A stretch of 64,000 nucleotides of DNA from positions 1 to 64,000 of the forward strand of contig NZ_BOMS01000131.1 of the NCBI RefSeq assembly GCF_016862315.1, in the 5' to 3' direction. Shown here piece after piece: positions 1 through 64,000 of this stretch. A program made the translations under genes and the position numbers. Each line of letters opens with the position of its first letter. The first letter of the stretch is position 1. Origin of the DNA: Actinoplanes palleronii (GTDB taxonomy: Bacteria; Actinomycetota; Actinomycetes; Mycobacteriales; Micromonosporaceae). The notes beneath the pieces were generated by a model. That model made no database searches, had not been told where the DNA came from, and saw only the letters and a list, made by a program, of their open reading frames with translations.

Positions 1-278
1 CTAACTCCCCAGCAGGCGGCGCAAGATGACATGGCCGGGATCGAGCGGCCGCCGGAATGGTAGGCAGGCCCGCCGCGCGCCGCACAGGCACTTAACGCAA
101 AACAAAGAAAAACTGCCCATTCGTACGCAGTTTCACAACACTATCCAGAAAGTGTTATCGGTGGTCCCGGCGCGCGTCGGCCGATGGCGCGGCCGGGCCG
201 GAAAGCGGCGCGGACCTCGCGCGAGACCACCACGGGACGCGGCTTGTAGCCTACGGGCGTGCGCTCGTTATTCGTACC
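1..278. other. Intergenic left edge, no convincing gene
   Basis: No reading frame here has family-like sequence. The stretch from about 90 to 160 is unusually A/T-rich for this genome and holds a 6-bp inverted repeat (AACACT at 137-142, AGTGTT at 151-156), so it may be regulatory. The gene it would serve lies outside the window or is not recognisable. Confidence 0.4.
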
Positions 279-872
279 CTAAATGGTTTTTGTTGATCGG
301 TCCGAAACGATGCCGGCCGTGCCCGTCGCGACCCGGCGGCGGGCGGCCGGTTCGTCGTCGTGGAAACGGTCGACGGCCCAGGAGAGCGCGAGAATCAACT
401 CGTAGGCCTCATTGGCGGTGACCGTGTCGATCTGCGCCTTTTCCAGGAAGAGGCCGGTGCGGGTCAGCAGTGGGTCGCTCGTCGTTTTCATCGGGGAGTC
501 ATCGTCCGCGAATGCGGTGGCCAGGCAATAGGGCAGATCGTGCCAGATGCGCAATTGCCAGGTCAGCCGGAACAGCCATTCGGCGAGCGCGTCCCGGGGC
601 GGAAGGGTGCGGGCCAGCTCGTCGGCACCGGCCAGCGCCTCGGTGATGCTGGTCTGCATGACGGCGGCGAGCAGGTCGTCGCGGGTGGGGAAGTTGCGGT
701 AGAGGGTGGCGTTGCCCACGCCGGCCCGCAGCGCGATGGCGTCGAGCGAGGCGAGCACACCCTCGGTCTCGAACGTCTCCCGCGCCGCCAGCAGGATCGC
801 GTCCCGGTTGCGCTGGGCGTCGGCGCGCAGTGGCCGGGTCGCCGGCCCGGCCGGCTTCCGGACAGCAGCCAT
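279..872 (-). CDS. TetR-family transcriptional regulator
   Basis: This is a 197-residue one-component repressor of the TetR family. The N-terminal helix-turn-helix is visible at about residues 20-65 (AILLAARETFETEG, then IALRAGVGNATLYRNF), followed by an all-helical ligand-binding domain. I chose the ATG at 872 because a strong AAGGAGGAG ribosome site lies 6 bases upstream; a longer frame to 935 has no such site and would cover the operator. It is transcribed away from the short-chain dehydrogenase at 953, and two GGGGA-N3-TCCCC palindromes sit between them, so it probably represses itself and that enzyme. The ligand is unknown. Confidence 0.9.
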   Translation of the reverse strand: MAAVRKPAGPATRPLRADAQRNRDAILLAARETFETEGVLASLDAIALRAGVGNATLYRNFPTRDDLLAAVMQTSITEALAGADELARTLPPRDALAEWLFRLTWQLRIWHDLPYCLATAFADDDSPMKTTSDPLLTRTGLFLEKAQIDTVTANEAYELILALSWAVDRFHDDEPAARRRVATGTAGIVSDRSTKTI

Positions 873-894
873 GATCACTCCTCCTTGACTAACT

Positions 895-933
895 GGGGAC
901 TGTCCCCACATAGTCAATCCGGGGATAGTCCCC
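895..933. promoter_or_regulatory. Paired palindromic operator between TetR and SDR genes
   Basis: Two near-identical 13-bp palindromes, GGGGACTGTCCCC (895-907) and GGGGATAGTCCCC (921-933), have centres 26 bp apart in the divergent promoter. This is the expected layout for a TetR-family operator; assignment to the adjacent regulator is inference from position. Confidence 0.75.
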
Positions 934-952
934 ACTTGTTGGAGGAGTCTAG

Positions 953-1678
953 ATGACCACGTCTCTCGACGGCCGCACGGTGCTCGTGACCGGAGCGAAC
1001 GGCGGCCTCGGCCAGTACTTCACCCGGGAGGCGATCGAGCGCGGCGCCGCCAAGGTCTACGCCGCGGCCCGTGCCCCGCAGCAGTGGGACGACCCGCGGA
1101 TCCAGCCGCTGACCCTCGACCTCGACGACCCGGAGAGCATCGTCCGTGCTGCTCAGACCGCGCCGGACGTCGACCTGCTGATCAACAACGCGGCCGTCGC
1201 GCCGGCCGGTGACTCGATCTCCGGGCCCGAGGAGGAGCTACGCCGGATCTTCGAGACCAACTTCTTCGGTACGGTCCGGGTCGCGAAGGCGTTCACTCCC
1301 GTGCTCGCGGCCAACGGCGGCGGCACCCTGCTGAACATCCTGTCCTCGGCCGCGTGGATCAACGTGCCGACCGGCTACGCGGCGTCCAAGGCGGCCATGT
1401 GGTCGGCGACGAACGCGCTGCGCGTCGAACTGCGCGGCCAGGGCACCCAGGTCATCGGGCTGCTGGTCGGCATGATCGACACCCCGATGTCGGCGCGCTG
1501 GGACATCCCGAAGGTCAGCCCGCAGAGCGTGGTGGCCCAGGCGTACGACGCGGTGGTGGACGGCTCGATCGAAGTGCTGGCCGACGAGCCGACCCGGTAT
1601 CTGAAGTCCCGGCTGAGCACCAAGGCCGAGGAGCTCTATCCGTGGCTGGACGAGCAGATCGCCTCGTTCGTGCCCTGA
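953..1678 (+). CDS. Short-chain dehydrogenase/reductase (SDR)
   Basis: This is a 241-residue classical SDR oxidoreductase. The cofactor motif TGANGGLG is near residues 14-21, the NNAA structural motif near 80, and the catalytic YAASK has Tyr at about 142 and Lys at about 146. Length and motif order fit NAD(P)-dependent alcohol/ketone reductases acting in the cytosol; the substrate cannot be read from the sequence. A GGAGGAG ribosome site precedes the ATG. It is divergent from the TetR gene and very likely its regulatory target. Confidence 0.92.
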   Translation: MTTSLDGRTVLVTGANGGLGQYFTREAIERGAAKVYAAARAPQQWDDPRIQPLTLDLDDPESIVRAAQTAPDVDLLINNAAVAPAGDSISGPEEELRRIFETNFFGTVRVAKAFTPVLAANGGGTLLNILSSAAWINVPTGYAASKAAMWSATNALRVELRGQGTQVIGLLVGMIDTPMSARWDIPKVSPQSVVAQAYDAVVDGSIEVLADEPTRYLKSRLSTKAEELYPWLDEQIASFVP

Positions 1679-1686
1679 ACTGCGGC

Positions 1687-2307
1687 TCACATCAGGGCGC
1701 TGCCGGCGCGCTGGATGCCGAAGTTGCGGGCTACCAGGTCGGTCACCAGCGACGACATGGTCTGGGTGTCGCCGCCGGTGGCGGTCCACAGCATGGCGGC
1801 GGCCGCGCCGTCGATGCGTACCGTCACGGTGGGCAGGATGCGCGCCTCGGCCACGATCGGGGGGCCGAGGTCGATGGTGACCGGCGCGGGCCGGGGCACG
1901 GTGGCCGGCGCGGCCTTGGCCTCGGGCGCGGGATCGTGGCAGATCAGGCAGCCGCCGGTGGTGCCGGTGAGGACGTACTTGGTCACGGCCACCCGGTTCA
2001 CCGGTTTCCAGGAGCGCTGCCCGCACCAGGAACAGGCGACACCCGGCAGGTAGGCCTCGGCGGCGGCGTGCGCGTCGGCCGCCTCCCGCGGGTCCTCGGT
2101 GTGCTCGCCCGCGCGCTGCGGCGCGCCCGGGCTCCGGGCCAGCGCGAGCCACCGGGGCTGGGCGCCGCCGGGTGCGCACGCCCAGTAGCGCTGTGCCCGG
2201 GCGAAACCGTCGCCGTTGGCCCGGGGATGACGCCGTAGCGCCAGGTGGAGCAGCCCCCGCCCGTCGGGGCCGATCGTCAGCGTGAAGCGGTCTACCTGTT
2301 CGGTCAC
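1687..2307 (-). CDS. Hypothetical protein with two CxxC pairs
   Basis: I do not recognise this 206-residue protein. Mid-protein it has CSWC and CLIC pairs about 30 residues apart, which could form one zinc-ribbon. The C-terminal third (VTIDLGPPIV to the end) resembles a small alpha/beta domain. There is no signal peptide or membrane segment. The start used is a GTG at 2307. It converges on the SDR gene with only 8 bases between stops and has no obvious operon partner. Confidence 0.65.
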   Translation of the reverse strand: MTEQVDRFTLTIGPDGRGLLHLALRRHPRANGDGFARAQRYWACAPGGAQPRWLALARSPGAPQRAGEHTEDPREAADAHAAAEAYLPGVACSWCGQRSWKPVNRVAVTKYVLTGTTGGCLICHDPAPEAKAAPATVPRPAPVTIDLGPPIVAEARILPTVTVRIDGAAAAMLWTATGGDTQTMSSLVTDLVARNFGIQRAGSALM

Positions 2308-2390
2308 GGCTCGATCATCGGCATGGCCCCGGCGGCCACGAGAAAATGTTTCGGCCTGAACCCCGGCTGCTACCCGGCGCCGGGCGTGGG

Positions 2391-2439
2391 CTGGTGCTCA
2401 GGGGTGTCTCGCGGCCCGCGAGACACCCCTGAGCACCAG
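2391..2439. terminator. Perfect 24-bp inverted repeat, likely terminator
   Basis: The arms 2391-2414 and 2416-2439 are exact reverse complements around a single centre base. The structure lies just past the stop of the minus-strand membrane gene at 2503 and upstream of the minus-strand gene at 2307. It lacks a T run, as is common for actinomycete terminators. Its length and perfection are unusual. Confidence 0.6.
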
Positions 2440-2502
2440 CCGGGGAAGTGCGGCGCGCTGCGGCCCGGACCGGCTGCGGCGTCGCGCGAGTCCGGCCGGC
2501 GG

Positions 2503-2910
2503 TTACTCCCCGACCAGGTGTGCGAGCAGCGCGAGGATCGCTCCGGTGACTCCCCAGACCAGGGTGACCTGGCCGAGCACGACCGCGGTGGTGCGGGCAC
2601 CGGTGGGGACCGTGCCCGGTTGCTGAAGGACCCGGACCGCGGCGAACGGTGACACGGCCATCAGGAACGCGAGGGCCGCCGCAGGCACCGCATAGAGCAT
2701 GTCCTGGTCGGCGCACGAGTCGCTGAAGCAGGCCAGCGAGATCACGGCGGCGAAGAGGAAGTAGATCACCGGCAGGGCCGCGACGACGATCGCCACCCAG
2801 AGCGCGATCTTCGCGTTCCGTGAGGCGGGGAGCCAGGCCGAGCGCCGCGGCGGGAAGGCCGCCGGGCCGGTGGGGGTGTTCGTCGATGCGGTGGACATGT
2901 GGATGATCAT
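2503..2910 (-). CDS. Small membrane protein, unknown function
   Basis: This 135-residue protein is unassigned. After a Pro/Ser-rich cytoplasmic head of about 30 residues there are three hydrophobic segments (IALWVAIVVAALPVIYFLF, YAVPAAALAFLMAVSPFAA and VVLGQVTLVWGVTGAILALL). A Cys pair (ACFSDSC) lies in the first loop, probably outside. The start may be the ATG at 2910 or a second ATG at 2898; neither has a clear ribosome site. The strong inverted repeat downstream probably ends its transcript. Confidence 0.65.
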   Translation of the reverse strand: MIIHMSTASTNTPTGPAAFPPRRSAWLPASRNAKIALWVAIVVAALPVIYFLFAAVISLACFSDSCADQDMLYAVPAAALAFLMAVSPFAAVRVLQQPGTVPTGARTTAVVLGQVTLVWGVTGAILALLAHLVGE

Positions 2911-2960
2911 GTCAGGTCACCGCCGTCGATATCGGTGTCGGTTCCCCGGGCCGGTCGGGC

Positions 2961-3713
2961 ATGATCCCGATCATGGTCACCTACCGGTTGCTGCGACAGA
3001 CGAGCCGCTCCTGCCGATTCGCGAAGGTCACCGTCGAGGTCGCGCCGGCGAGCGAGACCGAGGTGGACGTGACCGCCACCGTCGACGAGGACCGGCGGCG
3101 GGAGGCCGTGCTGGGTGCCCGATGGGCCCTGCGCGACGCCGCCCCGGCGAAGGTGACCGTGACCGACGTGGTCACCACCGAGATCGACACCGGGACCGGG
3201 GACGTCTACGAGGCCACCGCCCGTGCGGTGTGGGAGGCGCTGAGCGCCGTGCCGTACGTCGGGTTCAGTGATCCGCTGATGGTGACCGCGTGGCTGGGCG
3301 ACATGGTCGGCCAGCGTCTGCTCGACGTGACCGGGGCACGGTACCGGGGAGAGGGCCCGCCGCACGCCTGGCTGCACTTCGAGCACGCCGTCGCGGTCGG
3401 GCTGCACGGCCGTGGCGACACGTTGCTGCTGGCGAAGGAGTATCCGTACCCGGCGTACGACGAGACCCGGGCCGGACCGGCGTCACGGCCGGACGTGCTG
3501 GCCGGATTCGTCGGCGGGCGGCTCGTCGACGGCGCGATCATTCTCGGCCACGAGGGCGAGGCGGTCTGCGCCGGGCTGGTGCTGCGCTTCGACCGGGGTG
3601 ACCTGGTGATCGGCTCACTCGGCGACGAGTGGGTGCTCGCCGTGGACACCGCGCCGGAGGCCCTCAGCCCGCACTGGACCACGCAGCCGTTCGTGCGCGG
3701 GCCCGGCGGGTAG
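2961..3713 (+). CDS. Hypothetical protein
   Basis: This 250-residue soluble protein is not recognised. An N-terminal region rich in alternating beta strands (residues 5-85) is followed by a helix-containing domain with HAWLHFEHAVAVGL and a C-terminal beta-rich part. The start may be 2961 or the second ATG at 2973. The last 99 bases overlap the convergent DUF2071-type gene, so one of the two C-termini may be wrongly assigned, though both frames run on to natural stops. Confidence 0.6.
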   Translation: MIPIMVTYRLLRQTSRSCRFAKVTVEVAPASETEVDVTATVDEDRRREAVLGARWALRDAAPAKVTVTDVVTTEIDTGTGDVYEATARAVWEALSAVPYVGFSDPLMVTAWLGDMVGQRLLDVTGARYRGEGPPHAWLHFEHAVAVGLHGRGDTLLLAKEYPYPAYDETRAGPASRPDVLAGFVGGRLVDGAIILGHEGEAVCAGLVLRFDRGDLVIGSLGDEWVLAVDTAPEALSPHWTTQPFVRGPGG

Positions 3714-4415
3714 CACGGCCATCGGGGGCAGCGGGTGCCAGCTGGCGGCGACGTCGCGCATCAGCAGCCCGCAGTCCGGGAGCGCGGAGCCGGGCGGGAA
3801 CCGGACCGGGTCGTCGAAGAACGTGGAGCGCACCGAGGTCAGCTCGACCGGGGTGACCCGCCAGTCCGGGGTGCGCAGCTCCAGGCCGTCGAGCCGGTGC
3901 GGGTCCGGCGTGCTGGAGAAGCCGGCCGCTCCGCGCCGGAAGAACTCCGACGCCTGGTCCAGGTCGTCGAAGAGGCGACTGCCGGTCAGGGCTGCTGTCG
4001 TACGAACGTGGACCTCCGCGTCGCGGAAAGCGATCCGCAAGGCGTCGGGATTTTCCTGTACGTCGAAGCGGCTCAGCCGGTGATGCCCCGGGAAGACGCG
4101 GCCGCCGGCCCAGGCGTTGAGCCGGGAACCGGTGTCGCGGCGCGGGATGTAGACGCCGTGGGCGACCCCGCCGGGGGTGTCCCACTCGACGGCGATCCGG
4201 TGCGCGCCGTTCTCGCTGCGCAGGCCGACCGGCGCGGGCAGGCCGGGCGGGCGCACACCGGCCAGCCGGATCAGGCAGATGCCGGCCACCGCCCACCCGT
4301 TGACGACCTGCGGGCGCAACGGCGCGGGCAGCAGCCGCGCGGTGGTCTCCGGGTCGGTGCGGTAGTTCACGAGCAGGCGGCGCTCGATGACGCTCACCAA
4401 CCGAGGGGCTCTCAT
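3615..4415 (-). CDS. DUF2071 (YqjF-like) family protein
   Basis: This 266-residue protein matches the DUF2071/YqjF group, which shares the acetoacetate-decarboxylase fold. The N-terminus carries family-like VNYRTDPETTARLLP, and the middle has GVYIPRRDTGSRLNAWAGGRVFPGHH. No enzymatic role is established for this group. The ATG at 4415 follows a GGAAGGG ribosome site; the much longer upstream frame on this strand is a shadow of other genes. Two TetR-type palindromes lie immediately upstream, so it is probably repressor-controlled, yet no TetR gene is adjacent. Confidence 0.8.
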   Translation of the reverse strand: MRAPRLVSVIERRLLVNYRTDPETTARLLPAPLRPQVVNGWAVAGICLIRLAGVRPPGLPAPVGLRSENGAHRIAVEWDTPGGVAHGVYIPRRDTGSRLNAWAGGRVFPGHHRLSRFDVQENPDALRIAFRDAEVHVRTTAALTGSRLFDDLDQASEFFRRGAAGFSSTPDPHRLDGLELRTPDWRVTPVELTSVRSTFFDDPVRFPPGSALPDCGLLMRDVAASWHPLPPMAVLPAGPAHERLRGPVRAEGLRRGVHGEHPLVAE

Positions 4416-4443
4416 CAGGGGTGCCTTCCCTTCCGGGCCGGGT

Positions 4444-4493
4444 TTGAGCGGTCGCTCAAGTCGGAGCCTACGCCGGTTTGAGCGACCGCTCAA
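4444..4493. promoter_or_regulatory. Two TetR-type palindromic operators
   Basis: TTGAGCGGTCGCTCAA (4444-4459) and TTGAGCGACCGCTCAA (4478-4493) are 16-bp palindromes 34 bp apart between the DUF2071 gene and the divergent DksA-type gene. This matches common TetR-family operator architecture. They differ from the operators of the TetR at 279-872, so the regulator must be encoded elsewhere. Confidence 0.75.
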
Positions 4494-4517
4494 CCCGGTT
4501 CTCGCTAGGCTGCGGGG

Positions 4518-4844
4518 ATGGTCCGGGATGAGCTGATGCGGTTGCGGGAGCGCGCGGAGGCCGAGGCGGTGACGCTGGCCCGGGATCTGGAGGCGCTGTT
4601 CGCGGCGTCGCGGGACTCGAACGCCGACGACGAGCACGATCCGGAGGGCGCGACGATCGGCTTCGAGCGGGCCCAGCTGACCGCGCTGCTGGCCGCCTCG
4701 CGGGAGCGGGTCGCCGAGGTGGACGACGCGCTGGGCCGGGTGGACGCGGGGACCTACGGCGTCTGCGAGCGATGCGGGCGGGCGATCGCGGGGGAGCGGC
4801 TTGCCGCGCGGCCGTTCGCCCGCCACTGTATGGCGTGCGCTTGA
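4518..4844 (+). CDS. TraR/DksA-type zinc-finger protein
   Basis: This 108-residue protein has an N-terminal alpha-helical coiled region (residues 5-75) and a C-terminal four-cysteine zinc finger, CERCGRAI then CMAC, as in DksA/TraR proteins. Such proteins can bind the RNA polymerase secondary channel, though many actinomycete members are uncharacterised. The acidic DDEHDPEG turn lies where DksA has its functional tip. It overlaps the next gene by 10 bases, so the two are probably cotranscribed. Confidence 0.85.
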   Translation: MVRDELMRLRERAEAEAVTLARDLEALFAASRDSNADDEHDPEGATIGFERAQLTALLAASRERVAEVDDALGRVDAGTYGVCERCGRAIAGERLAARPFARHCMACA

Positions 4845-5521
4845 TCTTTTTTGGACAGTGGACCCGGGTCGCGGCGGTGGTGCTCGGGGCGCTGCTGCTC
4901 GGGATCGTGGGCGCGACCGCGGGGTCGTGGGTGGCCGGGCGGGAGTTCGGGGCGCTGCCGGACGACGTCGAGGCGGTGCGCCTGGCGCAGGAGATCCTGC
5001 CGGGGACGGCGGTTGCCGAGGAGATCGACCGGCACGACTTCCTGTACGGCGCGCACCGCGGCGACGAGGAGTACGGGCCGGGGTATGTGCAGATCTCGTA
5101 CCAAAAAGGGGTTGATTGCGACCTGGACCGGCTCGCCTGGCAGAACGCGGCGAAGCACGGCTGGGAGGAGGCCGGTGAGATAACCGGCCGGCAGTGCTCG
5201 AGCTGGAACTTCCGGCGCGGCGACCTGGTGATGGCCTATGCGCACCAGGGGTCCGGCACCGAGGTGACGTTCTACCGGTCCACGACGAGGTCCACGATCG
5301 GTGCGTTGATCGGTGCGCTGGGCGGGATCCTGGCCGGTGTCGCGGTGTTCCGGCCGCTGAGCCGTCGGCCGGTGGTCCTGCTCGCGGCTCTGATCCCGCC
5401 GGCGCTGGTTCTGGTCCCGGTGACGGGGCTCGTGGTGGTGGCCGCGGTGTCCGGCGTCGAGGGGCCGACACCCCAGTTGTGGAGTGTCTGGCCCGCTCTC
5501 GCGCGGCTTTTCTTCTCCTGA
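4835..5521 (+). CDS. Membrane protein, unknown function
   Basis: I chose the GTG at 4835, giving 228 residues and overlapping the DksA-type gene; the upstream frame to 4772 lies wholly inside that gene. There is one hydrophobic segment near the N-terminus (VAAVVLGALLLGIVGATAG), a soluble domain of about 115 residues with two Cys (GVDCDL, GRQCSSW), and two C-terminal membrane segments. The soluble part is probably extracytoplasmic, with the two Cys perhaps disulfide-bonded (inference). Function is unknown. Confidence 0.7.
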   Translation: MRLIFFGQWTRVAAVVLGALLLGIVGATAGSWVAGREFGALPDDVEAVRLAQEILPGTAVAEEIDRHDFLYGAHRGDEEYGPGYVQISYQKGVDCDLDRLAWQNAAKHGWEEAGEITGRQCSSWNFRRGDLVMAYAHQGSGTEVTFYRSTTRSTIGALIGALGGILAGVAVFRPLSRRPVVLLAALIPPALVLVPVTGLVVVAAVSGVEGPTPQLWSVWPALARLFFS

Positions 5522-5525
5522 GACG

Positions 5526-6452
5526 CTACTGAGGGTCGTAGCCGCCGCCGGCGATGTCGTCCAGCAGCGACGGGCGGGACGGCTTCCAGCCGAGAACGGT
5601 GCGGGCCTTCTCGCCGGTGGCCTGCTGGTCGAGCAGCAGTGCCGCGCCGAAGCCGCCGAGCCGGTCGACAAGCGCGTCCGGGGCCTCCGGCACCACGCGG
5701 CCCTGCAGGCCGAGGCGGTGGCTGGCGGCCTCGCCGAGCTCGCGGACGGTCGGGTTGTCGCCGCTGACACCGAGGAAGACCTCGCCGGTCGCGCCGTGCG
5801 TGAGGGTCGCGAGATAGAGCTCGGCGAGGTCGTCGACGTGCACGCTGGTCCAGTGCTGGGTGCCCGGGCCGACCAGGCGCAGCGCGGCGGGCTCGCCGGC
5901 CTGCCCGGCGCCGGCCTGCTCTCCGCCGGCCTGCTCTCCGCCGGCCTGCTCGGCGCCGACGACATAGGTGATGATGCCCTTGCCGTGACCGTAGACGAGG
6001 CCGGGCTCGACCAGCAGCGAACGGATGCCCGGCGCGGACAGCACGCGGGTGTCCAGCGCCTCGCGCCAGGCGACCAGGTCCGGAGCGTTCCGGGGCGTCC
6101 GCTCGGTGATCTCCGCGCCGGAGCCGTGCACCCACACACCACCCGTGCGGACGAACGTGCCGCCGGGGCGGAGCCCGTCGAGGACGGCGTCGGCGAACGC
6201 GGTCTCGACGGTGGAACTGCTCTGGTCGCCGGGGGACGCGGTCGCGATGACCGCGTCGGTCCCGGCCGCGAGGCGACGGACGAGATCGCGGTCGTCGATG
6301 CTGCCGATCACCGGTACGGCGCCGAGACCGCGGACCCGCTCGGCCTTGGCGTCGTCGCGGACCAGGGCCGTCACGGTGTGACCGGCCGAGATCAGGGCGG
6401 GCAGCAGGGCCGAGCCGATGTAGCCGGTCGCGCCGGTCAGGAAGACGTTCAT
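5526..6452 (-). CDS. NAD-dependent epimerase/extended SDR
   Basis: This 308-residue extended SDR starts MNVFLTGATGYIGSALLP, the GxxGxxG nucleotide-binding motif of NAD-dependent epimerase/dehydratase proteins. The usual YxxxK is not obvious: HVDDLAELY is present, but the catalytic Tyr region reads LVYGHGKGIITYVVG. It may therefore be an NmrA-like or atypical reductase. A low-complexity EQAGG repeat interrupts the sequence at about residues 165-185. I took the ATG at 6452, which has a GAGGAGC ribosome site. It is divergent from a LysR gene and is its likely target. Confidence 0.85.
   Translation of the reverse strand: MNVFLTGATGYIGSALLPALISAGHTVTALVRDDAKAERVRGLGAVPVIGSIDDRDLVRRLAAGTDAVIATASPGDQSSSTVETAFADAVLDGLRPGGTFVRTGGVWVHGSGAEITERTPRNAPDLVAWREALDTRVLSAPGIRSLLVEPGLVYGHGKGIITYVVGAEQAGGEQAGGEQAGAGQAGEPAALRLVGPGTQHWTSVHVDDLAELYLATLTHGATGEVFLGVSGDNPTVRELGEAASHRLGLQGRVVPEAPDALVDRLGGFGAALLLDQQATGEKARTVLGWKPSRPSLLDDIAGGGYDPQ
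5898..5964. repeat. In-frame 15-bp tandem repeat (EQAGG units)
   Basis: Consecutive units reading GCCGGCCTGCTCTCC on the plus strand encode repeated EQAGG inside the epimerase. The repeats preserve the frame and look like a slippage expansion in a surface loop. Confidence 0.7.
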
Positions 6453-6512
6453 GAACGCTGTGCTCCTCGTAACGGGGACTTTGTGCACGTCAAGATCTAC
6501 CCGTCCGTGGTG

Positions 6513-6527
6513 TTCGTGAGAAACGAA
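6513..6527. promoter_or_regulatory. LysR-type inverted repeat
   Basis: TTCGT-N5-ACGAA lies in the 118-bp divergent promoter between the epimerase and the LysR gene. Its size and T-N11-A spacing fit a LysR binding site; function is inferred from position. Confidence 0.5.
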
Positions 6528-6570
6528 TAGTCTCGATTCACCTGATCGCCCACGGCGATAAGCTGAGCCG

Positions 6571-7470
6571 ATGGAACAGCGCCAGCTCGAATTCTTCGTC
6601 GCGGTGGCCGAGGAGCTGAACTTCACCCGGGCCGCCCGCCGGACGCACGCCGTGCAGTCGACCGTCTCGTCGAGCATCCGAGCCCTGGAACGTGACCTCG
6701 GCACACCGCTGTTCGCGCGGAGCACCACCCGGGTCGAGCTCACCGAGGCCGGCCGGGCGCTGCTGCCCGAGGCCCGGCGCTCCCTCGACTCGCTCGATCA
6801 GGCCCGCGCCGCGGTCGACGGGCTCCGCGCCGGGATCACCGGCAGCCTGCGGATCGGGACGCTGTCCGGGCTGACCGCTGTCGACATGCGCCGGCTGGTC
6901 CGCGACTTCCGGCAGCGGCACCCCGGCGTGCAGCTGAACATGCGGGTGGACGCCGCGGGGAGCGACGGGCTGCTGGCCGGGCTGCGGGCGCGGACACTCG
7001 ACGTCGCGTTCGTGGGTGTGCAGTCGACGACGATTCCCGGCCTGCACCTGGACCCGATCGCGACGTTCCAGCCGCGGCTGATCGTGCCCGCCGACCACCC
7101 CCTGGCCGGCCGGTCCCGGGTGACGCGCGCCGAGCTGGCCGACGAGCCGTTCATCGATCTGCCGGTCGGGTTCTGCAACCGGGCCCGTACCGACGCCGAC
7201 TTCCGCGACGCGGATCTGACCCGCACGGTGGCGGTCGAGGTGAGCGACGTGACGACGATTCCGAGCTATGTGGAGTCCGGGATCGGGGTGGCGCTGGTGC
7301 CGCCGCTGGCGACCGAGGCGGCGGCCGGCGTCGTACCGATCGAACTGGATCCTCCGGCCCGCCCGTGGACCTTGGCCGTGGCGCGGCTCAGCACCCCGGA
7401 ACCGACGCGAGCGGTCAGCGCCTTGCTGGCCCTGATCGACGGCGTCGTGGTCCGGCACGGCTGCTACTGA
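6571..7470 (+). CDS. LysR-family transcriptional regulator
   Basis: This is a 299-residue full-length LysR regulator. The winged helix-turn-helix covers residues 1-60 (QLEFFVAVAEELNFTRAAR, then VQSTVSSSIRALERDLG), followed by a periplasmic-binding-protein-like effector domain to the end. It is transcribed divergently from the extended SDR at 5526, the usual arrangement for control of a neighbouring enzyme. The effector is unknown. Its stop overlaps the end of a possible minus-strand remnant by a few bases. Confidence 0.92.
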   Translation: MEQRQLEFFVAVAEELNFTRAARRTHAVQSTVSSSIRALERDLGTPLFARSTTRVELTEAGRALLPEARRSLDSLDQARAAVDGLRAGITGSLRIGTLSGLTAVDMRRLVRDFRQRHPGVQLNMRVDAAGSDGLLAGLRARTLDVAFVGVQSTTIPGLHLDPIATFQPRLIVPADHPLAGRSRVTRAELADEPFIDLPVGFCNRARTDADFRDADLTRTVAVEVSDVTTIPSYVESGIGVALVPPLATEAAAGVVPIELDPPARPWTLAVARLSTPEPTRAVSALLALIDGVVVRHGCY

Positions 7471-7640
7471 GGTCGGCGCCGGCGAAATTCCTCGTCGGGT
7501 TCGCTGAGCACATTCGCCAGCGCTCTCGACGCCGGTGCCGGAAGGGCATCCAACGCTTCCTGCAGCAGTGCGCGGGGATGGCGACCGCAGCAATCGCACG
7601 GCAGGAACGTCCGGCCCCGTGATCGATGGTCTTCGACGGG
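7464..7640 (-). pseudogene. Possible small ORF without a start codon
   Basis: The minus strand reads TFLPCDCCGRHPRALLQEAL and on to a TAG at 7464, with an acidic/basic tail typical of small actinomycete Cys-containing proteins. No ATG, GTG or TTG lies in frame after the previous stop near 7670. An ATG just upstream (MTPSKTIDHGAG) is in another frame, one base off. It is either a frameshifted gene or a chance frame; I favour a decayed or mis-sequenced small gene. Confidence 0.35.
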
Positions 7641-7708
7641 GTCATAAAATGTGGCGGCCCGTATTGATTATCGTCGTCACGCCTGGCTCGACAGCGTAGC
7701 CCTCGGGG

Positions 7709-8137
7709 TTGCGGCCTCGGCACGGGACGTTTGCCGAGGGAGTGCCCTTGTCCGAGAGCTCGTGCCGTGTCTGCCATCGGGCGCCGGCCGCCGACGTCAG
7801 TTTCCATGGCCACGAAGGGCTGCTGGTGCTGATGCGCTTCAGTCGCACCGATGGGCCTTTCTGCCGGGAATGCGGCCTGGCGGCATTCCGCGACATCAGC
7901 GCGCACACGCTCATGCGGGGTTGGTGGGGTTTCGCGTCGCTGTTCATCACCGCCGGGGTGCTGGTGCTGAACGCGGTGCGCTGGGCGCGGATCCGGGTGC
8001 TGCCGGAATCGGAGCGGCCCGCCAACGATCGGACGCTGAAGCCCGGCAAACCGTTGCTGGACCGGCCGGCGGCCTACGGGCTGCTGGTGCCGGCATTGCT
8101 CGCCATCTACGTGTGGTTCAGTACCGTCCATTCCTGA
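7709..8137 (+). CDS. Small membrane protein with two N-terminal CxxC motifs
   Basis: This protein has 142 residues, or 131 if the GTG at 7742 is used. It has CRVC and CREC motifs about 35 residues apart, which look like a zinc ribbon, followed by hydrophobic segments WGFASLFITAGVLVLNAV and YGLLVPALLAIYVWFS. The layout (zinc finger, then two membrane helices) suggests a small membrane-anchored protein; no function is assigned. A strong inverted repeat follows its stop. Confidence 0.65.
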   Translation: MRPRHGTFAEGVPLSESSCRVCHRAPAADVSFHGHEGLLVLMRFSRTDGPFCRECGLAAFRDISAHTLMRGWWGFASLFITAGVLVLNAVRWARIRVLPESERPANDRTLKPGKPLLDRPAAYGLLVPALLAIYVWFSTVHS

Positions 8138-8158
8138 CCGCGCCGGTTCGGCCGAGCT

Positions 8159-8198
8159 GCTCCGGAGAAGGTGACAGTGCGCTGCCCTTCTCCGGAGC
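8159..8198. terminator. Bidirectional terminator hairpin
   Basis: The perfect 13-bp arms GCTCCGGAGAAGG (8159-8171) and CCTTCTCCGGAGC (8186-8198) flank a 14-base loop. The hairpin lies between two convergent genes and probably terminates both. Confidence 0.75.
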
Positions 8199-8213
8199 GC
8201 CCGGCCTGACCGT

Positions 8214-9599
8214 TCAGGACTCGCAGTTGACCGCGGTGTCGGGGTCGGAGTTGGGGACGCAGGTGTCGTGGTCGGCGCCGCCGTCGAGAGTGTCGATCTT
8301 GCCGTCCTTGGTGCCGTCGAGGTGGTCGTCGCCGGCGTCGCCGTAGAGGTGGTCGGTGCCGCCGCCGCCGATCAGCGTGTCGAGGCCGCCACCACCACGG
8401 ATGATGTCGTCGCCCTCGGAGCCGTCGAGCCGGTTGGCGCCGTCGTTGCCGGTGAGCGTGTCGGCGGCCTGGCCACCGTGGATGTTCTCGATGTCGGTAC
8501 CGATGGTGTCCTTCTCGCCGGCCTGGCCGTCGTCGGCGACGGCGCCGTCCAGGTCGACGGTGACCGGCACGAACCGCCAGTTGTAGTCGACGGTGTCGCT
8601 GCCGGCGCCACCGAGCAGCAGGTCGTCGCCGGTGCCGGACTCGAGCACGTCGTCGCCGGCGCCGCCTTCGAGGCGGTTGGTGCCGGTGTAGTCCTCCAGC
8701 ACGTCGTTGCCGCCGTTGCCGATGATCACGTCGTTGCCGGCCAGCCCGGACAGCCGGTCGGGGCCGTTGGTGCCGTAGAGGTGGTCGTTGCCGAGGCCGC
8801 CGACGAGGTACTCGGCGTTGAGGATGGTGTCGCCCTCGCCCTTGCGGCCGTCGTCGCCCTTCACCCCGTCGGAGTCGGCGGTGAGCGCCTTCTTCCGGCT
8901 GGAGTAGGAAATCATGTCGGTCCCGGCGCCGCCGGAGAGCAGGTCCGCGTCCGGGCCGGACGTGTCGGCACCCTGCGCCAGGGTGTCGTCGCCGGCACCG
9001 CCGTACTCCCGGTCGTTGCCCTTGTCGCCCTGCAGGTTGTCCTTGCCGTCGCCGCCGGAGAGCGCGTCGTTGCCGTCCCCGCCGGCCAGGAAGTCGGTGC
9101 CGGCCAGGCCGTAGAGGTGGTCCGCGCCCGAACCGCCCAGCAGGAGGTCGTCGCCGGGACCGCCGATCAGCGTGTCCGCACCGGAACCGCCGGTGGCGAA
9201 GAGCGTCAGGCCGGTCCGGTTGGTGACCTTGTCGTTGCCGGAGCCGAGATACGTCACGACCTGGCCGATCTCGAGCGAGGTGGTGCAGCGGACCTTGGTC
9301 TTGTCGCCCTTGACCGCCTTGCAGCCCTTGCCGGGTTTCACCCTGACCCGGTCGTCGATCGTCACGGTACGCCCGGAGCGGGTGACCACCACGGCGTTCT
9401 TCTTGCCCGAGCCGGCCTTGAACACGACGCTGATCGGGTCGCCCCGCTCACCGCTGGTGTCCAGGTAGACCGTGCCGGTGGCGGCGGCCTGGGCGGGCGC
9501 GGCGAACACGCCGACCGCGGTGGTGGTGGAGAGCAGAGCCACGCCGACTCTGGTCAGCCAGATGGATCTGGACAATGTGGACCCCCGTCGTTCAGGCAA
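8214..9599 (-). CDS. Secreted RTX-type calcium-binding repeat protein
   Basis: This protein of 461 residues has an N-terminal signal peptide (hydrophobic core VALLSTTTAVGVFAAPAQAA, cleavage after AQAA) and then a domain with a KGCKAVKGDKTKVRC cysteine pair. About 300 residues of glycine/aspartate nonapeptide repeats follow (GGSGADTLIGGPGDDLL type), as in hemolysin-type calcium-binding beta-rolls. The product is expected outside the cell and folds on calcium binding. A TTG at 9575 with a GGGGG site just upstream is an alternative start. No enzymatic domain is attached. A related protein is at 52026. Confidence 0.85.
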   Translation of the reverse strand: MPERRGSTLSRSIWLTRVGVALLSTTTAVGVFAAPAQAAATGTVYLDTSGERGDPISVVFKAGSGKKNAVVVTRSGRTVTIDDRVRVKPGKGCKAVKGDKTKVRCTTSLEIGQVVTYLGSGNDKVTNRTGLTLFATGGSGADTLIGGPGDDLLLGGSGADHLYGLAGTDFLAGGDGNDALSGGDGKDNLQGDKGNDREYGGAGDDTLAQGADTSGPDADLLSGGAGTDMISYSSRKKALTADSDGVKGDDGRKGEGDTILNAEYLVGGLGNDHLYGTNGPDRLSGLAGNDVIIGNGGNDVLEDYTGTNRLEGGAGDDVLESGTGDDLLLGGAGSDTVDYNWRFVPVTVDLDGAVADDGQAGEKDTIGTDIENIHGGQAADTLTGNDGANRLDGSEGDDIIRGGGGLDTLIGGGGTDHLYGDAGDDHLDGTKDGKIDTLDGGADHDTCVPNSDPDTAVNCES

Positions 9600-9629
9600 T
9601 GTTCATCAATGTCGTCGGATCGTAGATCA

Positions 9630-11273
9630 TCAGCGGCGCGCTGTGGTCCACGTGCGAAACGGGCGCCGCGCCTCGATCCTCCGTAAACCGTGATCGGTGG
9701 CGACGATCAGGCCGCCGGTGACCGGGCAGGCGGCCACCGAAAGGGCATCGCCGCCGACCGGCACCACCGCGAGCGTCGCGCCGTCGTTCGTCCTGAGCAG
9801 CACGACCACCCCGTCGAAGCCGAGCGCGATCATCGCGCCGTCCGCGGTGAAGCACGGCCGGGTGAACCAGCCCACCTGCGGCGTGGCCACCCCGGTGATC
9901 TCGGCGTCGACCGAGCGCTGCCAGATTACGAAGCCGTCGGTATCGGTCAGCAGCACGTCGCCGCGCCAGCCCGGCGGACGGCGCGGGTGGTCGATACCCG
10001 AGGTCTCCCAGATCGCCAGGTAGCGGCTGTCCGGGGCGAACACGGCCGCCGGGATGGTGTCGCGGGCCGCCCGTTCGATCTCGGTGACCGGCTCGAGGCC
10101 GCCGCCGGCGGTGACCCGGTCGATGCGGACGTGGGCGCCACCCTGGAACGAGCAGGTGGTGGCGAGGAACGCGCCGTCGGGAGAGAAGTCCACGCAGTCG
10201 GTCCGCTCACCGGCCTCGACGTCGGCGGTGACCGTCCGGGTGTCCAGGTCGAGCAGGACCACCCGTTCCGGGTCCAGGGCGGCGGCCAGCCACCGGCCGT
10301 CCGGGGAGAAGACCAGCGCGGAGACGTTCGCCAGCTCGCCGAGCAGTTCGGGGTCGGCGAGGTCGTCGCCGCGGAGCTCGACGGGGGCGTCGACCGGCGC
10401 GACCGCGATCAGAGGACGGAGCGGATGGACGGCGAGGTCGTGGATCGCGACGTGTTCGGTCGGCACGATCACCTCGGGCCGCGGCACCCCGTCGAGCCGC
10501 CAGCGGACCAGGGTTGCGTGCCCGGCCACGCTGACGGCGGCCCGGCCGGTCCGCACAGCGCTCTGCGCGCTACCGATAACGATCACCGGGTCGGTGGGCT
10601 CGAGCAGCGATCCGCCCGCGGCGGCCAGCCGGACCCGAACCTCCTCAGGACCGCGGCTTCGCGCGAGGTGGTGCGGGCTACTGCCGCTTTTGTCGCGTAC
10701 GATCGGATTTGCGCCCTCGGCGAGCAACAGCGCGACCAGAGCGTCGTCGCCTCCCCAGACCGCATGGTGCAGCGGAGTCTCGCCGCGGCCGCTCCGGGCT
10801 TCGAGTTCCGCCCCGGCGTCCAGCAGCAGCCTGGCCTTGGCCGCACCGGCTTTGTGCAGGGGTGTGTCCCCTTGGAAATCCCGGGCGGTGAAGGACGCGC
10901 CAGCGCGCAGCAGCACGGTGACGACCTCGGGGTCCCGGGCCCGGTGCAGCGGCGTCTGCCCGAATGCGTTCAGTTGATCGAGGCTGGCGCCGGACAGTGC
11001 CCGGATCAGCAACTCGGCGATCTCTCCGGTCGCTGCCTCGTGCAACGGCGTGAACCCATTGGTCCGGCAGGCCAGCGCATCCGCTCTCGCGCCGAGCAGC
11101 ATCCGGACCGCGCCGGCCGATCCGGCGCCGGCCGCCGCATGCAGAGGTGTCTCGCCCATCCACCCGCGGGCGCCCACCGCGGCCGCATCCTCGTCGAGCA
11201 ACTGTCGCAGGGTGAGCAGGTCACCCTCCCGCGCCGCCTCGATCACCGCAACCTTCTGCACCACACCACCCAC
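9630..11273 (-). CDS. Ankyrin-repeat protein with C-terminal WD40-like propeller
   Basis: This is a 547-residue cytosolic-looking protein. Residues about 5-215 contain six or seven ankyrin repeats (GETPLHAAAGAG, GFTPLHEAATGE, GQTPLHRARD, GDTPLHKAGA, GETPLHHAVWGG). Residues about 230-545 contain strand-rich repeats such as SALVFSPDGRWLAAAL and DCVDFSPDGAFLATTC, typical of WD40/YVTN-like propellers. Both halves are protein-interaction scaffolds. The start could be 11273 or a slightly internal codon. It stands alone between the RTX gene and the AfsR-type regulator. Confidence 0.85.
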   Translation of the reverse strand: MGGVVQKVAVIEAAREGDLLTLRQLLDEDAAAVGARGWMGETPLHAAAGAGSAGAVRMLLGARADALACRTNGFTPLHEAATGEIAELLIRALSGASLDQLNAFGQTPLHRARDPEVVTVLLRAGASFTARDFQGDTPLHKAGAAKARLLLDAGAELEARSGRGETPLHHAVWGGDDALVALLLAEGANPIVRDKSGSSPHHLARSRGPEEVRVRLAAAGGSLLEPTDPVIVIGSAQSAVRTGRAAVSVAGHATLVRWRLDGVPRPEVIVPTEHVAIHDLAVHPLRPLIAVAPVDAPVELRGDDLADPELLGELANVSALVFSPDGRWLAAALDPERVVLLDLDTRTVTADVEAGERTDCVDFSPDGAFLATTCSFQGGAHVRIDRVTAGGGLEPVTEIERAARDTIPAAVFAPDSRYLAIWETSGIDHPRRPPGWRGDVLLTDTDGFVIWQRSVDAEITGVATPQVGWFTRPCFTADGAMIALGFDGVVVLLRTNDGATLAVVPVGGDALSVAACPVTGGLIVATDHGLRRIEARRPFRTWTTARR

Positions 11274-11438
11274 CTCGTCGAGCCCCGGATCCCGCCGTGA
11301 TCGCCAATCCTGCCCCGGGAATGCAGGGAGGCCCGCCGCGCGGACCGCTGATCACCGCCCCCGTGGCGGTGATCATGGACCGGCGCCGGGCCGCCGTGGA
11401 TGATGAGGATGACCTTAGGAAGGTCAGCTACAGCCGAT

Positions 11439-14240
11439 CTACAAATCGGCGGTCAGCGCTTGTAGCTTCTCCCGGGCGCGCGCGGCGTCCGCGTGGCCGA
11501 GGGCTTCCAACAGTTCCAGAGCGCGCTCGGCAGCGGCGATCGCCTCGCCGGTTTGCTCGTGCGGGTCGAGGGCGTCGGCGAGGTGCAGCAGGGTGTCCGC
11601 CTCGAAGTAGTGGTCGCCGTGCTCGGCGAACAGTTCGACGGCCCGCCGGTAGCAGTCCGCGGCCTGTCTCCGGTCGTCCCGCCGCAGGTGGGCGTAGGCC
11701 AGGCTGTCCCAGGCGGCCGCGGCACTGCGGGTGTCGCCGAGCTCACGGGCCAGCTCGACCGCACGGGTGCAGTGGATCAGGGTCTGGTCGTAGTGGCCGA
11801 GCTGGGCGTGGTACCAGCCGACCGAGTTCAGCGCGTTGGCCTGGCCGTAGCGCTGGCCACCGGCCTGGAACGCCGCGTAGGCCGCCTCGGCGTGCGCGAG
11901 GGCCAGCTCGTACGAACCGGTCCGGGCGTGCAGCTGGCCCAGCGTCATGGCGGTGTGCCCCTGCGCGACGTGATCACCCAGTTCCCGGTTCATCTCCAGG
12001 GCGCGGGTGAGGTGGTCGCGGGCCTCGTCGTACCGGGCCTCGCGGCTGGCGGCCAGGCCGATGAGCCGGTGCGCGCGGGCCTGCCGGGCCAGGTCGTCGA
12101 GGCGCTCGGCGGCGGCCAGCGCGACCCGCTGGGTGGCGGCCATGTCGTGGTAGCGGCTGCGCAGGTCGAAGAACCGGGCCAGGGCCCAGGCGAACTCGGT
12201 CACCTGCCGGTCGAGTCCGGCGGCGGCCGCTGCCCGGAACACGCCGAGCAGCACCGCCTGCTCCTGGGCGAACCAGGCTTTCGCGGCGGTGGAGTCCGTG
12301 AGCGCTTCCGGTCGTACCCCGGAATCGGGTTCTCCGGGATCGGAGCGATCACCGTGCGGGACGAGCAGGTGCGCCGCGGCGCAGACGGTGTGCAGGTAGT
12401 GGTCGGTGGTGCGGACGACCGCTGCCTGCCGGTCCGGCTCGGCGTCGTCGCGCCCGGCCATCTCGACGGCATACGCCCGCACCAGGTCGTGCATCGTGTA
12501 CCGGCCGGGTTCGGTCTCGGTGACGAACGCGGCCCGGCACAGCTCCTGCAGGTCGCGGCCGGCCTCGGCGAGGGTGCCGCCGGCCAGGCTGGCGGCGGCC
12601 GGCACCGTGATGTCCGGCCCGGGGTGGATCCCGAGCAGCCGGATCAGCCGTTGCGCGCCGGCGTCGAGGATCCGGTACGACGACGAGAAGACCGCGCGCA
12701 CGTCGCTGGCCGCGTCGCCGACGGTCAGCGCGTCCAACTCGCTGTCGCGCAGCTCGGCGGCCAGGTCGGCCAGGGCCAGTCGGGGGTCCGCGGCGGCCCG
12801 GGCGCCGGCGACCGACAGCGCGAGGGGCAGCCCCGCGCACCGCTTGACGATCTCGTCGGCGGCTTCCGGTTCGGCCGCCACCCGGTCGGCGCCGACCCGG
12901 CCGGCCAGCATCTCGCGCGCCTCGGCCGGGCTGAGCACGTCGAGGGCGAGCACGTCCGCGCCGTCGATCGCGACGAGCCCGGTCAGCTGGTTGCGGCTGG
13001 TGATCACGGCGAGGCTGCCCGGGGTGGCGGGCAGCAGCGGGCGCACCTGTTCCGCGTCGTGGGCGTTGTCGAGCAGGATCAGCATCCGCTTGCCGGTCAG
13101 CAGACTGCGGTAGAGGCCGGCCTGCGCGTCCAGCCGGAACGGGATGCGCTGCGGCGCGACACCCAGCCCGTCGAGCAGCACCCGCAGCGCGTCGCTGGGT
13201 GTCACCGGCGGGGCGACCGGGTCGAAGCCGCGCAGGTTGACGTAGAGCTGACCGTCCGGGAACCGGGTGCGGACCCGGTGTGCCCAGTGCACCGCCAGGG
13301 TGGTCTTGCCGACCCCGGGCAGTCCGGCGATCGCCGAGATGACCACCGGGGCGGCCCGGCCGGGGAGCAGGGCGTCCAGGTGGCGCAGGCTCTGCGCGCG
13401 GCCGGTGAAGTGCGGGTGGTCGGCCGGCAGCTGTGCCGGGGTCATCGCCGGCGCGGCCACCGGGACGGCGGTCAGGCTCAGCGACGGGTCCGCGGTGAGG
13501 ATCGCCTTGTGCAGGCGCTGCAACTCCTCGCCCGGTTCCAGGCCGAGCTGGCCGGCCATCGTCTGCCGCAGGTCCCGGTAGGTGGCGAGGGCATCACCGC
13601 GGCGCCCGCACCGGTGCAGGGCCAGCATCAGCCGTCCGCGCAGCCCCTCGTCGTGCGGGTGCTCGCCGGCCAGCGCGACGAGTTCGTCGACGACCGCCGC
13701 GTGTCGCCCCAGCCGCAGGTCGGCCTCGATCCGATCGGTACGGGCCGCCAGCCGCCGCTGCCGGAGCCGATCGCGCTGCTCGTCCAGCGCCGGCGCCGTG
13801 ACGTCCTCGAACGGCTGGCCCCGGAACAGTGCCAGCGCCTCGCCCAGCAGTCCGGCGGCCTGCTCGGCGTCACCGGCGGACAGGGCTTCGCGGCCGCGGT
13901 CGGCGAGCTCGGTGAAGCGCTGCAGGTCGAGTTCGCCGGCGTCCACTCGCAGCAGATAGCCGGGTGGCCGGTGCAGCAGGCGGTCGTCGCCGGCGTGCGC
14001 GTCCGACAGGGCCCGGCGCAGCTGGGAGACCCGTACGTGCAGGGCGGACTGGGCGGTGCGGGGTTGCCGGTCGTCCCACAGCACCTCGGCGAGCCGTTTC
14101 GCGCTCACCACCCGGTTGGCGTGCAGCAGCAGCATGGCCAGCAGCGCGGTGCGTTGCTGGCCGCCCAGCGGGACCGGCTCACCGTCGACGGTCACCCCGA
14201 CCGTGCCGAGCACGTGAAATGCGGTTGTCAGACCACTCAC
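11439..14240 (-). CDS. AfsR/SARP-family regulator with NB-ARC and TPR domains
   Basis: This is a 933-residue full-length AfsR-type activator. A winged-helix DNA-binding domain covers about residues 8-95 and a bacterial transcriptional activation domain about 100-250 (RLHKAILTADPSL ends it). The NB-ARC ATPase has Walker A GLPGVGKTT near residue 305 and a Walker B-like LILLDNAHD. C-terminal TPR repeats cover about 690-930. Such proteins usually switch on antibiotic or morphogenesis genes, but no biosynthetic cluster is present here. It starts at a GTG and is divergent from a second SARP gene 123 bases away. Confidence 0.92.
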   Translation of the reverse strand: MSGLTTAFHVLGTVGVTVDGEPVPLGGQQRTALLAMLLLHANRVVSAKRLAEVLWDDRQPRTAQSALHVRVSQLRRALSDAHAGDDRLLHRPPGYLLRVDAGELDLQRFTELADRGREALSAGDAEQAAGLLGEALALFRGQPFEDVTAPALDEQRDRLRQRRLAARTDRIEADLRLGRHAAVVDELVALAGEHPHDEGLRGRLMLALHRCGRRGDALATYRDLRQTMAGQLGLEPGEELQRLHKAILTADPSLSLTAVPVAAPAMTPAQLPADHPHFTGRAQSLRHLDALLPGRAAPVVISAIAGLPGVGKTTLAVHWAHRVRTRFPDGQLYVNLRGFDPVAPPVTPSDALRVLLDGLGVAPQRIPFRLDAQAGLYRSLLTGKRMLILLDNAHDAEQVRPLLPATPGSLAVITSRNQLTGLVAIDGADVLALDVLSPAEAREMLAGRVGADRVAAEPEAADEIVKRCAGLPLALSVAGARAAADPRLALADLAAELRDSELDALTVGDAASDVRAVFSSSYRILDAGAQRLIRLLGIHPGPDITVPAAASLAGGTLAEAGRDLQELCRAAFVTETEPGRYTMHDLVRAYAVEMAGRDDAEPDRQAAVVRTTDHYLHTVCAAAHLLVPHGDRSDPGEPDSGVRPEALTDSTAAKAWFAQEQAVLLGVFRAAAAAGLDRQVTEFAWALARFFDLRSRYHDMAATQRVALAAAERLDDLARQARAHRLIGLAASREARYDEARDHLTRALEMNRELGDHVAQGHTAMTLGQLHARTGSYELALAHAEAAYAAFQAGGQRYGQANALNSVGWYHAQLGHYDQTLIHCTRAVELARELGDTRSAAAAWDSLAYAHLRRDDRRQAADCYRRAVELFAEHGDHYFEADTLLHLADALDPHEQTGEAIAAAERALELLEALGHADAARAREKLQALTADL

Positions 14241-14297
14241 TCCCCAAGCCTTGTCAAGATCACATCAACCAGCTCTGAGCTGCGGAGACGTCACCGA

Positions 14298-14315
14298 GGT
14301 AAGCCTGCGGTAAGC
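14298..14315. promoter_or_regulatory. Direct heptamer repeat, SARP-box-like
   Basis: GGTAAGC occurs twice, at 14298-14304 and 14309-14315, with 11-bp periodicity in the promoter between the two divergent SARP genes. SARP proteins are known to bind heptameric direct repeats spaced 11 bp apart, so this is a plausible auto- or cross-regulatory site. Confidence 0.5.
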
Positions 14316-14363
14316 GTCCGGCCAGACCCTTTCCCCAGCGAGTTGATCGTAGGGAGGATAGTC

Positions 14364-15890
14364 GTGACGTTGGTCCTGCGGGTGCTCGGTCCACTGGAGA
14401 TCCAGAACGGGACGCGGGCGATGCGGCTGGGCGGCACCAAGCCGCGTGTGCTGCTGGCCTACCTGCTGGTGCACGCGAACCGTACGGTGCCGATCGGCGA
14501 GTTGGTCGAGGAGCTGTGGGGCGCCACCCCGCCGGCGTCGGCGGTGGCCAATGTCCGTACCTATGTCGGCGGTCTGCGTCGCACCCTGCGGTTCTGGCCG
14601 TCCTCGGTGGACGTGGTGGCCCGGCCCGGCGCCTACCGGCTCGCGCTGACCGGTGACGGTCACCGGCTGGACCTGGACGAGTTCCGGCACGAGGTGCGGC
14701 TCGGCCGCGCCAAGATGAACAACGGTTCGCCCCTCGCGGCGGCCGACCACTTCGACCGGGCGCTGGCGATGTGGCGCGGTCCGGCGCTGGAGGACCTGCG
14801 CGCCGGCGCGGTGCTCAACACGTTCGCCTCGCACCTGGAGGAGGACCGGGCGCAGGTCGCCGCGGAACTCGTCGAATGCCGGCTGATGCTGGGCCAGCCG
14901 GCCGAGGTGATCCCGGGGCTGCGCGGGAGCATCCGGGCCGAGCCGTTGCGCGAGCAGGCGTACGCGCAGCTGATGCGCGCCCTGTACCTCAACGGCGACG
15001 CGTCGGCGGCGCTCGAGGTGTTCCGGGCCGCCCGCGCGGCGCTGACCGCCGACCTCGGCATCGAACCCGGCCCGCAACTGACCGACCTGCACCGCGCGAT
15101 CCTGACCGGGCGGCCCGCCGGCCCCACCCCGTGGCTGCGGGGCGCGCCGTGCCTGCTGCCGCCGGCCGCCGCCGGCTTCGTGGGCCGGCAGGCCGAGCTG
15201 GCCCAGGGGATCCGGGTGCTCACCGCCGACCTTCAGGGCGCGCTGCCGCTGCTGGCCGTCTCCGGGCCCGCGGGCACCGGCAAGACCGCTGTGGCGACGA
15301 CGCTGGCCCATCGGGTACGCGGTGACTACCCGGGCGGTCAGCTCTACGCGGACCTGCACGACGAGTGCGGGGCGCCGGTGGATCCCTCCGTCGTGATCCG
15401 TCGTTTCCTCGGCGCGCTCGGGGTGCCGGCGACGTGCGTACCCGAGGATCCGGCCGAGCGGACCGGGATGCTCCGCAGCGAGTTGGCCGGCCGCCGGGTC
15501 CTGGTGCTGCTGGACAACGCGGCCGGCGAGGCCCAGATCCGCGCCCTGCTGCCGAGCACCGCCGACTGCGCCGCGATCGTCACCAGCCGCCGGTGGTTGC
15601 CGGGCCTGGACGGCGCGCACCGGATCGAGCTGGGCGGCCTCACCGAGCCCGAGGCGATCACCATGTTCACCACCGTGCGCGGCCGGCCGGCGGCCGAGGA
15701 GGAGACCGCCGCAGTGCGCGAGGTCGTCCGCCGGAGCGGCCTGCTGCCCGCCTCGGTACGGGCAGCGGCCACCCTGGCCGCCGGCCGTCCGTTGACCGAG
15801 CTGCTCGACTCTGCGCCGCCGGGTGCCGGCTCCGTCGTACCCACGGATCTTGATCTTGAATTTCTCGCGGTGTGCCGCGGTCGTGAGTGA
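14364..15890 (+). CDS. SARP-family regulator with NB-ARC, no TPR region
   Basis: This 508-residue protein starts at the GTG at 14364 (AGGGAGG 6-7 bases upstream); the long frame before it is antisense to the first SARP gene. Domains are winged helix (about residues 3-95), activation domain (about 100-245) and NB-ARC (GPAGTGKTA near 305; VLVLLDNA, ALLPSTADCAAIVTSRR). It ends soon after the helical part of NB-ARC and lacks the TPR sensor of full AfsR proteins. Its stop is a clean TGA, so this is a short architecture rather than an obvious frameshift. Confidence 0.88.
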   Translation: MTLVLRVLGPLEIQNGTRAMRLGGTKPRVLLAYLLVHANRTVPIGELVEELWGATPPASAVANVRTYVGGLRRTLRFWPSSVDVVARPGAYRLALTGDGHRLDLDEFRHEVRLGRAKMNNGSPLAAADHFDRALAMWRGPALEDLRAGAVLNTFASHLEEDRAQVAAELVECRLMLGQPAEVIPGLRGSIRAEPLREQAYAQLMRALYLNGDASAALEVFRAARAALTADLGIEPGPQLTDLHRAILTGRPAGPTPWLRGAPCLLPPAAAGFVGRQAELAQGIRVLTADLQGALPLLAVSGPAGTGKTAVATTLAHRVRGDYPGGQLYADLHDECGAPVDPSVVIRRFLGALGVPATCVPEDPAERTGMLRSELAGRRVLVLLDNAAGEAQIRALLPSTADCAAIVTSRRWLPGLDGAHRIELGGLTEPEAITMFTTVRGRPAAEEETAAVREVVRRSGLLPASVRAAATLAAGRPLTELLDSAPPGAGSVVPTDLDLEFLAVCRGRE

Positions 15891-16376
15891 TCAGCGAACC
15901 GCCCCGGAGCGGACCGTCGAGGTCCTGGAGACCTGGGCCCGGCCGCGTCGTGCGAAGCCCTGCGACGCCGGACCGGTGCCCGGGAGGCGGCCCGCGGTCT
16001 CGCCGCCGGTCGAGCCCGGATTGGTGCGGTTCACCGTGCGGCGCAGGCCCGGATGACGGGTCTCCCACGCCTCGCGGACCCGGACAGGCAGGTGCAGATC
16101 GCGCCAGACCCGGCGCAGCATCGCCGGGTTGATCAGATCCTCGACCTCGCCGCAACCGGCCGCCTCGCAGAGCACCTGCTCGTAGGCGTGACGCAGCTGG
16201 GCGGGGTCCTGCAGGTCGTAGCGGCGGCGGCTGGCGTGCCCGCAGCTCATGTGGTGGGGCACCTCGAGGACGCCGAGGCTGTGGCCGTGCAGGTCGTCGA
16301 TCCGGTCGGGGACGGCTGGGGCTCGGTGTGCGGCGCTGCGATTCCGGCGGCCGTCACGGGTGGCGACGTAGGACAT
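15891..16376 (-). CDS. Hypothetical protein
   Basis: This 161-residue hydrophilic protein is not recognised. It has Cys/His residues (HHMSCGHASRR, CEAAGCG) that might bind a metal and a very basic, Gly/Thr-rich C-terminus likely to be disordered. No membrane segment is seen. It directly abuts the stop of the SARP gene and is divergent from the methyltransferase gene at 16581. Confidence 0.6.
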   Translation of the reverse strand: MSYVATRDGRRNRSAAHRAPAVPDRIDDLHGHSLGVLEVPHHMSCGHASRRRYDLQDPAQLRHAYEQVLCEAAGCGEVEDLINPAMLRRVWRDLHLPVRVREAWETRHPGLRRTVNRTNPGSTGGETAGRLPGTGPASQGFARRGRAQVSRTSTVRSGAVR

Positions 16377-16580
16377 GCCCTCAGGTTAGGGCGACCGGGA
16401 CCACCGGTTCCGGTTGTCGCGGCCATCGGTGACGGGGGTCTGCCGGAGTGCCTGGTGGGGGACAGGATGCGCCTGGTGGCGACGGCCCGGATTCAGCAAG
16501 ATCGACGGACTGGTCCAGAGTGGACCAGATCGGACGACGGCGTATCCTCGTCGGAAACCGCCGCGACGGGAGACACCACG

Positions 16581-17387
16581 ATGACCGAGAGTGACGCTGC
16601 CGCCAAACTGGACACCAGCGTGCCGCACTCGGCGCGGGTGTGGAACTACTGGCTGGGCGGCAAGGACAACTTCCCGGTGGACCGGGCGGTCGGCGACGAC
16701 TTCGCGAAGCTCTACCCGGACATCACCGTGGTGGCGCGGCACTCGCGGGCGTTCCTGCGGCGAGCCGTCACGTTCCTGGTGACCGAGGCCGGCATCCGGC
16801 AGTTCCTGGACGTCGGCACCGGCATGCCGACCGCGGAGAACACCCACCAGGTGGCGCAGGCCGCGGCCCCGGACGCGAAGATCGTCTACGTCGACAACGA
16901 CCCGTTGGTCCTGGCGCACGCCCGGGCGCTGCTGACCAGTACGCCGGAGGGGCGCACCGACTACCTCGACGCCGACCTGCACGCGCCGGAGCGGATCCTC
17001 ACGGCGGCCGGCGCGACGCTCGACCTGAGTCGGCCGGTCGGCCTGATCCTGATGAACATCCTCGGTCACGTGCCCGACGCCGACCAGGCGATCCTGATCG
17101 TCCGGGAGCTGCTGGCCGGCCTGCCCTCGGGCAGCTACCTGATCACCGCCGACGGCACCAACGTGCTCGACGGGCCGGCGTTCGAGGAGGCGATCGCGGT
17201 GTGGAACGCGAACGCGCCGCTCAGCTACCACCTGCGGCACCCCGACGAGATCGCCCGTTTCCTCGACGGCCTCGAGATCCTCGAGCCCGGCCTGGTCCCG
17301 TGCTCACGCTGGCGGCCGTCGCCGGACGCGGCCGGCGAGGACCTGCGCGAGGTCGACGAGTTCGGCGCGGTCGCCCGCAAGCCCTGA
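16581..17387 (+). CDS. SAM-dependent methyltransferase, Methyltransf_19 (DUF574) family
   Basis: This 268-residue protein starts at the ATG at 16581 after a GGGAGA ribosome site. The N-terminal SVPHSARVWNYWLGGKDNF is the signature of the actinomycete DUF574/Methyltransf_19 family. A Rossmann SAM-binding loop FLDVGTGMPT lies at about residues 74-83, followed by VYVDNDPLVLAHAR. These proteins are abundant in Streptomyces and Actinoplanes and the substrates of most are unknown. Nothing nearby suggests the acceptor. Confidence 0.9.
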   Translation: MTESDAAAKLDTSVPHSARVWNYWLGGKDNFPVDRAVGDDFAKLYPDITVVARHSRAFLRRAVTFLVTEAGIRQFLDVGTGMPTAENTHQVAQAAAPDAKIVYVDNDPLVLAHARALLTSTPEGRTDYLDADLHAPERILTAAGATLDLSRPVGLILMNILGHVPDADQAILIVRELLAGLPSGSYLITADGTNVLDGPAFEEAIAVWNANAPLSYHLRHPDEIARFLDGLEILEPGLVPCSRWRPSPDAAGEDLREVDEFGAVARKP

Positions 17388-17393
17388 CCCGGC

Positions 17394-17552
17394 TCATCCG
17401 TCGACGACGTCGACGAACCCCATCTCGAACGGGAACAGCCGCACCTGATGCCGGCGCCCGCCGTGCTGTTCCGCGTCGGCCAGCCAGTCGAGCACAGCGG
17501 TCGCGAGCTGCCGCGGCAGGCCGGCGAGGGCGGCGTCGTCACGGGTGTTCAT
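17394..17552 (-). CDS. Small hypothetical protein
   Basis: This 52-residue ORF starts MNTRDDAALAGLPRQL and ends EMGFVDVVDG. It is a plausible small helical protein convergent with the methyltransferase, with only 6 bases between stops. No family is recognised, but the base composition by codon position looks coding. It shares a short divergent promoter region with the kinase at 17604. Confidence 0.5.
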   Translation of the reverse strand: MNTRDDAALAGLPRQLATAVLDWLADAEQHGGRRHQVRLFPFEMGFVDVVDG

Positions 17553-17603
17553 GCCGCGCGTACTGTATGCCCGGTCCTGTTCATGATCGTAGATGGGTAG
17601 CCG

Positions 17604-19733
17604 ATGAAGACCCCGCTGCGCCCCGGCGATCCGACCTCCCTGGGCGGCTACGAGCTGCTGGCCCGGCTCGGTGAGGGCGGCATGGGCTCGGTGTTCCTCG
17701 GCCGGCGCGCCGACGGGCCACTGGTCGCCATCAAGGTCATCAAGTCGGAGTACGCCCACGAGGAAGAGTTCCGCGGGCGGTTCCGCAGCGAGGTCAAGCG
17801 CGCCCGGCAGGTGCCGCCGTTCTGCACCGCCGCGGTGCTCGACGCCGACCCGGAGCACCGCACGCCGTACCTGGTCGTCGAGTACGTCGACGGGCCGAGC
17901 CTGGACGAGGTGGTGCAGAGCGGTGGCCCGCTGCTGGACAGCCGGCTGCACAGCGTCGCGGTCGGGGTGGCCACCGCGCTCACCGCCATCCACGGCGCGG
18001 GCGTTATCCACCGGGATCTCAAGCCGCGCAACGTGCTGCTCGCCCTGGGCTCGCCGAAGGTGATCGACTTCGGTATCGCCCGAGCGCTCGAGGTGACCAG
18101 CCAGCACACCCGGCCCGACCAGATGGTGGGAACGGTGTCCTACATGGCACCGGAGCGCTTCGACGGCGATCACCGCGACATCACGCCGGCCGCGGACGTG
18201 TTCGCGTGGGGCGCGGTCATCGCGTACGCCGGAACCGGCCGCACCCCGTTCCGCGCGGACTCGCCGGTCGCGACCGCGGCCCGCATCCTGACCCAGCCGC
18301 CGGACCTGACCGGGCTGACCGGCCCGCTCGCCGACCTGGTCGCGCTCACCCTCGCCAAGAACCCCGAGGACCGGCCGACCGCGCACGAACTGCTCAACCT
18401 GCTGCTGGCCCAGCACACCGGCGAGCACTCGTTCGGCCGGTCGCCGACGCTCGACCCGGGGCTGCGCGAGGCCGCCGAGGCCGCTCAGCTCTCCGGCCGT
18501 CACGCCTCCGGCAGCAGCAAGCGTCTGGGCGCGGTCATCCCGCCGGCTCCGGGCCGACGAAGCAGATTTCGTACGGTCATAGCAGTCACCGCCGCGGCCA
18601 CCGTGCTGGCGGCAGCGGCCGGCGTCTACGGCCGTAGCCGGGAGGACGCCGCCGCGGACCCGTCACCGGGACCGGACACCGCCGTCGCGCTCGTCACGCA
18701 GCCCGCCATGCCGGTGCCGGACGCCGTCCGCGGCCCGTGGGTGGCCGACGTGCTCGACCGCCCCGGCCAGTGGAAGAACTACGACGACCCGTCCGGCTAC
18801 GGCACCTGCAGGTTCGACAAGGGCCTGGTCATGGCGACGACCAGCTTCGCGCTGGAGTGCCCGGGCACCACCGAGTCGTTCGCCGGCGACCAGTCGATCA
18901 GCGCCGACGTCACCCTGGACTCGGCGCTGTCCTGCGTGACCGTCTCGTTCCGGGCGGTGGCCGACAGCGCGTACTGGCTGGACCTCTGCCCGACGACCGT
19001 GCGGATCCGGCACCAGGGCGTGAACAACACCGAGACGCTGAGCGAGACCCCGTCCACCCTGTTCGCCCCGAAACAGCGCCGTACCGTCGGGCTGATCCTG
19101 CTCGGCACGCAGGCGATCGTGGCCGTCGACGGCGCGCGGATCCTCGACGCCACGATGGCCGATCCGAGCCTGCTGGCCGGCAAGGTCGGTTTCGGCCTCA
19201 CTCCGGTCACCCGGAGCGACTCCGACGACGTGGCGATCGGGGCGCTCGTCGCCCGTACCGAGATAAGGCCGATCGAATCCACGACCGCCACGACCGCCAC
19301 GACCGCCGCGCCCGCCGCGGCGTCGCCGACGTTCACCGACGTGCGGAAGGGCAGCACGACGTCGATCGTGAAGGTGCGCGGGTACTACCCGAAGTACCAC
19401 TCGGTGGTGGTCGAGCCGGTCCTGTTCATGAGCGGCGACGAATACTGCAAGACGTTCGCGCTGAGGCCGTCGGCCGACGCCCCGTGCGAGCGGGAGTGGG
19501 TGACCGAGGACAGCCGGATGGTGGTCACCCTGCCGGTCGCGGCCGCCCCGAAGCTCACCTCGGTCCTCGACGACACGGAACGCTGCGCCGGCGACCCGGT
19601 GACCGTCGGCACGTGCGCCATCAGCAGCAAGAATTTCACCGCACGTGTGGTCCAGGGGGAGGGTTTCTTCATGGTACGCGTGACCACTCAGAACGGCGTC
19701 GTCACCGCGATGGCCGAGGTCTATGTCTCCTGA
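17604..19733 (+). CDS. Membrane serine/threonine protein kinase
   Basis: This is a 709-residue Hanks-type kinase. The catalytic domain (about residues 14-275) has GEGGMGSVFLG, the ATP-binding AIKVIK lysine, HRDLKPRN at about 136-143, DFG at about 154 and GTVSYMAPER. A linker leads to one membrane helix at about residues 325-344. The extracellular part of about 365 residues has no PASTA repeats; it contains a lectin-like beta region, a Thr/Ala-rich linker and a C-terminal domain with three Cys. It probably senses an external cue and phosphorylates cytosolic proteins. The small secreted protein following it could be linked. Confidence 0.92.
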   Translation: MKTPLRPGDPTSLGGYELLARLGEGGMGSVFLGRRADGPLVAIKVIKSEYAHEEEFRGRFRSEVKRARQVPPFCTAAVLDADPEHRTPYLVVEYVDGPSLDEVVQSGGPLLDSRLHSVAVGVATALTAIHGAGVIHRDLKPRNVLLALGSPKVIDFGIARALEVTSQHTRPDQMVGTVSYMAPERFDGDHRDITPAADVFAWGAVIAYAGTGRTPFRADSPVATAARILTQPPDLTGLTGPLADLVALTLAKNPEDRPTAHELLNLLLAQHTGEHSFGRSPTLDPGLREAAEAAQLSGRHASGSSKRLGAVIPPAPGRRSRFRTVIAVTAAATVLAAAAGVYGRSREDAAADPSPGPDTAVALVTQPAMPVPDAVRGPWVADVLDRPGQWKNYDDPSGYGTCRFDKGLVMATTSFALECPGTTESFAGDQSISADVTLDSALSCVTVSFRAVADSAYWLDLCPTTVRIRHQGVNNTETLSETPSTLFAPKQRRTVGLILLGTQAIVAVDGARILDATMADPSLLAGKVGFGLTPVTRSDSDDVAIGALVARTEIRPIESTTATTATTAAPAAASPTFTDVRKGSTTSIVKVRGYYPKYHSVVVEPVLFMSGDEYCKTFALRPSADAPCEREWVTEDSRMVVTLPVAAAPKLTSVLDDTERCAGDPVTVGTCAISSKNFTARVVQGEGFFMVRVTTQNGVVTAMAEVYVS

Positions 19734-19864
19734 TGCGCCGTCCTGTTTATCCGGCCGCCATTCGGGAGTCAAGAAATGTTCAGCAACCCGACATTGATCT
19801 TGGCTTTACATCGAGAGCCGTCTAACTTTACGCGAGATTCACCCAGTCAGTTACGGGGAGTAGC

Positions 19865-20293
19865 GTGAAAAAGATCAGGACAGTTCTCGCGACGTTGTTT
19901 GTCACCGCCGTCGCCGTGATAGCGGTTCCGTCGCCGGCTGCGGCAGCGCCCAGTTCGGAGTTGGACTACGCGGAAGCCTCCGGGGCGCCGTCGGACACCT
20001 CGCACTGTGTCACCCAGTACTGGGCGAAGACCTGCTATGTCGCCGCCGGTGACAAGTGGTACATCCTCGACCGGATGGATGACGGCGGGCGCCCCTTCAT
20101 CCGGTGGGAGAACTACAAGGACGGAGCGCTCTACCGCACCGGTATCTGCAGCAACCGCCTTGGCTTCAACCATTGGGCTGTCTGCAACAAGGACTACTAT
20201 GAGTCGTCCATTCTCTGGGTGCGTCAGAACGTCTGGAAGATCAGCACCAATAATGAGATGTACGACTGGTCGGACTGGTTCAAGGTTCAGTAG
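19865..20293 (+). CDS. Small secreted protein with four cysteines
   Basis: This 142-residue protein has a clear signal peptide (KKIRTVLATLFVTAVAVIAV, cleavage near AAAAP). The mature domain of about 113 residues is rich in Trp/Tyr and has four Cys (SHCVT, KTCYV, GICSN, AVCNK) likely forming two disulfides. The start is a GTG with GGGGAG upstream. No family is recognised. It follows the kinase on the same strand after 131 bases; a functional link is speculation. Its codon use is less GC-biased than its neighbours. Confidence 0.75.
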   Translation: MKKIRTVLATLFVTAVAVIAVPSPAAAAPSSELDYAEASGAPSDTSHCVTQYWAKTCYVAAGDKWYILDRMDDGGRPFIRWENYKDGALYRTGICSNRLGFNHWAVCNKDYYESSILWVRQNVWKISTNNEMYDWSDWFKVQ

Positions 20294-20348
20294 GTTCTCG
20301 GGGACGCCGCCGCCGGGGCCAAACCGCTCGTCGCCCGGTGGCAGCGGG

Positions 20349-21416
20349 TCAGGTGTCGTGGGACCAGCGGGGGACCAGGGACTCGTGGGCTTCCAGGCGG
20401 TGCTGGGTTCGCTGCGGGTCGGTTTTGGTGATGGCGTCCAAGAGGCTGATCGCCAGGGTGACCACGGCGGCGTGTGAGTCGAAGACCAGGCCGGTGCCGA
20501 CCGGGGCGACCAGCAGCACGTCAGCGTCGTCGGCGAACGGGACCAACGCGGTGTCGGCGATCACCACGGTGGCCAGGCCGAGGCTGCGGGCCAGCCGGAC
20601 GGCGGCGACCGTGCCGGCCGGGTAGCGCGGCATGGCGAAGACCAGCAGCGCGGTCGCGCCCTGCTGGCTCAGTTGCAGCACGGCGTCGTCGACCTCGCCG
20701 GCGTCGGTGCAGACGCTGACCGCGGGCAGGACCCGACGGGCGAAATATCCGAAATATTGGGCCAGGGCGGCCGAGGCGCGCAGGCCGACCACGCCGAGCG
20801 GGGTGGTGCCGGCGAGCAGGTGCACGGCCCGGCTCATCAGGTCACCGGAGACCACCCGATGAAGGCGCGCGAGGTTCGCGCGTTCCTGCTCGATCGCGGC
20901 GCCGCCGAGGTCCGTGCGCTGCCCGAGGCCGTGCTGCCCGACACCGTGCTGGCTGACACCGTGCCCGTCGCCGCCGCGCTGGTCGGGGCCCTGCTGGTCG
21001 CTGCCGGGGCGCTCGGGGCCGCGGCGGTCGCCGCTGGGGCGGTCGAAGCCCCGCTGGGCGCCGCTGGGGCGGTCGAGGCCCTGCTGGTCGCCGCCGCGCT
21101 GCTCGAGGCCGTGCTGGTCGCCGACGCCGAGCTGGCCGGTGCCGGTGCCGGGGCCGCGCTGCTCCGGGATGCGGGCCAGGACGGCGTCGCGGAGGGCGGC
21201 TCGGAACTCCGGGAAACCGGCGAAACCCAGCGCCGTCGCGAGCCGGGTGACGGTCGGCTGGCTGACCCCGGTGCGCTCGGCGATCTCGATGGTCGACAGG
21301 AACGCGACGTCCGGGAACATGCCCAGCATCCGCCGGACGATCTGTCGTTGCGCGGGCGAGAGCCGGTGCGCCTGCGCCAGATTCAGCAGCCAATCCACGG
21401 CCCCGTCGTGTTCCAT
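20349..21416 (-). CDS. RpiR/MurR-family regulator with a repeat insertion
   Basis: This 355-residue regulator has an N-terminal RpiR-type helix-turn-helix (STIEIAERTGVSQPTVTRLA, about residues 40-65). The C-terminal SIS sugar-isomerase-like domain (about 185-330) has LGVVGLRASAALAQYFGYF. Between them lies a Gly/Gln/Asp-rich stretch of about 80 residues not typical of the family. I used the ATG at 21416, with GAAGGG upstream. It is divergent from the cyclodeaminase/lyase operon at 21519 and is its likely regulator. RpiR proteins normally sense phosphosugars, but amino-acid-derived ligands are possible here. Confidence 0.85.
   Translation of the reverse strand: MEHDGAVDWLLNLAQAHRLSPAQRQIVRRMLGMFPDVAFLSTIEIAERTGVSQPTVTRLATALGFAGFPEFRAALRDAVLARIPEQRGPGTGTGQLGVGDQHGLEQRGGDQQGLDRPSGAQRGFDRPSGDRRGPERPGSDQQGPDQRGGDGHGVSQHGVGQHGLGQRTDLGGAAIEQERANLARLHRVVSGDLMSRAVHLLAGTTPLGVVGLRASAALAQYFGYFARRVLPAVSVCTDAGEVDDAVLQLSQQGATALLVFAMPRYPAGTVAAVRLARSLGLATVVIADTALVPFADDADVLLVAPVGTGLVFDSHAAVVTLAISLLDAITKTDPQRTQHRLEAHESLVPRWSHDT
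20905..21165. repeat. In-frame ~30-bp degenerate repeats inside the RpiR gene
   Basis: The DNA is a run of imperfect units encoding decapeptides like DRPSGDRRGP and DQQGPDQRGG, joining DNA-binding and SIS domains. The frame is kept throughout, indicating a tolerated linker expansion. Confidence 0.7.
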
Positions 21417-21518
21417 CGATGCCCTTCGTCGCGCTGCTCTCCGTGAATACTCTAAAACACACGGGAGATATGGTGCATTCGACGATTCAGGCAGGCCGGG
21501 CGAAGGTGTGATGGGCTG

Positions 21519-22535
21519 ATGACCGAACGGGCGATCTGGCTGCGGTTCCTTTCCGGCTTCGACATCGACGAGCTGAACATCGGCACGGACGAGGTGATCG
21601 CCGCGGTCGAGGGGGTCGTCGACGCGCACGGGCGGGGCCGGACGGTTTTCGAGCCGCGGACCCACCTGGTGCCGGACAACGGCGGCGCCGGGCACTTCAA
21701 CATCCTTCGCGGGCACGTCTCCACGCTGGGTGACCACGGCCTCAGCGGGGTGAAGGTGGTCGGCGACTTCGTCCCGAACTACCTGCAGGGCCTGCCGAGC
21801 GAGCTGGCCATGATGACCCTGTTCGACCCGGCCACCGGCGTCCCGCTGGCGATCATGGATGCCACCCTGATCACCGAGGTGCGTACCGGGGCGATGACCG
21901 CGGTCGGCGCCAAGCACCTGGCCCGCCCGGACTCGAAGATCCTCGGGCACGTCGGCGCCCGGGGCACCGCGTTCGCGAACGTCACCATGCTCGACCGGCT
22001 CTTCCCTCTGGAGGAGATCCGGGTGACCAGCCGCCGGCCGGAGTCGCGGGAGGCGTTCGCCGACCGGTTGCGCACGGTCACCGACACCCCGGTCCGCGCC
22101 GTCGCCACCGCGGACGAGGCGTATGCGGACGCCGACATCCTGGTCGAGGCGTCCCGGTTGGAGCAGCCGACCCCGCTGCTGCGCACCGCGGCGGTCAAAC
22201 CCGGAGCGTTCGTGGTCCCCTACGGCACGGTCAGCGCCGTCGAACTGGACCTGCTCGACGTGATGGACAAGGTGGTCGTCGACGACTGGCGCGAGTCGCG
22301 GTCCGGCCGGTTCGGCGCCCTGCGCGCGCACGTCGACACCGGCCGGCTGACCGAGCAGTCGCTCCACGCCCAGATCGGCGAGATCGTCAGTGGCGCCAAG
22401 CCCGGCCGCGAGCGCCCCGACGAGCGGATCCTGTTCTGGCACCGCGGACTGTCGATCCTCGACGTGGCCCTGGCCCACCTCATCCTGACCAGGGCCGAGG
22501 CGGCCGACACCGGAACCATGCTCCGGTACCGATGA
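21519..22535 (+). CDS. Ornithine cyclodeaminase/mu-crystallin family protein
   Basis: This 338-residue protein is in the OCD/mu-crystallin superfamily of NAD(P)-dependent amino/imino-acid enzymes. Visible family features are the GVKVVGDF lysine strand, DATLITEVRTGAMTAVGAKHL (substrate-binding Arg), a Rossmann region near 143-155 and VELDLLDVMDKVVVDD. The dinucleotide loop reads HVGARGTAFA rather than the usual GxGxQA, so cofactor use may differ. It overlaps the lyase-fold gene by 4 bases (ATGA), so the two are translationally coupled and probably work on one substrate. Confidence 0.85.
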   Translation: MTERAIWLRFLSGFDIDELNIGTDEVIAAVEGVVDAHGRGRTVFEPRTHLVPDNGGAGHFNILRGHVSTLGDHGLSGVKVVGDFVPNYLQGLPSELAMMTLFDPATGVPLAIMDATLITEVRTGAMTAVGAKHLARPDSKILGHVGARGTAFANVTMLDRLFPLEEIRVTSRRPESREAFADRLRTVTDTPVRAVATADEAYADADILVEASRLEQPTPLLRTAAVKPGAFVVPYGTVSAVELDLLDVMDKVVVDDWRESRSGRFGALRAHVDTGRLTEQSLHAQIGEIVSGAKPGRERPDERILFWHRGLSILDVALAHLILTRAEAADTGTMLRYR

Positions 22536-23986
22536 CCGGCGTGCTGCGGGTGCGTTCGGCGGCGGACTTCGATCGTACGAAAATGGGCCTTGTCGCCCGA
22601 ACCGCGACCAGCGTCGTGCTGGAACCCGCGCTGCTCGCGCACGTCGCCGCCAACCGGGCGTCGGTGTTGACGGCGCTCGATGGCGACCAGGCGGTCTACG
22701 GGGTCAACACCGGGATGGGCGCGCTCGCCGGGATCCGCCTCGACGCGGAGTCCCGCGCGCGGCACCAGGACACCCTGATGGCCGGCCGGGCGGTCGGGTC
22801 GGCGCCGTGGCTGCGGCGTGACCAGGCCCGCGCGGTGCTCGCGGTGCGGCTGCGGACCCTGCTGCACCCGGCCGCGGGCGTCTCGCCGGAGCTGTGCGTG
22901 CGGCTCGCCGACCTGCTGAACGCCGACGTGGTGCCGGCCATCCCGGCGCGGGGCGGTGGCGCGGCCGGCGAGATCATCCCGCTGGCGCACGCCGGTGCTG
23001 TGCTGATCGGAACCGGTCAGGTGCTCGACGCCGCCGGGAGCGCGGTCGATGCCGGGCCGGTGCTGGCCGCGGCCGGGCTGCGTCCGGGGTCGTTCGGGGC
23101 GAAGGAGGGTGTCGCGTTCCTGGAGGGCGTGCCCGGCCTGACCGGGCTCGCGCTGCTCGCCACGGACGAGGTCCGGGTGCTGGTCGGCCAGGTGGTCGCG
23201 GTGGCCGGTGCGGCCCAGGCGGTGGTCGGGGCGAGCGCTGATCCGTTGCGGCCGCAGTTGGCTTTCGGTGACGACGATTTGGGTACGGTCAACGCCGCCC
23301 TCCTGGCCGCGCGCGGCGACGGACCGGCCCGCGCGCTGCAGGCACCGGTGTCGTTCCGGGTGACCGGGCCGGCCCTGGCCGTGGTGGTGCGGGCCGCCGC
23401 GGCGCTGGAGGCGGCCGTCGAGCGGGCGCTGACCGGCGTGACCGACTCGCCCGCGCACCTGGACGGCCGGTTCTACGGCACCGCGGGCTTCGCCGGCACC
23501 GACCTGACCGCGGCCTGCGCAGCGCTGACCACCGCGCTCACCCACCTGGCCGAGATCGGCGCGGCCCGGCTGCACCGGCTGCTCGACCCGGCGGTCACCG
23601 GCCTGCCGAAACAGCTCTCCGACGCGCCCGGGGTGCACGCCGGGATGGTGGCGGTGCACAAGCGGGCGGCCGGGGTGGCGCACCGGATGCGGCGGTTCGC
23701 GATGCCGGCGCTGATCGGGGCGATGGAGACGTCCGGGGGTCAGGAGGACGTGCAGAGCTTCGGGTTCGAGGCCGCGGAGTGCCTGGGTGAGGCGGTGGAC
23801 GGGCTGCGGGACGTGCTGGCCTGTGAGCTGCTGGCGGTGCACCAGGCGGGGCTGTTGTCCGGTGCGGTCGCCCCGATCCTGCCGGTCGGTGTGCTGCCCG
23901 GTGGCACTGCGGACCGGCCGTTCGGGCGGGATCTGGACACGCTCGTGGAGCTGCTGCGAGCGGGGTGGGCGGGTTCGGTCAGCTAG
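22532..23986 (+). CDS. Aromatic amino-acid lyase-fold protein lacking the MIO triad
   Basis: This 484-residue protein belongs to the histidine/phenylalanine ammonia-lyase superfamily by AVYGVNTGMG (Tyr56), VPAIPARGGG, IPLAHAG and GGQEDVQSFGFEAAE. True lyases form the electrophilic MIO cofactor from Ala-Ser-Gly within GASGDL. Here the loop reads A144-A145-G146-E147 and is one residue shorter, so the cofactor serine is absent. The usual RCxPQ substrate-site motif is also not found (PVSFRVTGP instead). It either catalyses a different reaction or acts without MIO. It is coupled to the OCD-like gene. Confidence 0.85.
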   Translation: MTGVLRVRSAADFDRTKMGLVARTATSVVLEPALLAHVAANRASVLTALDGDQAVYGVNTGMGALAGIRLDAESRARHQDTLMAGRAVGSAPWLRRDQARAVLAVRLRTLLHPAAGVSPELCVRLADLLNADVVPAIPARGGGAAGEIIPLAHAGAVLIGTGQVLDAAGSAVDAGPVLAAAGLRPGSFGAKEGVAFLEGVPGLTGLALLATDEVRVLVGQVVAVAGAAQAVVGASADPLRPQLAFGDDDLGTVNAALLAARGDGPARALQAPVSFRVTGPALAVVVRAAAALEAAVERALTGVTDSPAHLDGRFYGTAGFAGTDLTAACAALTTALTHLAEIGAARLHRLLDPAVTGLPKQLSDAPGVHAGMVAVHKRAAGVAHRMRRFAMPALIGAMETSGGQEDVQSFGFEAAECLGEAVDGLRDVLACELLAVHQAGLLSGAVAPILPVGVLPGGTADRPFGRDLDTLVELLRAGWAGSVS

Positions 23987-24099
23987 CGATCTTGACGGTC
24001 GGGGCGGCTGATCGTCGTACCGCAAGGTTTGGCTGGTTTTGATCGGTCTGGACCAACCGCGGTCGGTGAGTGAGCGGGCTGGTTTCGCTTCGCGGTGCG

Positions 24100-25107
24100 T
24101 CAGCGGGCTTCGGTGCGCGGGCTGGTCGAGCTGCGGACGATCAGTTCCGGGCGGAACATCGGGGCGTCGGCCGGCTTGTCGAGCTGGGCGACCGCGGCCT
24201 CGACGATGGCGTCCTCGTCCCAGGCCATCGTGGTCAGGCCCGGGTCAACGAGTGCGGCCAGCTGATGATCGTCGTAGCCGACCACCGACAGATCGGCCGG
24301 GATGCGCAGGCCGGCCTCGCGGGCGGCCCGGTAGACCGCGAACGCGAGCGAATCGGTCAGGCAGAAGACCGCGGTCGGGCGGTCGGAGCCGGCCAGCATC
24401 GCGGCCACCACGGTGACGGCGTCGGTGGTGGCGGCCGGCGCGGCGACCACGGACAGCTCGATGCCCAGGCCGGCGGCGACCTCACCGGCGAGGACCTCGG
24501 CCGGGCGGCCCGGCGTGGTGGGCAGCGACGGAGCGAGCAGCCCGATCCGCTGGTGACCCAAAGCGGTCAGGTGGGCCAGCGCGGTGTGCACGCCATAGGC
24601 GTTGTCGAACAGCACGCTGCCGGAGCCGGGCCGGGCGATCAGGGCATCGCCGATCGAGACGACCGCGACGTCCGGGCCGAGTAGCCGCCAGTAGTCGGCG
24701 GCCGGGTCGACCGGGGAGACCAGCGCGCCGTCCACCCGCTGCGCGGCGAACTGCTCGACGATCAGGCGTTCCTGCTCCGGGTCGGCGTCGGCGTCGGCGA
24801 TCGTCGCGTAGCGCCCGCGGTGCCGCAGCGCGCGGGTCAGCATCACCGAGAGGTCCTGCTGCCACAGGTCGCGCAGCGAGCCGCTGACCCCGACCGAGCC
24901 GGTCCGTCCGCTGGCCAGCGCCCGGGCGATCGGGTCGACCGTGTAGCCCAGCTCGGTGGCGAGGGCCCGCACCCGGTCGATGGTGGCGGGGGAGCCGCGG
25001 ACGCCGCGCAGCGCATATGAGGTGGCGGCGAGCGAGAGGCCGGCGGCGGTCGCGAGGTCCTGCAGGGTGCGCCGGGACTGCCCTCGTGGCGTCGGGCCTC
25101 GTTGCAT
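24100..25107 (-). CDS. LacI-family transcriptional regulator
   Basis: This 335-residue LacI/GalR regulator has an N-terminal helix-turn-helix (RTLQDLATAAGLSLAATSYALRG) and a periplasmic-binding-protein-like domain ending in SVVGYDDHQLAALVDPGLTT. The ATG at 25107 gives the usual N-terminus; a longer frame to 25152 adds atypical residues. Two perfect GTGAAGCGCTTCAC palindromes lie between it and the divergent amidohydrolase/cupin operon, making that operon its clear target. The effector is unknown. Confidence 0.92.
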   Translation of the reverse strand: MQRGPTPRGQSRRTLQDLATAAGLSLAATSYALRGVRGSPATIDRVRALATELGYTVDPIARALASGRTGSVGVSGSLRDLWQQDLSVMLTRALRHRGRYATIADADADPEQERLIVEQFAAQRVDGALVSPVDPAADYWRLLGPDVAVVSIGDALIARPGSGSVLFDNAYGVHTALAHLTALGHQRIGLLAPSLPTTPGRPAEVLAGEVAAGLGIELSVVAAPAATTDAVTVVAAMLAGSDRPTAVFCLTDSLAFAVYRAAREAGLRIPADLSVVGYDDHQLAALVDPGLTTMAWDEDAIVEAAVAQLDKPADAPMFRPELIVRSSTSPRTEAR

Positions 25108-25167
25108 CGACCGAGGGTAACACCGCGTGGAGATACCGGTCGCTGAGATCACCTTGCGCTACGGCGT

Positions 25168-25206
25168 GTGAAGCGCTTCACTTAGCGGTGGAGTGAAGCG
25201 CTTCAC
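25168..25206. promoter_or_regulatory. Tandem LacI operators
   Basis: Two identical 14-bp perfect palindromes, GTGAAGCGCTTCAC, lie at 25168-25181 and 25193-25206, 25 bp apart. The central CG and GAAGCGCTTC core are typical of LacI/GalR operators. They lie directly upstream of the amidohydrolase start. Confidence 0.88.
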
Positions 25207-25239
25207 TTCCGCTGGACGGGAACGGATCGGAGGTCACCG

Positions 25240-26136
25240 GTGCTCATCGACTGCCATCAGCACCTGTGGCCCGCGCGCCTGATCGAGGCGCTGCGCCGCC
25301 GGGACGCGTACCCGTACCTGCGGGACTGGACGCTGCACCTGCCCGGCGAGGCGCCGTACCAGGTCGACCCGGCCGCGCACGACGTCGGGCTGCGCCGGGA
25401 CCGTGAGCTCGCCGAGGGCCGGGAGCAGGTGCTGCTCTCGCTCTCCAGCCCGCTCGGCATCGAGCACCTGCCCGGCGACGACGCGGCCGAGCTCGTCGCG
25501 ATCTGGCACGAGAGCGCGCTGGAGCTGCCCGAGCCGTACCGGATCTGGGCCGCCGCGCCGGTCGCCGACCCGGACCCGGTGGCGCTGGCCAAGGTGCTCG
25601 GCGAGGACCGGGTCGCCGGGCTGCAACTGCCCGCGACCGCGCTGGCCGAGCCGGCCGGCATCACCCGGATGGGGCCGCTGCTCGCCGAGGCGGAGAACGC
25701 GAACAAGCCGGTGCTGGTGCACCCCGGGCCGGCGCCGGCCTGCGCCCCGGACCTGCCGTCGTGGTGGCCGGCGCTGGTGCCGTATGTGGCCCAGCAGCAC
25801 CGGGCATGGCTGGCCTGGCACATCGCCGGGCGGGAGCAGCACCCGCGGCTGCGGATCGCCTTCGTCGCGCTCGCCGGGCTCGCGCCGCTGCACCACGAAC
25901 GGCTGGCCGCGCGCGGGGGCGCGTTGGGGCCGCTGGATCCGTGTGTGTACTACGAGACCTCGTCGTACGGCACCCGGGCGATCGACGCGCTGGTCCGGGT
26001 GGTCGGCGTCGACCCGATCGTGCACGGGTCGGACCGCCCGTACGCCGAACCGACCGACCCGGGCCTGGGCGCGGCCTTCACCCACGCGATGTTCACGGCG
26101 AACCCCCGCCACCTGTTGACAGGAGATATGCGATGA
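25240..26136 (+). CDS. Amidohydrolase-2 family metal-dependent hydrolase
   Basis: This 298-residue protein starts at a GTG with a GGAGG site. It opens with LIDCHQHLWPARLIEAL, the HxH metal motif of amidohydrolase-2 TIM-barrel enzymes. VLVHPGPA, WLAWHIAGREQHP and VHGSDRPYAEP follow the family order, including the catalytic aspartate in GSDRP. Family members hydrolyse lactones or decarboxylate aromatic acids. It is the first gene of a LacI-controlled pair and overlaps the cupin gene by 4 bases. Confidence 0.88.
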   Translation: MLIDCHQHLWPARLIEALRRRDAYPYLRDWTLHLPGEAPYQVDPAAHDVGLRRDRELAEGREQVLLSLSSPLGIEHLPGDDAAELVAIWHESALELPEPYRIWAAAPVADPDPVALAKVLGEDRVAGLQLPATALAEPAGITRMGPLLAEAENANKPVLVHPGPAPACAPDLPSWWPALVPYVAQQHRAWLAWHIAGREQHPRLRIAFVALAGLAPLHHERLAARGGALGPLDPCVYYETSSYGTRAIDALVRVVGVDPIVHGSDRPYAEPTDPGLGAAFTHAMFTANPRHLLTGDMR

Positions 26137-26645
26137 CGACGGTCGCCGGCCCCGGCGTGCTTCCCGCCCTTCCCGGCCGTGCCCTGACCCCCAAGGAACT
26201 GCAACTCTGGGTCGCCGAGCTGGCCGCCCGCCCGGAGCTGTGGGAGGACCTGGTCCGCCACGACACCGGCAAGCGGCACTACGTGTCGCTCTACCGCGAC
26301 GGCGACATCGACGTCTGGGTGCTGTGCTGGAACCTCGAGGACGACACCGGCTGGCACGACCACGACGTGTCCTCGGGCGCGGTCGCGGTCGTCCGGGGCG
26401 CGGTCAGCGAGGCGACCCCGCGCATCGGCGGCGATCCGTCGGGGCGGGTGGTCGCGGCCGGCCGGACGTTCGCCTTCGGCCCGGACCACATCCACCGGAT
26501 GGGCGGCGCGGTGGACGGCTCGGTGTCGCTGCACGCGTATTCACCGCCGCTGTGGCGAATGGGCCAGTATTCGATCAGCGGCGACGGCGTCCTGCGCCGC
26601 AATTCGGTCAGCTATGCCGACGAACTGCGCCCGATCGACGGCTGA
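26133..26645 (+). CDS. Cysteine dioxygenase-like cupin
   Basis: This 170-residue cupin resembles the cysteine dioxygenase/thiol dioxygenase family. Metal ligands appear as WHDHD (two His) and FGPDHIHRMGG (third His), and SLHAYSPPLWRMGQY matches the family C-terminal motif. Such enzymes oxidise thiols to sulfinates with Fe(II) and O2. It starts at the ATG at 26133 inside the end of the amidohydrolase gene, so the pair is translationally coupled. The substrate is not necessarily cysteine. Confidence 0.85.
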   Translation: MTTVAGPGVLPALPGRALTPKELQLWVAELAARPELWEDLVRHDTGKRHYVSLYRDGDIDVWVLCWNLEDDTGWHDHDVSSGAVAVVRGAVSEATPRIGGDPSGRVVAAGRTFAFGPDHIHRMGGAVDGSVSLHAYSPPLWRMGQYSISGDGVLRRNSVSYADELRPIDG

Positions 26646-26836
26646 CCATCGCCGCCGGACCGTCGTCGGTCACTGTCTCCCCGTTTCTGGTACGCGAGAG
26701 CGCCCCGTTGGATGCTGGCGGGGCGGTGGCAGGACGCGGTCGGGTTCTGCGGACTCCTGTCGCCCACCTGGGGGCGGCGGGCGTCCGCGAACGGGCATCG
26801 CGTACCGGTACCGCCCCTGCGGCGGCCCGTCCTGGG
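26646..26836. repeat. Non-coding stretch with a copy of the 53-54 kb repeat family
   Basis: No credible gene lies here. Around 26790-26816 the sequence ATCGCGTACCGGTACCGCCC closely matches the 31-bp repeat units at 54.0-54.2 kb, suggesting a dispersed genomic repeat. The rest is GC-rich without clear structure. Confidence 0.5.
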
Positions 26837-26899
26837 TCACTGGATCTCCGCTGTGGGTGAGGCGACCGCGGTGAGGCTTGACTGCCATAGGCGCTGGGC

Positions 26900-27146
26900 C
26901 CGTGTCGGATAGGTGGAGCGGGTGGTTGCTGTGAACGGGGAGCGGCTGGCGACATGGGCGCCGGGGAGCAGGGCCTCGGGGGCGGTGGCCAGCCAGACGA
27001 GATGGGGCCTCCGGTGTGGCGGCGGCCCGCAGGCGGTCCAGCAGCAGGTGGGTGAGCAGGAAACCAGGCCGGCGGTGTTCGCCAGCACGTGGATGTGCTC
27101 GTGCTCGGCCGCGATGGCGGTGCCGGCCACCACTGTTCGCGGCATG
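26900..27146 (-). pseudogene. Degraded short-chain dehydrogenase remnant
   Basis: Three short SDR-like fragments occur in order on the minus strand but in different frames. HIHVLANTAG resembles the central NNAG region; LLTHLLLDRLRAA resembles the helix after NHLGHF; VWLATAPEALL resembles the C-terminal VWLATAPEVAG. Intervening segments are missing and there is no intact frame. I read this as a decayed SDR gene with deletions and frameshifts. The match is by eye only. Confidence 0.5.
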
Positions 27147-27188
27147 GCTTGATTGGATCATCAGGGCAGCAGCGATCATGATGGCGGG

Positions 27189-27791
27189 ATGGTGCGGAAC
27201 CGGTTCGCCGTGGGGGCCGGGCTCGCGGTCGCCGGGGGCGCCGGGGTGATGTTGGTGGCGCTCGTTGCCGGGCCGGGGTCGTGGTGGCGGGGATACGTGA
27301 GCGAGGCCGGGGCGGCCGGCCAGCCGTACGCTATGGGTTATCGCTTTGGTTTGATCTTGCTGGCGTATGGTGTGGCGCTGCTGAGCCGGGCGGTGCCGCG
27401 GATCGGGGTGTTGCTGCTGGTCGCGGCGCTGCTCGCCGGAACGTCCGGTGTCGTGTCATGTAGCGAGGGGTGCCCGCTGCCGCCCTACGAGACGACGACA
27501 CCCGCCGATGTCGTGCACACCGCGGTCAGCATCCTGGGCATGGCCGTGTTGGCCGCCGCGATGGCGGTGACCTGGTGGACGAGCGCGCGACAGGTGATCC
27601 GGCGGCTCGCGGCGGCCGCTCTGACGCTGACCGTGCCGCTGGGCGCGGCCCTGGGCCTGATGATGCTGTTCGCCGGGCGGGGCGCCACGAGCGCCGTGCT
27701 GGAACGGGTGCTGCTCGTGGTCGCGGTGAGTTGGCTGGTCGGCACCGCCGTGGTCAGCGGCGTCAGGGCAGGTCGTTCCGCGTCTGGATGA
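27189..27791 (+). CDS. DUF998-like membrane protein
   Basis: This 200-residue protein starts at the ATG at 27189. It has about six hydrophobic segments, with YVSEAGAAGQPYA after the first and CSEGCPLPPYE in the loop after the third. YVSE in this position and the overall layout fit the DUF998 family of actinobacterial membrane proteins of unknown function. It converges on and overlaps the last 29 bases of the peptide-ABC ATPase gene. Confidence 0.75.
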   Translation: MVRNRFAVGAGLAVAGGAGVMLVALVAGPGSWWRGYVSEAGAAGQPYAMGYRFGLILLAYGVALLSRAVPRIGVLLLVAALLAGTSGVVSCSEGCPLPPYETTTPADVVHTAVSILGMAVLAAAMAVTWWTSARQVIRRLAAAALTLTVPLGAALGLMMLFAGRGATSAVLERVLLVVAVSWLVGTAVVSGVRAGRSASG

Positions 27792-28863
27792 GGCCCGAGC
27801 CCACGTCGGGCGCAGAGCCCTGTGCCGGGCGGACGAGTTCGGTGTGCACCTCGTGCATCCGCAGCTCGCCGCTGTGGATCTGTTCGGCGAAGTGGCAGGC
27901 GACCCGCTGCCCGGAGTCGTCGAACACCCGCAGCTCCGGCCGGTCCTCGGCGCAGCGGGGCTGTGACCAGGGGCAACGGGTGCGGAACCGGCACCCGCTC
28001 GGTGGGTTGACCGGGGACGGCAGGTCGCCGGCCAGCAGGATCCGCTCCCGCCGGTCCTCGGTCCACGGGTCGGGGATCGGCACCGCCGAGAGCAGCGCCC
28101 GGGTGTACGGGTGCAGCGGTCGCTGGTACAGCCGGTCGCCGTCCGCCTCCTCGACCAGCGCGCCCAGGTACATCACGCCGATCGTGTCCGAGATGTGCCG
28201 CACCACCGCCAGGTCGTGGGCGATCACCAGGTAGGTCAGGCCGAGGGACTCCTGCAGGTCGCCGAGCAGGTTGACCACCTGCGCCTGGATCGACACGTCC
28301 AGCGCGGACACCGGCTCGTCGGCCACGATCAGTTCCGGTCCGAGGATCAGGGCCCGGGCGATGCCGATGCGCTGGCGCTGGCCGCCGGAGAACTCGTGGG
28401 GGTACTTGTTCAGTGTCGACGCGGGCAGGCCGACCGAGTCGAGGGTCGAGCGCAGCCGCTGTCGTACCGCTGCCTTGTCTCTATGCATGTCGTGCGCCTT
28501 GAGACCCTCGACGAGCAGGGACTCCACCGACTGCCGGGGATCGAGGCTGGACATCGGGTCCTGGAACACCATCTGGATGCGCCGCCGGAACAGCCGCATC
28601 TGCTCGCCCTGGAGCGCGCGCACGTCGGTGCCGTCCACGATGATCCGGCCGTGGGTCGGCTCGACCAGCCGCAGCAGCCCGCGGCCGAGCGTCGACTTGC
28701 CGCACCCGGACTCGCCGACCAGGCCGTAGGTCTCGCCCCGCGCGATCTTCAGTGACACGCCGTCGACGGCGAGGACATGAGCGATCGTACGGTCGAAGAG
28801 CAGTCCGCTCTTGATCGGGAAGTGAACCTTGAGGTCGTCGATCTCGACGAGCACGTCGCTCAT
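27763..28863 (-). CDS. dppF: Peptide ABC transporter ATP-binding protein (DppF/OppF type)
   Basis: This 366-residue ATPase starts at the ATG at 28863. Walker A GESGCGKS, Q-loop FQDP, signature SGGQRQRIGIARAL and Walker B LIVADEPVSALD are complete. The C-terminal extension has the CRFRTRCPWSQPRC cysteine motif that binds an Fe-S cluster in DppF/OppF-type proteins. It is the last gene of a minus-strand operon and overlaps dppD by 4 bases. The substrate class, peptides or related compounds, is inferred from family. Confidence 0.92.
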   Translation of the reverse strand: MSDVLVEIDDLKVHFPIKSGLLFDRTIAHVLAVDGVSLKIARGETYGLVGESGCGKSTLGRGLLRLVEPTHGRIIVDGTDVRALQGEQMRLFRRRIQMVFQDPMSSLDPRQSVESLLVEGLKAHDMHRDKAAVRQRLRSTLDSVGLPASTLNKYPHEFSGGQRQRIGIARALILGPELIVADEPVSALDVSIQAQVVNLLGDLQESLGLTYLVIAHDLAVVRHISDTIGVMYLGALVEEADGDRLYQRPLHPYTRALLSAVPIPDPWTEDRRERILLAGDLPSPVNPPSGCRFRTRCPWSQPRCAEDRPELRVFDDSGQRVACHFAEQIHSGELRMHEVHTELVRPAQGSAPDVGSGLIQTRNDLP

Positions 28864-29843
28864 GCCGGCACCTCCTGCGGTACGGGGTTCGTGCACCGCA
28901 GCGCGCCGTCGCGGCGGGTGGGTTCCAGGGGCACCGTCGCGCCGACGCAGTCGTCGATCACCCGATCGCAGCGCGGCGCGAACGCACAGCCCTCCGGCCA
29001 GGGGATGTTGTCGCTGACCGAGCCGCGGATCTGGTGCAGGCGCCCGCCGCGATCGACATCCAGCCGGGGTACGGACTGCAGCAGCCCGTGGGTGTACGGA
29101 TGCCGCGGATCCGCGAACAGGTCGTGCCGGCCGGCCCGCTCGACGACCTTGCCGGCGTACAGGACGTTCACCGTGTCGCAGAGCCCGGCCACCACACCGA
29201 GGTCATGGGTGATCATCACGAGGGCCGTGCCGGACTGGTCGACCAGTTCCTTGAGCAGGGCGAGGATCTGCGCCTGGATGGTCACGTCCAGCGCCGTGGT
29301 CGGCTCGTCGGCGATCAGCAGCCGCGGTTTGCAGGCCAGCGCGATCGCGATCAGCGCCCGCTGCCGCATGCCGCCGGAGAGCTGGTGCGGGAACTCCTTG
29401 AGCCGCCGCGCCGGATCCGGGATGCCGACCGCGTCGAGCAGCCCACCGGCCTGGCGCAGCGCCGCCTGCCGGGTCTTGCCCTGGTGGCGTTCCAGCACCT
29501 CGGCCACCTGCAGGCCGAGCGGGATCACCGGGTTGAGCGAGGACAGCGGATCCTGGAAGATCATGCCGATGTCCCGGCCGCGCCGGTCCCGCAGGTCCTG
29601 CGGGCGCAGTTTCAGCAGGTCGGTGTCCTCGAACCGGACCTCGCCGGTGACCTGGTTGCCGCGCCGCGGCAGCAACCCCATGATCGCCAGGCTGGTCACC
29701 GACTTGCCGCAGCCGGACTCGCCGACCAGCCCGACGGTCTGGCCGGGTTCCACCGTGAAGCCGACGCCGTCCACCGCGGTGAAGGGCTCCGCGCCCCTGC
29801 GCCGGAAGACCACCGACAGATCACGAACGTCGAGCAGGGCCAT
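28860..29843 (-). CDS. dppD: Peptide ABC transporter ATP-binding protein (DppD/OppD type)
   Basis: This 327-residue ATPase has Walker A GESGCGKS, IFQDP, signature SGGMRQRALIAIAL and LLIADEPTTALD. The DppD/OppD C-terminal cysteine motif is present (CAFAPRCDRVIDDC). It energises import with the DppF-type subunit. It is coupled to the downstream ATPase by an ATGA overlap and separated from the upstream permease by 6 bases. Confidence 0.92.
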   Translation of the reverse strand: MALLDVRDLSVVFRRRGAEPFTAVDGVGFTVEPGQTVGLVGESGCGKSVTSLAIMGLLPRRGNQVTGEVRFEDTDLLKLRPQDLRDRRGRDIGMIFQDPLSSLNPVIPLGLQVAEVLERHQGKTRQAALRQAGGLLDAVGIPDPARRLKEFPHQLSGGMRQRALIAIALACKPRLLIADEPTTALDVTIQAQILALLKELVDQSGTALVMITHDLGVVAGLCDTVNVLYAGKVVERAGRHDLFADPRHPYTHGLLQSVPRLDVDRGGRLHQIRGSVSDNIPWPEGCAFAPRCDRVIDDCVGATVPLEPTRRDGALRCTNPVPQEVPA

Positions 29844-29849
29844 GACAGA

Positions 29850-30809
29850 TCACCGCCGGTTCTTCGGGTCGAGTGCCGCCCGCATGCTCTCGCCGAGCAG
29901 CGTGAAGCCGAGAGCCACCAGGACGATCGCGATCGCCGGGTAGTAGGCCAGCTCCGGGCGGACCTCGAGGTATCGGACGCCGTCCACACCCAGCATCAGA
30001 CCCCACTCGGCCCGGTTGATGTCCGGGTCGCCGAGGCCCAGGAACGACAGCGCGGCCGCGTCCAGGATCGCCACCGCGAAGGTCAGGGTGGCCTGCACGA
30101 TGACCGCGGTGAGCGAGTTCGGCAGCATGTGCCGGGTCACGATGTCGTGCCGCTTCACGCCGAGCGCGCGGGCCGCGAGCACGTGATCGCTCTCCCGTTG
30201 CGCCAGCATCGACCCGCGGAGCAGCCGGGCGAAGATCGGCACGTTCACCACCGCGACGGCGACGATCACCGTCCACTGCGTCGACTGCCGGGCCAGGGCG
30301 ACCAGCGTGATCGCCAGCAGCAGGCTGGGCAGCGCCAGCATCACGTCGGTGATCCGCATGATCACGACGTCCACCCAGCCGCCGACCGCGCCGGCGACCG
30401 CGCCGAGCAGCACCCCGAACAGCAGGCCGATCAGCGTGGCCAGGACACCGACGAACAGGGTCTGCCGGGCGCCGTAGATCATCCGGGAGGCGAAGTCGCG
30501 TCCCAGCGGGTCGCTGCCGAGCGGGTGTCCCGCGCTGGCGCCCGGCACCGAGTCGACGGTCAGGTCCCTGGTCAGCTCCGGGAACCGCTGCACCGGATCG
30601 TGCGGCGCCACCAGCGGCGCGAAGATCGCGATGATCAGGAACAGCAGGATGATGGCCGCGCCGACGATCGCGGCCGGGTCGCGCCGCAGCCGCCGCCCGG
30701 CGTCGCGGATCAGGCTGACCCCGGCTGCCGTGGACGTCCGCGCGGTCAGCTCGTCGATGCGGCGGCGCTTGTGGTCGCTGAGCGTCGTGATCCCTCCGGT
30801 TCGGCTCAT
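29850..30809 (-). CDS. dppC: Peptide ABC transporter permease (DppC type)
   Basis: This 319-residue inner-membrane permease has a cytoplasmic N-terminus, a first helix (IVGAAIILLFLIIAIFAP), the DppC-type DPLGRDFASRMIYGARQTL and a BPD_transp_1 core with EXXAAXAXG-like ARALGVKRHDIVTRHMLPN. It overlaps the DppB-type gene by 4 bases. Confidence 0.92.
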   Translation of the reverse strand: MSRTGGITTLSDHKRRRIDELTARTSTAAGVSLIRDAGRRLRRDPAAIVGAAIILLFLIIAIFAPLVAPHDPVQRFPELTRDLTVDSVPGASAGHPLGSDPLGRDFASRMIYGARQTLFVGVLATLIGLLFGVLLGAVAGAVGGWVDVVIMRITDVMLALPSLLLAITLVALARQSTQWTVIVAVAVVNVPIFARLLRGSMLAQRESDHVLAARALGVKRHDIVTRHMLPNSLTAVIVQATLTFAVAILDAAALSFLGLGDPDINRAEWGLMLGVDGVRYLEVRPELAYYPAIAIVLVALGFTLLGESMRAALDPKNRR

Positions 30810-31813
30810 GGCACACGCACCCTCGGGTCGATGACCGCGTACGAGAGGTCGACCAGCAGGTTGACCACGATGAAGACGACCGCGGCGAGCAGGATCAGCG
30901 CCTGCAGCACCGGATAGTCACGGCTGCCGCTGATCGAGTCGGTGATCACCGTGCCCAGGCCGCCCCAGTTGTAGACCTTCTCGGTCAGCACCGCCCCGGC
31001 CAGCAGCGCCCCGGTCTGCAGCCCGATGGTGGTGACCACGGGCAGCAGCGCGTTGCGCAGCACGTGCCGCCGGCGGATGGTGGCGTCGCGCAGGCCCTTG
31101 GCGTCCGCGGTCCGGATGTAGTCCTCGTCCAGGACGTCCAGCACACTCGCCCGGGTGATCCGGACGATGATCGCCAGCGGGATCGTCGCCAGCGTGAGCG
31201 CGGGCAGCACCAGGTGCCAGAGCGCGTCGGCGGAGGCGTCCAACTCCCGGGTCAGCAGCCCGTCCAGCACGAAGAAGCCGGTCACGTCGGTGTTGTCGGC
31301 GCCGGTGCTGATCCGGCCGGACGGCGGGAAGACGTGGATGTCCTGGGTCAGCCAGTCCTTGAGCAGGTAACCGAGGAAGAAGATCGGGATCGAGATGCCG
31401 ATCAGGGTGACGACGATCGTCGCGTTGTCGAGCAGCCGGCCGCGGTACCGGGCCGCGAGGTAGCCCAGCGGGATGCCCAGCCCGACCGCGACGATGATCG
31501 CCGCGATGGCCAGTTCGACGGTCGCCGGGAAGGCACGGCCGATCACCGCGGTCACCGGCTCTCCGGTACGGATGGAGTTGCCGAAGTCGCCGGTCACCAC
31601 GTTCTCGACGAAGCGGCCGTACTGGACCCAGATCGGTTTGTCGTAGCCGAGCGCCCGGGTCAGCGTCTCGCGGGTCTGCGGGGTCGCGCGTTCGCCCAGC
31701 AACGCGTCGACGGGTCCGCCGGGAAGACTGCGCAGCCAGAAGAAGACCAGGGTCATCAGGGCGATCAGGGTGACGCTCAACTGGGTCAGGCGGCGTAGGA
31801 CGATTCTCACCAT
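30806..31813 (-). CDS. dppB: Peptide ABC transporter permease (DppB type)
   Basis: This 335-residue permease starts at the ATG at 31813. The N-terminal helix (LSVTLIALMTLVFFWLRSLPGGP), then YVRTADAKGL-like DYIRTADAKGL and RHVLRNALLPVVTTIG are classical DppB features. It forms the channel with the DppC-type subunit. It lies 68 bases downstream of the binding-protein gene. Confidence 0.92.
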   Translation of the reverse strand: MVRIVLRRLTQLSVTLIALMTLVFFWLRSLPGGPVDALLGERATPQTRETLTRALGYDKPIWVQYGRFVENVVTGDFGNSIRTGEPVTAVIGRAFPATVELAIAAIIVAVGLGIPLGYLAARYRGRLLDNATIVVTLIGISIPIFFLGYLLKDWLTQDIHVFPPSGRISTGADNTDVTGFFVLDGLLTRELDASADALWHLVLPALTLATIPLAIIVRITRASVLDVLDEDYIRTADAKGLRDATIRRRHVLRNALLPVVTTIGLQTGALLAGAVLTEKVYNWGGLGTVITDSISGSRDYPVLQALILLAAVVFIVVNLLVDLSYAVIDPRVRVP

Positions 31814-31881
31814 GGAACGGCGACTCCTGTCAGAATCGCGCCGCCGTGGCCCGGTGGCCGGACCACGGCGGCACCCGGCGC

Positions 31882-33567
31882 TTACTTGGTGATCGAGACC
31901 GTGTTGAACGTCTCGGCGGTGAGCGGGCTCGGCACCAGACCCTGGACGTTCTTCGTGGTGACCAGGGCCGGCGGGGCGTGCCAGATCGGCACGGCGGGCA
32001 GCCACTTGGTGGCCATGTCCCGGTTGACCTGCTCCCACGCGGTCTTCTTGGCCGCCTGGTCGACGGTCGCGTCGGCCTTGGCGATGGCGGAGAACATCTC
32101 GGTCATCGACTGGTCGCCGAACTCGGGCTTGGCCCGGCCGAAGAACGTGCCGACGAAGTTGCCCGGGTCGTTGTAGTCGCCGGTCCAGCCGAGGATGTGC
32201 AGGTCCTGCTTGCCGAACTGCTGCACGTCGTCCTTGAAGCCGCCGTTCCACGGCCGCGGAACACCGTTGACCTTGATACCGGCCGCCTGCAGATCGTTGG
32301 CCAGCACCGTGAAGATCTCCTGCGGGTTCGGCATGTACGGCCGGGAGACCTCGGTCGGGTAGTAGAAGTTCAGCGTGAGACCGGTCGCGCCGGCGTCGGC
32401 CAGCAGCTGCTTGGCCTTGTCGACGCTGTACTCGTACTTCTGCACGTCCGGCGCGTACCCGAGCACGGTGCTGGGCAGGAACTGGTCGGCCACCGCGGCG
32501 CCGCCCGGGCCCTTGGTCTGCACCAGCTGGGCGCGGTTCAGCGCGTACGCGATCGCCTGCCGGACCCGCAGGTCCTTGAGCTTCGGGTTGTTCTTCTGGT
32601 TGATGCCCAGGTAGAGGATGTTGAAGGCGGGCCGTTCGAGCACCTGGTAGCCCTCGGCGGCGAGGGCCTTGCGGTCGGCCGGCGCCGGGAAGTCGATCGC
32701 CTGGACCGTGCCGGCGCGCAGCTCCTGCTTCCGGGTGTTCTCGTCCTTGATCACCTTGATGATCATCTTGTCGACCTTGGCCTTGTCACCCCAGTAGTTC
32801 GGGTTCTTGTTCAGGGTGAGCTCGCCGGTCGCCTTGTTCCAGCCGCCGAACGTGAACGCGCCGGTGCCGGTCGGGTGCTCGTTCGCGAACGCGCTGTAGG
32901 AGAACGAGTCGCCGCTCTGCGTCACGGTGTCGGCGCCGTACTGTTTCATCGCGGCCGGGCTCGCGATGGAGAACGCGGTGAGCGCGAACGCGCCCGGGAA
33001 CGCGCCCTTGTACTTCTTCATCGTCACGACCGCGGTGCCGGCGTCGGGCGCCTTGCAGTTGTCGTAGACGGCGTCCGGGCTGCCGGCGAACCCGCCGAAG
33101 ACGTCGGCGTAGTAGATCATCTGGGACTGGGCGGCCTCGCCCTTCATGGCGGACCAGCGGTCGAAGTTCGCGCACACGGCCGCGGCGTCGAACGCGGTGC
33201 CGTCGTGGAACGTGACACCCTGGCGCAGCTTGAACGTCCAGATCTTGCCGGTCGGGTCGTTGGACCAGCTCTCGGCGAGGCCACCGACCAATTCGGCGGT
33301 GCCGGGCTTGTGGGTGATCAGCGTGTCGTACATCTGCCGGATCGGCCGGAACGACTCACCGTCATCGTTGAAGATCGGGTCGAAGTTCTTCGGGTCGCCG
33401 GCGCCCGCGAGGATGAAGGTGCCGCCGCCGGCGCCCTTGTCGGCGCCGTTGTCCCGGTCGCTCTCCGCGCAGCCGGCCGCGCCGATCGTCATGACCGCCA
33501 GAACGCCGGCGGCGATGAGGGCCCGGAGCCGGTCCGGCTGCCTTCCTGGTGCGCGCATCGTGTTCAC
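31882..33567 (-). CDS. dppA: Peptide ABC transporter substrate-binding lipoprotein
   Basis: This 561-residue family-5 solute-binding lipoprotein has a lipobox (IGAAGC) with Cys near residue 33. SBP_bac_5 features include WTFKLRQGVTFHDGTAFDAAAV near residue 125. The exported protein captures the substrate outside the membrane. Starts at the first ATG or the fourth codon (MRAPG) are both possible. It heads the dppBCDF genes; the lyase-fold gene at 33736 lies 168 bases upstream on the same strand and may share regulation. Confidence 0.9.
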   Translation of the reverse strand: MNTMRAPGRQPDRLRALIAAGVLAVMTIGAAGCAESDRDNGADKGAGGGTFILAGAGDPKNFDPIFNDDGESFRPIRQMYDTLITHKPGTAELVGGLAESWSNDPTGKIWTFKLRQGVTFHDGTAFDAAAVCANFDRWSAMKGEAAQSQMIYYADVFGGFAGSPDAVYDNCKAPDAGTAVVTMKKYKGAFPGAFALTAFSIASPAAMKQYGADTVTQSGDSFSYSAFANEHPTGTGAFTFGGWNKATGELTLNKNPNYWGDKAKVDKMIIKVIKDENTRKQELRAGTVQAIDFPAPADRKALAAEGYQVLERPAFNILYLGINQKNNPKLKDLRVRQAIAYALNRAQLVQTKGPGGAAVADQFLPSTVLGYAPDVQKYEYSVDKAKQLLADAGATGLTLNFYYPTEVSRPYMPNPQEIFTVLANDLQAAGIKVNGVPRPWNGGFKDDVQQFGKQDLHILGWTGDYNDPGNFVGTFFGRAKPEFGDQSMTEMFSAIAKADATVDQAAKKTAWEQVNRDMATKWLPAVPIWHAPPALVTTKNVQGLVPSPLTAETFNTVSITK

Positions 33568-33735
33568 TCCGTCCTATTAGTACGGACAAACGCGATGACC
33601 GCTGGTCACCGCTGGCGCGACCCTAACCATTCACGATGATCAACGTCTCGGGTTGGTATCGGATTGTGTCCTTTCAATTTTTCGGGGCAGGGAGTCTCCC
33701 GTGGCAGACCATGATTCCGCTGTCGCGGAGCTCCG

Positions 33736-35169
33736 TCAGAGAAGCGCGGCGATGGCGGGCAGCACCGCGACCGCGTTCTCCAGGTCGGTGCCGAGCGGGC
33801 GGTCGTCGAACCCCGGCACCAGGTTCTTGGCGGCCATGTCGAACGCGTCCCGGGCGATGCCGTCCGGCAGGCGGCCCGGCGCCATCCGCAGCGCCCGGAC
33901 CGCCGCGACCAGCTCGGCGGCGAGCAGGGTCGGCGCGAGCTCGGTCATCCGGCGCAGGGAACGCGCGCCCTGGGTGGCGAAGCTGGCGTGCTCCTCCAGG
34001 CCGAGCGAGATGGTCAGGGTGCCGGCCGCGATCGGCTGCATGCCGACGCGGATCTCGGTGAGGACGTCCTGGACCACGTACTCGCCGATCATCAGGCCGG
34101 AACTGCCGGCCGGGCCGTCGGCGAGGAACGCCCGCAGACCGGTCATGTCGGGACGCATCAGCAGGCCGACCCGGGCCGAGGAGAGCGACAGCACCGGAAG
34201 GAACGCGCTGCGCACGGCGTCGAGACCGGCGGCTAGGGTCGCGGTGTGGAACTGTCCGTGATGCAGGACGCCGTCGTCGGTGACCAGCGGGTTCTCCACC
34301 GCGGCGTTGAGTTCGGCGGTGAGCACGTCGTGCAGGGACCGGGCCGCGTGGATCGCCGGAGCGGTGACCTGCGGCACCACCCGCAGGCCGAACGGGTCCT
34401 GGATGCGTAGCGGCGGGGCGCACCCGGCCACCAGCGTGTTGAGCAGGGTGGCCACCTCGACCTGGCCGGGGTGGGCGCGAGCCTGGTGGACGGCCGGGTG
34501 GTAGGCCTCGGGATTGCCGCGCAGGGCCAGGAACGAGAGCGCGGCCACCACCACGGAGGCCCGGATCAGCTCCTCCACCTGGGCCAGGGCGAGGATCGCG
34601 GTCGCGACGGTGAGCGCGCTCGAGCTGATCATCGGCAGCGCGTCGGTGCCGTCGATCGGGATGACCGGGCCGTTGCCGGAGCGCCAGGGGCGTTCGCCGG
34701 CCAGGGTCAGGCCCAGCTCGGCGAGGGCGGAGAGGTCGGCGGTGCCGATCGCGCCCCACGGGTGCAGGCTCGGGACGGCGCCGTCGCGCAGCGCGGTGGC
34801 CAGGGCCTCGGCGACGCGCCGGGACACCCCGGAGCCGCCGGCCAGGATCTGATTGAGGCGTACGGCCATGGCGGCCCGCGCGGTGACGTCGTCCTCCTCG
34901 GGCCCGACCGCCGCGCAGTGGCTGCGCAGCATCCGCAGGCCGTGCTCGGCGGCGTCGTCGGACTTCTCGTGCCGGTTCGCGCCGACACCGGTGTTGGCGC
35001 CGTAGACCGCGCCGCGCTCCCGGGCGGCGTGCAGGCGGGCGTGCCGGGCCTCGACCAGCTGCAGCGCGGCCGGGCCGACCTCGGCCACGGCCCGCCCGGA
35101 GGCGATCGCGAGCAGACCGGAGATGGTCAAGGTCCGCCCGTCGAGGGGAACGCCGGTGGCCGCCTGCAT
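33736..35169 (-). CDS. Second aromatic amino-acid lyase-fold protein, MIO triad absent
   Basis: This 477-residue protein has HAL/PAL-superfamily features: AVYGANTGVGAN (Tyr56), VPSLHPWGAIG, RIQDPFGLRVVPQV (close to the usual substrate-site motif) and SLGLEEHASFATQGAR. Where GASGDLAPL should be it reads G142-T143-A144-D145-L, one residue shorter and without the serine that makes MIO. It retains more canonical motifs than the paralogue at 22532. It lies upstream of the peptide transporter genes on the same strand and is divergent from the OpuC-type operon, so the substrate is probably an imported amino-acid derivative (inference). Confidence 0.85.
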   Translation of the reverse strand: MQAATGVPLDGRTLTISGLLAIASGRAVAEVGPAALQLVEARHARLHAARERGAVYGANTGVGANRHEKSDDAAEHGLRMLRSHCAAVGPEEDDVTARAAMAVRLNQILAGGSGVSRRVAEALATALRDGAVPSLHPWGAIGTADLSALAELGLTLAGERPWRSGNGPVIPIDGTDALPMISSSALTVATAILALAQVEELIRASVVVAALSFLALRGNPEAYHPAVHQARAHPGQVEVATLLNTLVAGCAPPLRIQDPFGLRVVPQVTAPAIHAARSLHDVLTAELNAAVENPLVTDDGVLHHGQFHTATLAAGLDAVRSAFLPVLSLSSARVGLLMRPDMTGLRAFLADGPAGSSGLMIGEYVVQDVLTEIRVGMQPIAAGTLTISLGLEEHASFATQGARSLRRMTELAPTLLAAELVAAVRALRMAPGRLPDGIARDAFDMAAKNLVPGFDDRPLGTDLENAVAVLPAIAALL

Positions 35170-35228
35170 GTACCCTCCTGCGGGCGTATTAAGGAGACGT
35201 AACGGCTCTTACCAGGCCGTTGACTTGT

Positions 35229-35264
35229 TATTCACTACACCACAAGTATGAATACCAGTATTCA
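35229..35264. promoter_or_regulatory. Operator-like inverted repeats in the lyase/OpuC divergent promoter
   Basis: TGAATAC-CA-GTATTCA (35249-35264) is a perfect 7-bp inverted repeat, and an extra TATTCA half-site lies at 35229-35234. The region is A/T-rich against the genome. It lies between two divergent transport/metabolism units. No regulator gene is adjacent, so the binding protein is unknown. Confidence 0.65.
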
Positions 35265-35293
35265 CGAGAACGTCTGCCACCGCCAGGAGCGCC

Positions 35294-36340
35294 ATGATCA
35301 CATTTGAGGACGTCGTCAAGGTCTACCCCGGTGGGAGCACCGCGGTGGACCACCTCTCGATGGAGTTGCCCACCGGGAAGATGACGGTTCTCGTCGGTCC
35401 GTCCGGCTGTGGCAAGACCACCTCGCTCCGCATGATCAACCGGATGGTCATCCCGACGTCGGGCCGCATCCTGATCGACGGCAAGGACGTCTCGGGCCAG
35501 GACGAGGCGGTGCTGCGCCGCGGCATCGGCTACGTCATCCAGCACGCCGGGCTCTTCCCGCACCGGACCGTGCTGGACAACGTGGCCACGGTGCCGCTGC
35601 TGCTCGGCAAGACCCGCCGCGAGGCCCGGTCGGCGGCGATGGAGCTGCTGGAGCGGGTCGGGCTGTCCGCCGAGTTCGCCAAGCGTTACCCGGCCCAGCT
35701 CTCCGGCGGGCAGCAGCAGCGGGTGGGCGTCGCCCGGGCGCTCGCGGCCGACCCGCCGGTGATGCTGATGGACGAGCCGTTCAGCGCGGTCGACCCGGTG
35801 GTGCGCGAGGGCCTGCACCGCGAGTTCCTCCGGCTGCAGCAGGACCTGGGCAAGACGATCGCGATGGTCACCCACGACATCGACGAGGCGATCAAGCTCG
35901 GTGACATGGTCGCGGTCTTCCGGCAGGGCGGGCACCTGGCCCAGTTCGGCACACCGCAGGAGCTGCTGGAGCAGCCGGTCGACGACTTCGTGGCCGAGTT
36001 CGTGGGCCGCGACCGCGGTCTGCGCAGCCTCTCCTTCGACACCGCGGCCGACCTGCCGGTCCAGCCGGTGGGTTCGTTCGACGGGGCGGAGCTGGTGCTC
36101 GACGACGCCGGCCGTCCGCTGGGCTGGCGGCGCGACGGCGGCACGATCGAGCCGACCGCCGGGGTGTTCACCACCGGCGACTCGCTGCGGATGGTCACCG
36201 ACCTGGCGATCACCTCGCCGGTCGGTGTCGCGGTGCGCGTCGGGGCGGACGGCAAGGCGGAGGGTCTGGTCCGCCACCACGACCTGGTCGACTTCCTGGC
36301 CGCCCGGCGAGACCGGCGGGCGGCGGAGCGCAGCGCATGA
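35294..36340 (+). CDS. opuCA: OpuC/ProV-type osmoprotectant ABC transporter ATP-binding protein
   Basis: This 348-residue ATPase has Walker A GPSGCGKTT, signature LSGGQQQRVGVARAL, Walker B VMLMDEPFSAVD and the family-typical MINRMVIPTSG and VTHDIDEA. The C-terminal 90 residues form a reduced CBS-like regulatory region (VTDLAITSPVGVAV). It drives uptake of quaternary amines such as glycine betaine or choline in characterised relatives. It overlaps the next gene by 4 bases. Confidence 0.9.
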   Translation: MITFEDVVKVYPGGSTAVDHLSMELPTGKMTVLVGPSGCGKTTSLRMINRMVIPTSGRILIDGKDVSGQDEAVLRRGIGYVIQHAGLFPHRTVLDNVATVPLLLGKTRREARSAAMELLERVGLSAEFAKRYPAQLSGGQQQRVGVARALAADPPVMLMDEPFSAVDPVVREGLHREFLRLQQDLGKTIAMVTHDIDEAIKLGDMVAVFRQGGHLAQFGTPQELLEQPVDDFVAEFVGRDRGLRSLSFDTAADLPVQPVGSFDGAELVLDDAGRPLGWRRDGGTIEPTAGVFTTGDSLRMVTDLAITSPVGVAVRVGADGKAEGLVRHHDLVDFLAARRDRRAAERSA

Positions 36341-36993
36341 TCCAATACCTGACCAACAACCACGAGGTCGTGCTCGCCGCGCTGCAGCAGCACATCTACC
36401 TCGCGCTGCTGCCGATCCTGATCGGCCTGGTGGTGGCCCTGCCGATCGGCTACCTCGGGGTGCGTTTCCCCTGGTTCTATCACCCGCTGGTGAACGTCTG
36501 CGGCGTGCTCTACTCGATCCCGTCGCTGGCCCTGTTCGTCTTCCTGCCGGTCCTGCTCGGCACCAAGATCCTGGCGCCGGTCAACATCGTGGTGGCGCTG
36601 ACGATCTACACGGTGGCGCTGCTGGCCCGGACGGTCGCCGACGGCCTGCGCTCGGTCGACCCGGTGATCACCCAGTCGGCCACCGCGATGGGCTACCGCC
36701 GCCTGCGCCGGCTGTTCGACGTCGAGCTGCCGGTCGCGCTGCCGGTGATCCTGGCCGGCCTGCGGGTCGCCACCGTCTCCAACATCAGCCTGGTCAGCGT
36801 CGGCGCCCTGATCGGCGTCGGCGGGCTCGGGCAGCTGTTCACCCGCGGCTTCCAGCTGTTCTACCTGGAACCGATCATCATCGGCATCATCCTGTCGGTG
36901 CTGCTCGCCGGCCTGGCCGACCTGATCATCGTGCTCGTCCAGCGGGCACTCACCCCGTGGACCCGGCACCAGCACGGTGGAGGCGCCGCGTGA
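36337..36993 (+). CDS. opuCB: OpuC-type permease 1
   Basis: This 218-residue inner-membrane permease has five to six hydrophobic segments. It includes the family-typical GVRFPWFYHPLVNVCGVLYSIPSLALFVF and ATAMGYRRLRRLFDVELPVALPVILAGLR coupling region. It is coupled on both sides by 4-base overlaps. Together with the next permease it forms a heterodimeric channel. Confidence 0.9.
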   Translation: MIQYLTNNHEVVLAALQQHIYLALLPILIGLVVALPIGYLGVRFPWFYHPLVNVCGVLYSIPSLALFVFLPVLLGTKILAPVNIVVALTIYTVALLARTVADGLRSVDPVITQSATAMGYRRLRRLFDVELPVALPVILAGLRVATVSNISLVSVGALIGVGGLGQLFTRGFQLFYLEPIIIGIILSVLLAGLADLIIVLVQRALTPWTRHQHGGGAA

Positions 36994-37676
36994 ACCTCTC
37001 CTACCTCTTCGACGCCGCGCACTGGGACCTCAGCGCCCCCGGCGGCATCCCGCAGCTGATCCTCGCCCACCTCGGGTACGTCGCCCTGGCCCTGCTGATC
37101 GGCACGATCATCGCGCTGCCGGTCGGGCTGTTCATCGGGCACACCGGGCGCGGCTCGTTCATCGCGATCAACTCGGGCAACGCCGGCCGGTCGCTGCCCA
37201 CCCTGGGCCTGCTGATGCTGATGGTCACCCTGCTCGGGCTCGGGCTCACCCCGGTGCTGATCGCGCTGACCGTGCTGGTCATCCCGCCGATCCTGACCTC
37301 GGCGTACGCCGGGATGCGCACCCTCGACCGCGGTGTGATCGACGCCGCCAAGGGGATGGGAATGCGCCCCTGGCAGGTGCTGTTCAAGGTCGAAGTGCCG
37401 ATGGCCCTGCCAGTCCTGATGAGCGGGTTCCGCAGCGCGGCCCTGCAGGTGGTCGCGACCGCGACAGTGGCGGCCGCCGTGGGCCTCAGCGGCCTGGGCC
37501 GCCTGCTGATCGACGGCCTGGCAGTCAACGACTATTCCCGTGTCCTGGCCGGCGCCATCGTCGTCGCCGTCCTCGCCGTCCTGCTCGACCTGTTCCTCGC
37601 GCTCGTACAGCGCTGGATCGTCTCACCCGGCCTGACCGGACGGGACCAGACCCGTTCGCGCCGCGCCACCACCTGA
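36990..37676 (+). CDS. opuCD: OpuC-type permease 2
   Basis: This 228-residue permease starts at the GTG at 36990, with a GGTGGAGG site upstream and a GTGA overlap with permease 1. It contains NAGRSLPTLGLLMLMV and AAKGMGMRPWQVLFKVEVPMALPVLMSGFR. The earlier part of the same frame is a shadow of the ATPase and permease 1. Confidence 0.9.
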   Translation: MNLSYLFDAAHWDLSAPGGIPQLILAHLGYVALALLIGTIIALPVGLFIGHTGRGSFIAINSGNAGRSLPTLGLLMLMVTLLGLGLTPVLIALTVLVIPPILTSAYAGMRTLDRGVIDAAKGMGMRPWQVLFKVEVPMALPVLMSGFRSAALQVVATATVAAAVGLSGLGRLLIDGLAVNDYSRVLAGAIVVAVLAVLLDLFLALVQRWIVSPGLTGRDQTRSRRATT

Positions 37677-37695
37677 AACCATCGGAAGGTCGAAC

Positions 37696-38622
37696 ATGTC
37701 CCGCATACGTACCATCGGCGCCGCGATCGCCGGCATCAGCCTCGCCCTCTCCGTCGCCGCGTGCGGCGCTGACAGCGACCCGCTCGCCGAGGACACCACC
37801 AAGCCCACGGCTGGCACCGTCACGGTCGGCTCGGCCAACTTCGCCGAGAGCGAGCTGCTCGCCGAGATCTACTCGCAGACCCTGGAAGCCAAGGGCGTCA
37901 CGGTCAAGCGTCAGTTCAACATCGGCGCCCGTGAGCTGTACCTGAAGGCGCTGCAGGACGGCTCGATCGACCTGCTGCCGGAGTACAACGGTGCGCTGCT
38001 GGCGTCGCTCTCCACCGGCGGGGTGCCCGAGGGCGTCAGCAGCCCGACCGACGTGCTCGCCGCACTGAAGAAGGTCCTGCCCGCCGGCACCGAGGTGCTG
38101 GAGCAGTCGGCCGCCGAGGACAAGGACACCCTGACCGTCACCTCGGCGACGGCCACCAAGTACAAGCTGGCCAGCATCGAGGACCTCAAGGCCGTCGCGC
38201 CGACGCTGAAGGTCGGCGCCGGTCCCGAGTTCCAGGAGCGCCACCAGGGCCTCAAGGGCCTCGAGTCGGTCTACGGCGTGAAGTTCAAGGAGTTCAAGGC
38301 GCTCGACGCCGGTGGCCCGCTCACCATGAAGGCCCTGGTCGACGGCGACATCGACGTCGGCAACATCTTCTCCACCGACTCCGGTATCGCGACCAACAAG
38401 CTGGTCGTCCTGCAGGACCCGAAGAACCTCTACACCTCGCAGAACGTCATCCCGCTGATCCGCACCGCGGCGAACAACACCACGGTGTCGGGCGCGCTGA
38501 ACGCCCTCTCGGCCAAGCTGACCACCGAGAACCTGACCACCTACCTGGCCAAGGTCCAGGTGGACAAGCAGGACAGCGCCACGGTGGCGAAGGCCTTCCT
38601 CACCGAGGCCGGCCTGCTCTGA
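37696..38622 (+). CDS. opuCC: OpuC-type substrate-binding lipoprotein
   Basis: This 308-residue exported binding protein has lipobox SVAAC (Cys near residue 19) and an OpuAC-type domain starting VGSANFAESELLAEIYSQTLEAKG. DGSIDLLPEYNGALLASL is a family-typical ligand-region motif. It ends the operon and is followed by a strong terminator. Relatives bind glycine betaine, choline or carnitine, and some bind ergothioneine; the ligand here cannot be told. Confidence 0.9.
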   Translation: MSRIRTIGAAIAGISLALSVAACGADSDPLAEDTTKPTAGTVTVGSANFAESELLAEIYSQTLEAKGVTVKRQFNIGARELYLKALQDGSIDLLPEYNGALLASLSTGGVPEGVSSPTDVLAALKKVLPAGTEVLEQSAAEDKDTLTVTSATATKYKLASIEDLKAVAPTLKVGAGPEFQERHQGLKGLESVYGVKFKEFKALDAGGPLTMKALVDGDIDVGNIFSTDSGIATNKLVVLQDPKNLYTSQNVIPLIRTAANNTTVSGALNALSAKLTTENLTTYLAKVQVDKQDSATVAKAFLTEAGLL

Positions 38623-38646
38623 TAGCTGTCTGACCGTTTCATCCCG

Positions 38647-38695
38647 CCGGCCGGCGGTGGCTCCTCAGCCACCGCCGGCCGGTTTTTCGGTTTTT
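38647..38695. terminator. Rho-independent terminator of the OpuC operon
   Basis: The perfect 16-bp stem (arms 38647-38662 and 38667-38682) with a 4-base loop is followed by TTTTTCGGTTTTT. It ends the opuC operon and may also serve the convergent gene at 38695. Confidence 0.95.
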
Positions 38696-39045
38696 CAACC
38701 CGCGATCGTACGGTCGACCCGGCCGACCGTGACCTCGACGGTTTCCGCGGCGATGAGGCAGGGGAGTGGCCCCGACCAGCCGATCTCCGCCTCGAGGTCG
38801 AAGGCCACGATCACCGGTGGGTCCTCGCCGAGGTAGCGGCGCACCAGATCGCGCTCGGCCGGGGTCGGCTCGCGGAACACCGGCTCGGTGAACTGCGTCG
38901 GACACTGCAGGTAGGCGACGTCGGTGAAGACGACCTCGAGCCGGTGGCTGTAGGTCAGGTCGTGGTCGGCGGCCAGACACAGCCGCGAGCTGTCATACGA
39001 CTGGATGTCCCAGTCCCACCACGGCCCGTCGGGCAACTCGAGCAT
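38695..39045 (-). CDS. Hypothetical protein
   Basis: This 116-residue acidic protein starts MLELPDGPWWDWDIQSYDSS. It is not recognised. Alternating strands and a WW/W-rich N-terminus suggest a small beta-rich fold. No signal peptide or membrane segment is seen. It lies 118 bases downstream of the MepB-type gene on the same strand. Confidence 0.6.
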   Translation of the reverse strand: MLELPDGPWWDWDIQSYDSSRLCLAADHDLTYSHRLEVVFTDVAYLQCPTQFTEPVFREPTPAERDLVRRYLGEDPPVIVAFDLEAEIGWSGPLPCLIAAETVEVTVGRVDRTIAG

Positions 39046-39163
39046 CCGGTGATCATTCCCTTGGCGGGGCAGGACCGCCAGCCGCTCCGGGCCGGCGTTG
39101 TCGTCGATGTCACCGTTGCGCTGGGCAAGGACGATTTTTGGTACGAAAGGAGCGCGGCGCTGG

Positions 39164-39664
39164 TCAGGCGCCGTACAGTGCCCGGGCCCGGGTGACGTCC
39201 AGGTTGCGGCCGTCGTCGACGGGCAAGTAGTGGGCCAGCTGCCAGGACTGGATGCTGGTGGCCTGGCGGTTCGCCGGGGTGGACCAAGGGGGATAGACGC
39301 GGAAGCCGCGTTTGCCGCCTGCGCCGTCGCGGGACATGATGCCGCGGGCTACCAGGGTTGCCGTTGGGAAGACGAAGTGGCCGAAGTGCTCCGCGTCGCG
39401 GCTGCTGATCACGACCAGGTCGACAGCGTCGGTGGTGTCCAGCGGGCGGATCGGGCCGGTCGTGGACCGTGCCCACAGGGTGACGAACTGTCCGACCTTC
39501 GTGGGCGTCGTCTTGGCTGTGCGGAAGCGGACGGCCCGGTTGTTCAGCAGGAACGAGTGCGCGCAGTACTCGGCGCTCTCTGGCTCCGGTGTCAGATCGG
39601 AGCAGGCGACGCCGATCTGGTCGTACACAAGGGATTTGGCTTTGTGAAAATCGGATGCCGTCAC
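39164..39664 (-). CDS. MepB family protein
   Basis: This 166-residue protein starts at a GTG at 39664 that overlaps the acetyltransferase stop (GTGA). FGHFVFPTATL, GIMSRDGAGGKRGFRVYPPW and QATSIQSWQLAHYL match the MepB family, named from the Staphylococcus aureus mepRAB locus and without a known activity. The overlap implies translation coupling to the GNAT gene. Confidence 0.85.
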   Translation of the reverse strand: MTASDFHKAKSLVYDQIGVACSDLTPEPESAEYCAHSFLLNNRAVRFRTAKTTPTKVGQFVTLWARSTTGPIRPLDTTDAVDLVVISSRDAEHFGHFVFPTATLVARGIMSRDGAGGKRGFRVYPPWSTPANRQATSIQSWQLAHYLPVDDGRNLDVTRARALYGA

Positions 39665-40074
39665 GGTTCCCACAGCAGGATCTGGCGGTGGTGGCGGAAA
39701 CCGGTGCGCAGGTAGAAGTCGACGGCGCGGCGGCCGGAGTGAACGGTGACGTGCAGCAGGTGGCGGGCCTCGGCCTTGGCCAGGATCGCGGCCATCAGCG
39801 CGGCGCCGACGCCTTGCTTGCGGTGTTCCTCGCGGACCATCACCGACTGGATGTCGCCGTATTGCCGGTGCAGCGAGCCGTTGCCGGGCACCCGGTCCGC
39901 GACGAACAGCCACGCCGCGCCGACCACGCGGCCGTCGATCTCGGCGACGAACGGCAGGTGGGTCTGCGCGTGGGCGGTGACCCAGGCGGTGAACGCCGGG
40001 AGCTGATCGGGTGCGATGTCCCGCAGCTCCGCGAGCGCCGCCACGTCAGCCGCACCTGCCATCCGCACGATCAT
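39661..40074 (-). CDS. GNAT-family N-acetyltransferase
   Basis: This 137-residue GNAT enzyme starts at the ATG at 40074. The acetyl-CoA-binding motif A reads VMVREEHRKQGVGAALM, followed by LLHVTVHSGRRAVDFYLRTGFRHH. Substrate is unknown. It lies 10 bases after the VHL-like secreted gene and is coupled to the MepB-type gene, forming a small operon. Confidence 0.9.
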   Translation of the reverse strand: MIVRMAGAADVAALAELRDIAPDQLPAFTAWVTAHAQTHLPFVAEIDGRVVGAAWLFVADRVPGNGSLHRQYGDIQSVMVREEHRKQGVGAALMAAILAKAEARHLLHVTVHSGRRAVDFYLRTGFRHHRQILLWEP

Positions 40075-40084
40075 TGGGCGGATT

Positions 40085-40486
40085 CTAGCTGAGGCCGATG
40101 TGCGACCTCGTGGAATCATCCGCGATGACGTACTGCGAAAGGCACGTTCCGTCGCCGGAAGCGACCTCCCAGACGTGCCCCCGGTAGGTGGTGTAATTGG
40201 CGGTGCCGTTCGCCGGGATGAATTGGCCCGATTCCCGGCCCCCGCTCGTGTTGTGCCAATACAGCATGGCCGGTTTGCGGCTGCGGTTGGCGACGCTCAG
40301 CAGGATCTCGGTCTGGTCGACCTGCTGCGAGGCCAGGGCTCCGCACAGTTTCCGGTGCACGCCGACCAGAAGGTAGGGGACCGGATCGCGGGGCGGTTCG
40401 GTGGCGGCCGAGGCCGGGCAGACACCGAACGCCGTGCCGGCGATCACGCCTACGGCCGCGGTCGCCGCTCGGGCCAGCATGTTCAT
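40085..40486 (-). CDS. Secreted protein with a VHL-beta-like domain
   Basis: This 133-residue protein starts at the ATG at 40486 after GAGGGACGAG. It has a signal peptide (hydrophobic TAAVGVIAGTAFGVC, cleavage near ASAA). The mature part contains NRSRKPAMLYWHNTSG, then FIPANGTANYTTYRGHVWEV, which resembles the von Hippel-Lindau beta domain (asparagine near NRS, Tyr/Gly/His/Trp of TYRGHVW). Two Cys may be disulfide-linked. Bacterial VHL-beta-like proteins have no settled function. Confidence 0.7.
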   Translation of the reverse strand: MNMLARAATAAVGVIAGTAFGVCPASAATEPPRDPVPYLLVGVHRKLCGALASQQVDQTEILLSVANRSRKPAMLYWHNTSGGRESGQFIPANGTANYTTYRGHVWEVASGDGTCLSQYVIADDSTRSHIGLS

Positions 40487-40614
40487 GGACTCGTCCCTCT
40501 CGTCACGCCGAAAAGCCGAGTCCATCACCCCCTCCCCGGCGGGATTTCGATGTTCGCGTAGAGCAGAGTTGCCGGCTGGGCCGGGCGGGGCGGCCCAGCC
40601 GGGGGTGGGGAGGG

Positions 40615-41361
40615 TCAGGCGCCGAAAATGCGGTCGTCCGGGGCGGCCTTGCGGGCTGCCAGCACCTGGCGCGCGAACTCGCCGACCGGGATGCGCAGCG
40701 GCAGCTCCGCCAGGTCGACCGCGTCCGCGATCACCGCGGCCGCCTCCTCGGTCGGGATCATGCCGGGGAAGCTGGTCTTGGCGTGCAGGTCCGCGTACGC
40801 GTCCTCGGGGCCGCGGATCTCCCGCGGCGCGTCGAGGGCGCCGCTGGCGACCGGGCCGGGCTGCAGCAGGGCGACCGAGATGCCGTGCGTGGCGGTCTCC
40901 TGCGCCAGTGATTCGGCGATCGCCTCGAGGGCGAACTTCGACGCCGAGTACGCGCTGTCCAGCGGGAACGAGATCCGCCCGTTGATGCTGGAGACGTAGA
41001 GGATGCGGCCGCTGCCCCGGCGGCGCATCTGCGGCAGCACCGCCCGGGTCGCCCGGAGCGCGCCGACCGTGTTCACGTCGAGCAGGTGCAGCAGCTCGTC
41101 GGCCGGGGTCTCCTCGACTGCCGACCGGAAGTACTGCGCCGAGTTCGAGATCAGCACGTCGACTTGTCCGGCCGCGGCCACGGCCGCGTCGACCGAGTCC
41201 TGGTCGCTGACATCGAGCGCGAGGCGGGTGTCAACGTCAAGATCTTCGATCGTACGAAGGGTGCGTGCGGTCGCGGTCACCCGGTGGCCACGCTTGGTCA
41301 GCTCGATCGCGGTGGCCCGGCCGATGCCGCTGGACGTGCCGGTGATGAGTACCGATGCCAT
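40615..41361 (-). CDS. Short-chain dehydrogenase/reductase
   Basis: This 248-residue classical SDR starts at the ATG at 41361. It has TGTSSGIG near residues 7-14, ISNSAQ in place of NNAG, the catalytic serine in YVSSINGR and YSASK (Tyr and Lys). The substrate is unknown. It is divergent from a TetR gene, with three copies of a 24-bp operator-like repeat between them. Confidence 0.9.
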   Translation of the reverse strand: MASVLITGTSSGIGRATAIELTKRGHRVTATARTLRTIEDLDVDTRLALDVSDQDSVDAAVAAAGQVDVLISNSAQYFRSAVEETPADELLHLLDVNTVGALRATRAVLPQMRRRGSGRILYVSSINGRISFPLDSAYSASKFALEAIAESLAQETATHGISVALLQPGPVASGALDAPREIRGPEDAYADLHAKTSFPGMIPTEEAAAVIADAVDLAELPLRIPVGEFARQVLAARKAAPDDRIFGA

Positions 41362-41383
41362 GGTTCTGCTTCTTCCTCGATGG

Positions 41384-41472
41384 GTTCTGTACCGCCGTGT
41401 CAAAAACGTAGCACGGTTCTGTACTGAGTCGTCAAGAACTCGGAATGTGTTCTGTACTACCTCGCCAAAAAC
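41384..41472. promoter_or_regulatory. Three direct copies of a 24-bp palindromic operator
   Basis: Elements at 41384-41407, 41416-41439 and 41449-41472 share GTTCTGTAC-N6-(G/T)(T/C)CAARAAC. The best copy (GTTCTGTAC then GTCAAGAAC) is itself an imperfect palindrome. The 32-33 bp spacing (three helical turns) suggests cooperative binding of the adjacent TetR. Confidence 0.8.
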
Positions 41473-41488
41473 GCGGTAAGCTGGGCGC

Positions 41489-42109
41489 ATGGCTCGACCT
41501 CGCACCTTTGATGAACAGACCGTCCTCGATGCCGCCGTGCGTCAGTTCCGGGCCGGGGGCTACGCCGGCACCAGCCTCGACGACATCTCGGCCGCCACCG
41601 GTCTGGGCCGCGGGAGCCTGTATGCGTCCTTCGGCGACAAGCACACGGTCTTCATCAAGGCGCTCACCGAGTACGTCCGACAGGCCCTGGTCGACACCCG
41701 GGCCATGCTGGACGGCCCGGACGACAGTGCGATCGACCGCCTGCACACCTGGATCGTCAGCGGCGCCGGCTTCGTGCTCGACGACGACGAGCACTTCGGC
41801 TGCATGGCCGGCAAGTTCGCGGTCGAGGTCGCCGAGACCGATCAGGAGGCCAAGGCGCTGATCCTCGGCGTCTTCTCCCAGCAGCAGCAGATCCTGCTCG
41901 ACTGCGTCACCGCCGCCCAGCGCCACGGCGACCTGGCAGCGGATGCGAACGGTTGCGCCCTGGCCTGCATGATCCTGGCTCTGAACCGAGGCATGGACGT
42001 GATGGCCAAGGGTGGCGTGGCGCGAGCGGCGCTGGACGCGGCGGCGGAGCAGGCGTTCCGCGGCCTGCCGCTGACCGCCGCCTACCGGGACCGCCCGGCC
42101 CGGGCCTAG
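41489..42109 (+). CDS. TetR-family transcriptional regulator
   Basis: This 206-residue TetR-type repressor has an N-terminal helix-turn-helix (ISAATGLGRGSLYASFGDK) and a helical ligand domain with HFGCMAGKFAVEVAETD. It is close to regulators that sit beside SDR enzymes. It is transcribed divergently from the SDR at 40615, and the triple operator lies between them. Confidence 0.92.
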   Translation: MARPRTFDEQTVLDAAVRQFRAGGYAGTSLDDISAATGLGRGSLYASFGDKHTVFIKALTEYVRQALVDTRAMLDGPDDSAIDRLHTWIVSGAGFVLDDDEHFGCMAGKFAVEVAETDQEAKALILGVFSQQQQILLDCVTAAQRHGDLAADANGCALACMILALNRGMDVMAKGGVARAALDAAAEQAFRGLPLTAAYRDRPARA

Positions 42110-42429
42110 GGGCGCCGGTCGGCGGGTGGTGCCGAGACGCCGGCCTGCCGGATGAAGAGTTCCGGCGCGGGAGGGGCGCCGCCGGGGTTTTCCGTGACCA
42201 CCCACGGACGTCGCCCCGGAGGGCTTCGCGTTCTGGACGCGCCAGCGGCCAGCGAAGCCCGCAGGGGTCCCGGCGGGAGCGGCGATCTGTACCCCGGCGG
42301 ACGCACGACATCAAGATCTTGAATGTGATCTTGGGCGGAGATCCGCAGAACGGTCGTGCGCGAGGGTGGGGATCGGCACGTCGATATCGGGCTGCGCGGA
42401 TGTGGGGGGATCACGTACGGTCGTCGATC
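42110..42429. other. Intergenic region with weak hairpin
   Basis: No gene is seen. An inverted repeat GGGCTTCGC (42221-42229) and GCGAAGCCC (42252-42260) with a 22-base loop may terminate the TetR transcript. The last 100 bases presumably hold the promoter of the lipoprotein gene; I see no consensus element. Confidence 0.45.
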
Positions 42430-43425
42430 ATGATCAAGTCTCCTCAACGCACTCTTCGGGTGTTTGCGCTCGGCGCGACCCTTCTCTTTGCCGGTGCCTG
42501 CGAAACGTCGGAGGACGACGCCGGTGCGGCCGGTACGCCCCGCGGGGCTGCGGCCAGTGCCGCTGACAACACCGCGGAGATCTGCAAGTCCGGTGGTGAA
42601 GCGGCCCGGACCGTCGTGGTCAACCTGTTCAAGCAGCTGGCCGACGTGATGAAGAGCGGCAGCGACGCCGCGGACGTCGACCTGAACAAGATCTACGCGA
42701 CCACGTTCGGCTCGCTGCGGGACACCCTGACCGCCGAGAGCGGCAAGGCGACCGACCCGAAGCTCGCCGCGGTGCTGACCGAGATCGCCACCGAGGCCAA
42801 CAAGATCGCGACGGCCGGTGAGCCGGAGACGGTCGGGACGGACGGGCTCGAGGCGTCGCTCACGAAGCTCGAGACGTTCTGCCCGAGCACCACGCCGTCG
42901 GCCTCCGCCGCGGCCGGCGCGACCGGCACTCCCGGCGCGACCGGTGTCGTCGGCGCCAAGGGCAGCCCCTGCGTCCTGCCGGTGAGCTTCACCATCCCGG
43001 CTAAGTGGACGATGAAGTCCATCGACCTGGAGGACGACAGCCCGCTGGCCGAGCTGGGCCGCAAGGGCTCGCTCAAGATGGCCTGCGAGGTCGACTCCCG
43101 GCCGGCCGGGCCGATCGGGTTCCTGCGGGTGTGGGCCGGACCGAAGTCCGTTCAGGACCCCCGCGCGGCGCTCAAGGCGTTCCAGACCGGCGAGACGACC
43201 CGCAAGGTCACCTACGCGCCGGTCGAGTTCGACGGGCAGCCCGGGGTGGAGTTGAAGTACCAGACGTACTCCAAGCTCCTCGAGGAGTGGAGTGACCGGC
43301 AGGCGTTCGCGGTGCCGACCCCGAAGGGCGCGGTGGTCGTGGAGCTCGGCGGCCTGGAGCGCGACGACCCGGCCGTGCTGGCCGGATACGCCCAGGCCAA
43401 GAGCTCCGTGAAGGTCAACGCCTGA
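42430..43425 (+). CDS. Lipoprotein, unknown function
   Basis: This 331-residue lipoprotein has a lipobox LLFAGAC (Cys near residue 23). A helical domain (about residues 45-150) is followed by a Ser/Ala/Thr/Gly linker with GATGTPGATG and a C-terminal domain (about 170-331) resembling a small lipoprotein fold. Cys residues occur in both (EICKSGG, TFCPS, SPCVL, MACEV). I used the ATG at 42430; the upstream frame is a shadow of TetR. No family is recognised. Confidence 0.75.
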   Translation: MIKSPQRTLRVFALGATLLFAGACETSEDDAGAAGTPRGAAASAADNTAEICKSGGEAARTVVVNLFKQLADVMKSGSDAADVDLNKIYATTFGSLRDTLTAESGKATDPKLAAVLTEIATEANKIATAGEPETVGTDGLEASLTKLETFCPSTTPSASAAAGATGTPGATGVVGAKGSPCVLPVSFTIPAKWTMKSIDLEDDSPLAELGRKGSLKMACEVDSRPAGPIGFLRVWAGPKSVQDPRAALKAFQTGETTRKVTYAPVEFDGQPGVELKYQTYSKLLEEWSDRQAFAVPTPKGAVVVELGGLERDDPAVLAGYAQAKSSVKVNA

Positions 43426-43440
43426 TCCGGCGGGGGCCTC

Positions 43441-44145
43441 TCACAAGCCGAGATACGCGGCGCGGACGGCCGGATCGGACAGCAACTGGTCGCTGGTGCC
43501 GCTCAGCGACACCCGGCCGGTCTCGATGACGTAGCCGCGATCCGCCACCCGCAGGGCCCGGGCCAGGTTCTGCTCGACCAGCAGGATGGTGAGCCCGTCC
43601 GCGTGCAGGCGGCGGATCGCGGCGAACATCTGGCCGACCACGAGCGGGGCCAGGCCCAGGCTCGGTTCGTCCATCATCAGCAGCCGGGGGCGGCTCATCA
43701 ACGCCCGGCCGATCGCGACCATCTGCTGCTCGCCGCCGGACATGCTGCCGGCGAGCTGACCGGCCCGGTCCTTCAGCGTGGGGAACAGCTCGTGGACGTG
43801 GGCGAGCGACTCGCCGCGGCGGGCCCGGGCCGCCCGGTCATAGGCACCCAGTTCGAGGTTCTCCCGGACGGTGAGCTGGGGCCAGAGCTCGCGGCCCTCC
43901 GGGACCAGGGCGATGCCCAGGCCGGGCCGGCGGTGCGCCGGGACCTTGCGCAGCGACTCGCCATCGAAGAGCAGCTCGCCACGGGCGACCGGGCGGATCC
44001 CGGCGACGGCCCGCAGGATCGTGGTCTTGCCGGCGCCGTTCGCGCCGACCAGGGTGACCAGCTCACCCGCGTCGACGGTGCAGCTGACCTGGTAGAGGGC
44101 CTGGGCGTCGCCGTAGAAGACGTCGATGTCGCGGATCTCAAGCAT
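43441..44145 (-). CDS. livF: Branched-chain amino-acid ABC transporter ATPase LivF
   Basis: This 234-residue ATPase has Walker A GANGAGKTT, signature MSGGEQQMVAIGRAL and LLMMDEPSLGLAPLVV, a hallmark of LivF. It is the last gene of a five-gene operon and overlaps livG by 8 bases. Confidence 0.95.
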   Translation of the reverse strand: MLEIRDIDVFYGDAQALYQVSCTVDAGELVTLVGANGAGKTTILRAVAGIRPVARGELLFDGESLRKVPAHRRPGLGIALVPEGRELWPQLTVRENLELGAYDRAARARRGESLAHVHELFPTLKDRAGQLAGSMSGGEQQMVAIGRALMSRPRLLMMDEPSLGLAPLVVGQMFAAIRRLHADGLTILLVEQNLARALRVADRGYVIETGRVSLSGTSDQLLSDPAVRAAYLGL

Positions 44146-44872
44146 CGGTGTCCCCGGTGCCGAGGTACGCCTCGATGACCAGCGGGTCGTTCGCCACCTC
44201 GGCGGGCAGCCCGTCGGCGATCTTGCGGCCGTGGTCGAGGACGACGACCCGGTCGGAGAGGCTCATCAGGGCGTGCATCACGTGCTCGATCATGATGATC
44301 GCGGTGCCGCGGTCGCGGATCTGCCGGATCAGCGCGACGAACCGGCCGGCCTCGACCGGGTTGAGCCCGGCCACGACCTCGTCGAGCAGCAGCACGCGCG
44401 GCCCGGTCGCCAGCGCCCGGGCGACCTCGAGGCGTTTGCGGCCGGCCAGGGTCAGCTCCCCGGGCAGCCGGTCCGCGCGGTCGGCCAGCCCGATGAACTC
44501 CAGGATCTCCGAGGCCGCCGCCCGCGGGTCGCGCCGGGTGCCGCCGGGCCGGCCGTAGTGGTGCCCGACCAGGACGTTCTCCAGCACGGTGAGCCGGGCG
44601 AACGGCCGGACGATCTGGTGGGTGCGGCAGACGCCGAGGTGGACCGAGCGGTGGGCGCGCTTGCCGCTCACCGGTTTTCCGTCGAGCAGCACCCGGCCGC
44701 CGGTGGGCCGGATCGACCCGGCCGCGACCGAGAACAGGGTGGTCTTGCCGGCGCCGTTCGGGCCGATCAGGCCGAGGATCTCGCCCTCGTCGAGGTGGAA
44801 GTCGACCTCGTCGACGGCGCGCAGGCCACCGAAGTGCCGGCTGACGGACTCGCCGACCAGCAGGGCGCTCAC
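44138..44872 (-). CDS. livG: Branched-chain amino-acid ABC transporter ATPase LivG
   Basis: This 244-residue ATPase starts at the GTG at 44872 in a GTGA overlap with livM. Walker A is GPNGAGKTT and Walker B LLLDEVVAGLNPVE, typical of LivG. The signature motif reads LAGRKRLEVARAL rather than LSGGQ-like, with no canonical SGG; several LivG proteins show the same divergence. Confidence 0.93.
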   Translation of the reverse strand: MSALLVGESVSRHFGGLRAVDEVDFHLDEGEILGLIGPNGAGKTTLFSVAAGSIRPTGGRVLLDGKPVSGKRAHRSVHLGVCRTHQIVRPFARLTVLENVLVGHHYGRPGGTRRDPRAAASEILEFIGLADRADRLPGELTLAGRKRLEVARALATGPRVLLLDEVVAGLNPVEAGRFVALIRQIRDRGTAIIMIEHVMHALMSLSDRVVVLDHGRKIADGLPAEVANDPLVIEAYLGTGDTDA

Positions 44873-45858
44873 GTCGGGCGCCGATCGGCAGTGAGCGGCG
44901 CGCCCGATGACGCCGCGGTGGCCGGCCGGCGCAGCAGCAACCGGTGGACCCGCTGGACCAGGCCGGTCAGCCCGAGCGGTTCGAACAGGATGATCAGGAT
45001 CAGCAGGGCGCCGTACAGGCCGAGGTAGAGCTCGGAGTACGTGGCCAGCAGGAACTCCTGGATGATCACGAAGACGACGGCGCCCCAGACCGGGCCCAGC
45101 ACGGTGCCGATGCCGCCGATCACGGCCATCAGGATCAGCCCGATCGACCGGTCGAAGCTGAACATGTCCTGCGGGTCGATGAACGCCTGGTACGAGGCGT
45201 AGAAGCCGCCGCAGATCCCGACCATCGTGCCGGACAGGAACAGCACGAGGTCCTGGTACAACGTCGGGTTCACGCCGACGTCGCCGGCCGCGTCGACGTC
45301 CTCCTTGATCGCGGCCAGCCCCAGCCCGATCCGTGACCGCCGCAGCCCGTACGAGATCAGCACCGCGGCACCGAGCAGGTACAGGCCGTACCAATAAAGC
45401 TGGTATTTGGTGGGGTTGCCGGCCAGCGGCAGGGACAGTCCGGACGACCCGCCGGTGAAATCGGACCAGTACGTGGCGACCAGCCGGGTGGCCTCGCCGA
45501 CGCCGATGGTCGCGATGGAGAAGTATGGCCCGCGCAGCCGCAGCGTCGGATGGCCCCAGAGCAGCCCGAAGACCCCGGCGACCAGCCCGCCGGCCAGCCA
45601 GGCGACGACAAACGGCAGCCCGGACGACAGCATCAGCCGCGCGGCCACGAAACCGCCGACTCCGAACATGGCCGCGTGCCCGAAACTGATCTGGCCGACA
45701 TAACCGCCGAGCCAGTTCCAGGCCAGTGCCGCCGCCATGAACATGAAGGTCAGCCCGACGACGTCGTGGGTGTAGTCGCCGAGCGGCAGCACCAGCGGCG
45801 CGATCCACAGCAGCACCATGGCGGCCGCGAACACCAGCAGGAACCGCCACCGGCTCAC
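44869..45858 (-). CDS. livM: Branched-chain amino-acid ABC transporter permease LivM
   Basis: This 329-residue polytopic permease has GYVGQISFGHAAMFGVGGF and GRSRIGLGLAAIKEDVDAA-like coupling-loop sequence (SRIGLGLAAIKEDVDAAGDV), both LivM hallmarks. It overlaps livH and livG by 4 bases on each side. Confidence 0.95.
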   Translation of the reverse strand: MSRWRFLLVFAAAMVLLWIAPLVLPLGDYTHDVVGLTFMFMAAALAWNWLGGYVGQISFGHAAMFGVGGFVAARLMLSSGLPFVVAWLAGGLVAGVFGLLWGHPTLRLRGPYFSIATIGVGEATRLVATYWSDFTGGSSGLSLPLAGNPTKYQLYWYGLYLLGAAVLISYGLRRSRIGLGLAAIKEDVDAAGDVGVNPTLYQDLVLFLSGTMVGICGGFYASYQAFIDPQDMFSFDRSIGLILMAVIGGIGTVLGPVWGAVVFVIIQEFLLATYSELYLGLYGALLILIILFEPLGLTGLVQRVHRLLLRRPATAASSGAPLTADRRPT

Positions 45859-46730
45859 CGCAACACTCGCTGGCCGAACAACCCGCCCGGCCGCAGCACC
45901 AGCACCACGACCAGCAGCACGAAGCCGACCGCGGTGGTGAGATACGGCGGCACCGCGTAGACCGCGAACACCTCGGCGAACGCGAGCACCAGCGCGCCCA
46001 GCGCGATGCCCAGGATGCTGCCCAGCCCACCCAGCACGATGATCACGAAGCTCTTCAGCAGCTCGCCCGCGCCGAACGACGGGTTGATCGCGAACAGGGT
46101 CGACGCCAGCACGCCGGCCAGCCCGGCGAGCGCGGTGCCGAGTCCGAAAGTGAGCAGGTAGACCCGTTCCACGTTGATGCCGGCCAGGGTGCAGCTGTCC
46201 GGATTCTGCGCCACCGCGCGGATCGCCTTGCCCAGGTAGGTGCGGGTGAGCAGCAGGTGCAGCGCGATCAGGGCGATCACCGCCACGCCGAAGACGGCGA
46301 ACCGGGTGGCCGAGAAGCTCCCGCCCAGGATCCGCACCGACGAGGTCGCGTAAGCGGTGTGGATGACCTGCTCGTTACCGGTGAACAGCAGGTACACGAC
46401 GTTGCGGATGACCAGCCAGACGCCGAACAGCAGCAGCAGCGACTGCACCGCGCCGGCCGGGCCGCGCGGCAGGAACCGGACCAGGCCCAGGTAGATGCCC
46501 ATCCCGAGGATGAAGAACAGCACCAGTACGACCGGAATGGCGGCGAACGGGTCGACGGCGAAGCGGTCGAACAGCTGCCACGTCACGTACGCCGAGGCCA
46601 TGATGATGCCGCCGTGCGCCAGGTTGACGATGCGCAGCACCCCGTAGATCAGCCCGAGGCCGTACGCCATGGCCGCGTAGAACCCGGCGAGCAGCACCGC
46701 CGAGACGGCGAGGACGACCACCTCTCCCAT
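45855..46730 (-). CDS. livH: Branched-chain amino-acid ABC transporter permease LivH
   Basis: This 291-residue permease has GLGLIYGVLRIVNLAHGGII near the N-terminus and GKAIRAVAQNPDSCTLAGIN, the typical LivH coupling loop. It pairs with LivM and is 7 bases downstream of the binding-protein gene. Confidence 0.95.
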   Translation of the reverse strand: MGEVVVLAVSAVLLAGFYAAMAYGLGLIYGVLRIVNLAHGGIIMASAYVTWQLFDRFAVDPFAAIPVVLVLFFILGMGIYLGLVRFLPRGPAGAVQSLLLLFGVWLVIRNVVYLLFTGNEQVIHTAYATSSVRILGGSFSATRFAVFGVAVIALIALHLLLTRTYLGKAIRAVAQNPDSCTLAGINVERVYLLTFGLGTALAGLAGVLASTLFAINPSFGAGELLKSFVIIVLGGLGSILGIALGALVLAFAEVFAVYAVPPYLTTAVGFVLLVVVLVLRPGGLFGQRVLR

Positions 46731-46737
46731 GCGCGGA

Positions 46738-48006
46738 TCAGCCCTTGCAGGCCGGGTTCGGCGCGACGCCGGTGCCGGTCGCCACGTCCGCCGGGTAGAT
46801 GATCGGCGACGAGCCGTCCGGCAGGTTCTGCTGCACCACGAACGGGTAGTCGGCCTGACCGCCCTTGTCCGCGGGATAGCTGAGCGTGCCGCCGGGCAGG
46901 ATCGAGTCCATGCGCAGCGCGGAGAGCTTCGCGCGGACCTGCTCCTTGTCGACCGTGCCGGCCTGGGCGATCGCGGTGAACAGCGACCGGGCCGCCTCGT
47001 AGCCCAGCGCCTGGTACCACTCCGGGTCGGTGCCGTACTTGGCGGTGAACTTGTCGACGAACTCCTTGTTGAGCCCGGCGTTGCCCAGCTGCTTGTTCCA
47101 CCACACCGCGGACAGGATGTAGTTCACCCCGTCGGCGCCGAGCGCGCTGCGGGCGTCCGACTCGGTGCCCCGGGCGCCGTAGGTGAGCACCTTGGAGCAC
47201 ATGTCCGAGCTGAGGTACTGCCGCTGCATGGTGATGAAGTCGGGCAGGTGCGCGTCGACCATCAGCAGGTCGGCGTGGGCGGCGCGGACCCGGCTGAGGA
47301 TCGCCGAGAAGTCCTTGCCGTCCAGCGCGAACGACTCGTCCGTGACGACCTGGTAGCCGCCGCTGTGCGCGGCGGTGAAGTCCTGCACGCCCTTGCGGAA
47401 GTCCTTGCCGTGCGAGGTGTTCTCCCAGACGATCGCGACCCGGGCCGGTTTGGGCAGCTTGCCGGCCGCCTGCTGCTGATCGATCCAGGACATCTCGGTG
47501 CTCGCCAGGTTCGCCACCGGTGCCAGGGTGCCGAACACCCAGGTGAAGCCCTTGGCGTAGATCGAGGTCGCGGCGCCACCGCCGTTCACGTACGGGATCT
47601 TGTTCTGCTCGGCGACGGTGCTCTGCGCCTCGACGACGGCCGTCGAGTACGTACCCAAGAAGAAGTTGACTTTGTCCTGCGTGATCAGGCGTTGCGCGAG
47701 GTTGACCGCTTTGGCCTGGTCGGTGGTGTCGTCCAGCAGGTTCAGCCGGACCGGCACCTTCGTGCCGCCCAGGTCGATGCCGCCGTCGGCGTTCTCCAGC
47801 TCGACGGCGAGCTCGTAGCCCTGCTTGAACCGGCCGCCGGTCTTCGACTCGGTGCCGGTCAGCGGCAGCGTCGAGCCGATCACGATGGTGTCGGGGATCG
47901 TGGTGGCGCCGGAGTCGCGGTTGTCGTCGCGGTCGGGCACGCAGCCGGCCAGGACCAGGACGGCCACGCCGAGCAGGACGGTCGAGTGTCGCGGGGATCG
48001 GGTCAC
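46738..48006 (-). CDS. livK: Branched-chain amino-acid type substrate-binding lipoprotein
   Basis: This 422-residue exported protein has lipobox VLAGC (Cys near residue 22) and a periplasmic-binding-protein-6-like domain (TIVIGSTLPLTGTESKTGG to the end). It is the first gene of the liv operon. Ligands of this group include amino acids, amides and urea, so specificity is open. The A/T-rich upstream stretch at 48080-48110 contains TTGACA on the minus strand and may be the promoter. Confidence 0.92.
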   Translation of the reverse strand: MTRSPRHSTVLLGVAVLVLAGCVPDRDDNRDSGATTIPDTIVIGSTLPLTGTESKTGGRFKQGYELAVELENADGGIDLGGTKVPVRLNLLDDTTDQAKAVNLAQRLITQDKVNFFLGTYSTAVVEAQSTVAEQNKIPYVNGGGAATSIYAKGFTWVFGTLAPVANLASTEMSWIDQQQAAGKLPKPARVAIVWENTSHGKDFRKGVQDFTAAHSGGYQVVTDESFALDGKDFSAILSRVRAAHADLLMVDAHLPDFITMQRQYLSSDMCSKVLTYGARGTESDARSALGADGVNYILSAVWWNKQLGNAGLNKEFVDKFTAKYGTDPEWYQALGYEAARSLFTAIAQAGTVDKEQVRAKLSALRMDSILPGGTLSYPADKGGQADYPFVVQQNLPDGSSPIIYPADVATGTGVAPNPACKG

Positions 48007-48171
48007 GGCAGATCCTTTCCGGACGCGACGGCGTCCGAGGACGCGGCGACGTCGCGGTGACCCCGTCGGCGAGACTACCCTTTCAATCTATGACTATCGA
48101 TGTCAAGGTGCCGGTCCGGCCCCGGAGCGCCGGACACCGGGCGGTGTCCGGCGCCGTGCCGGTGGTGCCGG

Positions 48172-49392
48172 TCAGTGATGGTGCACCGCGAACGTGTGGT
48201 AGCCGCCGCCGTCGGGCAGGGTGAAGCCGTCCGCCCAGACCTCGGTCGCCGAGCCGGGCACCGCGCTGACGCCGCGCAGCACCGGTGGCCCGTCAGCGCC
48301 CACCGGGGTGGTCTCGGCCGTCCACGCCGTGCCGTTGAAGTGCAGGATCGACGCGCTGCCGGCCGGTCCGGCGGCCCAGACACTGCTCGCCGCGCTCGCC
48401 GTCACGGCGGCCAGCGAGCCGTTCCCGGTGTCCGGCAGGGTGGCGACCGACCACGCGCTGCCGTTGAAGTGCATCGCGATCGGCTTGTCGGGCTGGAACG
48501 AGCCACTGACGGTGTCGACGGTGTTGCCGACCGCCCAGACGTCGGACGCCGAGATCGCCGTGACGCCGTTGAGGGTCTGCCGGACCCCGTTGAGCGGGCT
48601 CGGCGTGGCCGGGTTCGGGCTCGGTACGACCGTCCACGCCGTACCGTTGAAGTGCAGGGTGAACGTGTAACTGTTGCTCGCCGTGCCCTTGGCGGACTGG
48701 AAGAAGCCGACCGCCCAGATGTCGGTCGCGGACCGGGCCGAGACCGCGGACAGGGTGCTGCCGGTGAACGTGGTGCCGGCCGGCGCCACCGGGTCCGGCG
48801 CCGGGACGATCGTCCAGGCCGATCCGGTCCAGTGCTCGATCAGCGCGCGATTGGCCTCACTGCGGCCGACCGCCCAGGCGTCACCGCCGCCCAGGTTCTC
48901 GACCCCGAACAGGATCGATTTCGCGCCGCCGGTCGTGGCCGGGGTCGGCACGACGGTCCAGCCGCTGCCGTCCCAGTGCGCCGCCAGTGGGTCGGTGTGG
49001 GCGAAACCGGTCCGGTTGGTCGAGCCGACCGCCCAGACGTCGTTCGCGCCGGCCGCCGAGACGGCGTTCAGCTTCTCGTCGAATCGCACCACGTTCGGTG
49101 TGGGCGTCCGGGACCAGGCCGAGCCGTTCCAGTGTTCGGCGAGCATGACCTGGCCGTCGTCGTCGTTCGGGCCGAGGAAGTTGCCGACCGCCCAGGCGTC
49201 GGTACCGGTCCGGGCGTCCACGGCGTTGAGAACGTTGGAGAACGCCGCCTTCAGCGGGGACGGGTCCACCGTCGGCGTGATCACCCAGGCGGGCGCGGCC
49301 GAGGCGGTACCGGCGAGGAGAACGGCGACGCCGGCGGCGGGCAGCAGCACCGCCGCCCGGCGGGTCAGTGAATTGACGGTATGCATCTGCAT
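48172..49392 (-). CDS. Secreted beta-propeller-like repeat protein
   Basis: This 406-residue protein starts at the ATG at 49392 after AGGGAGA. It has a signal peptide (AVLLPAAGVAVLLAGTASA), then seven or so repeats of about 55 residues with HWNGSAWSRTPTP-type and DVWAVG-type blades, typical of secreted actinomycete propellers. It probably binds a ligand or surface. It lies downstream of the SARP-AAA regulator on the same strand, 77 bases away. Confidence 0.8.
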   Translation of the reverse strand: MQMHTVNSLTRRAAVLLPAAGVAVLLAGTASAAPAWVITPTVDPSPLKAAFSNVLNAVDARTGTDAWAVGNFLGPNDDDGQVMLAEHWNGSAWSRTPTPNVVRFDEKLNAVSAAGANDVWAVGSTNRTGFAHTDPLAAHWDGSGWTVVPTPATTGGAKSILFGVENLGGGDAWAVGRSEANRALIEHWTGSAWTIVPAPDPVAPAGTTFTGSTLSAVSARSATDIWAVGFFQSAKGTASNSYTFTLHFNGTAWTVVPSPNPATPSPLNGVRQTLNGVTAISASDVWAVGNTVDTVSGSFQPDKPIAMHFNGSAWSVATLPDTGNGSLAAVTASAASSVWAAGPAGSASILHFNGTAWTAETTPVGADGPPVLRGVSAVPGSATEVWADGFTLPDGGGYHTFAVHHH

Positions 49393-49469
49393 GGATCTCC
49401 CTGCAGTGCTGGAGCTCCACCAGCCTGGCCGCAGGCTCTGGCGCGGCGCTGAAACCGGCCTGGAACCGT

Positions 49470-51965
49470 TCAACCCGGCACTGCGGCGAGCAGGCGCTGC
49501 CGGGCCAGATCCGCCGCCGGGGTGGCGCCGAGGGCGGTGAACACGCCCAGCGCCTCGCGCAGCGACGCCTCGTCGCCCACGTCGAGCAGCGCCAGCGCGG
49601 CGTCGTACTCGCACCCCAGGTCGGCCAGCAGCCGGGCGGCCTTGGCCGGGTCACCGCCCGCCAGCAGGCTGTACGGTTCGGCGAGCGGCCCCCGCGGCGG
49701 GCGCGCCGACCCGGTGCGCCGCAGCCACGCCGCGACCTCACCGAGCAGCCAGGGGTCGCCGCCGGTGACGGCGTCGTCGGCCGACTCGGCGGCGCGGACG
49801 GCCTCCGCCCACCGGCCCTCGAGCCAGTACGCCTCGGCCCGGGCCAGCAGGGCGGGAACGAGGTGCTGCGGCTCGTTCGTCGCGGACGCCATCGTGGCCG
49901 CCTCGCCGAGCATCCGCCAGCGGTCCGGCTCACCCCGCCGGGCCGCGATCACACCCGTGCGGATCAGGCCGTAGAGCCGGTGGGCCGGGGACGGGCCGGC
50001 GCCGGCGAGCAGCGCGCGGGTGGCGATGACGGTGTCGATCCACCGGCCCCGGCGCACCATGACGGTGGCCTGCTCGCCACGCAACCCGATGGCGTCCGCG
50101 GTGAGGCCGACGAACCGCGACGCGCGTTCCAGCTGGGCCGCCGCCTCCCGATGACTGCCCAGGGCGTGGGCGTGCCGGGCGGCCGCCGGGGCGTACGCGA
50201 GCACCGCCGCCGCGTCGCCGGCCGCCTCGGCGTGGAACGCCAGCCGCGCGTCGTCGTCACACCCGCCGTCCCGCAGGGCGGCGAGGATGCGCCCGTGCAC
50301 GGCCGCCGCGTGATGCGGCGGCACCGAGGCGGCCACCGCCTGCCGGGCGATCTCGTGCCGGAACCGGAGCCAGCCCCCGTCGGTGCGCAGCAGCCCGGAG
50401 ACCAGCAGGTCGTCGGTGAGCCGGGACGAGGCTCCGGCGACCGCCACGAGCAGGCGCGGGTCCACCCGTGTCCCGATCAGCGCCGCGACGTCCAGCACCT
50501 CGCGGGCGGCCGGTTCGAGGCGGCCGGCCCGGGCCAGCACCGCGTCGAGCACGCAGGCCGGGAGCGAGGTGCTGCCCGCGCGCAGCACCTCGGTCACGTA
50601 GAACGGGTTGCCGCCGGTCAACCGGTGCAGTTCGGCCGGGTCGACGCCACTGCCCGCGGCCATGGTCCGCACGGCGGCCGGCGACAGCGGATCCAGCGTG
50701 ACCCGCCGGGTCGTCCGGTGCGAGGCGAGATCACCGAGCGCGACCCGGAGCCGGTCGCCGCTCCCGATCCCGTCGTCGCGGTACGTGACGACCAGCAGCA
50801 CCGCGGCGTCGCGCAGTCGCCGGGCCAGGTAGCGGAGCAGGTCCAGGGTGGCCTCGTCGGCCCAGTGCACGTCCTCCACCACCACGACGTCCAGGCCGGG
50901 TGAGGCGGTGAGCTGTTTCAACAGGGAACGGAACAGGTGGTCACGGTCGGCGTCGGCGTCGAGCAGCTCGCCGCCGAGCTGGCCGGCCAGGTCGTGCAGC
51001 GGGCCGAGCGGGCGTGGCGTGAACAGCCCGTCGCAGGCGCTCCACAGCCAGCGCGCATCGGGCAGCTCGTGGCGCAGCCGTTCGACCAGGGCGGCTTTGC
51101 CCACGCCGGCCTCGCCCGCGATCAGCGCGACCCGGCCCTCACCGTGCCGGGCCTCGGCGGCCAGCGCGGTCAGCGTCGCCAGCGGCGCCTCGCGTTCCAG
51201 CAGCGGACCGGCCGGTTCCGCCGTCTCCACCGGCCGGTCCAGGGACGGATCCTGACGCAGGATCGCCGTCTCGAGCTCGCGCAGCGCCGGCGAGGGGTCA
51301 ACGGCCAGCTCGTCCAGCAGCGCCTGGCGGATCCGGCGGTACGCGGCCAGCGCGTCGGCCTGCCGGCCGCTGCGGTAGAGCGCCAGGATCAGCAGGGCGC
51401 AGGCCTCCTCGTCGAGCGGGTGCGCGGCCACCAGCTCCTCCAGCGGCGGCACCGCCGCGGCGCTGCGGTCCTGCGCCAGCTGCGTCTCGGCCAGCATCCG
51501 CAGCGCCTGGCGGCGCAGGTGCTCCAGCCGGGCGGTCTGCCCCTGCAGCCAGGGACCGGGGGCCACGTCGGCCAGCGGCCGTCCACGCCAGAGCGACAGG
51601 GCCTCGTGCAGCAGCCCCGCCCGCGTCTCGCCCGGCGCCTGCCCGGCCTCGCCGATCAGACGCTCGACGTCGGCCACGTCGGTGCCGACCCGGGCCGGGT
51701 CCAGCAGGTATCCCGGTGACTGGGGCACGATCGTGTGCCGGCCGCCGAGCAGCCGGCGCAGATGGGAGATGTGGCTCTGCAGCGTGTTGAGCGGCGTGGC
51801 CGGCGGGGTGTCGCCCCACAGCGCGTCGGCGAGCCGGTCGGTGCTGACGATCTCGCCGCGGTGCAGCGCGAGCATCGCCAGCACCGCCTTGCGGCGCGAG
51901 CCACTGACCGGGCGGGTCTGCCCGCCCACCACGATGTCCACCGGTCCGAGAACCCGCACCCGCAC
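49470..51965 (-). CDS. SARP-type regulator with AAA ATPase domain
   Basis: This is an 831-residue regulator. A winged-helix DNA-binding domain (about residues 1-90) and an activation domain (about 95-240) match SARP proteins; an AAA-16-like ATPase (about 255-480) and a helical C-terminal half follow. The Walker A reads GEAGVGKAAL, with Ala in place of the usual Thr/Ser after Lys, which may weaken nucleotide hydrolysis. Walker B-like VVVEDVHWADEATLDLL is intact. Its likely targets are the adjacent secreted proteins at 48172 and 52026 (inference). Confidence 0.9.
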   Translation of the reverse strand: MRVRVLGPVDIVVGGQTRPVSGSRRKAVLAMLALHRGEIVSTDRLADALWGDTPPATPLNTLQSHISHLRRLLGGRHTIVPQSPGYLLDPARVGTDVADVERLIGEAGQAPGETRAGLLHEALSLWRGRPLADVAPGPWLQGQTARLEHLRRQALRMLAETQLAQDRSAAAVPPLEELVAAHPLDEEACALLILALYRSGRQADALAAYRRIRQALLDELAVDPSPALRELETAILRQDPSLDRPVETAEPAGPLLEREAPLATLTALAAEARHGEGRVALIAGEAGVGKAALVERLRHELPDARWLWSACDGLFTPRPLGPLHDLAGQLGGELLDADADRDHLFRSLLKQLTASPGLDVVVVEDVHWADEATLDLLRYLARRLRDAAVLLVVTYRDDGIGSGDRLRVALGDLASHRTTRRVTLDPLSPAAVRTMAAGSGVDPAELHRLTGGNPFYVTEVLRAGSTSLPACVLDAVLARAGRLEPAAREVLDVAALIGTRVDPRLLVAVAGASSRLTDDLLVSGLLRTDGGWLRFRHEIARQAVAASVPPHHAAAVHGRILAALRDGGCDDDARLAFHAEAAGDAAAVLAYAPAAARHAHALGSHREAAAQLERASRFVGLTADAIGLRGEQATVMVRRGRWIDTVIATRALLAGAGPSPAHRLYGLIRTGVIAARRGEPDRWRMLGEAATMASATNEPQHLVPALLARAEAYWLEGRWAEAVRAAESADDAVTGGDPWLLGEVAAWLRRTGSARPPRGPLAEPYSLLAGGDPAKAARLLADLGCEYDAALALLDVGDEASLREALGVFTALGATPAADLARQRLLAAVPG

Positions 51966-52025
51966 GGCCCCACTGTAGGTGGGACCGTGCGACCGAACAG
52001 TCGGATCTTGTACGGCACTATCCGG

Positions 52026-52988
52026 TCACGGCGTCAGCACGGCGGTGCGCTCACAACCCACGAACGTGTCCGGCGTGCCCGGCACCAGCCGGGTGTCGGA
52101 GGTGCACTGGTCGGCGCCGGCGCCGCCGTCGAGGGTGCCGCCGCCGTCCGCGGTGAGCTGGTCGTCGCCGCCGAGACCCTGGACCTGGTCGTGGCCACCG
52201 GAGCCGTCGATGACGTTCGCGCCGGCGTTGCCGATCAGCACGTCGTCGGCGTGGGTGCCGTTCAGGTTCTCCACGTCCGAGGCGATGGTGTCCCGGGCAC
52301 CGGCCGCGCCGTCCTCGGAGCTGCCGTCGTCGCCGGTCGCGCCGTCCAGGTCGGCCCGGATCCCGAGCCGGTTGCCCACCTCGTCGTAGGTGGCGGTGTC
52401 GGACCCGGCGCCGCCCTGCAGCGTGTCGCCACCGAACCCGCCGTTGAGCGTGTCGGCGCCCGAGCCGCCGGTCAGCCGGTCGGTGCCGTCGCCGCCGCGC
52501 AGCAGCGACGCGATGGCCGTGGCGTTGGTGATCGTGTCGTCGCCGTCCAGGCCGCGCACCGAGATGCTGAAGACGTTCCCGGCCGCTTGGCAGCGGGCCT
52601 GGTGCACGGTCACCAGCGTGCAGCCGGCACCGGCGGTGAGAGTGGACATCGGATTGTCGACGGTCAGGAACCCGCCGCTGACGCTGACGGTCACCTGGTC
52701 CTTGATGCCGGGCAGCGTGTCGTACTTGAGGACTCCCGCGGACCGCACCACACCGGGCTGGCAGTCGCCGTAGCAGCCCGGCACCGCCGCGGTCGCCGGC
52801 TGTGCCGCGGTCGCGGGTTGTGCCGCGGTCGCGGGTTGTGCCGCGGTCGCGGGTTGTGCCGCGGTCGCGGGTTGTGCCGCGGTCGCGGGCTGGGCCAGCG
52901 CGAGCGGGCCGGCGCCGGCCAGCGCGAGGCCGGCGACCGCCGCGAACAGCCGGCCCGGTACCCGCAGATGTCGATCGTGACTGAACAT
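52026..52988 (-). CDS. Secreted RTX-type calcium-binding protein with hexapeptide repeat
   Basis: This 320-residue secreted protein starts at the ATG at 52988 after GGGGGAG. The signal peptide (LFAAVAGLALAGAGPLALA) leads into six copies of QPATAA. A Cys-containing domain (VPGCYGDCQPG, AGCTLV, ARCQAAG) follows, then Gly/Asp RTX repeats (LRGGDGTDRLTGGSGADTL). It resembles the RTX protein at 8214. The 18-bp tandem repeat encoding QPATAA could vary in copy number. Confidence 0.82.
   Translation of the reverse strand: MFSHDRHLRVPGRLFAAVAGLALAGAGPLALAQPATAAQPATAAQPATAAQPATAAQPATAAQPATAAVPGCYGDCQPGVVRSAGVLKYDTLPGIKDQVTVSVSGGFLTVDNPMSTLTAGAGCTLVTVHQARCQAAGNVFSISVRGLDGDDTITNATAIASLLRGGDGTDRLTGGSGADTLNGGFGGDTLQGGAGSDTATYDEVGNRLGIRADLDGATGDDGSSEDGAAGARDTIASDVENLNGTHADDVLIGNAGANVIDGSGGHDQVQGLGGDDQLTADGGGTLDGGAGADQCTSDTRLVPGTPDTFVGCERTAVLTP
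52794..52890. repeat. 18-bp tandem repeat encoding QPATAA
   Basis: At least five consecutive near-identical units of GCCGCGGTCGCGGGTTGT (plus strand) encode repeated QPATAA immediately after the signal peptide core. The units are almost identical at DNA level, implying recent expansion and likely length variation. Confidence 0.85.
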
Positions 52989-53073
52989 GTGCTCCCCCAG
53001 GGACGCTCTCGGAAACGTTCCCGGAACGGTCGCAGCCGGCGCTGAAGGGGCGCTGACCCGCCGTTGAAACGCC

Positions 53074-53592
53074 CTACCCCGGGCGGCTGGTGAGGTAGCC
53101 GAGCACGAGCGCTGTCCACCACGCCAGCTGGGAGAGCACCGTGACGGCCGCGGACCGGGCCAGCAGGGCACGCGGTGGCTCGGGGTGGCGGCTCAACTCG
53201 TGCAGCAGGCGGCCCGCGTACACGCCGTTCAGGCCGACGACCAGCACGGCCACGGACTTCAGATCGGCGGGCAGGCCGAGGAAGAGCCCGGAGACCAGCA
53301 GCCCGGCGAACCCCGCCCAGATCGGGACGTGCGCGCCCTGCGCGGTGCGCAGCACGTCGGCGAACGTCCGCCGCCCGGCCAGCCAGAGCAGCCCGAACCA
53401 GTCGACGAGCAGCACCGCGCCGAAGCCGGTGACCATCGAACCGAGGTGCACGAACAGCGCGACGTCGTGCACCGCCCCGGCGGTCCGGGCACGCGGGGCG
53501 GCGGCCAGCACCACCAGCCAGCACGCCACGACGACGGCGCCCTGCAGCGCGGGGGAGGCGGGACGGCGGTGCCGGCCGGATACAACGGTCAC
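53074..53592 (-). CDS. Membrane protein, unknown function
   Basis: This 172-residue protein has five hydrophobic segments, including VACWLVVLAAAP, FVHLGSMVTGFGAVLLVDWFGLL and LAWWTALVLGYL. The histidine-containing HDVALFVHLG in a membrane-entry position recalls CopD/DUF2214-like proteins, but I cannot assign it. It is upstream of the RTX gene on the same strand. Confidence 0.65.
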   Translation of the reverse strand: MTVVSGRHRRPASPALQGAVVVACWLVVLAAAPRARTAGAVHDVALFVHLGSMVTGFGAVLLVDWFGLLWLAGRRTFADVLRTAQGAHVPIWAGFAGLLVSGLFLGLPADLKSVAVLVVGLNGVYAGRLLHELSRHPEPPRALLARSAAVTVLSQLAWWTALVLGYLTSRPG

Positions 53593-53785
53593 GCATGGGA
53601 GACGGCCGCTCCGCGTCCGGACAACACAAACTGACCGACGTTCGGCGCGCGGTGGTCCCGGCTGACGACCGACATTGTGCGGTACGTATACGGAGCGCCC
53701 GTCCGCAGGCTACGAGCCGAGTCCCGTGGTGGTCTCACGCGACACCGCCCCGACTCCAGACCGCAGCGCGCCTCCCGCCCCGCGG

Positions 53786-53840
53786 CGGCTGGCTCCCAGG
53801 GGTGCGTCGAACCCCGGGAGGCACCCCTGAAAGCCAGCCG
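53786..53840. terminator. Nested hairpin, possible terminator
   Basis: CGGCTGGCT (53786-53794) pairs with AGCCAGCCG (53832-53840), and inside it CAGGGGTGC (53797-53805) pairs with GCACCCCTG (53821-53829). The layout resembles the long inverted repeat at 2391. It lies beyond any adjacent gene end, so a role in termination is uncertain. Confidence 0.5.
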
Positions 53841-53861
53841 GTGACCCGGAGGCGTGCCGCG

Positions 53862-53940
53862 GCCGGCTTGCGCCTTTTCCGGCTTGCGCCTCGTCCCGGC
53901 TCGCGCCTTTCCGGCTCGCGCCTTTCCGGCTCGCGCCTCG
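53862..53940. repeat. Short tandem repeat, CCGGCTCGCGCCTTT type
   Basis: About five direct copies of a 15-17 bp unit occur (CCGGCTTGCGCCTTTT, then three CCGGCTCGCGCCTTT-like). The length is not a fixed multiple of three, so it is non-coding. Confidence 0.75.
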
Positions 53941-54044
53941 CCACGGCTTCCGCCTTCGAGCGCTCGGCAGGGGCGGTGGGGGTGCGCAAAGGCTGATCGC
54001 GTGCGCTGACCGCCCGCCGGTGGGCGGCACGCGCACGCACAACC

Positions 54045-54237
54045 GGATCGCGTACCGCTACCGCCCGCGAACCCCACCGACCGCGTGCCGCTACCGCCCC
54101 GCCAGTCCGGATCGCGTGCTCCCACCGCCCCTCCGGCCCGGATCGCGTGCCGCTACCGCCCCATCAGCCCAGAGCACGTGCTCCCACCGCCCCTCCGATG
54201 CAGAGCGAGTACCCCCGCCGCCCTGTCCATCGCCGGA
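54045..54237. repeat. 31-bp tandem repeat, six copies
   Basis: Units around GATCGCGTGCCGCTACCGCC recur with cores at 54049, 54082, 54113, 54144, 54175 and 54206, giving a 31-bp period (33 for the first). Alternate copies swap GCCGCTACC for GCTCCCACC. A single related copy lies near 26790. Confidence 0.8.
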
Positions 54238-54394
54238 CGAACACGCCACCCCTCGGTGGCCGGCTACGGCACTCAAGCTGTGGGCCCTTGCGCAGGTTCA
54301 CGGCTGCCCGCGCTCTCGAGAAAGCCGCCAGCACCAGCCGCCGCTAAGAGGTGCACTGTGGCCCGGGGTGGCGGTGACATAGACTGCTGTCACG

Positions 54395-54565
54395 ATGCCC
54401 ACACGGAGTGCGATTCGGCGAGTTCTGATCGCCGCCGGTCTGGCGACCGCCGCGGTGCTGTCGCTGGCCGGGTGCCCGTCGTCCGGCAGCTCGGAACCGG
54501 TCTGCGACCAGTCCGTCGTCAGCAGCCCGGGCGAGCCCGACAACTGCCCCGACACCGGCCGTTAG
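54395..54565 (+). CDS. Tiny lipoprotein
   Basis: This 56-residue protein has a basic start (MPTRSAIRRVL), a hydrophobic core, lipobox SLAGC (Cys near residue 27) and a short Ser/Glu/Pro-rich tail with two more Cys (PVCDQ, DNCPD). It would be exported and lipid-anchored. It converges on the hydrolase gene, with 4 bases between the stops. Function is unknown. Confidence 0.65.
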   Translation: MPTRSAIRRVLIAAGLATAAVLSLAGCPSSGSSEPVCDQSVVSSPGEPDNCPDTGR

Positions 54566-54569
54566 CGAC

Positions 54570-55445
54570 TCACCGCCGGATCAGGTCGGCGATCTCCTCG
54601 GGCAGGCCGGGGGAGTAGTAGGTGTGCCCCATACCGGGCACGACGTGCAGCCGGGCGCCCGGGATGGTGGCCGCCAGCGCCTGCCCGTGACCGAGCGGGA
54701 AGACCGGATCCTGGTCGCCGTGCACGACCGTGGTCGGTGCGGTGATCGAGGAGAGCGGGGCGAGCCGGTCCGGCGCGAACACCGGGGCGGCCCGGTGGTG
54801 CTGGGCGGCCGCGGCCGGATCCGTGGCCCGGGATCGCGCCAGCTCGAGCATCGCGCGGGCGGCCGGCTCGTCGAACGGGCGTACCGGGCCGTTGAACACG
54901 CGGAACAGGGCCACGTCCGACTCCACGCCCGGCGGCAGGCGGCGGGTCAGGTGGGCGAGGAACGCGGGCGCCGCCGGGGGCAGATCGTCCGGGTCGGATG
55001 ACTGGCCGGCGCTCACCCGGGCCAACGACGGGCGGGGGTCGTGGCCCATCGGCGAGGTGCTGATCAGGGTCAGGGAACGGACCCGGGCCGGCGCGTGCAC
55101 CGCCAGCCACTGCGCGAGCATCCCGCCCATCGACGCGCCGGTCAGGTGGGCGGAGTCCAGCCCGAGACCGTCGAGCACGGCGAGGCAGTCGGTGGCGAGG
55201 TCAGCCATCGCGTACGGATGAAGGTCAAAATCGACGGTGCTGGAGCGTCCGGTGTCCCGGTGATCGAAGCGGATCACCTGGACCCCGCTGCCGACGAGCC
55301 GGGCGACGAGCGGGTCGGGCCAGGAGATGCCTTGCGCGGCGGCGCCCGCGATCAGCAGGACGGCGGGGCGGGCGGGATCACCGGCGCGCTCGGTCCACAG
55401 CGTCAGCGGGCCGGAGGGCACGAACCGCTCGGTCGTCGTGAGCAT
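54570..55445 (-). CDS. Alpha/beta-fold hydrolase
   Basis: This 291-residue hydrolase starts at the ATG at 55445; the longer frame to 55553 adds atypical residues. The oxyanion region reads LLIAGAAAQG, the nucleophile elbow GASMGG (Ser), and the acid/base pair lies in VHGDQDPVFPLGHG and GMGHTYYS. It is probably cytosolic. The substrate is unknown and neighbours give no hint. Confidence 0.88.
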   Translation of the reverse strand: MLTTTERFVPSGPLTLWTERAGDPARPAVLLIAGAAAQGISWPDPLVARLVGSGVQVIRFDHRDTGRSSTVDFDLHPYAMADLATDCLAVLDGLGLDSAHLTGASMGGMLAQWLAVHAPARVRSLTLISTSPMGHDPRPSLARVSAGQSSDPDDLPPAAPAFLAHLTRRLPPGVESDVALFRVFNGPVRPFDEPAARAMLELARSRATDPAAAAQHHRAAPVFAPDRLAPLSSITAPTTVVHGDQDPVFPLGHGQALAATIPGARLHVVPGMGHTYYSPGLPEEIADLIRR

Positions 55446-55657
55446 GAGGCGCACGGTAGCGCGAGCAGTGACGGCCCGGCCCGCGATTATCGCGGCCGAA
55501 CGGTCAGCGTCACCACGGCCGAGAGCGGAATTCGAAATCTTCCTGCTCGCCATCTGCTATCTGGCAGATTGCCAGTATGCATCATGCCATGGCGCCACGG
55601 GGAAATCACTCATCGATAGTCTCTGGCGTGGTCTTCGTGATCAAGGCAGAATGAGGT

Positions 55658-55948
55658 ATGGAGAGTCAGCAGGCCGCAATTAACCGCCGCGGGCGGGTGA
55701 AGCCTGAATTCCGTCGACACTATGCCGAGAATGCCAACGAGCATCGCGTCGCTGCGGATCTGTATGCGACTCTCGCGCAGATTCTGTTCCTGTGCTGCAT
55801 TGCCATCGGGGCAACTGTTCTTCTGCGCGGTGAGGGCGTCGGTGCAACTTTGATGGTTGTGGCGGCCTGCGGGATGGTGTTCATCGAGGTCTGCCGCCGG
55901 AGGATATCGCGGGCCAAATCCAAAGAAGAATATCAGACGTGGGGATGA
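55658..55948 (+). CDS. Small two-helix membrane protein
   Basis: This 96-residue protein has a charged N-terminal half and two hydrophobic segments (ADLYATLAQILFLCCIAIGATV and GATLMVVAACGMVFIEVC), then a basic tail (RRRISRAKSKEEYQTW). It lies in a stretch of clearly lower GC. No family is recognised; the shape recalls small membrane effectors of defence-type loci such as SLATT proteins, but it is too short to assign. It precedes the PIN-like gene by 234 bases. Confidence 0.55.
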   Translation: MESQQAAINRRGRVKPEFRRHYAENANEHRVAADLYATLAQILFLCCIAIGATVLLRGEGVGATLMVVAACGMVFIEVCRRRISRAKSKEEYQTWG

Positions 55949-56182
55949 TTCCTGATATGGGCAGACTTGCCCCTGAGTGACGGTCTGTGCAGATCTTTCG
56001 GTGGATCTTTATTTGATATGACCATGCCGGGGGTATCGGTTTCGGGCGAGGTTGCCGCAGCTCGCGATGTCGTGGGAGTCGCGGCGGTGAACATTTGTTT
56101 CACTGTCTCCTTGGTGACTGGCCGGAGTGGATATTGAAGCTCCTCTTGTCAGGCCTTGAGGGTGCCTGCGAGCATCGCGAGT

Positions 56183-57958
56183 ATGAAGGCGCTGCTGCCG
56201 ATCGAGGAGCGTCCCAGGGTGGACTCGCTTCCGTCCGATCAAGTCAGATTACTGCTGCACACCATGCGTTTGCACCGTTCGTTGCTGGAGGCCGCGCACC
56301 AGGACGCCAAACGCTTGGCCGTCGATGGTGTCCACCCGTGTTACCTCATCGATTATCAGCTTCTGCACCGATTCATTTACGACCAGGGTCGGACGCTCGA
56401 GTCGCTGGTCGAGTTCTGGTACCTGCTCGAGCAGCAGGACATCACGCTGATCGTCGGGCACGGAACGTTCATCGAGGTCCTGCACCGGGTGCAGCGGAGC
56501 ACGAAGATACATTTGCCACGCGTCGCCGGCATCGAATCGTATGAGCATTTCGTAGACCGGCTCGGGGTGTTGTCGTCGTTCTACGACTTCAACGAACTGC
56601 TGGACACGCTGATACGCAAGGATCGGCATCATGCCCGCGCCATAAAACGCTTGGCCGACGTGCTGCAGCGCAAAAATATCGAATACATCTGGGACCTCGG
56701 GGCCAGAGCGGGCGAGACGCTGCTGGATCAGCAGACGTATGTGAACGCACTCGATGTTCTGAGCTCCATCCGGCCGTCCCGGAAATCCGTTTATCCGAAC
56801 GCGGCCGATGCCATGAACATCGCCGACGTGGCCGGCCTGCGGAGCATGAGCGAGAGAGGGGCGTATCCGGGATACTGCTTCATGCTGACCGATACCCGTC
56901 CGCTGCTCGACGAAAGGAACTGGGCCAGAGACCCGCACATGGACCGGACGGGGTATCCCTCGGCGGTGTCCCGGACGCCGGTCGCGGCCATCTACAGTCA
57001 CCTGATCCTGCCGTCGGACGGCGCGACGGCAGGCCAGGTCGCGGACAATACGGTGCGGCTCATGTACGACGCGGCCGAGATCGAGAAGGAACTGCGCAGC
57101 TCGGCGGGATACCGCGGGCCGATCTCGATGGGCAACGACCGCTGGGAGGACATCGCCGCCGAGGGCCGGATCACGCCGGAACTCATCCAGCAGCTCGGCC
57201 TGTTGTCGCGGTTCGTCGGTGACCCGGTCATCGCCGAGACACAGCGGATGTACGACAACAGCCGGCGGGCGATGGCGATCTGGTCGGCGCAGTACGGCGA
57301 CCGGCAGGCGGTGGAGTCCCCGCTGCGGCTGTTCGACGTGATCCTCAGCTTGTCGCGGGTGCTCGGACAGCAGGACCGCCCCCTCAGCGACCTGGCCTCG
57401 TTCTGGCAATCCGTGATCGAGCGCAGCGCCGACCACGCCGGGGACTGGTGGACTCTGACCTACCAGCGCAAGGGTGAAGGGCCCGACGGCGTCCCGTACC
57501 TCGAGGTGGAGCGGCACCGGGACTTCGCGATCGTGCGCTGGCCCAGCTCGGCCAGTCTGGAGAACGTGCTCGCGGCCTTCGCGGCCATCTTCGCCAGGCA
57601 CGGCATCAAGCATGTCGTCCTGTTGCTGGGTATGGAGTGCGACGTGATCAAGTTCGACGCGGAACTGCCGGTGACGCCGGACGAGTTCCAGGCCGGGATC
57701 CGGGAGGCCGAGGACGGGTTCGCCCGGGATGGGCTCGGGAAACCGTTGTGGATCCGGATGAACGCCGAGCCCTTCGATCTCTACGCGGACCTGTTTCCTT
57801 CCCAGCCCGGTCTGGATCCGGTTCTCGGTATCTGCGGGACCGGGCTGGATTTCCTGCACATCCGGGAGCTCTACCAGGCGACGGCGCAGCGGTTCCTGTT
57901 CGACTCGTGGTTCGATGCGGTGCTCGCCGACGCGGCCCGTGACGAGTGGAGGCCATGA
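56183..57958 (+). CDS. Large protein with a putative PIN-like nuclease domain
   Basis: This 591-residue protein is taken from the ATG at 56183; a TTG at 56156 and a GTG at 56162 are alternatives. Residues about 50-250 show four well-placed acidic residues as in PIN-domain nucleases: YLIDYQLL (D57), GTFIEVLH (E98), NAADAMNIAD (D209) and FMLTDTRPLL (D237), the last two resembling PIN-like DAxN and strand-D motifs. The C-terminal half is unassigned. No family is recognised with certainty. Its stop overlaps the next start (ATGA). The region has lower GC than the window, which suggests transfer. Confidence 0.6.
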   Translation: MKALLPIEERPRVDSLPSDQVRLLLHTMRLHRSLLEAAHQDAKRLAVDGVHPCYLIDYQLLHRFIYDQGRTLESLVEFWYLLEQQDITLIVGHGTFIEVLHRVQRSTKIHLPRVAGIESYEHFVDRLGVLSSFYDFNELLDTLIRKDRHHARAIKRLADVLQRKNIEYIWDLGARAGETLLDQQTYVNALDVLSSIRPSRKSVYPNAADAMNIADVAGLRSMSERGAYPGYCFMLTDTRPLLDERNWARDPHMDRTGYPSAVSRTPVAAIYSHLILPSDGATAGQVADNTVRLMYDAAEIEKELRSSAGYRGPISMGNDRWEDIAAEGRITPELIQQLGLLSRFVGDPVIAETQRMYDNSRRAMAIWSAQYGDRQAVESPLRLFDVILSLSRVLGQQDRPLSDLASFWQSVIERSADHAGDWWTLTYQRKGEGPDGVPYLEVERHRDFAIVRWPSSASLENVLAAFAAIFARHGIKHVVLLLGMECDVIKFDAELPVTPDEFQAGIREAEDGFARDGLGKPLWIRMNAEPFDLYADLFPSQPGLDPVLGICGTGLDFLHIRELYQATAQRFLFDSWFDAVLADAARDEWRP

Positions 57959-58476
57959 TGGGCTTGTTCCGTCCGGAATCAATGACCAGCGCCGTGCTGC
58001 GCGAGTCCAAGAGGGGCGGCGAGTGGGCAGGTCACCAGTCCGCGGCGCCCAACATCACGATCGGGCATTTCTACTGCCCGCACGCCAAGAACGGTAAGCG
58101 AAGTTCCAGGAAGAACGCGAACAGTCTCGGTCGTCTCGATCATTACCTCTTCTATCAAAACTTTTCCGTAAAATCGGTCATCTATACGTTGTCGCCTGCC
58201 GACATCGCGATCGCGAACAACCAGGGAAAGTACGATTTTCGCTTCGCCCAGCCATACGAGTTCCACGTTCGGTGCGGCCGGGACATCGGGCGCATGGAGG
58301 AAGGAGAGGACGGTCCGGTCGGCTGGCTCTCCGCAGGACAGGGTCGCATCCACACCCGCCTGGAGCTGAAGCGGAAGGGCAACAACAATCTGGCGCTCAG
58401 ACGCGTCGAGTTGGAAAGTGACGGCGATTGGGATCCGATGAAATGCCCGTGCTGCTCGGGATTCTTCCATATCTAG
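57955..58476 (+). CDS. Hypothetical protein with C-terminal CPCC motif
   Basis: This 173-residue soluble protein starts at 57955 in an ATGA overlap with the PIN-like gene (or 57958, which has better spacing from a GGAGG site). It has HFYCPHAKN near the N-terminus and ends KCPCCSGFFHI, so it might bind zinc. It is not recognised. Lower-GC codons such as TAT and AAA are frequent. Coupled translation implies a shared role with the PIN-like protein. Confidence 0.6.
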   Translation: MMGLFRPESMTSAVLRESKRGGEWAGHQSAAPNITIGHFYCPHAKNGKRSSRKNANSLGRLDHYLFYQNFSVKSVIYTLSPADIAIANNQGKYDFRFAQPYEFHVRCGRDIGRMEEGEDGPVGWLSAGQGRIHTRLELKRKGNNNLALRRVELESDGDWDPMKCPCCSGFFHI

Positions 58477-58889
58477 CTTCGGCCTTGGGGTACTGGACGG
58501 TCTACCAGGGAATCTTTCGTGACCCGAGCGACCACCCGCCAATCCATTGGCAGTGGCGGCTCGTCAGTCCGTTGTTCGTGGCCTCGCTGACACCCTTGGT
58601 GTTGTCCGGCACCCCTGTGGGCGGGCAGAACGTGGTCCTGCTGGCGTTCAGCGCGGGCGGTGGTTTCCTGCTCGTCTTCACGTTGATGACGGTGCTCACG
58701 CTCGGGGAAGTCAACGAGAAGGACCCTCACACGAAGGGGCGATTCTTCTTCTCCCTGCGGCGCCCGGTAGTGCTCGGCGGCTGGACCATGAATGGATTGA
58801 CGTGGGCGAAAGCGCTGTTCATCGCCGGCCTGATCGTCATCTTCGGCTTCGCCGGCCTGAGCCTCTGGATTGCCGGGCAGCGCGCATAG
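58443..58889 (+). CDS. Four-helix membrane protein of the PIN-like operon
   Basis: This 148-residue protein starts at the ATG at 58443, inside the end of the previous gene by 34 bases. Hydrophobic segments are LLGILPYLASALGYWTVY, LVSPLFVASLTPLVLSG, LLAFSAGGGFLLVFTLMTVL and LFIAGLIVIFGFAGLSLW. No family is recognised. As the third gene of the overlapping set it could be a membrane partner of the nuclease-like protein. Confidence 0.6.
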   Translation: MPVLLGILPYLASALGYWTVYQGIFRDPSDHPPIHWQWRLVSPLFVASLTPLVLSGTPVGGQNVVLLAFSAGGGFLLVFTLMTVLTLGEVNEKDPHTKGRFFFSLRRPVVLGGWTMNGLTWAKALFIAGLIVIFGFAGLSLWIAGQRA

Positions 58890-58995
58890 CCCGAGCCGTG
58901 ACGGCCGGTCTGCCCTCCCCTGACCCCGGTACGCTCACCGCTGGCGCGGCGATGCCCTCCGCAGCCCCGCCCCGAGATCTCCTGGAGTCACCGCG

Positions 58996-59598
58996 ATGAA
59001 ACAGGCCGACCTGGTGGCCCGGCGGCAGGCCGAGCTGCGGGCGCGGGTCGAGCCGCACCTGGACGCGGGGGAGACGCTGCGGGCGGCGCTGTGGGTGGCC
59101 CGCGACTCCGGGCTGCCGATGATCGTCAAGATCGCGCCGCAGGGGTTGCCGGGTATGGGCGGTTCGCTGCTGTCCGCGAATCCGCAGAGCGGGCTGGACG
59201 GGCCGGAGGGCAGCACTGCCGCCGACCTGGATCGGCGGTTGCCGGAACACCCGGCGGTTGCGGTTCTCGCGCTGACGGATGCCCGGCTGCTGCTGCTGAC
59301 CGTCTCCGACGCTTTGCCGCCGGATCGCGAGCCGGCCGCGGATGCCCGCCCGGCCGGGTTTCTCGGTCACCTTGGGCAGATCGGCCGCCGCCTGTTCGAC
59401 CAGGGCGAACCCGCCGCCTTGCCGCTGCTGGAGCCGGCCTGGCGCTGCCACCGGGCGGCCCTGCACGCGGTCGGCGTCAGCGACCCGGAAGGCCGGCTCG
59501 ACCTGCGCTTCACCGACGGGTCGAGCCTCTCGGTGGCCGCGCCCGCCCTGCTGGCCCTGCCGTTCGTGGAGGCGGCCCGCCCCGATCAGATCGCCTGA
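58996..59598 (+). CDS. Hypothetical protein
   Basis: This 200-residue soluble protein starts MKQADLVARRQAELRARVEP. The second half contains strand-rich LRFTDGSSLSVAAPALLALPFVEA. I do not recognise it. Composition is back to the high-GC norm. The last 13 bases overlap the convergent glycosyltransferase gene. Confidence 0.65.
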   Translation: MKQADLVARRQAELRARVEPHLDAGETLRAALWVARDSGLPMIVKIAPQGLPGMGGSLLSANPQSGLDGPEGSTAADLDRRLPEHPAVAVLALTDARLLLLTVSDALPPDREPAADARPAGFLGHLGQIGRRLFDQGEPAALPLLEPAWRCHRAALHAVGVSDPEGRLDLRFTDGSSLSVAAPALLALPFVEAARPDQIA

Positions 59599-61007
59599 CC
59601 GGAAATGAACGGCAGCCAGCCTCCGTACCAGCCCGACAACAGCGCCAGCAGCCCCAGCACGATGCCCAGATCTCGGTTCGACAACCGGGCCATCAGCACG
59701 GCCGGCACCAGCAACACCGGGAACGCCGGGAGCAGGTGCCGCCCCATCATCGACATGTGCGTCCGCGACCCGATCGCCATGATCAGCATCGCCAGCGCGT
59801 AGACGGTCAGCTGCCACGGCGCGCGGAACACCAGCAGCCCGAGCAGCAGCACGAACCCGGCCAGGATCAGCAGCGACAGCACCCGGATCGGCTTGTCGGC
59901 GTTGTCGCCGTCGACCCCGAGCAGGATGTCCCGGACCATGTTCCAGGTGTTCTCGCCGTAGTCCCAGCGCGCCCCGAACGTGTTGTTGTGGATCTCGACG
60001 TACTCGCTGAAGCCGCCGAGGCGGGCCGACGCGAACACGAAGTACGCCACCAGGCCCGCCGGGGCCAGGACCATCGCCGCGTACGGCCGCCAGCCACCCT
60101 TGCGGGAGATCGCCGCGACCAGGGCGGCCAGCCCGACGGTGCCGATCAGCGCGACCGCGGTCGGCCGGCTCAGTCCACTCACCCCGGCGATGACTCCGGC
60201 GATCAGCCAGCGTTCCTTGAGTACGGCGTACAGCGCCCAGGCGGCCAGCGCCGTGAACAGCGACTCGGTGAACGCGCCGTTCTGCGTCATCGCGGTCGGC
60301 ACCACCGCCCACGCGGCGGCGAGCATGATGCCGGTCCGGTGACCGTGCAGGTGCCGGCCGATCGCGTACAGACCCCACGCGGCGGCGACCGCCGAGACGA
60401 ACGAGACGATCAGGCACGCGACGACCGGCGAGATGAACGGCACGAACGTCAGCGGCCGGGCCAGCCACGGGTAGAGCGGGAAGAACGCCAGGCGCAGCGC
60501 GTACGGGACACCCTCGGCGTCGACCGCACCGACCGGCCCGCCCAGCCCCTGCCCGGCGATCTTGATGTACCACCGGCCGTCCCAGGACAGCAGCGCGTCC
60601 ATCATCGAGGTGAAGCCGCGCCACTGGTTGCCGATCGAGCCGTCCGGGAAGACGTTCCGGTCCGGGTCCTGCTCGTGCGCGTGGGCGGCCAGCACGTACA
60701 TGACGTCGAGGCTGAGCGAGCGCAGGAACAGGTACAGCACGATCGCGGGCGAGGCGAGGCGGGCCGAGGCGCGCAACCGGGCCAGCCGCCCACCGGCGTC
60801 CGGGCGTTCCGTGGTCTCCGACGCGGGGGTGTCGTCCACCGCGCCGTCCGCGGGGTTCGAGGCGACGTGGGAAATGGCAGGGCCCTCTCTGATTCCGCGC
60901 TGGTCAAGGCCGGGGATGCGCCCAGCCACGGAGAGCCCGAGCCGCACGGGGTGGCTTCCCCACGGCACGCTCAACGGCCGTGATCCTAGGTGCCCGGGAG
61001 CCCGCAC
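59586..61007 (-). CDS. PIG-V-like membrane mannosyltransferase
   Basis: This protein of up to 473 residues has about ten membrane helices. LLSWDGRWYIKIAGQG is the PIG-V signature (WDGxWY), followed by FFPLYPWLARPL and TQNGAFTESLFTALAAWALY. Such enzymes transfer mannose from a polyprenyl donor at the membrane. The start is uncertain: the frame to 61007 adds about 50 atypical residues, and GTG codons near 60930 and 60841 are alternatives. It is alone in its transcript. Confidence 0.85.
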   Translation of the reverse strand: MRAPGHLGSRPLSVPWGSHPVRLGLSVAGRIPGLDQRGIREGPAISHVASNPADGAVDDTPASETTERPDAGGRLARLRASARLASPAIVLYLFLRSLSLDVMYVLAAHAHEQDPDRNVFPDGSIGNQWRGFTSMMDALLSWDGRWYIKIAGQGLGGPVGAVDAEGVPYALRLAFFPLYPWLARPLTFVPFISPVVACLIVSFVSAVAAAWGLYAIGRHLHGHRTGIMLAAAWAVVPTAMTQNGAFTESLFTALAAWALYAVLKERWLIAGVIAGVSGLSRPTAVALIGTVGLAALVAAISRKGGWRPYAAMVLAPAGLVAYFVFASARLGGFSEYVEIHNNTFGARWDYGENTWNMVRDILLGVDGDNADKPIRVLSLLILAGFVLLLGLLVFRAPWQLTVYALAMLIMAIGSRTHMSMMGRHLLPAFPVLLVPAVLMARLSNRDLGIVLGLLALLSGWYGGWLPFISGQAI

Positions 61008-61293
61008 CGCCAGGAGGAGATCCGCGTCGACTGCTGAGAGAGCTCTCTGAGAGAGGCTACAAGACAGCCGATAGGCGGGATGACGACAAGCGTGGTCAGG
61101 TGGGACATGAGCGGTGGGTGGCCGCTATTCCGCAGTGAATTACCCTCGCGTATCTGGTCGACCAGCATGAATGTCACAATTGTGATCTTGCATTGGCGAT
61201 CATGAGTAGCTGATGTCGGCGGGGATGCCGTGTTCTGGTTAGTATTCTTGCCCACCGCCCGCCAGGCCGGTGACGATCTTGTGGGTGGGTCTC
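61008..61293. other. Lower-GC intergenic region with palindrome
   Basis: No gene is seen. It is clearly richer in A/T than most of the window and holds a 12-bp perfect palindrome, AGAGAGCTCTCT (61037-61048). It must contain the promoter of the nuclease-like gene. Confidence 0.5.
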
Positions 61294-62082
61294 ATGAAAA
61301 TCATGTCCTATAACATCCTCGAGGGCGGGAATCTCTCGAAGGGTGACCGCACCGATCTGCTCATCGACATCATCCGGACGGCCGGGCCGGACATTCTCGG
61401 CCTGAACGAGTGCCGGGGGTTCGCGGACGACGACGAGGCCCGTCTTCGCCTGTTCGAGCGCGAGCTCGGGATGACGGGTGTGCTGAACCGGTCGGCCAGC
61501 GGCAACCACATCGCCATCCTCTTCCGGCCGGATCTCCCGGTGGTGGAGAGGTCGGGCAAGTCGGTCAGCATGCAGAACGGTTACACCAGGATCACCCTGC
61601 AGACGGAGATCGGGTCGGTGGCCGTGGTGGCGACCCACCTTCACCCGTTCGCGTCGGTGTTCCGGGTCGGGGAGATGCAGATCGTCGCCGCCCGGGCAGC
61701 CGCGGCCGACGCGGCGATCGTGATGGGTGACATGAACAGCGTGGCACCCGGCGACGCCGAGGGGCTGGAACTCGCCGGCGCACCGCGCACCATGACGACG
61801 CGCCTGAGAGGACCGGGCGGTGGCATCGACACCGATGCGATCTCGGTGCTGCTCAACCACGGGTACACCGATCTGGGCGCGAAAGCGGCGACCCCCACGT
61901 ATCCGACGCCGGTGTCCCGGGAGAAAGCAGATCCGATCGTCCGGTTGGACTACATGTTCGCGACCGCACCGGTCGCTGAACGGTTCCGTGGCCTCGAGGT
62001 GATCGGCGGCGAGTCCGGCCTGACCGCCTCCGACCACTTGCCGATCGTCGCCGAGATCGACCTGCCGGTGGCCGGGCGATGA
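61294..62082 (+). CDS. Endonuclease/exonuclease/phosphatase family protein
   Basis: This 262-residue protein starts at the ATG at 61294. The EEP-fold catalytic set is complete: MSYNIL (Asn), GLNECRG (Glu), THLHPF (His), VMGDMNSV (Asp/Asn) and SDHLPI (Asp-His). Family members cleave phosphodiester bonds in nucleic acids, phosphoinositides or sphingomyelin. No signal peptide is present. It overlaps the membrane-protein gene by 4 bases, so the two are coupled. Confidence 0.88.
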   Translation: MKIMSYNILEGGNLSKGDRTDLLIDIIRTAGPDILGLNECRGFADDDEARLRLFERELGMTGVLNRSASGNHIAILFRPDLPVVERSGKSVSMQNGYTRITLQTEIGSVAVVATHLHPFASVFRVGEMQIVAARAAAADAAIVMGDMNSVAPGDAEGLELAGAPRTMTTRLRGPGGGIDTDAISVLLNHGYTDLGAKAATPTYPTPVSREKADPIVRLDYMFATAPVAERFRGLEVIGGESGLTASDHLPIVAEIDLPVAGR

Positions 62083-62900
62083 ACCCGCTGGCCGACCAGC
62101 GGCTTCGCGTCCTGGCCTTCGCCCTGGCCGGCGCGCTCGGCATCTGGGGTGTGCTCACCCTGACCGACGCGACGATGTTCTCGCTGCTGGGCCTCGATCC
62201 GGCGGCCACCGGTGACGCCGGGACCATGCTGGGCCGGTTGCGGCTGGTCTTCCACCTCGGCTCCGTGCTGTTCGTGCTTCTCGTGATCATGGCCCTCTAC
62301 CGGCTGGTGAACCGGCTGCTCTTCGCCGGTGGATCCCCGGCCGGGACCGGCGACACCTCGGTGGCCATCGTGGACGTGGACGACGGGATCAAACTCGCCA
62401 TCACGGCGGTCTCGGGCGAGCGGCGGCCCCGGACCCTGCGGATCTGGGGCTATTCACTGAATTTCAGCTCGAGGCTTTCGCAGTACTTCGAGGATCATCC
62501 GCACCCGGCGCTGGCTGTGGAGATCTTCGTGCCTGACGAGAGCCTCATCGGGTCACTGTTCAAGGACGCCAAGGGCGCCGAGCGGGCCAGCCAGCTCAAG
62601 ATGCGCCGCGAGGAGTGGATCGGGCTCGCCACCAGTCACCGGGTGCAGAGCGTTCAGGTGTTCGTGCAGCAGACCATCCCGAACGACCTCGGCATGATGG
62701 TGGACGACCGTCTCGCGCTGGTCCACACGTACGACTGGAAGGTCGACGGTTCCCAGCTGTCCCACAAGCGTCAGGAACTCAGCCGTCGGCGGTTCCTGAA
62801 CGTGAGCGACTCCGGCGAGACCGGGCGGTACGTCCTCGAGCAGTTGACCACCCGATTCCTGTGCCGTTCGTACGACGCGCCGACGCTGTCGACGCCGTGA
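62079..62900 (+). CDS. Membrane protein coupled to the EEP nuclease-like gene
   Basis: This 273-residue protein has two N-terminal membrane helices (LAFALAGALGIWGVLTL and LVFHLGSVLFVLLVIMALY), then a soluble domain of about 185 residues. That domain has repeating strand patterns (VEIFVPDESLIGSLF, VQVFVQQTIPNDLGMMVDD, RLALVHTYDW) recalling phospholipase-D-like folds without the HxK motif. It is not recognised. The soluble part probably lies in the cytosol beside the EEP protein. Confidence 0.65.
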   Translation: MNPLADQRLRVLAFALAGALGIWGVLTLTDATMFSLLGLDPAATGDAGTMLGRLRLVFHLGSVLFVLLVIMALYRLVNRLLFAGGSPAGTGDTSVAIVDVDDGIKLAITAVSGERRPRTLRIWGYSLNFSSRLSQYFEDHPHPALAVEIFVPDESLIGSLFKDAKGAERASQLKMRREEWIGLATSHRVQSVQVFVQQTIPNDLGMMVDDRLALVHTYDWKVDGSQLSHKRQELSRRRFLNVSDSGETGRYVLEQLTTRFLCRSYDAPTLSTP

Positions 62901-63112
62901 TCTGACCGGCGCCCCACCCCGGGCAAGCGTGTCGGCCATCGGTTCGTGGGCGCCGGTGTCCTGCTCCACGGGGCCGGCGCGGGGTCCGCAGGGCGGAGTT
63001 CGATGGCGGCAGCGCGATATCGTCGCTGTCTATCAACCGGGGGGCGGCCATCTACTTCTGGGACGAGGTCTGGATTCCGGCGGCGGGAGCTGCGCTGGCC
63101 GGTGGCGCGCTG

Positions 63113-63379
63113 GTGGCCGTCGTGCTGTTCCCGAGGGCACGCGCGGGCATGGGGAACCGGCTGGGCCTGAGGGTGGCCGAGGCGGCGGCCGTGCTGGTCC
63201 CGATCATTGTCGGTCTGGTCGCGCAGACCTACGTTTACCTGCACTTTCGTCCGATGACCGGCGGCGCCCACACCGCCCACCGGATCGAGCAGATCGCCGC
63301 CGTGTTCCTGCTGCCCGCGATCATCGCGGTGCCGGTGACCGGAATCCGCCGCAAGCGCCGGGTCACGACGCGACCCTGA
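63113..63379 (+). CDS. Small membrane protein, start unclear
   Basis: This 88-residue frame from the GTG at 63113 encodes two hydrophobic segments (AAAVLVPIIVGLVAQTYVYL and IAAVFLLPAIIAVPVTG). Protein-like sequence continues upstream in the same frame to about 63030 (IYFWDEVWIPAAGAALAGGALV, a further membrane segment), but no ATG, GTG or TTG is found there. The gene may use a rare start or be frameshifted. Function is unknown. Confidence 0.5.
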   Translation: MAVVLFPRARAGMGNRLGLRVAEAAAVLVPIIVGLVAQTYVYLHFRPMTGGAHTAHRIEQIAAVFLLPAIIAVPVTGIRRKRRVTTRP

Positions 63380-63453
63380 GAGTCGGCCGGCATCCGCCGG
63401 GCCGACGGCGGGGTGGTGGATGACCGATTTTCACCACCCCGATCGGGTACGGA

Positions 63454-64000
63454 TCAGCGGCTCGCCTTGGCGTCGCGCTTCGTCTCGTACATCGCCGCGT
63501 CGGCGGCCTCGTGCAGCTCCTCGGCAGCGTTCGGCGGGCCGGTGGCGACGCCGATGCTGGCGCCGACGGTCAGGTCCTGGCCGGCCACGTGCATCGGCTC
63601 GGCGATGGCCGCGCGGACCCGGTCGGCCATCGCCGCGGTCTCGGCGACCGAGGTGGGGTGCAGGATGACAGCGAACTCGTCGCCGCCGAGCCGGGCGACC
63701 GTGGCGGTGTCGCCCGCGCACGCGCTCAGGCGATGGGCGACGATCATCAGGACCGTGTCGCCGGCCTGGTGGCCGAGGGTGTCGTTGATCGGTTTGAAGT
63801 CGTTGAGGTCGATCGCCAGCATCCCGACGAGCCGGTCCGGCCCGGCGTCGCCACCGGGTGGGCTGCCGATGACCGGGTCGCGGGCGATCCGGTCCAGCCG
63901 CTCGGTGAACAGCAGCCGGTTGGCGAGCCCGGTGAGCTGGTCGTGGCTGGCCTGGTGCCGCAGCTGCTGCTCCAGGTCGCGGGCCAGGGTGATGTCGCGG
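63454..64000 (-). CDS. GGDEF-domain protein, C-terminal part
   Basis: The frame runs off the right edge, so only the C-terminal 181 residues are seen. It contains HDQLTGLANRLLF, DLNDFKPINDTLGH, the intact RLGGDEFAVI catalytic motif and VGASIGVATG, and ends KRDAKASR. The upstream RDITLARDLEQQLRHQ is typical of a PAS-to-GGDEF linker. It is a probable diguanylate cyclase making c-di-GMP, with a sensor domain outside the window. Confidence 0.92.
   Translation of the reverse strand, partial: RDITLARDLEQQLRHQASHDQLTGLANRLLFTERLDRIARDPVIGSPPGGDAGPDRLVGMLAIDLNDFKPINDTLGHQAGDTVLMIVAHRLSACAGDTATVARLGGDEFAVILHPTSVAETAAMADRVRAAIAEPMHVAGQDLTVGASIGVATGPPNAAEELHEAADAAMYETKRDAKASR

Follow-up and report, generated by a model that had tools for sequence, protein, structure and literature searches.

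A conserved clade of MIO-less aromatic-lyase-fold proteins paired with an ornithine-cyclodeaminase-like gene in Actinoplanes and other Actinomycetota

The locus and its gene order

The window, the whole stretch of 64,000 nucleotides of Actinoplanes palleronii contig NZ_BOMS01000131.1 that was analyzed, contains a cluster of regulator, enzyme, and transporter genes that includes two MIO-less proteins of the aromatic-lyase fold, here called LYA1 and LYA2 (Table 1). LYA1 follows a gene for an ornithine-cyclodeaminase (OCD)/mu-crystallin-like protein, the stop codon of which overlaps the LYA1 start in an ATGA at 22532-22535, bearing out the coupling that had been proposed in an earlier, sequence-only reading of this DNA. 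In relatives, a second permease gene lies between the first permease and the binding protein of the OpuC-type transporter; it was not called separately in the window. The Opp-type cassette is present in the clusters L034 and L035 and was not found between the CDO-like gene and LYA2 in the other clusters examined.

Table 1. Features of the LYA1 cluster in the window.
Feature	Position	Strand	Evidence or remark
RpiR-family regulator (HTH_6 + SIS)	20349..21461	-	profile; in 13/14 full clusters
OCD/mu-crystallin-like protein, 338 aa	21519..22535	+	PF02423, 5e-52
LYA1, MIO-less aromatic-lyase-fold protein, 484 aa, intact ORF	22532..23986	+	PF00221 Lyase_aromatic
LYA1 loop P138-H153 at the MIO position (PARGGGAAGEIIPLAH)	22943..22990	+	alignment
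LacI-family regulator	24100..25107	-	profile; in 14/14 full clusters
Amidohydro_2 (AmH2) protein, probable ergothioneine-sulfinic-acid desulfinase	25240..26136	+	PF04909, just above cut-off
CDO-like cupin, probable ergothioneine dioxygenase	26133..26645	+	PDB match 8qfl/8qfr
Opp-type ABC transporter cassette	27763..33567	-	located here in the window and in one close relative among the clusters compared
LYA2, second MIO-less lyase, loop HPWGAIGTADLSALAE	33736..35169	-	PF00221, 1.6e-94
OpuC-type ABC transporter	35294..38622	+	ABC_tran, BPD_transp_1, OpuAC
OpuC-type ATPase	35294-36340	+	
OpuC-type permease	36337-36993	+	
OpuC-type substrate-binding protein	37696-38622	+	

The genes for OCD, LYA1, LacI, AmH2, CDO, LYA2, and the transporter occur together in 14 of the 17 genomes whose regions were compared; among the remaining three, one has LYA1 alone and two have OCD-LYA1. 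Two of the 14 full clusters differ in detail: L051 has LYA2 on the opposite side of OCD, with no RpiR gene found, and the available sequence of L042 ends within the transporter. The cluster is found likewise in other actinobacterial genera.

A scan of species genomes yielded 90 LYA1 loci, the best 80 of which were analyzed. Apart from one Chloroflexi MAG they derive from Actinomycetota, with a bias toward Actinoplanes and its relatives, Kribbella, and Amycolatopsis. Within 10 kb, CDO together with AmH2 occurs in 29 of these best 80 loci, LYA2 in 29, and OCD, LYA1, AmH2, CDO, and LYA2 all together in 27, while 52 loci contain a match to some transporter query, at only 30-40% identity in some cases. 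Neither CDO nor LYA2 accompanies LYA1 in 51 of the best 80 loci, and some of those genomes carry both elsewhere. Among 20 LYA1 genomes tested, no match was detected in 11 for the CDO-like gene (E 1e-20) and in 9 for LYA2 (E 1e-60).

A shortened loop without the MIO serine is conserved across the LYA1 family

LYA1 is a member of the Lyase_aromatic family by profile (PF00221; E 4.3e-83, 280 bits, cut-off 27.3) and falls short of the curated score for HutH (TIGR01225; 215 bits, cut-off 539). An AlphaFold model of the protein (pLDDT 82) retrieved HAL, aminomutase, and ergothionase entries as the best Foldseek matches, about equal at a TM score of about 0.8. At the MIO position, the LYA1 loop reads P138-ARGGG-A144-A145-G146-E147-IIPLAH, with Ala-Ala-Gly in place of the Ala-Ser-Gly of MIO enzymes, so that neither this tripeptide nor its Cys/Thr-Ser-Gly variants are found. 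Alignment with HAL (PEHGSLGASGDLAPLAH) supports the earlier description of an AAGE loop that lacks one residue and the serine. The position of the gap inside the loop is an alignment choice; the loop is short under any gap placement and contains no serine at all, which rules out a shifted alignment that hides one.

To place the window protein in its family, 81 LYA1 sequences (the window plus the best 80 of 90 loci) were aligned with seven MIO-containing controls; three short fragments were dropped from the loop alignment. The loop is 15-16 residues long in 81/81 LYA1 sequences versus 17 in 7/7 controls. The central tripeptide is SAG in 40 sequences, AAG in 35, SSG in 3, TAG in 2, and ASG in 1, which places alanine at the middle position in 77/81 and serine in 4/81. 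Asn195, the partner of MIO in HAL, is missing in all 81. The expectation that orthologs share the loss thus holds for the shortened loop throughout and for the serine in all but four sequences, in which Ser-Gly is followed by Glu and Asn195 is likewise absent. Loss of the MIO serine is real and conserved across the LYA1 family.

These data bear on two readings of the altered loop. A single decayed HutH copy would account for the lost serine, and orthologs with an intact ASG would have been its signature; one ASG and three SSG among the 81 sequences (window plus best 80 of 90) are too few for the window copy to be called decayed. Moreover, a close LYA1 is encoded in 16 of 35 other genomes searched from the same genus, the features are conserved family-wide, and an ASG-type HAL is encoded elsewhere in the window's genome, so that decay, refuted by the orthologs, can for practical purposes be discarded. 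Alternatively, LYA1 might generate MIO or some other electrophile by an unusual route and act as an ordinary ammonia-lyase. The four sequences with a middle serine, one of them ASG, would fit such a mechanism, but alanine occupies this position in the other 77, and the short loop and the missing Asn195 are common to all 81, which makes it highly improbable.

The remainder of the active site is selectively preserved. Tyr53, Gln277, and Arg283 in HAL numbering (Tyr56, Gln270, and Arg276 in LYA1) are kept in 81/81 sequences (window plus best 80 of 90 loci), and Glu414 (Glu405 in LYA1) in 79/79 that are readable, with gaps in the other two. His83 of HAL is replaced by arginine (Arg86) in 81/81, and Lys377 is present in 78/81, with one Met and two unreadable positions. 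The substrate-motif stretch of the window protein is SFRVTGPA, without the Cys, the Pro-Gln, and Tyr280; the reported loss of an RCxPQ motif is therefore correct for Cys and Pro-Gln and overstated with regard to the arginine, given that Arg276, like Gln270, is invariant in the same 81 sequences. Arg283 of HAL is the residue that binds the substrate carboxylate.

The absence of MIO, Asn195, and Tyr280, and the presence of two lyase-fold proteins in one cluster, could indicate that LYA1 is a noncatalytic, binding or regulatory subunit, perhaps a partner of LYA2. Such a role appears very unlikely: the active-site Tyr and Arg are retained in 81/81 and Glu in 79/79 readable sequences (window plus best 80 of 90), and 9 of the 20 LYA1 genomes tested gave no LYA2 match at E 1e-60.

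Phylogenetically, LYA1 forms its own clade (support 100/100), separate from that of ergothionase (PDB 6s7j). A single MIO-less clade uniting LYA1 with the ergothionase clade is not rejected (p-AU 0.30). LYA1 is a new clade of MIO-less lyases, a kind of enzyme that is already known. LYA2, by comparison, groups with ergothionase (support 100/98, and 96/97 with more rows included). In its family the loop has 16 residues in 55/55 readable rows (it was unreadable in one further row), with the sequence GT[GAS]D and once GMGD; His83 is retained, and Tyr occupies the Lys377 position.

Partner genes of LYA1

The OCD protein matches PF02423 at 177 bits (cut-off 24). Thirteen NCBIfam models, including those for alanine dehydrogenase and iminosuccinate reductase, are matched below their cut-offs, and the best solved relative is alanine dehydrogenase 1omo. 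Orthologs mostly share the neighboring OCD-like gene, as had been suggested as a check: an OCD match lies within 10 kb in 60/80 LYA1 loci (best 80 of 90). In 57 of these 60, the distance between the OCD stop and the beginning of the LYA1 match is -3 to +152 bp; the other three comprise distances of 216 bp and 269 bp and one that was not measurable. Of 20 genomes without OCD at the LYA1 locus, 19 gave no OCD match at E 1e-30, indicating that OCD is not obligatory for LYA1.

OCD is also paired with lyases outside the LYA1 clade. At E 1e-60, the protein occurs in 4 of 394 genomes of the class, the window's included, and three of the four have LYA1. In the fourth, Streptomyces-like genome (G130, loci L239/L240), OCD is followed by another MIO-less lyase with the loop GSIGASDL, Arg at position 83, and Lys at 377. 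The L239 OCD matches 95 plasmid records, 84 at 60% identity or more, with Rhizobium accounting for 72 of the 95. Sixteen OCD loci were read, namely L240 and 15 plasmid records, with L240/L252 and L247/L255 as near-duplicates; six of the plasmid records carry no annotation. The region contains a MIO-less lyase with Arg83 and Lys in 10 of the 16 loci (8 kb away in L251) and one with His83 and Lys in two (L243 and L250), an ordinary ASG-type HAL is the lyase in two (L246 and L248), and no lyase was found in two (L249 and L254). Among OCD-near MIO-less lyases of this other clade, Lys is therefore present in 12/12 and Arg83 with Lys in 10/12, and the Arg86/Lys377 pair is common to LYA1 and 8 of the 10 OCD-linked MIO-less lyases read in Proteobacteria. 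The OCD-linked MIO-less lyases of other phyla group, like LYA2, with ergothionase, and a tree that unites LYA1 with the OCD-linked lyases of the ergothionase clade is weakly rejected (p-AU 0.04).

The neighbors at the 16 OCD loci include betaine-type transporters. Genes for hutC-like proteins or hutU occur in six loci, annotated as such in L244, L245, and L246 and assigned in the others by 39-71% similarity. YeiH-type exporters near OCD in three loci (L243, L245, and, at the edge, L252), with the L245 protein below the TIGR00698 cut-off, lend weak support to sulfite release. Proteins annotated as PhnD/SsuA beside OCD in Rhizobium and relatives were considered as sulfonate binders and set aside, as the two that were tested are of the phosphonate-binding type by Pfam.

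In the window, the CDO-like protein matches PDB entries 8qfl-8qfr at 218-222 bits, followed by 3eqe and 4qm8 at 24.9 bits. The PDB label of 8qfl is 'Cysteine dioxygenase'; we take the enzyme to be ergothioneine dioxygenase, and the AmH2 partner of this enzyme type is presumably a desulfinase that yields hercynine. Modeled from its sequence alone, the CDO-like protein gave a poor structure (pLDDT 35), rendering a fold search from it meaningless. AmH2 is present in 52/52 loci with a CDO-like gene among 117 loci examined, which include the best 80 of 90 LYA1 loci. LYA2 lies within about 10 kb in 9 of 24 class genomes that have a close CDO-like gene (at least 58% identity), and 17 further loci chosen for CDO contain LYA2 in two cases and HutU in one. 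The linkage between CDO and LYA2 is weak.

Histidine-utilization genes accompany either lyase in some genomes. Of 20 loci selected for LYA2, several being from related genomes, 9 have HutU in the region examined (about 10 kb), as do 4 of the best 80 of 90 LYA1 loci. Two Nocardioides, with a CSG-type HAL, have the gene order hutH-hutU-OCD-LYA1. An actinobacterial MAG has LYA1 adjacent to hutU-hutH (L118) and OCD adjacent to the transporter (L230), near homologs of genes that adjoin hutU elsewhere. The window's own genome encodes a PF10017 methyltransferase, which we assume to represent the EgtD family, and carries the genes for the ASG-type HAL and a urocanase on another contig, separated by about 4 kb.

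EgtUC and a nicotine-sensor precursor are among the nearest solved relatives of the binding protein of the OpuC-type transporter, and its pocket was compared with that of EgtUC. PMC9732360 gives the ergothioneine-binding residues of EgtU as an aromatic cage of F293, Y341, Y419, and Y443, together with N339. The corresponding residues in the window protein are Y, D, F, Q, and D, respectively; E375 and R379 are kept and K242 is lost. With Y341 replaced by D and Y443 by Q, the pocket comparison does not support an EgtU-like ergothioneine importer, and the missing cage gives no support for a quaternary-amine ligand.

A model for MIO-free elimination and its relation to known systems

Taken together, these observations are probably best explained by a model in which LYA1 removes trimethylamine, independently of MIO, from a betaine derived from ergothioneine and feeds urocanate formation, with LYA2 as its sister enzyme, probably acting on hercynine. 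The residues lost from LYA1 serve the MIO group in HAL, and those that are kept serve proton removal and carboxylate binding. By analogy, Tyr56 would take the beta-proton and Arg276 would hold the alpha-carboxylate, with Glu405 remaining in place. MIO, Asn195, and Tyr280, which serve ammonia activation, would be dispensable for a leaving group that comes already activated; this is most likely trimethylamine, a good leaving group that would need no MIO to depart. The substrate would be an N-trimethyl-histidine derived from ergothioneine and the product urocanate or a C2-substituted urocanate, which would enter the Hut route. The fold, loop, residue, clade, gene-order, and conservation data are observations, to which the model adds proposed residue roles (carried over from HAL), substrate, leaving group, sequence of steps, and function of OCD.

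In this model, Arg86 and Lys377 would bind an anionic substituent on C2 of the imidazole, and the OCD-like protein, as an NAD(P)H enzyme, would use either the substrate of LYA1 or the next one. The recurrence of the Arg/Lys pair in OCD-linked lyases suggests that the C2 group may be an anion such as a sulfonate. A tentative extension, which we regard as possible rather than probable, is a two-step clearance of over-oxidized ergothioneine that includes reductive desulfonation. LYA1 would expel trimethylamine from ergothioneine sulfonate (or sulfinate), gripped by Arg86 and Lys377; OCD would then add a hydride to the imidazole C2=N that bears the sulfonate, so that sulfite leaves and urocanate remains. 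The sulfonate would act as an isostere of the ketimine carboxylate bound by the OCD family. On this view, OCD would have gained a MIO-less lyase with the Arg/Lys pair as its partner on more than one occasion, as LYA1 and as ergothionase-clade lyases in Rhizobiales, Azospirillum, Rhodobacterales, and Streptomyces.

Several observations run against the trimethylamine-elimination model: the serine in 4/81 LYA1 sequences (window plus best 80 of 90), the separate clade, an OCD partner that is not obligatory, the 51/80 LYA1 loci (best 80 of 90) with neither CDO nor LYA2, the OCD loci in which the lyase is an ordinary HAL, has His83, or was not found (two each of 16), the lost EgtUC cage, the weak CDO-LYA2 linkage, and the small number of sulfite-related neighbors. 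Alternatively, LYA1 could be a MIO-less lyase for a substrate unrelated to ergothioneine that has an anionic side chain, such as an N-substituted dicarboxylic amino acid; Arg86 would then hold a carboxylate that makes the beta-proton acidic, and OCD would be an imine reductase in the pathway concerned. Consistent with such a substrate are the conservation of Arg86 (81/81) and Lys377 (78/81; window plus best 80 of 90), the sub-threshold OCD matches to alanine dehydrogenase and iminosuccinate reductase models, a binding protein devoid of the quaternary-amine cage, and the CDO-like gene, which is missing from 51/80 LYA1 loci (best 80 of 90) and gave no match at E 1e-20 in 11/20 LYA1 genomes tested. 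On the other hand, hut genes and the CDO/AmH2 pair are linked repeatedly, and ergothionase groups with both LYA2 and the OCD-linked lyases from other phyla. We consider an unrelated substrate unlikely and favor MIO-free elimination from an ergothioneine-derived betaine.

More generally, the analysis defines a group of proteins, including several with a histidine ammonia-lyase annotation, that are unable to carry the usual MIO cofactor, and provides a signature by which MIO-less lyases can be sorted: a short loop, loss of Asn195, and the identities of residues 83 and 377. The cluster unites two MIO-less lyases and an OCD-like partner with genes that probably degrade ergothioneine and, in certain genomes, with those for histidine utilization, so that direct tests become possible of what happens to a widespread antioxidant and of how trimethylamine may arise in soil actinobacteria. 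The pairing with OCD suggests reductive desulfonation, which would be an unusual use of the OCD family. No description of LYA1 or of its pairing with OCD was found in literature titles and abstract openings, a search with most subscription journals outside its coverage and hence no proof of novelty.

Among known systems, HutH/HAL shares with LYA1 the fold and Tyr53, Gln277, Arg283, Phe329, and Glu414; LYA1 differs in lacking Asn195, His83, and Tyr280, in its short loop, and in the absence of the MIO tripeptide from 77/81 sequences (window plus best 80 of 90). For the actinobacterial ergothioneine dioxygenase and sulfinic acid desulfinase reportedly described by Nalivaiko, Vasseur and Seebeck in 2024, candidate genes for both lie side by side in the window. 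A precedent is ergothionase, the ergothioneine trimethylamine-lyase of Treponema denticola (6s7j), which shares the Lyase_aromatic fold (Foldseek TM 0.81-0.85). Alignment with 6s7j shows that LYA1 has the same combination of features: no MIO tripeptide, a loop one residue short and without the MIO serine (SSIG-EGDI in ergothionase), a replaced Asn195 (Ser in ergothionase), retention of the active-site Tyr, Gln, Arg, Phe, and Glu, and an aligned lysine at Lys377. LYA1 differs in having Arg instead of His at HAL position 83 and Val instead of Leu at 280, and in its Gly-Ala-Ala-Gly-Glu loop, its HKR motif, and its own clade; its activity is a prediction. Ergothionase lacks MIO, as stated in PMC13405746, and this precedent weakens the suggestion, made from the sequence alone, of a new reaction or binding role for the fold: loss of MIO is already known, and what stands is narrowed to a MIO-free elimination of a good leaving group in which the substrate may be new. 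PMC13405746 also cites, for the ergothionase of Agrobacterium radiobacter, a 'bacterial ergothioneine sulfonate catabolic pathway' (Yan, Huang and Zhang, ACS Catal 2022), which, judged by its title, may comprise the same chemistry as that proposed here for LYA1 and OCD. If it is the same route, only the actinobacterial clade would be new; LYA1 represents an actinobacterial and Chloroflexi clade that stands apart from the OCD-linked lyases of Rhizobiales.

Lyases and neighbouring genes at related loci

At the loci L043, L044, and L045, orthologues of LYA1, the MIO-less aromatic-lyase-fold protein of the window, seem to carry about 70–80 additional in-frame residues past residue ~165. The full-length histidine ammonia-lyases (HALs) of L086, L088, and L161 have Cys-Ser-Gly in place of Ala-Ser-Gly at the MIO site. 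Near the OCD–LYA1 pair of a Chloroflexi MAG (L104) lies another MIO-less lyase, whose loop reads GSVGASDL, with a serine that is not followed by glycine; its top solved match is ergothionase, by a narrow margin (198 bits vs 197 for HAL).

In Rhizobium and Sinorhizobium (L241, L242; 7.6–10.0 kb), OCD and the MIO-less lyase are directly preceded upstream by two luciferase-type FMN monooxygenases, the families of which were profile-tested in L241.

Coordinates of features in the window and at related loci
Feature	Sequence	Positions	Strand
RpiR-type regulator	window	20349–21461	-
Opp-type transporter cassette	window	27763–33567	-
OpuAC-type binding protein	window	37696–38622	
HAL, Cys-Ser-Gly	L086	5628–7313	
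HAL, Cys-Ser-Gly	L088	5581–7239	
HAL, Cys-Ser-Gly	L161		
MIO-less lyase	L104	16814–18331	-

The RpiR-type regulator

The HTH and SIS domains of this regulator are joined by a long low-complexity linker rich in Gly, Gln, and Asp, which is mostly unmatched in relatives, whereas the flanks on either side do match.

Transporters and their binding proteins

The Opp-type cassette lies inside the cluster and, among the clusters fetched, recurs in one close relative; a different Opp set (26–44% identity) adjoins OCD–LYA1 in L104.

E375 and R379, the imidazole and carboxylate contacts of EgtUC, are kept by the cluster OpuAC-type binding proteins in all readable rows (31/31, the window included). The quaternary-amine cage of EgtUC is substituted in these proteins, mostly by Y, D, F, and Q/E, and their ligand may be other than a simple betaine.
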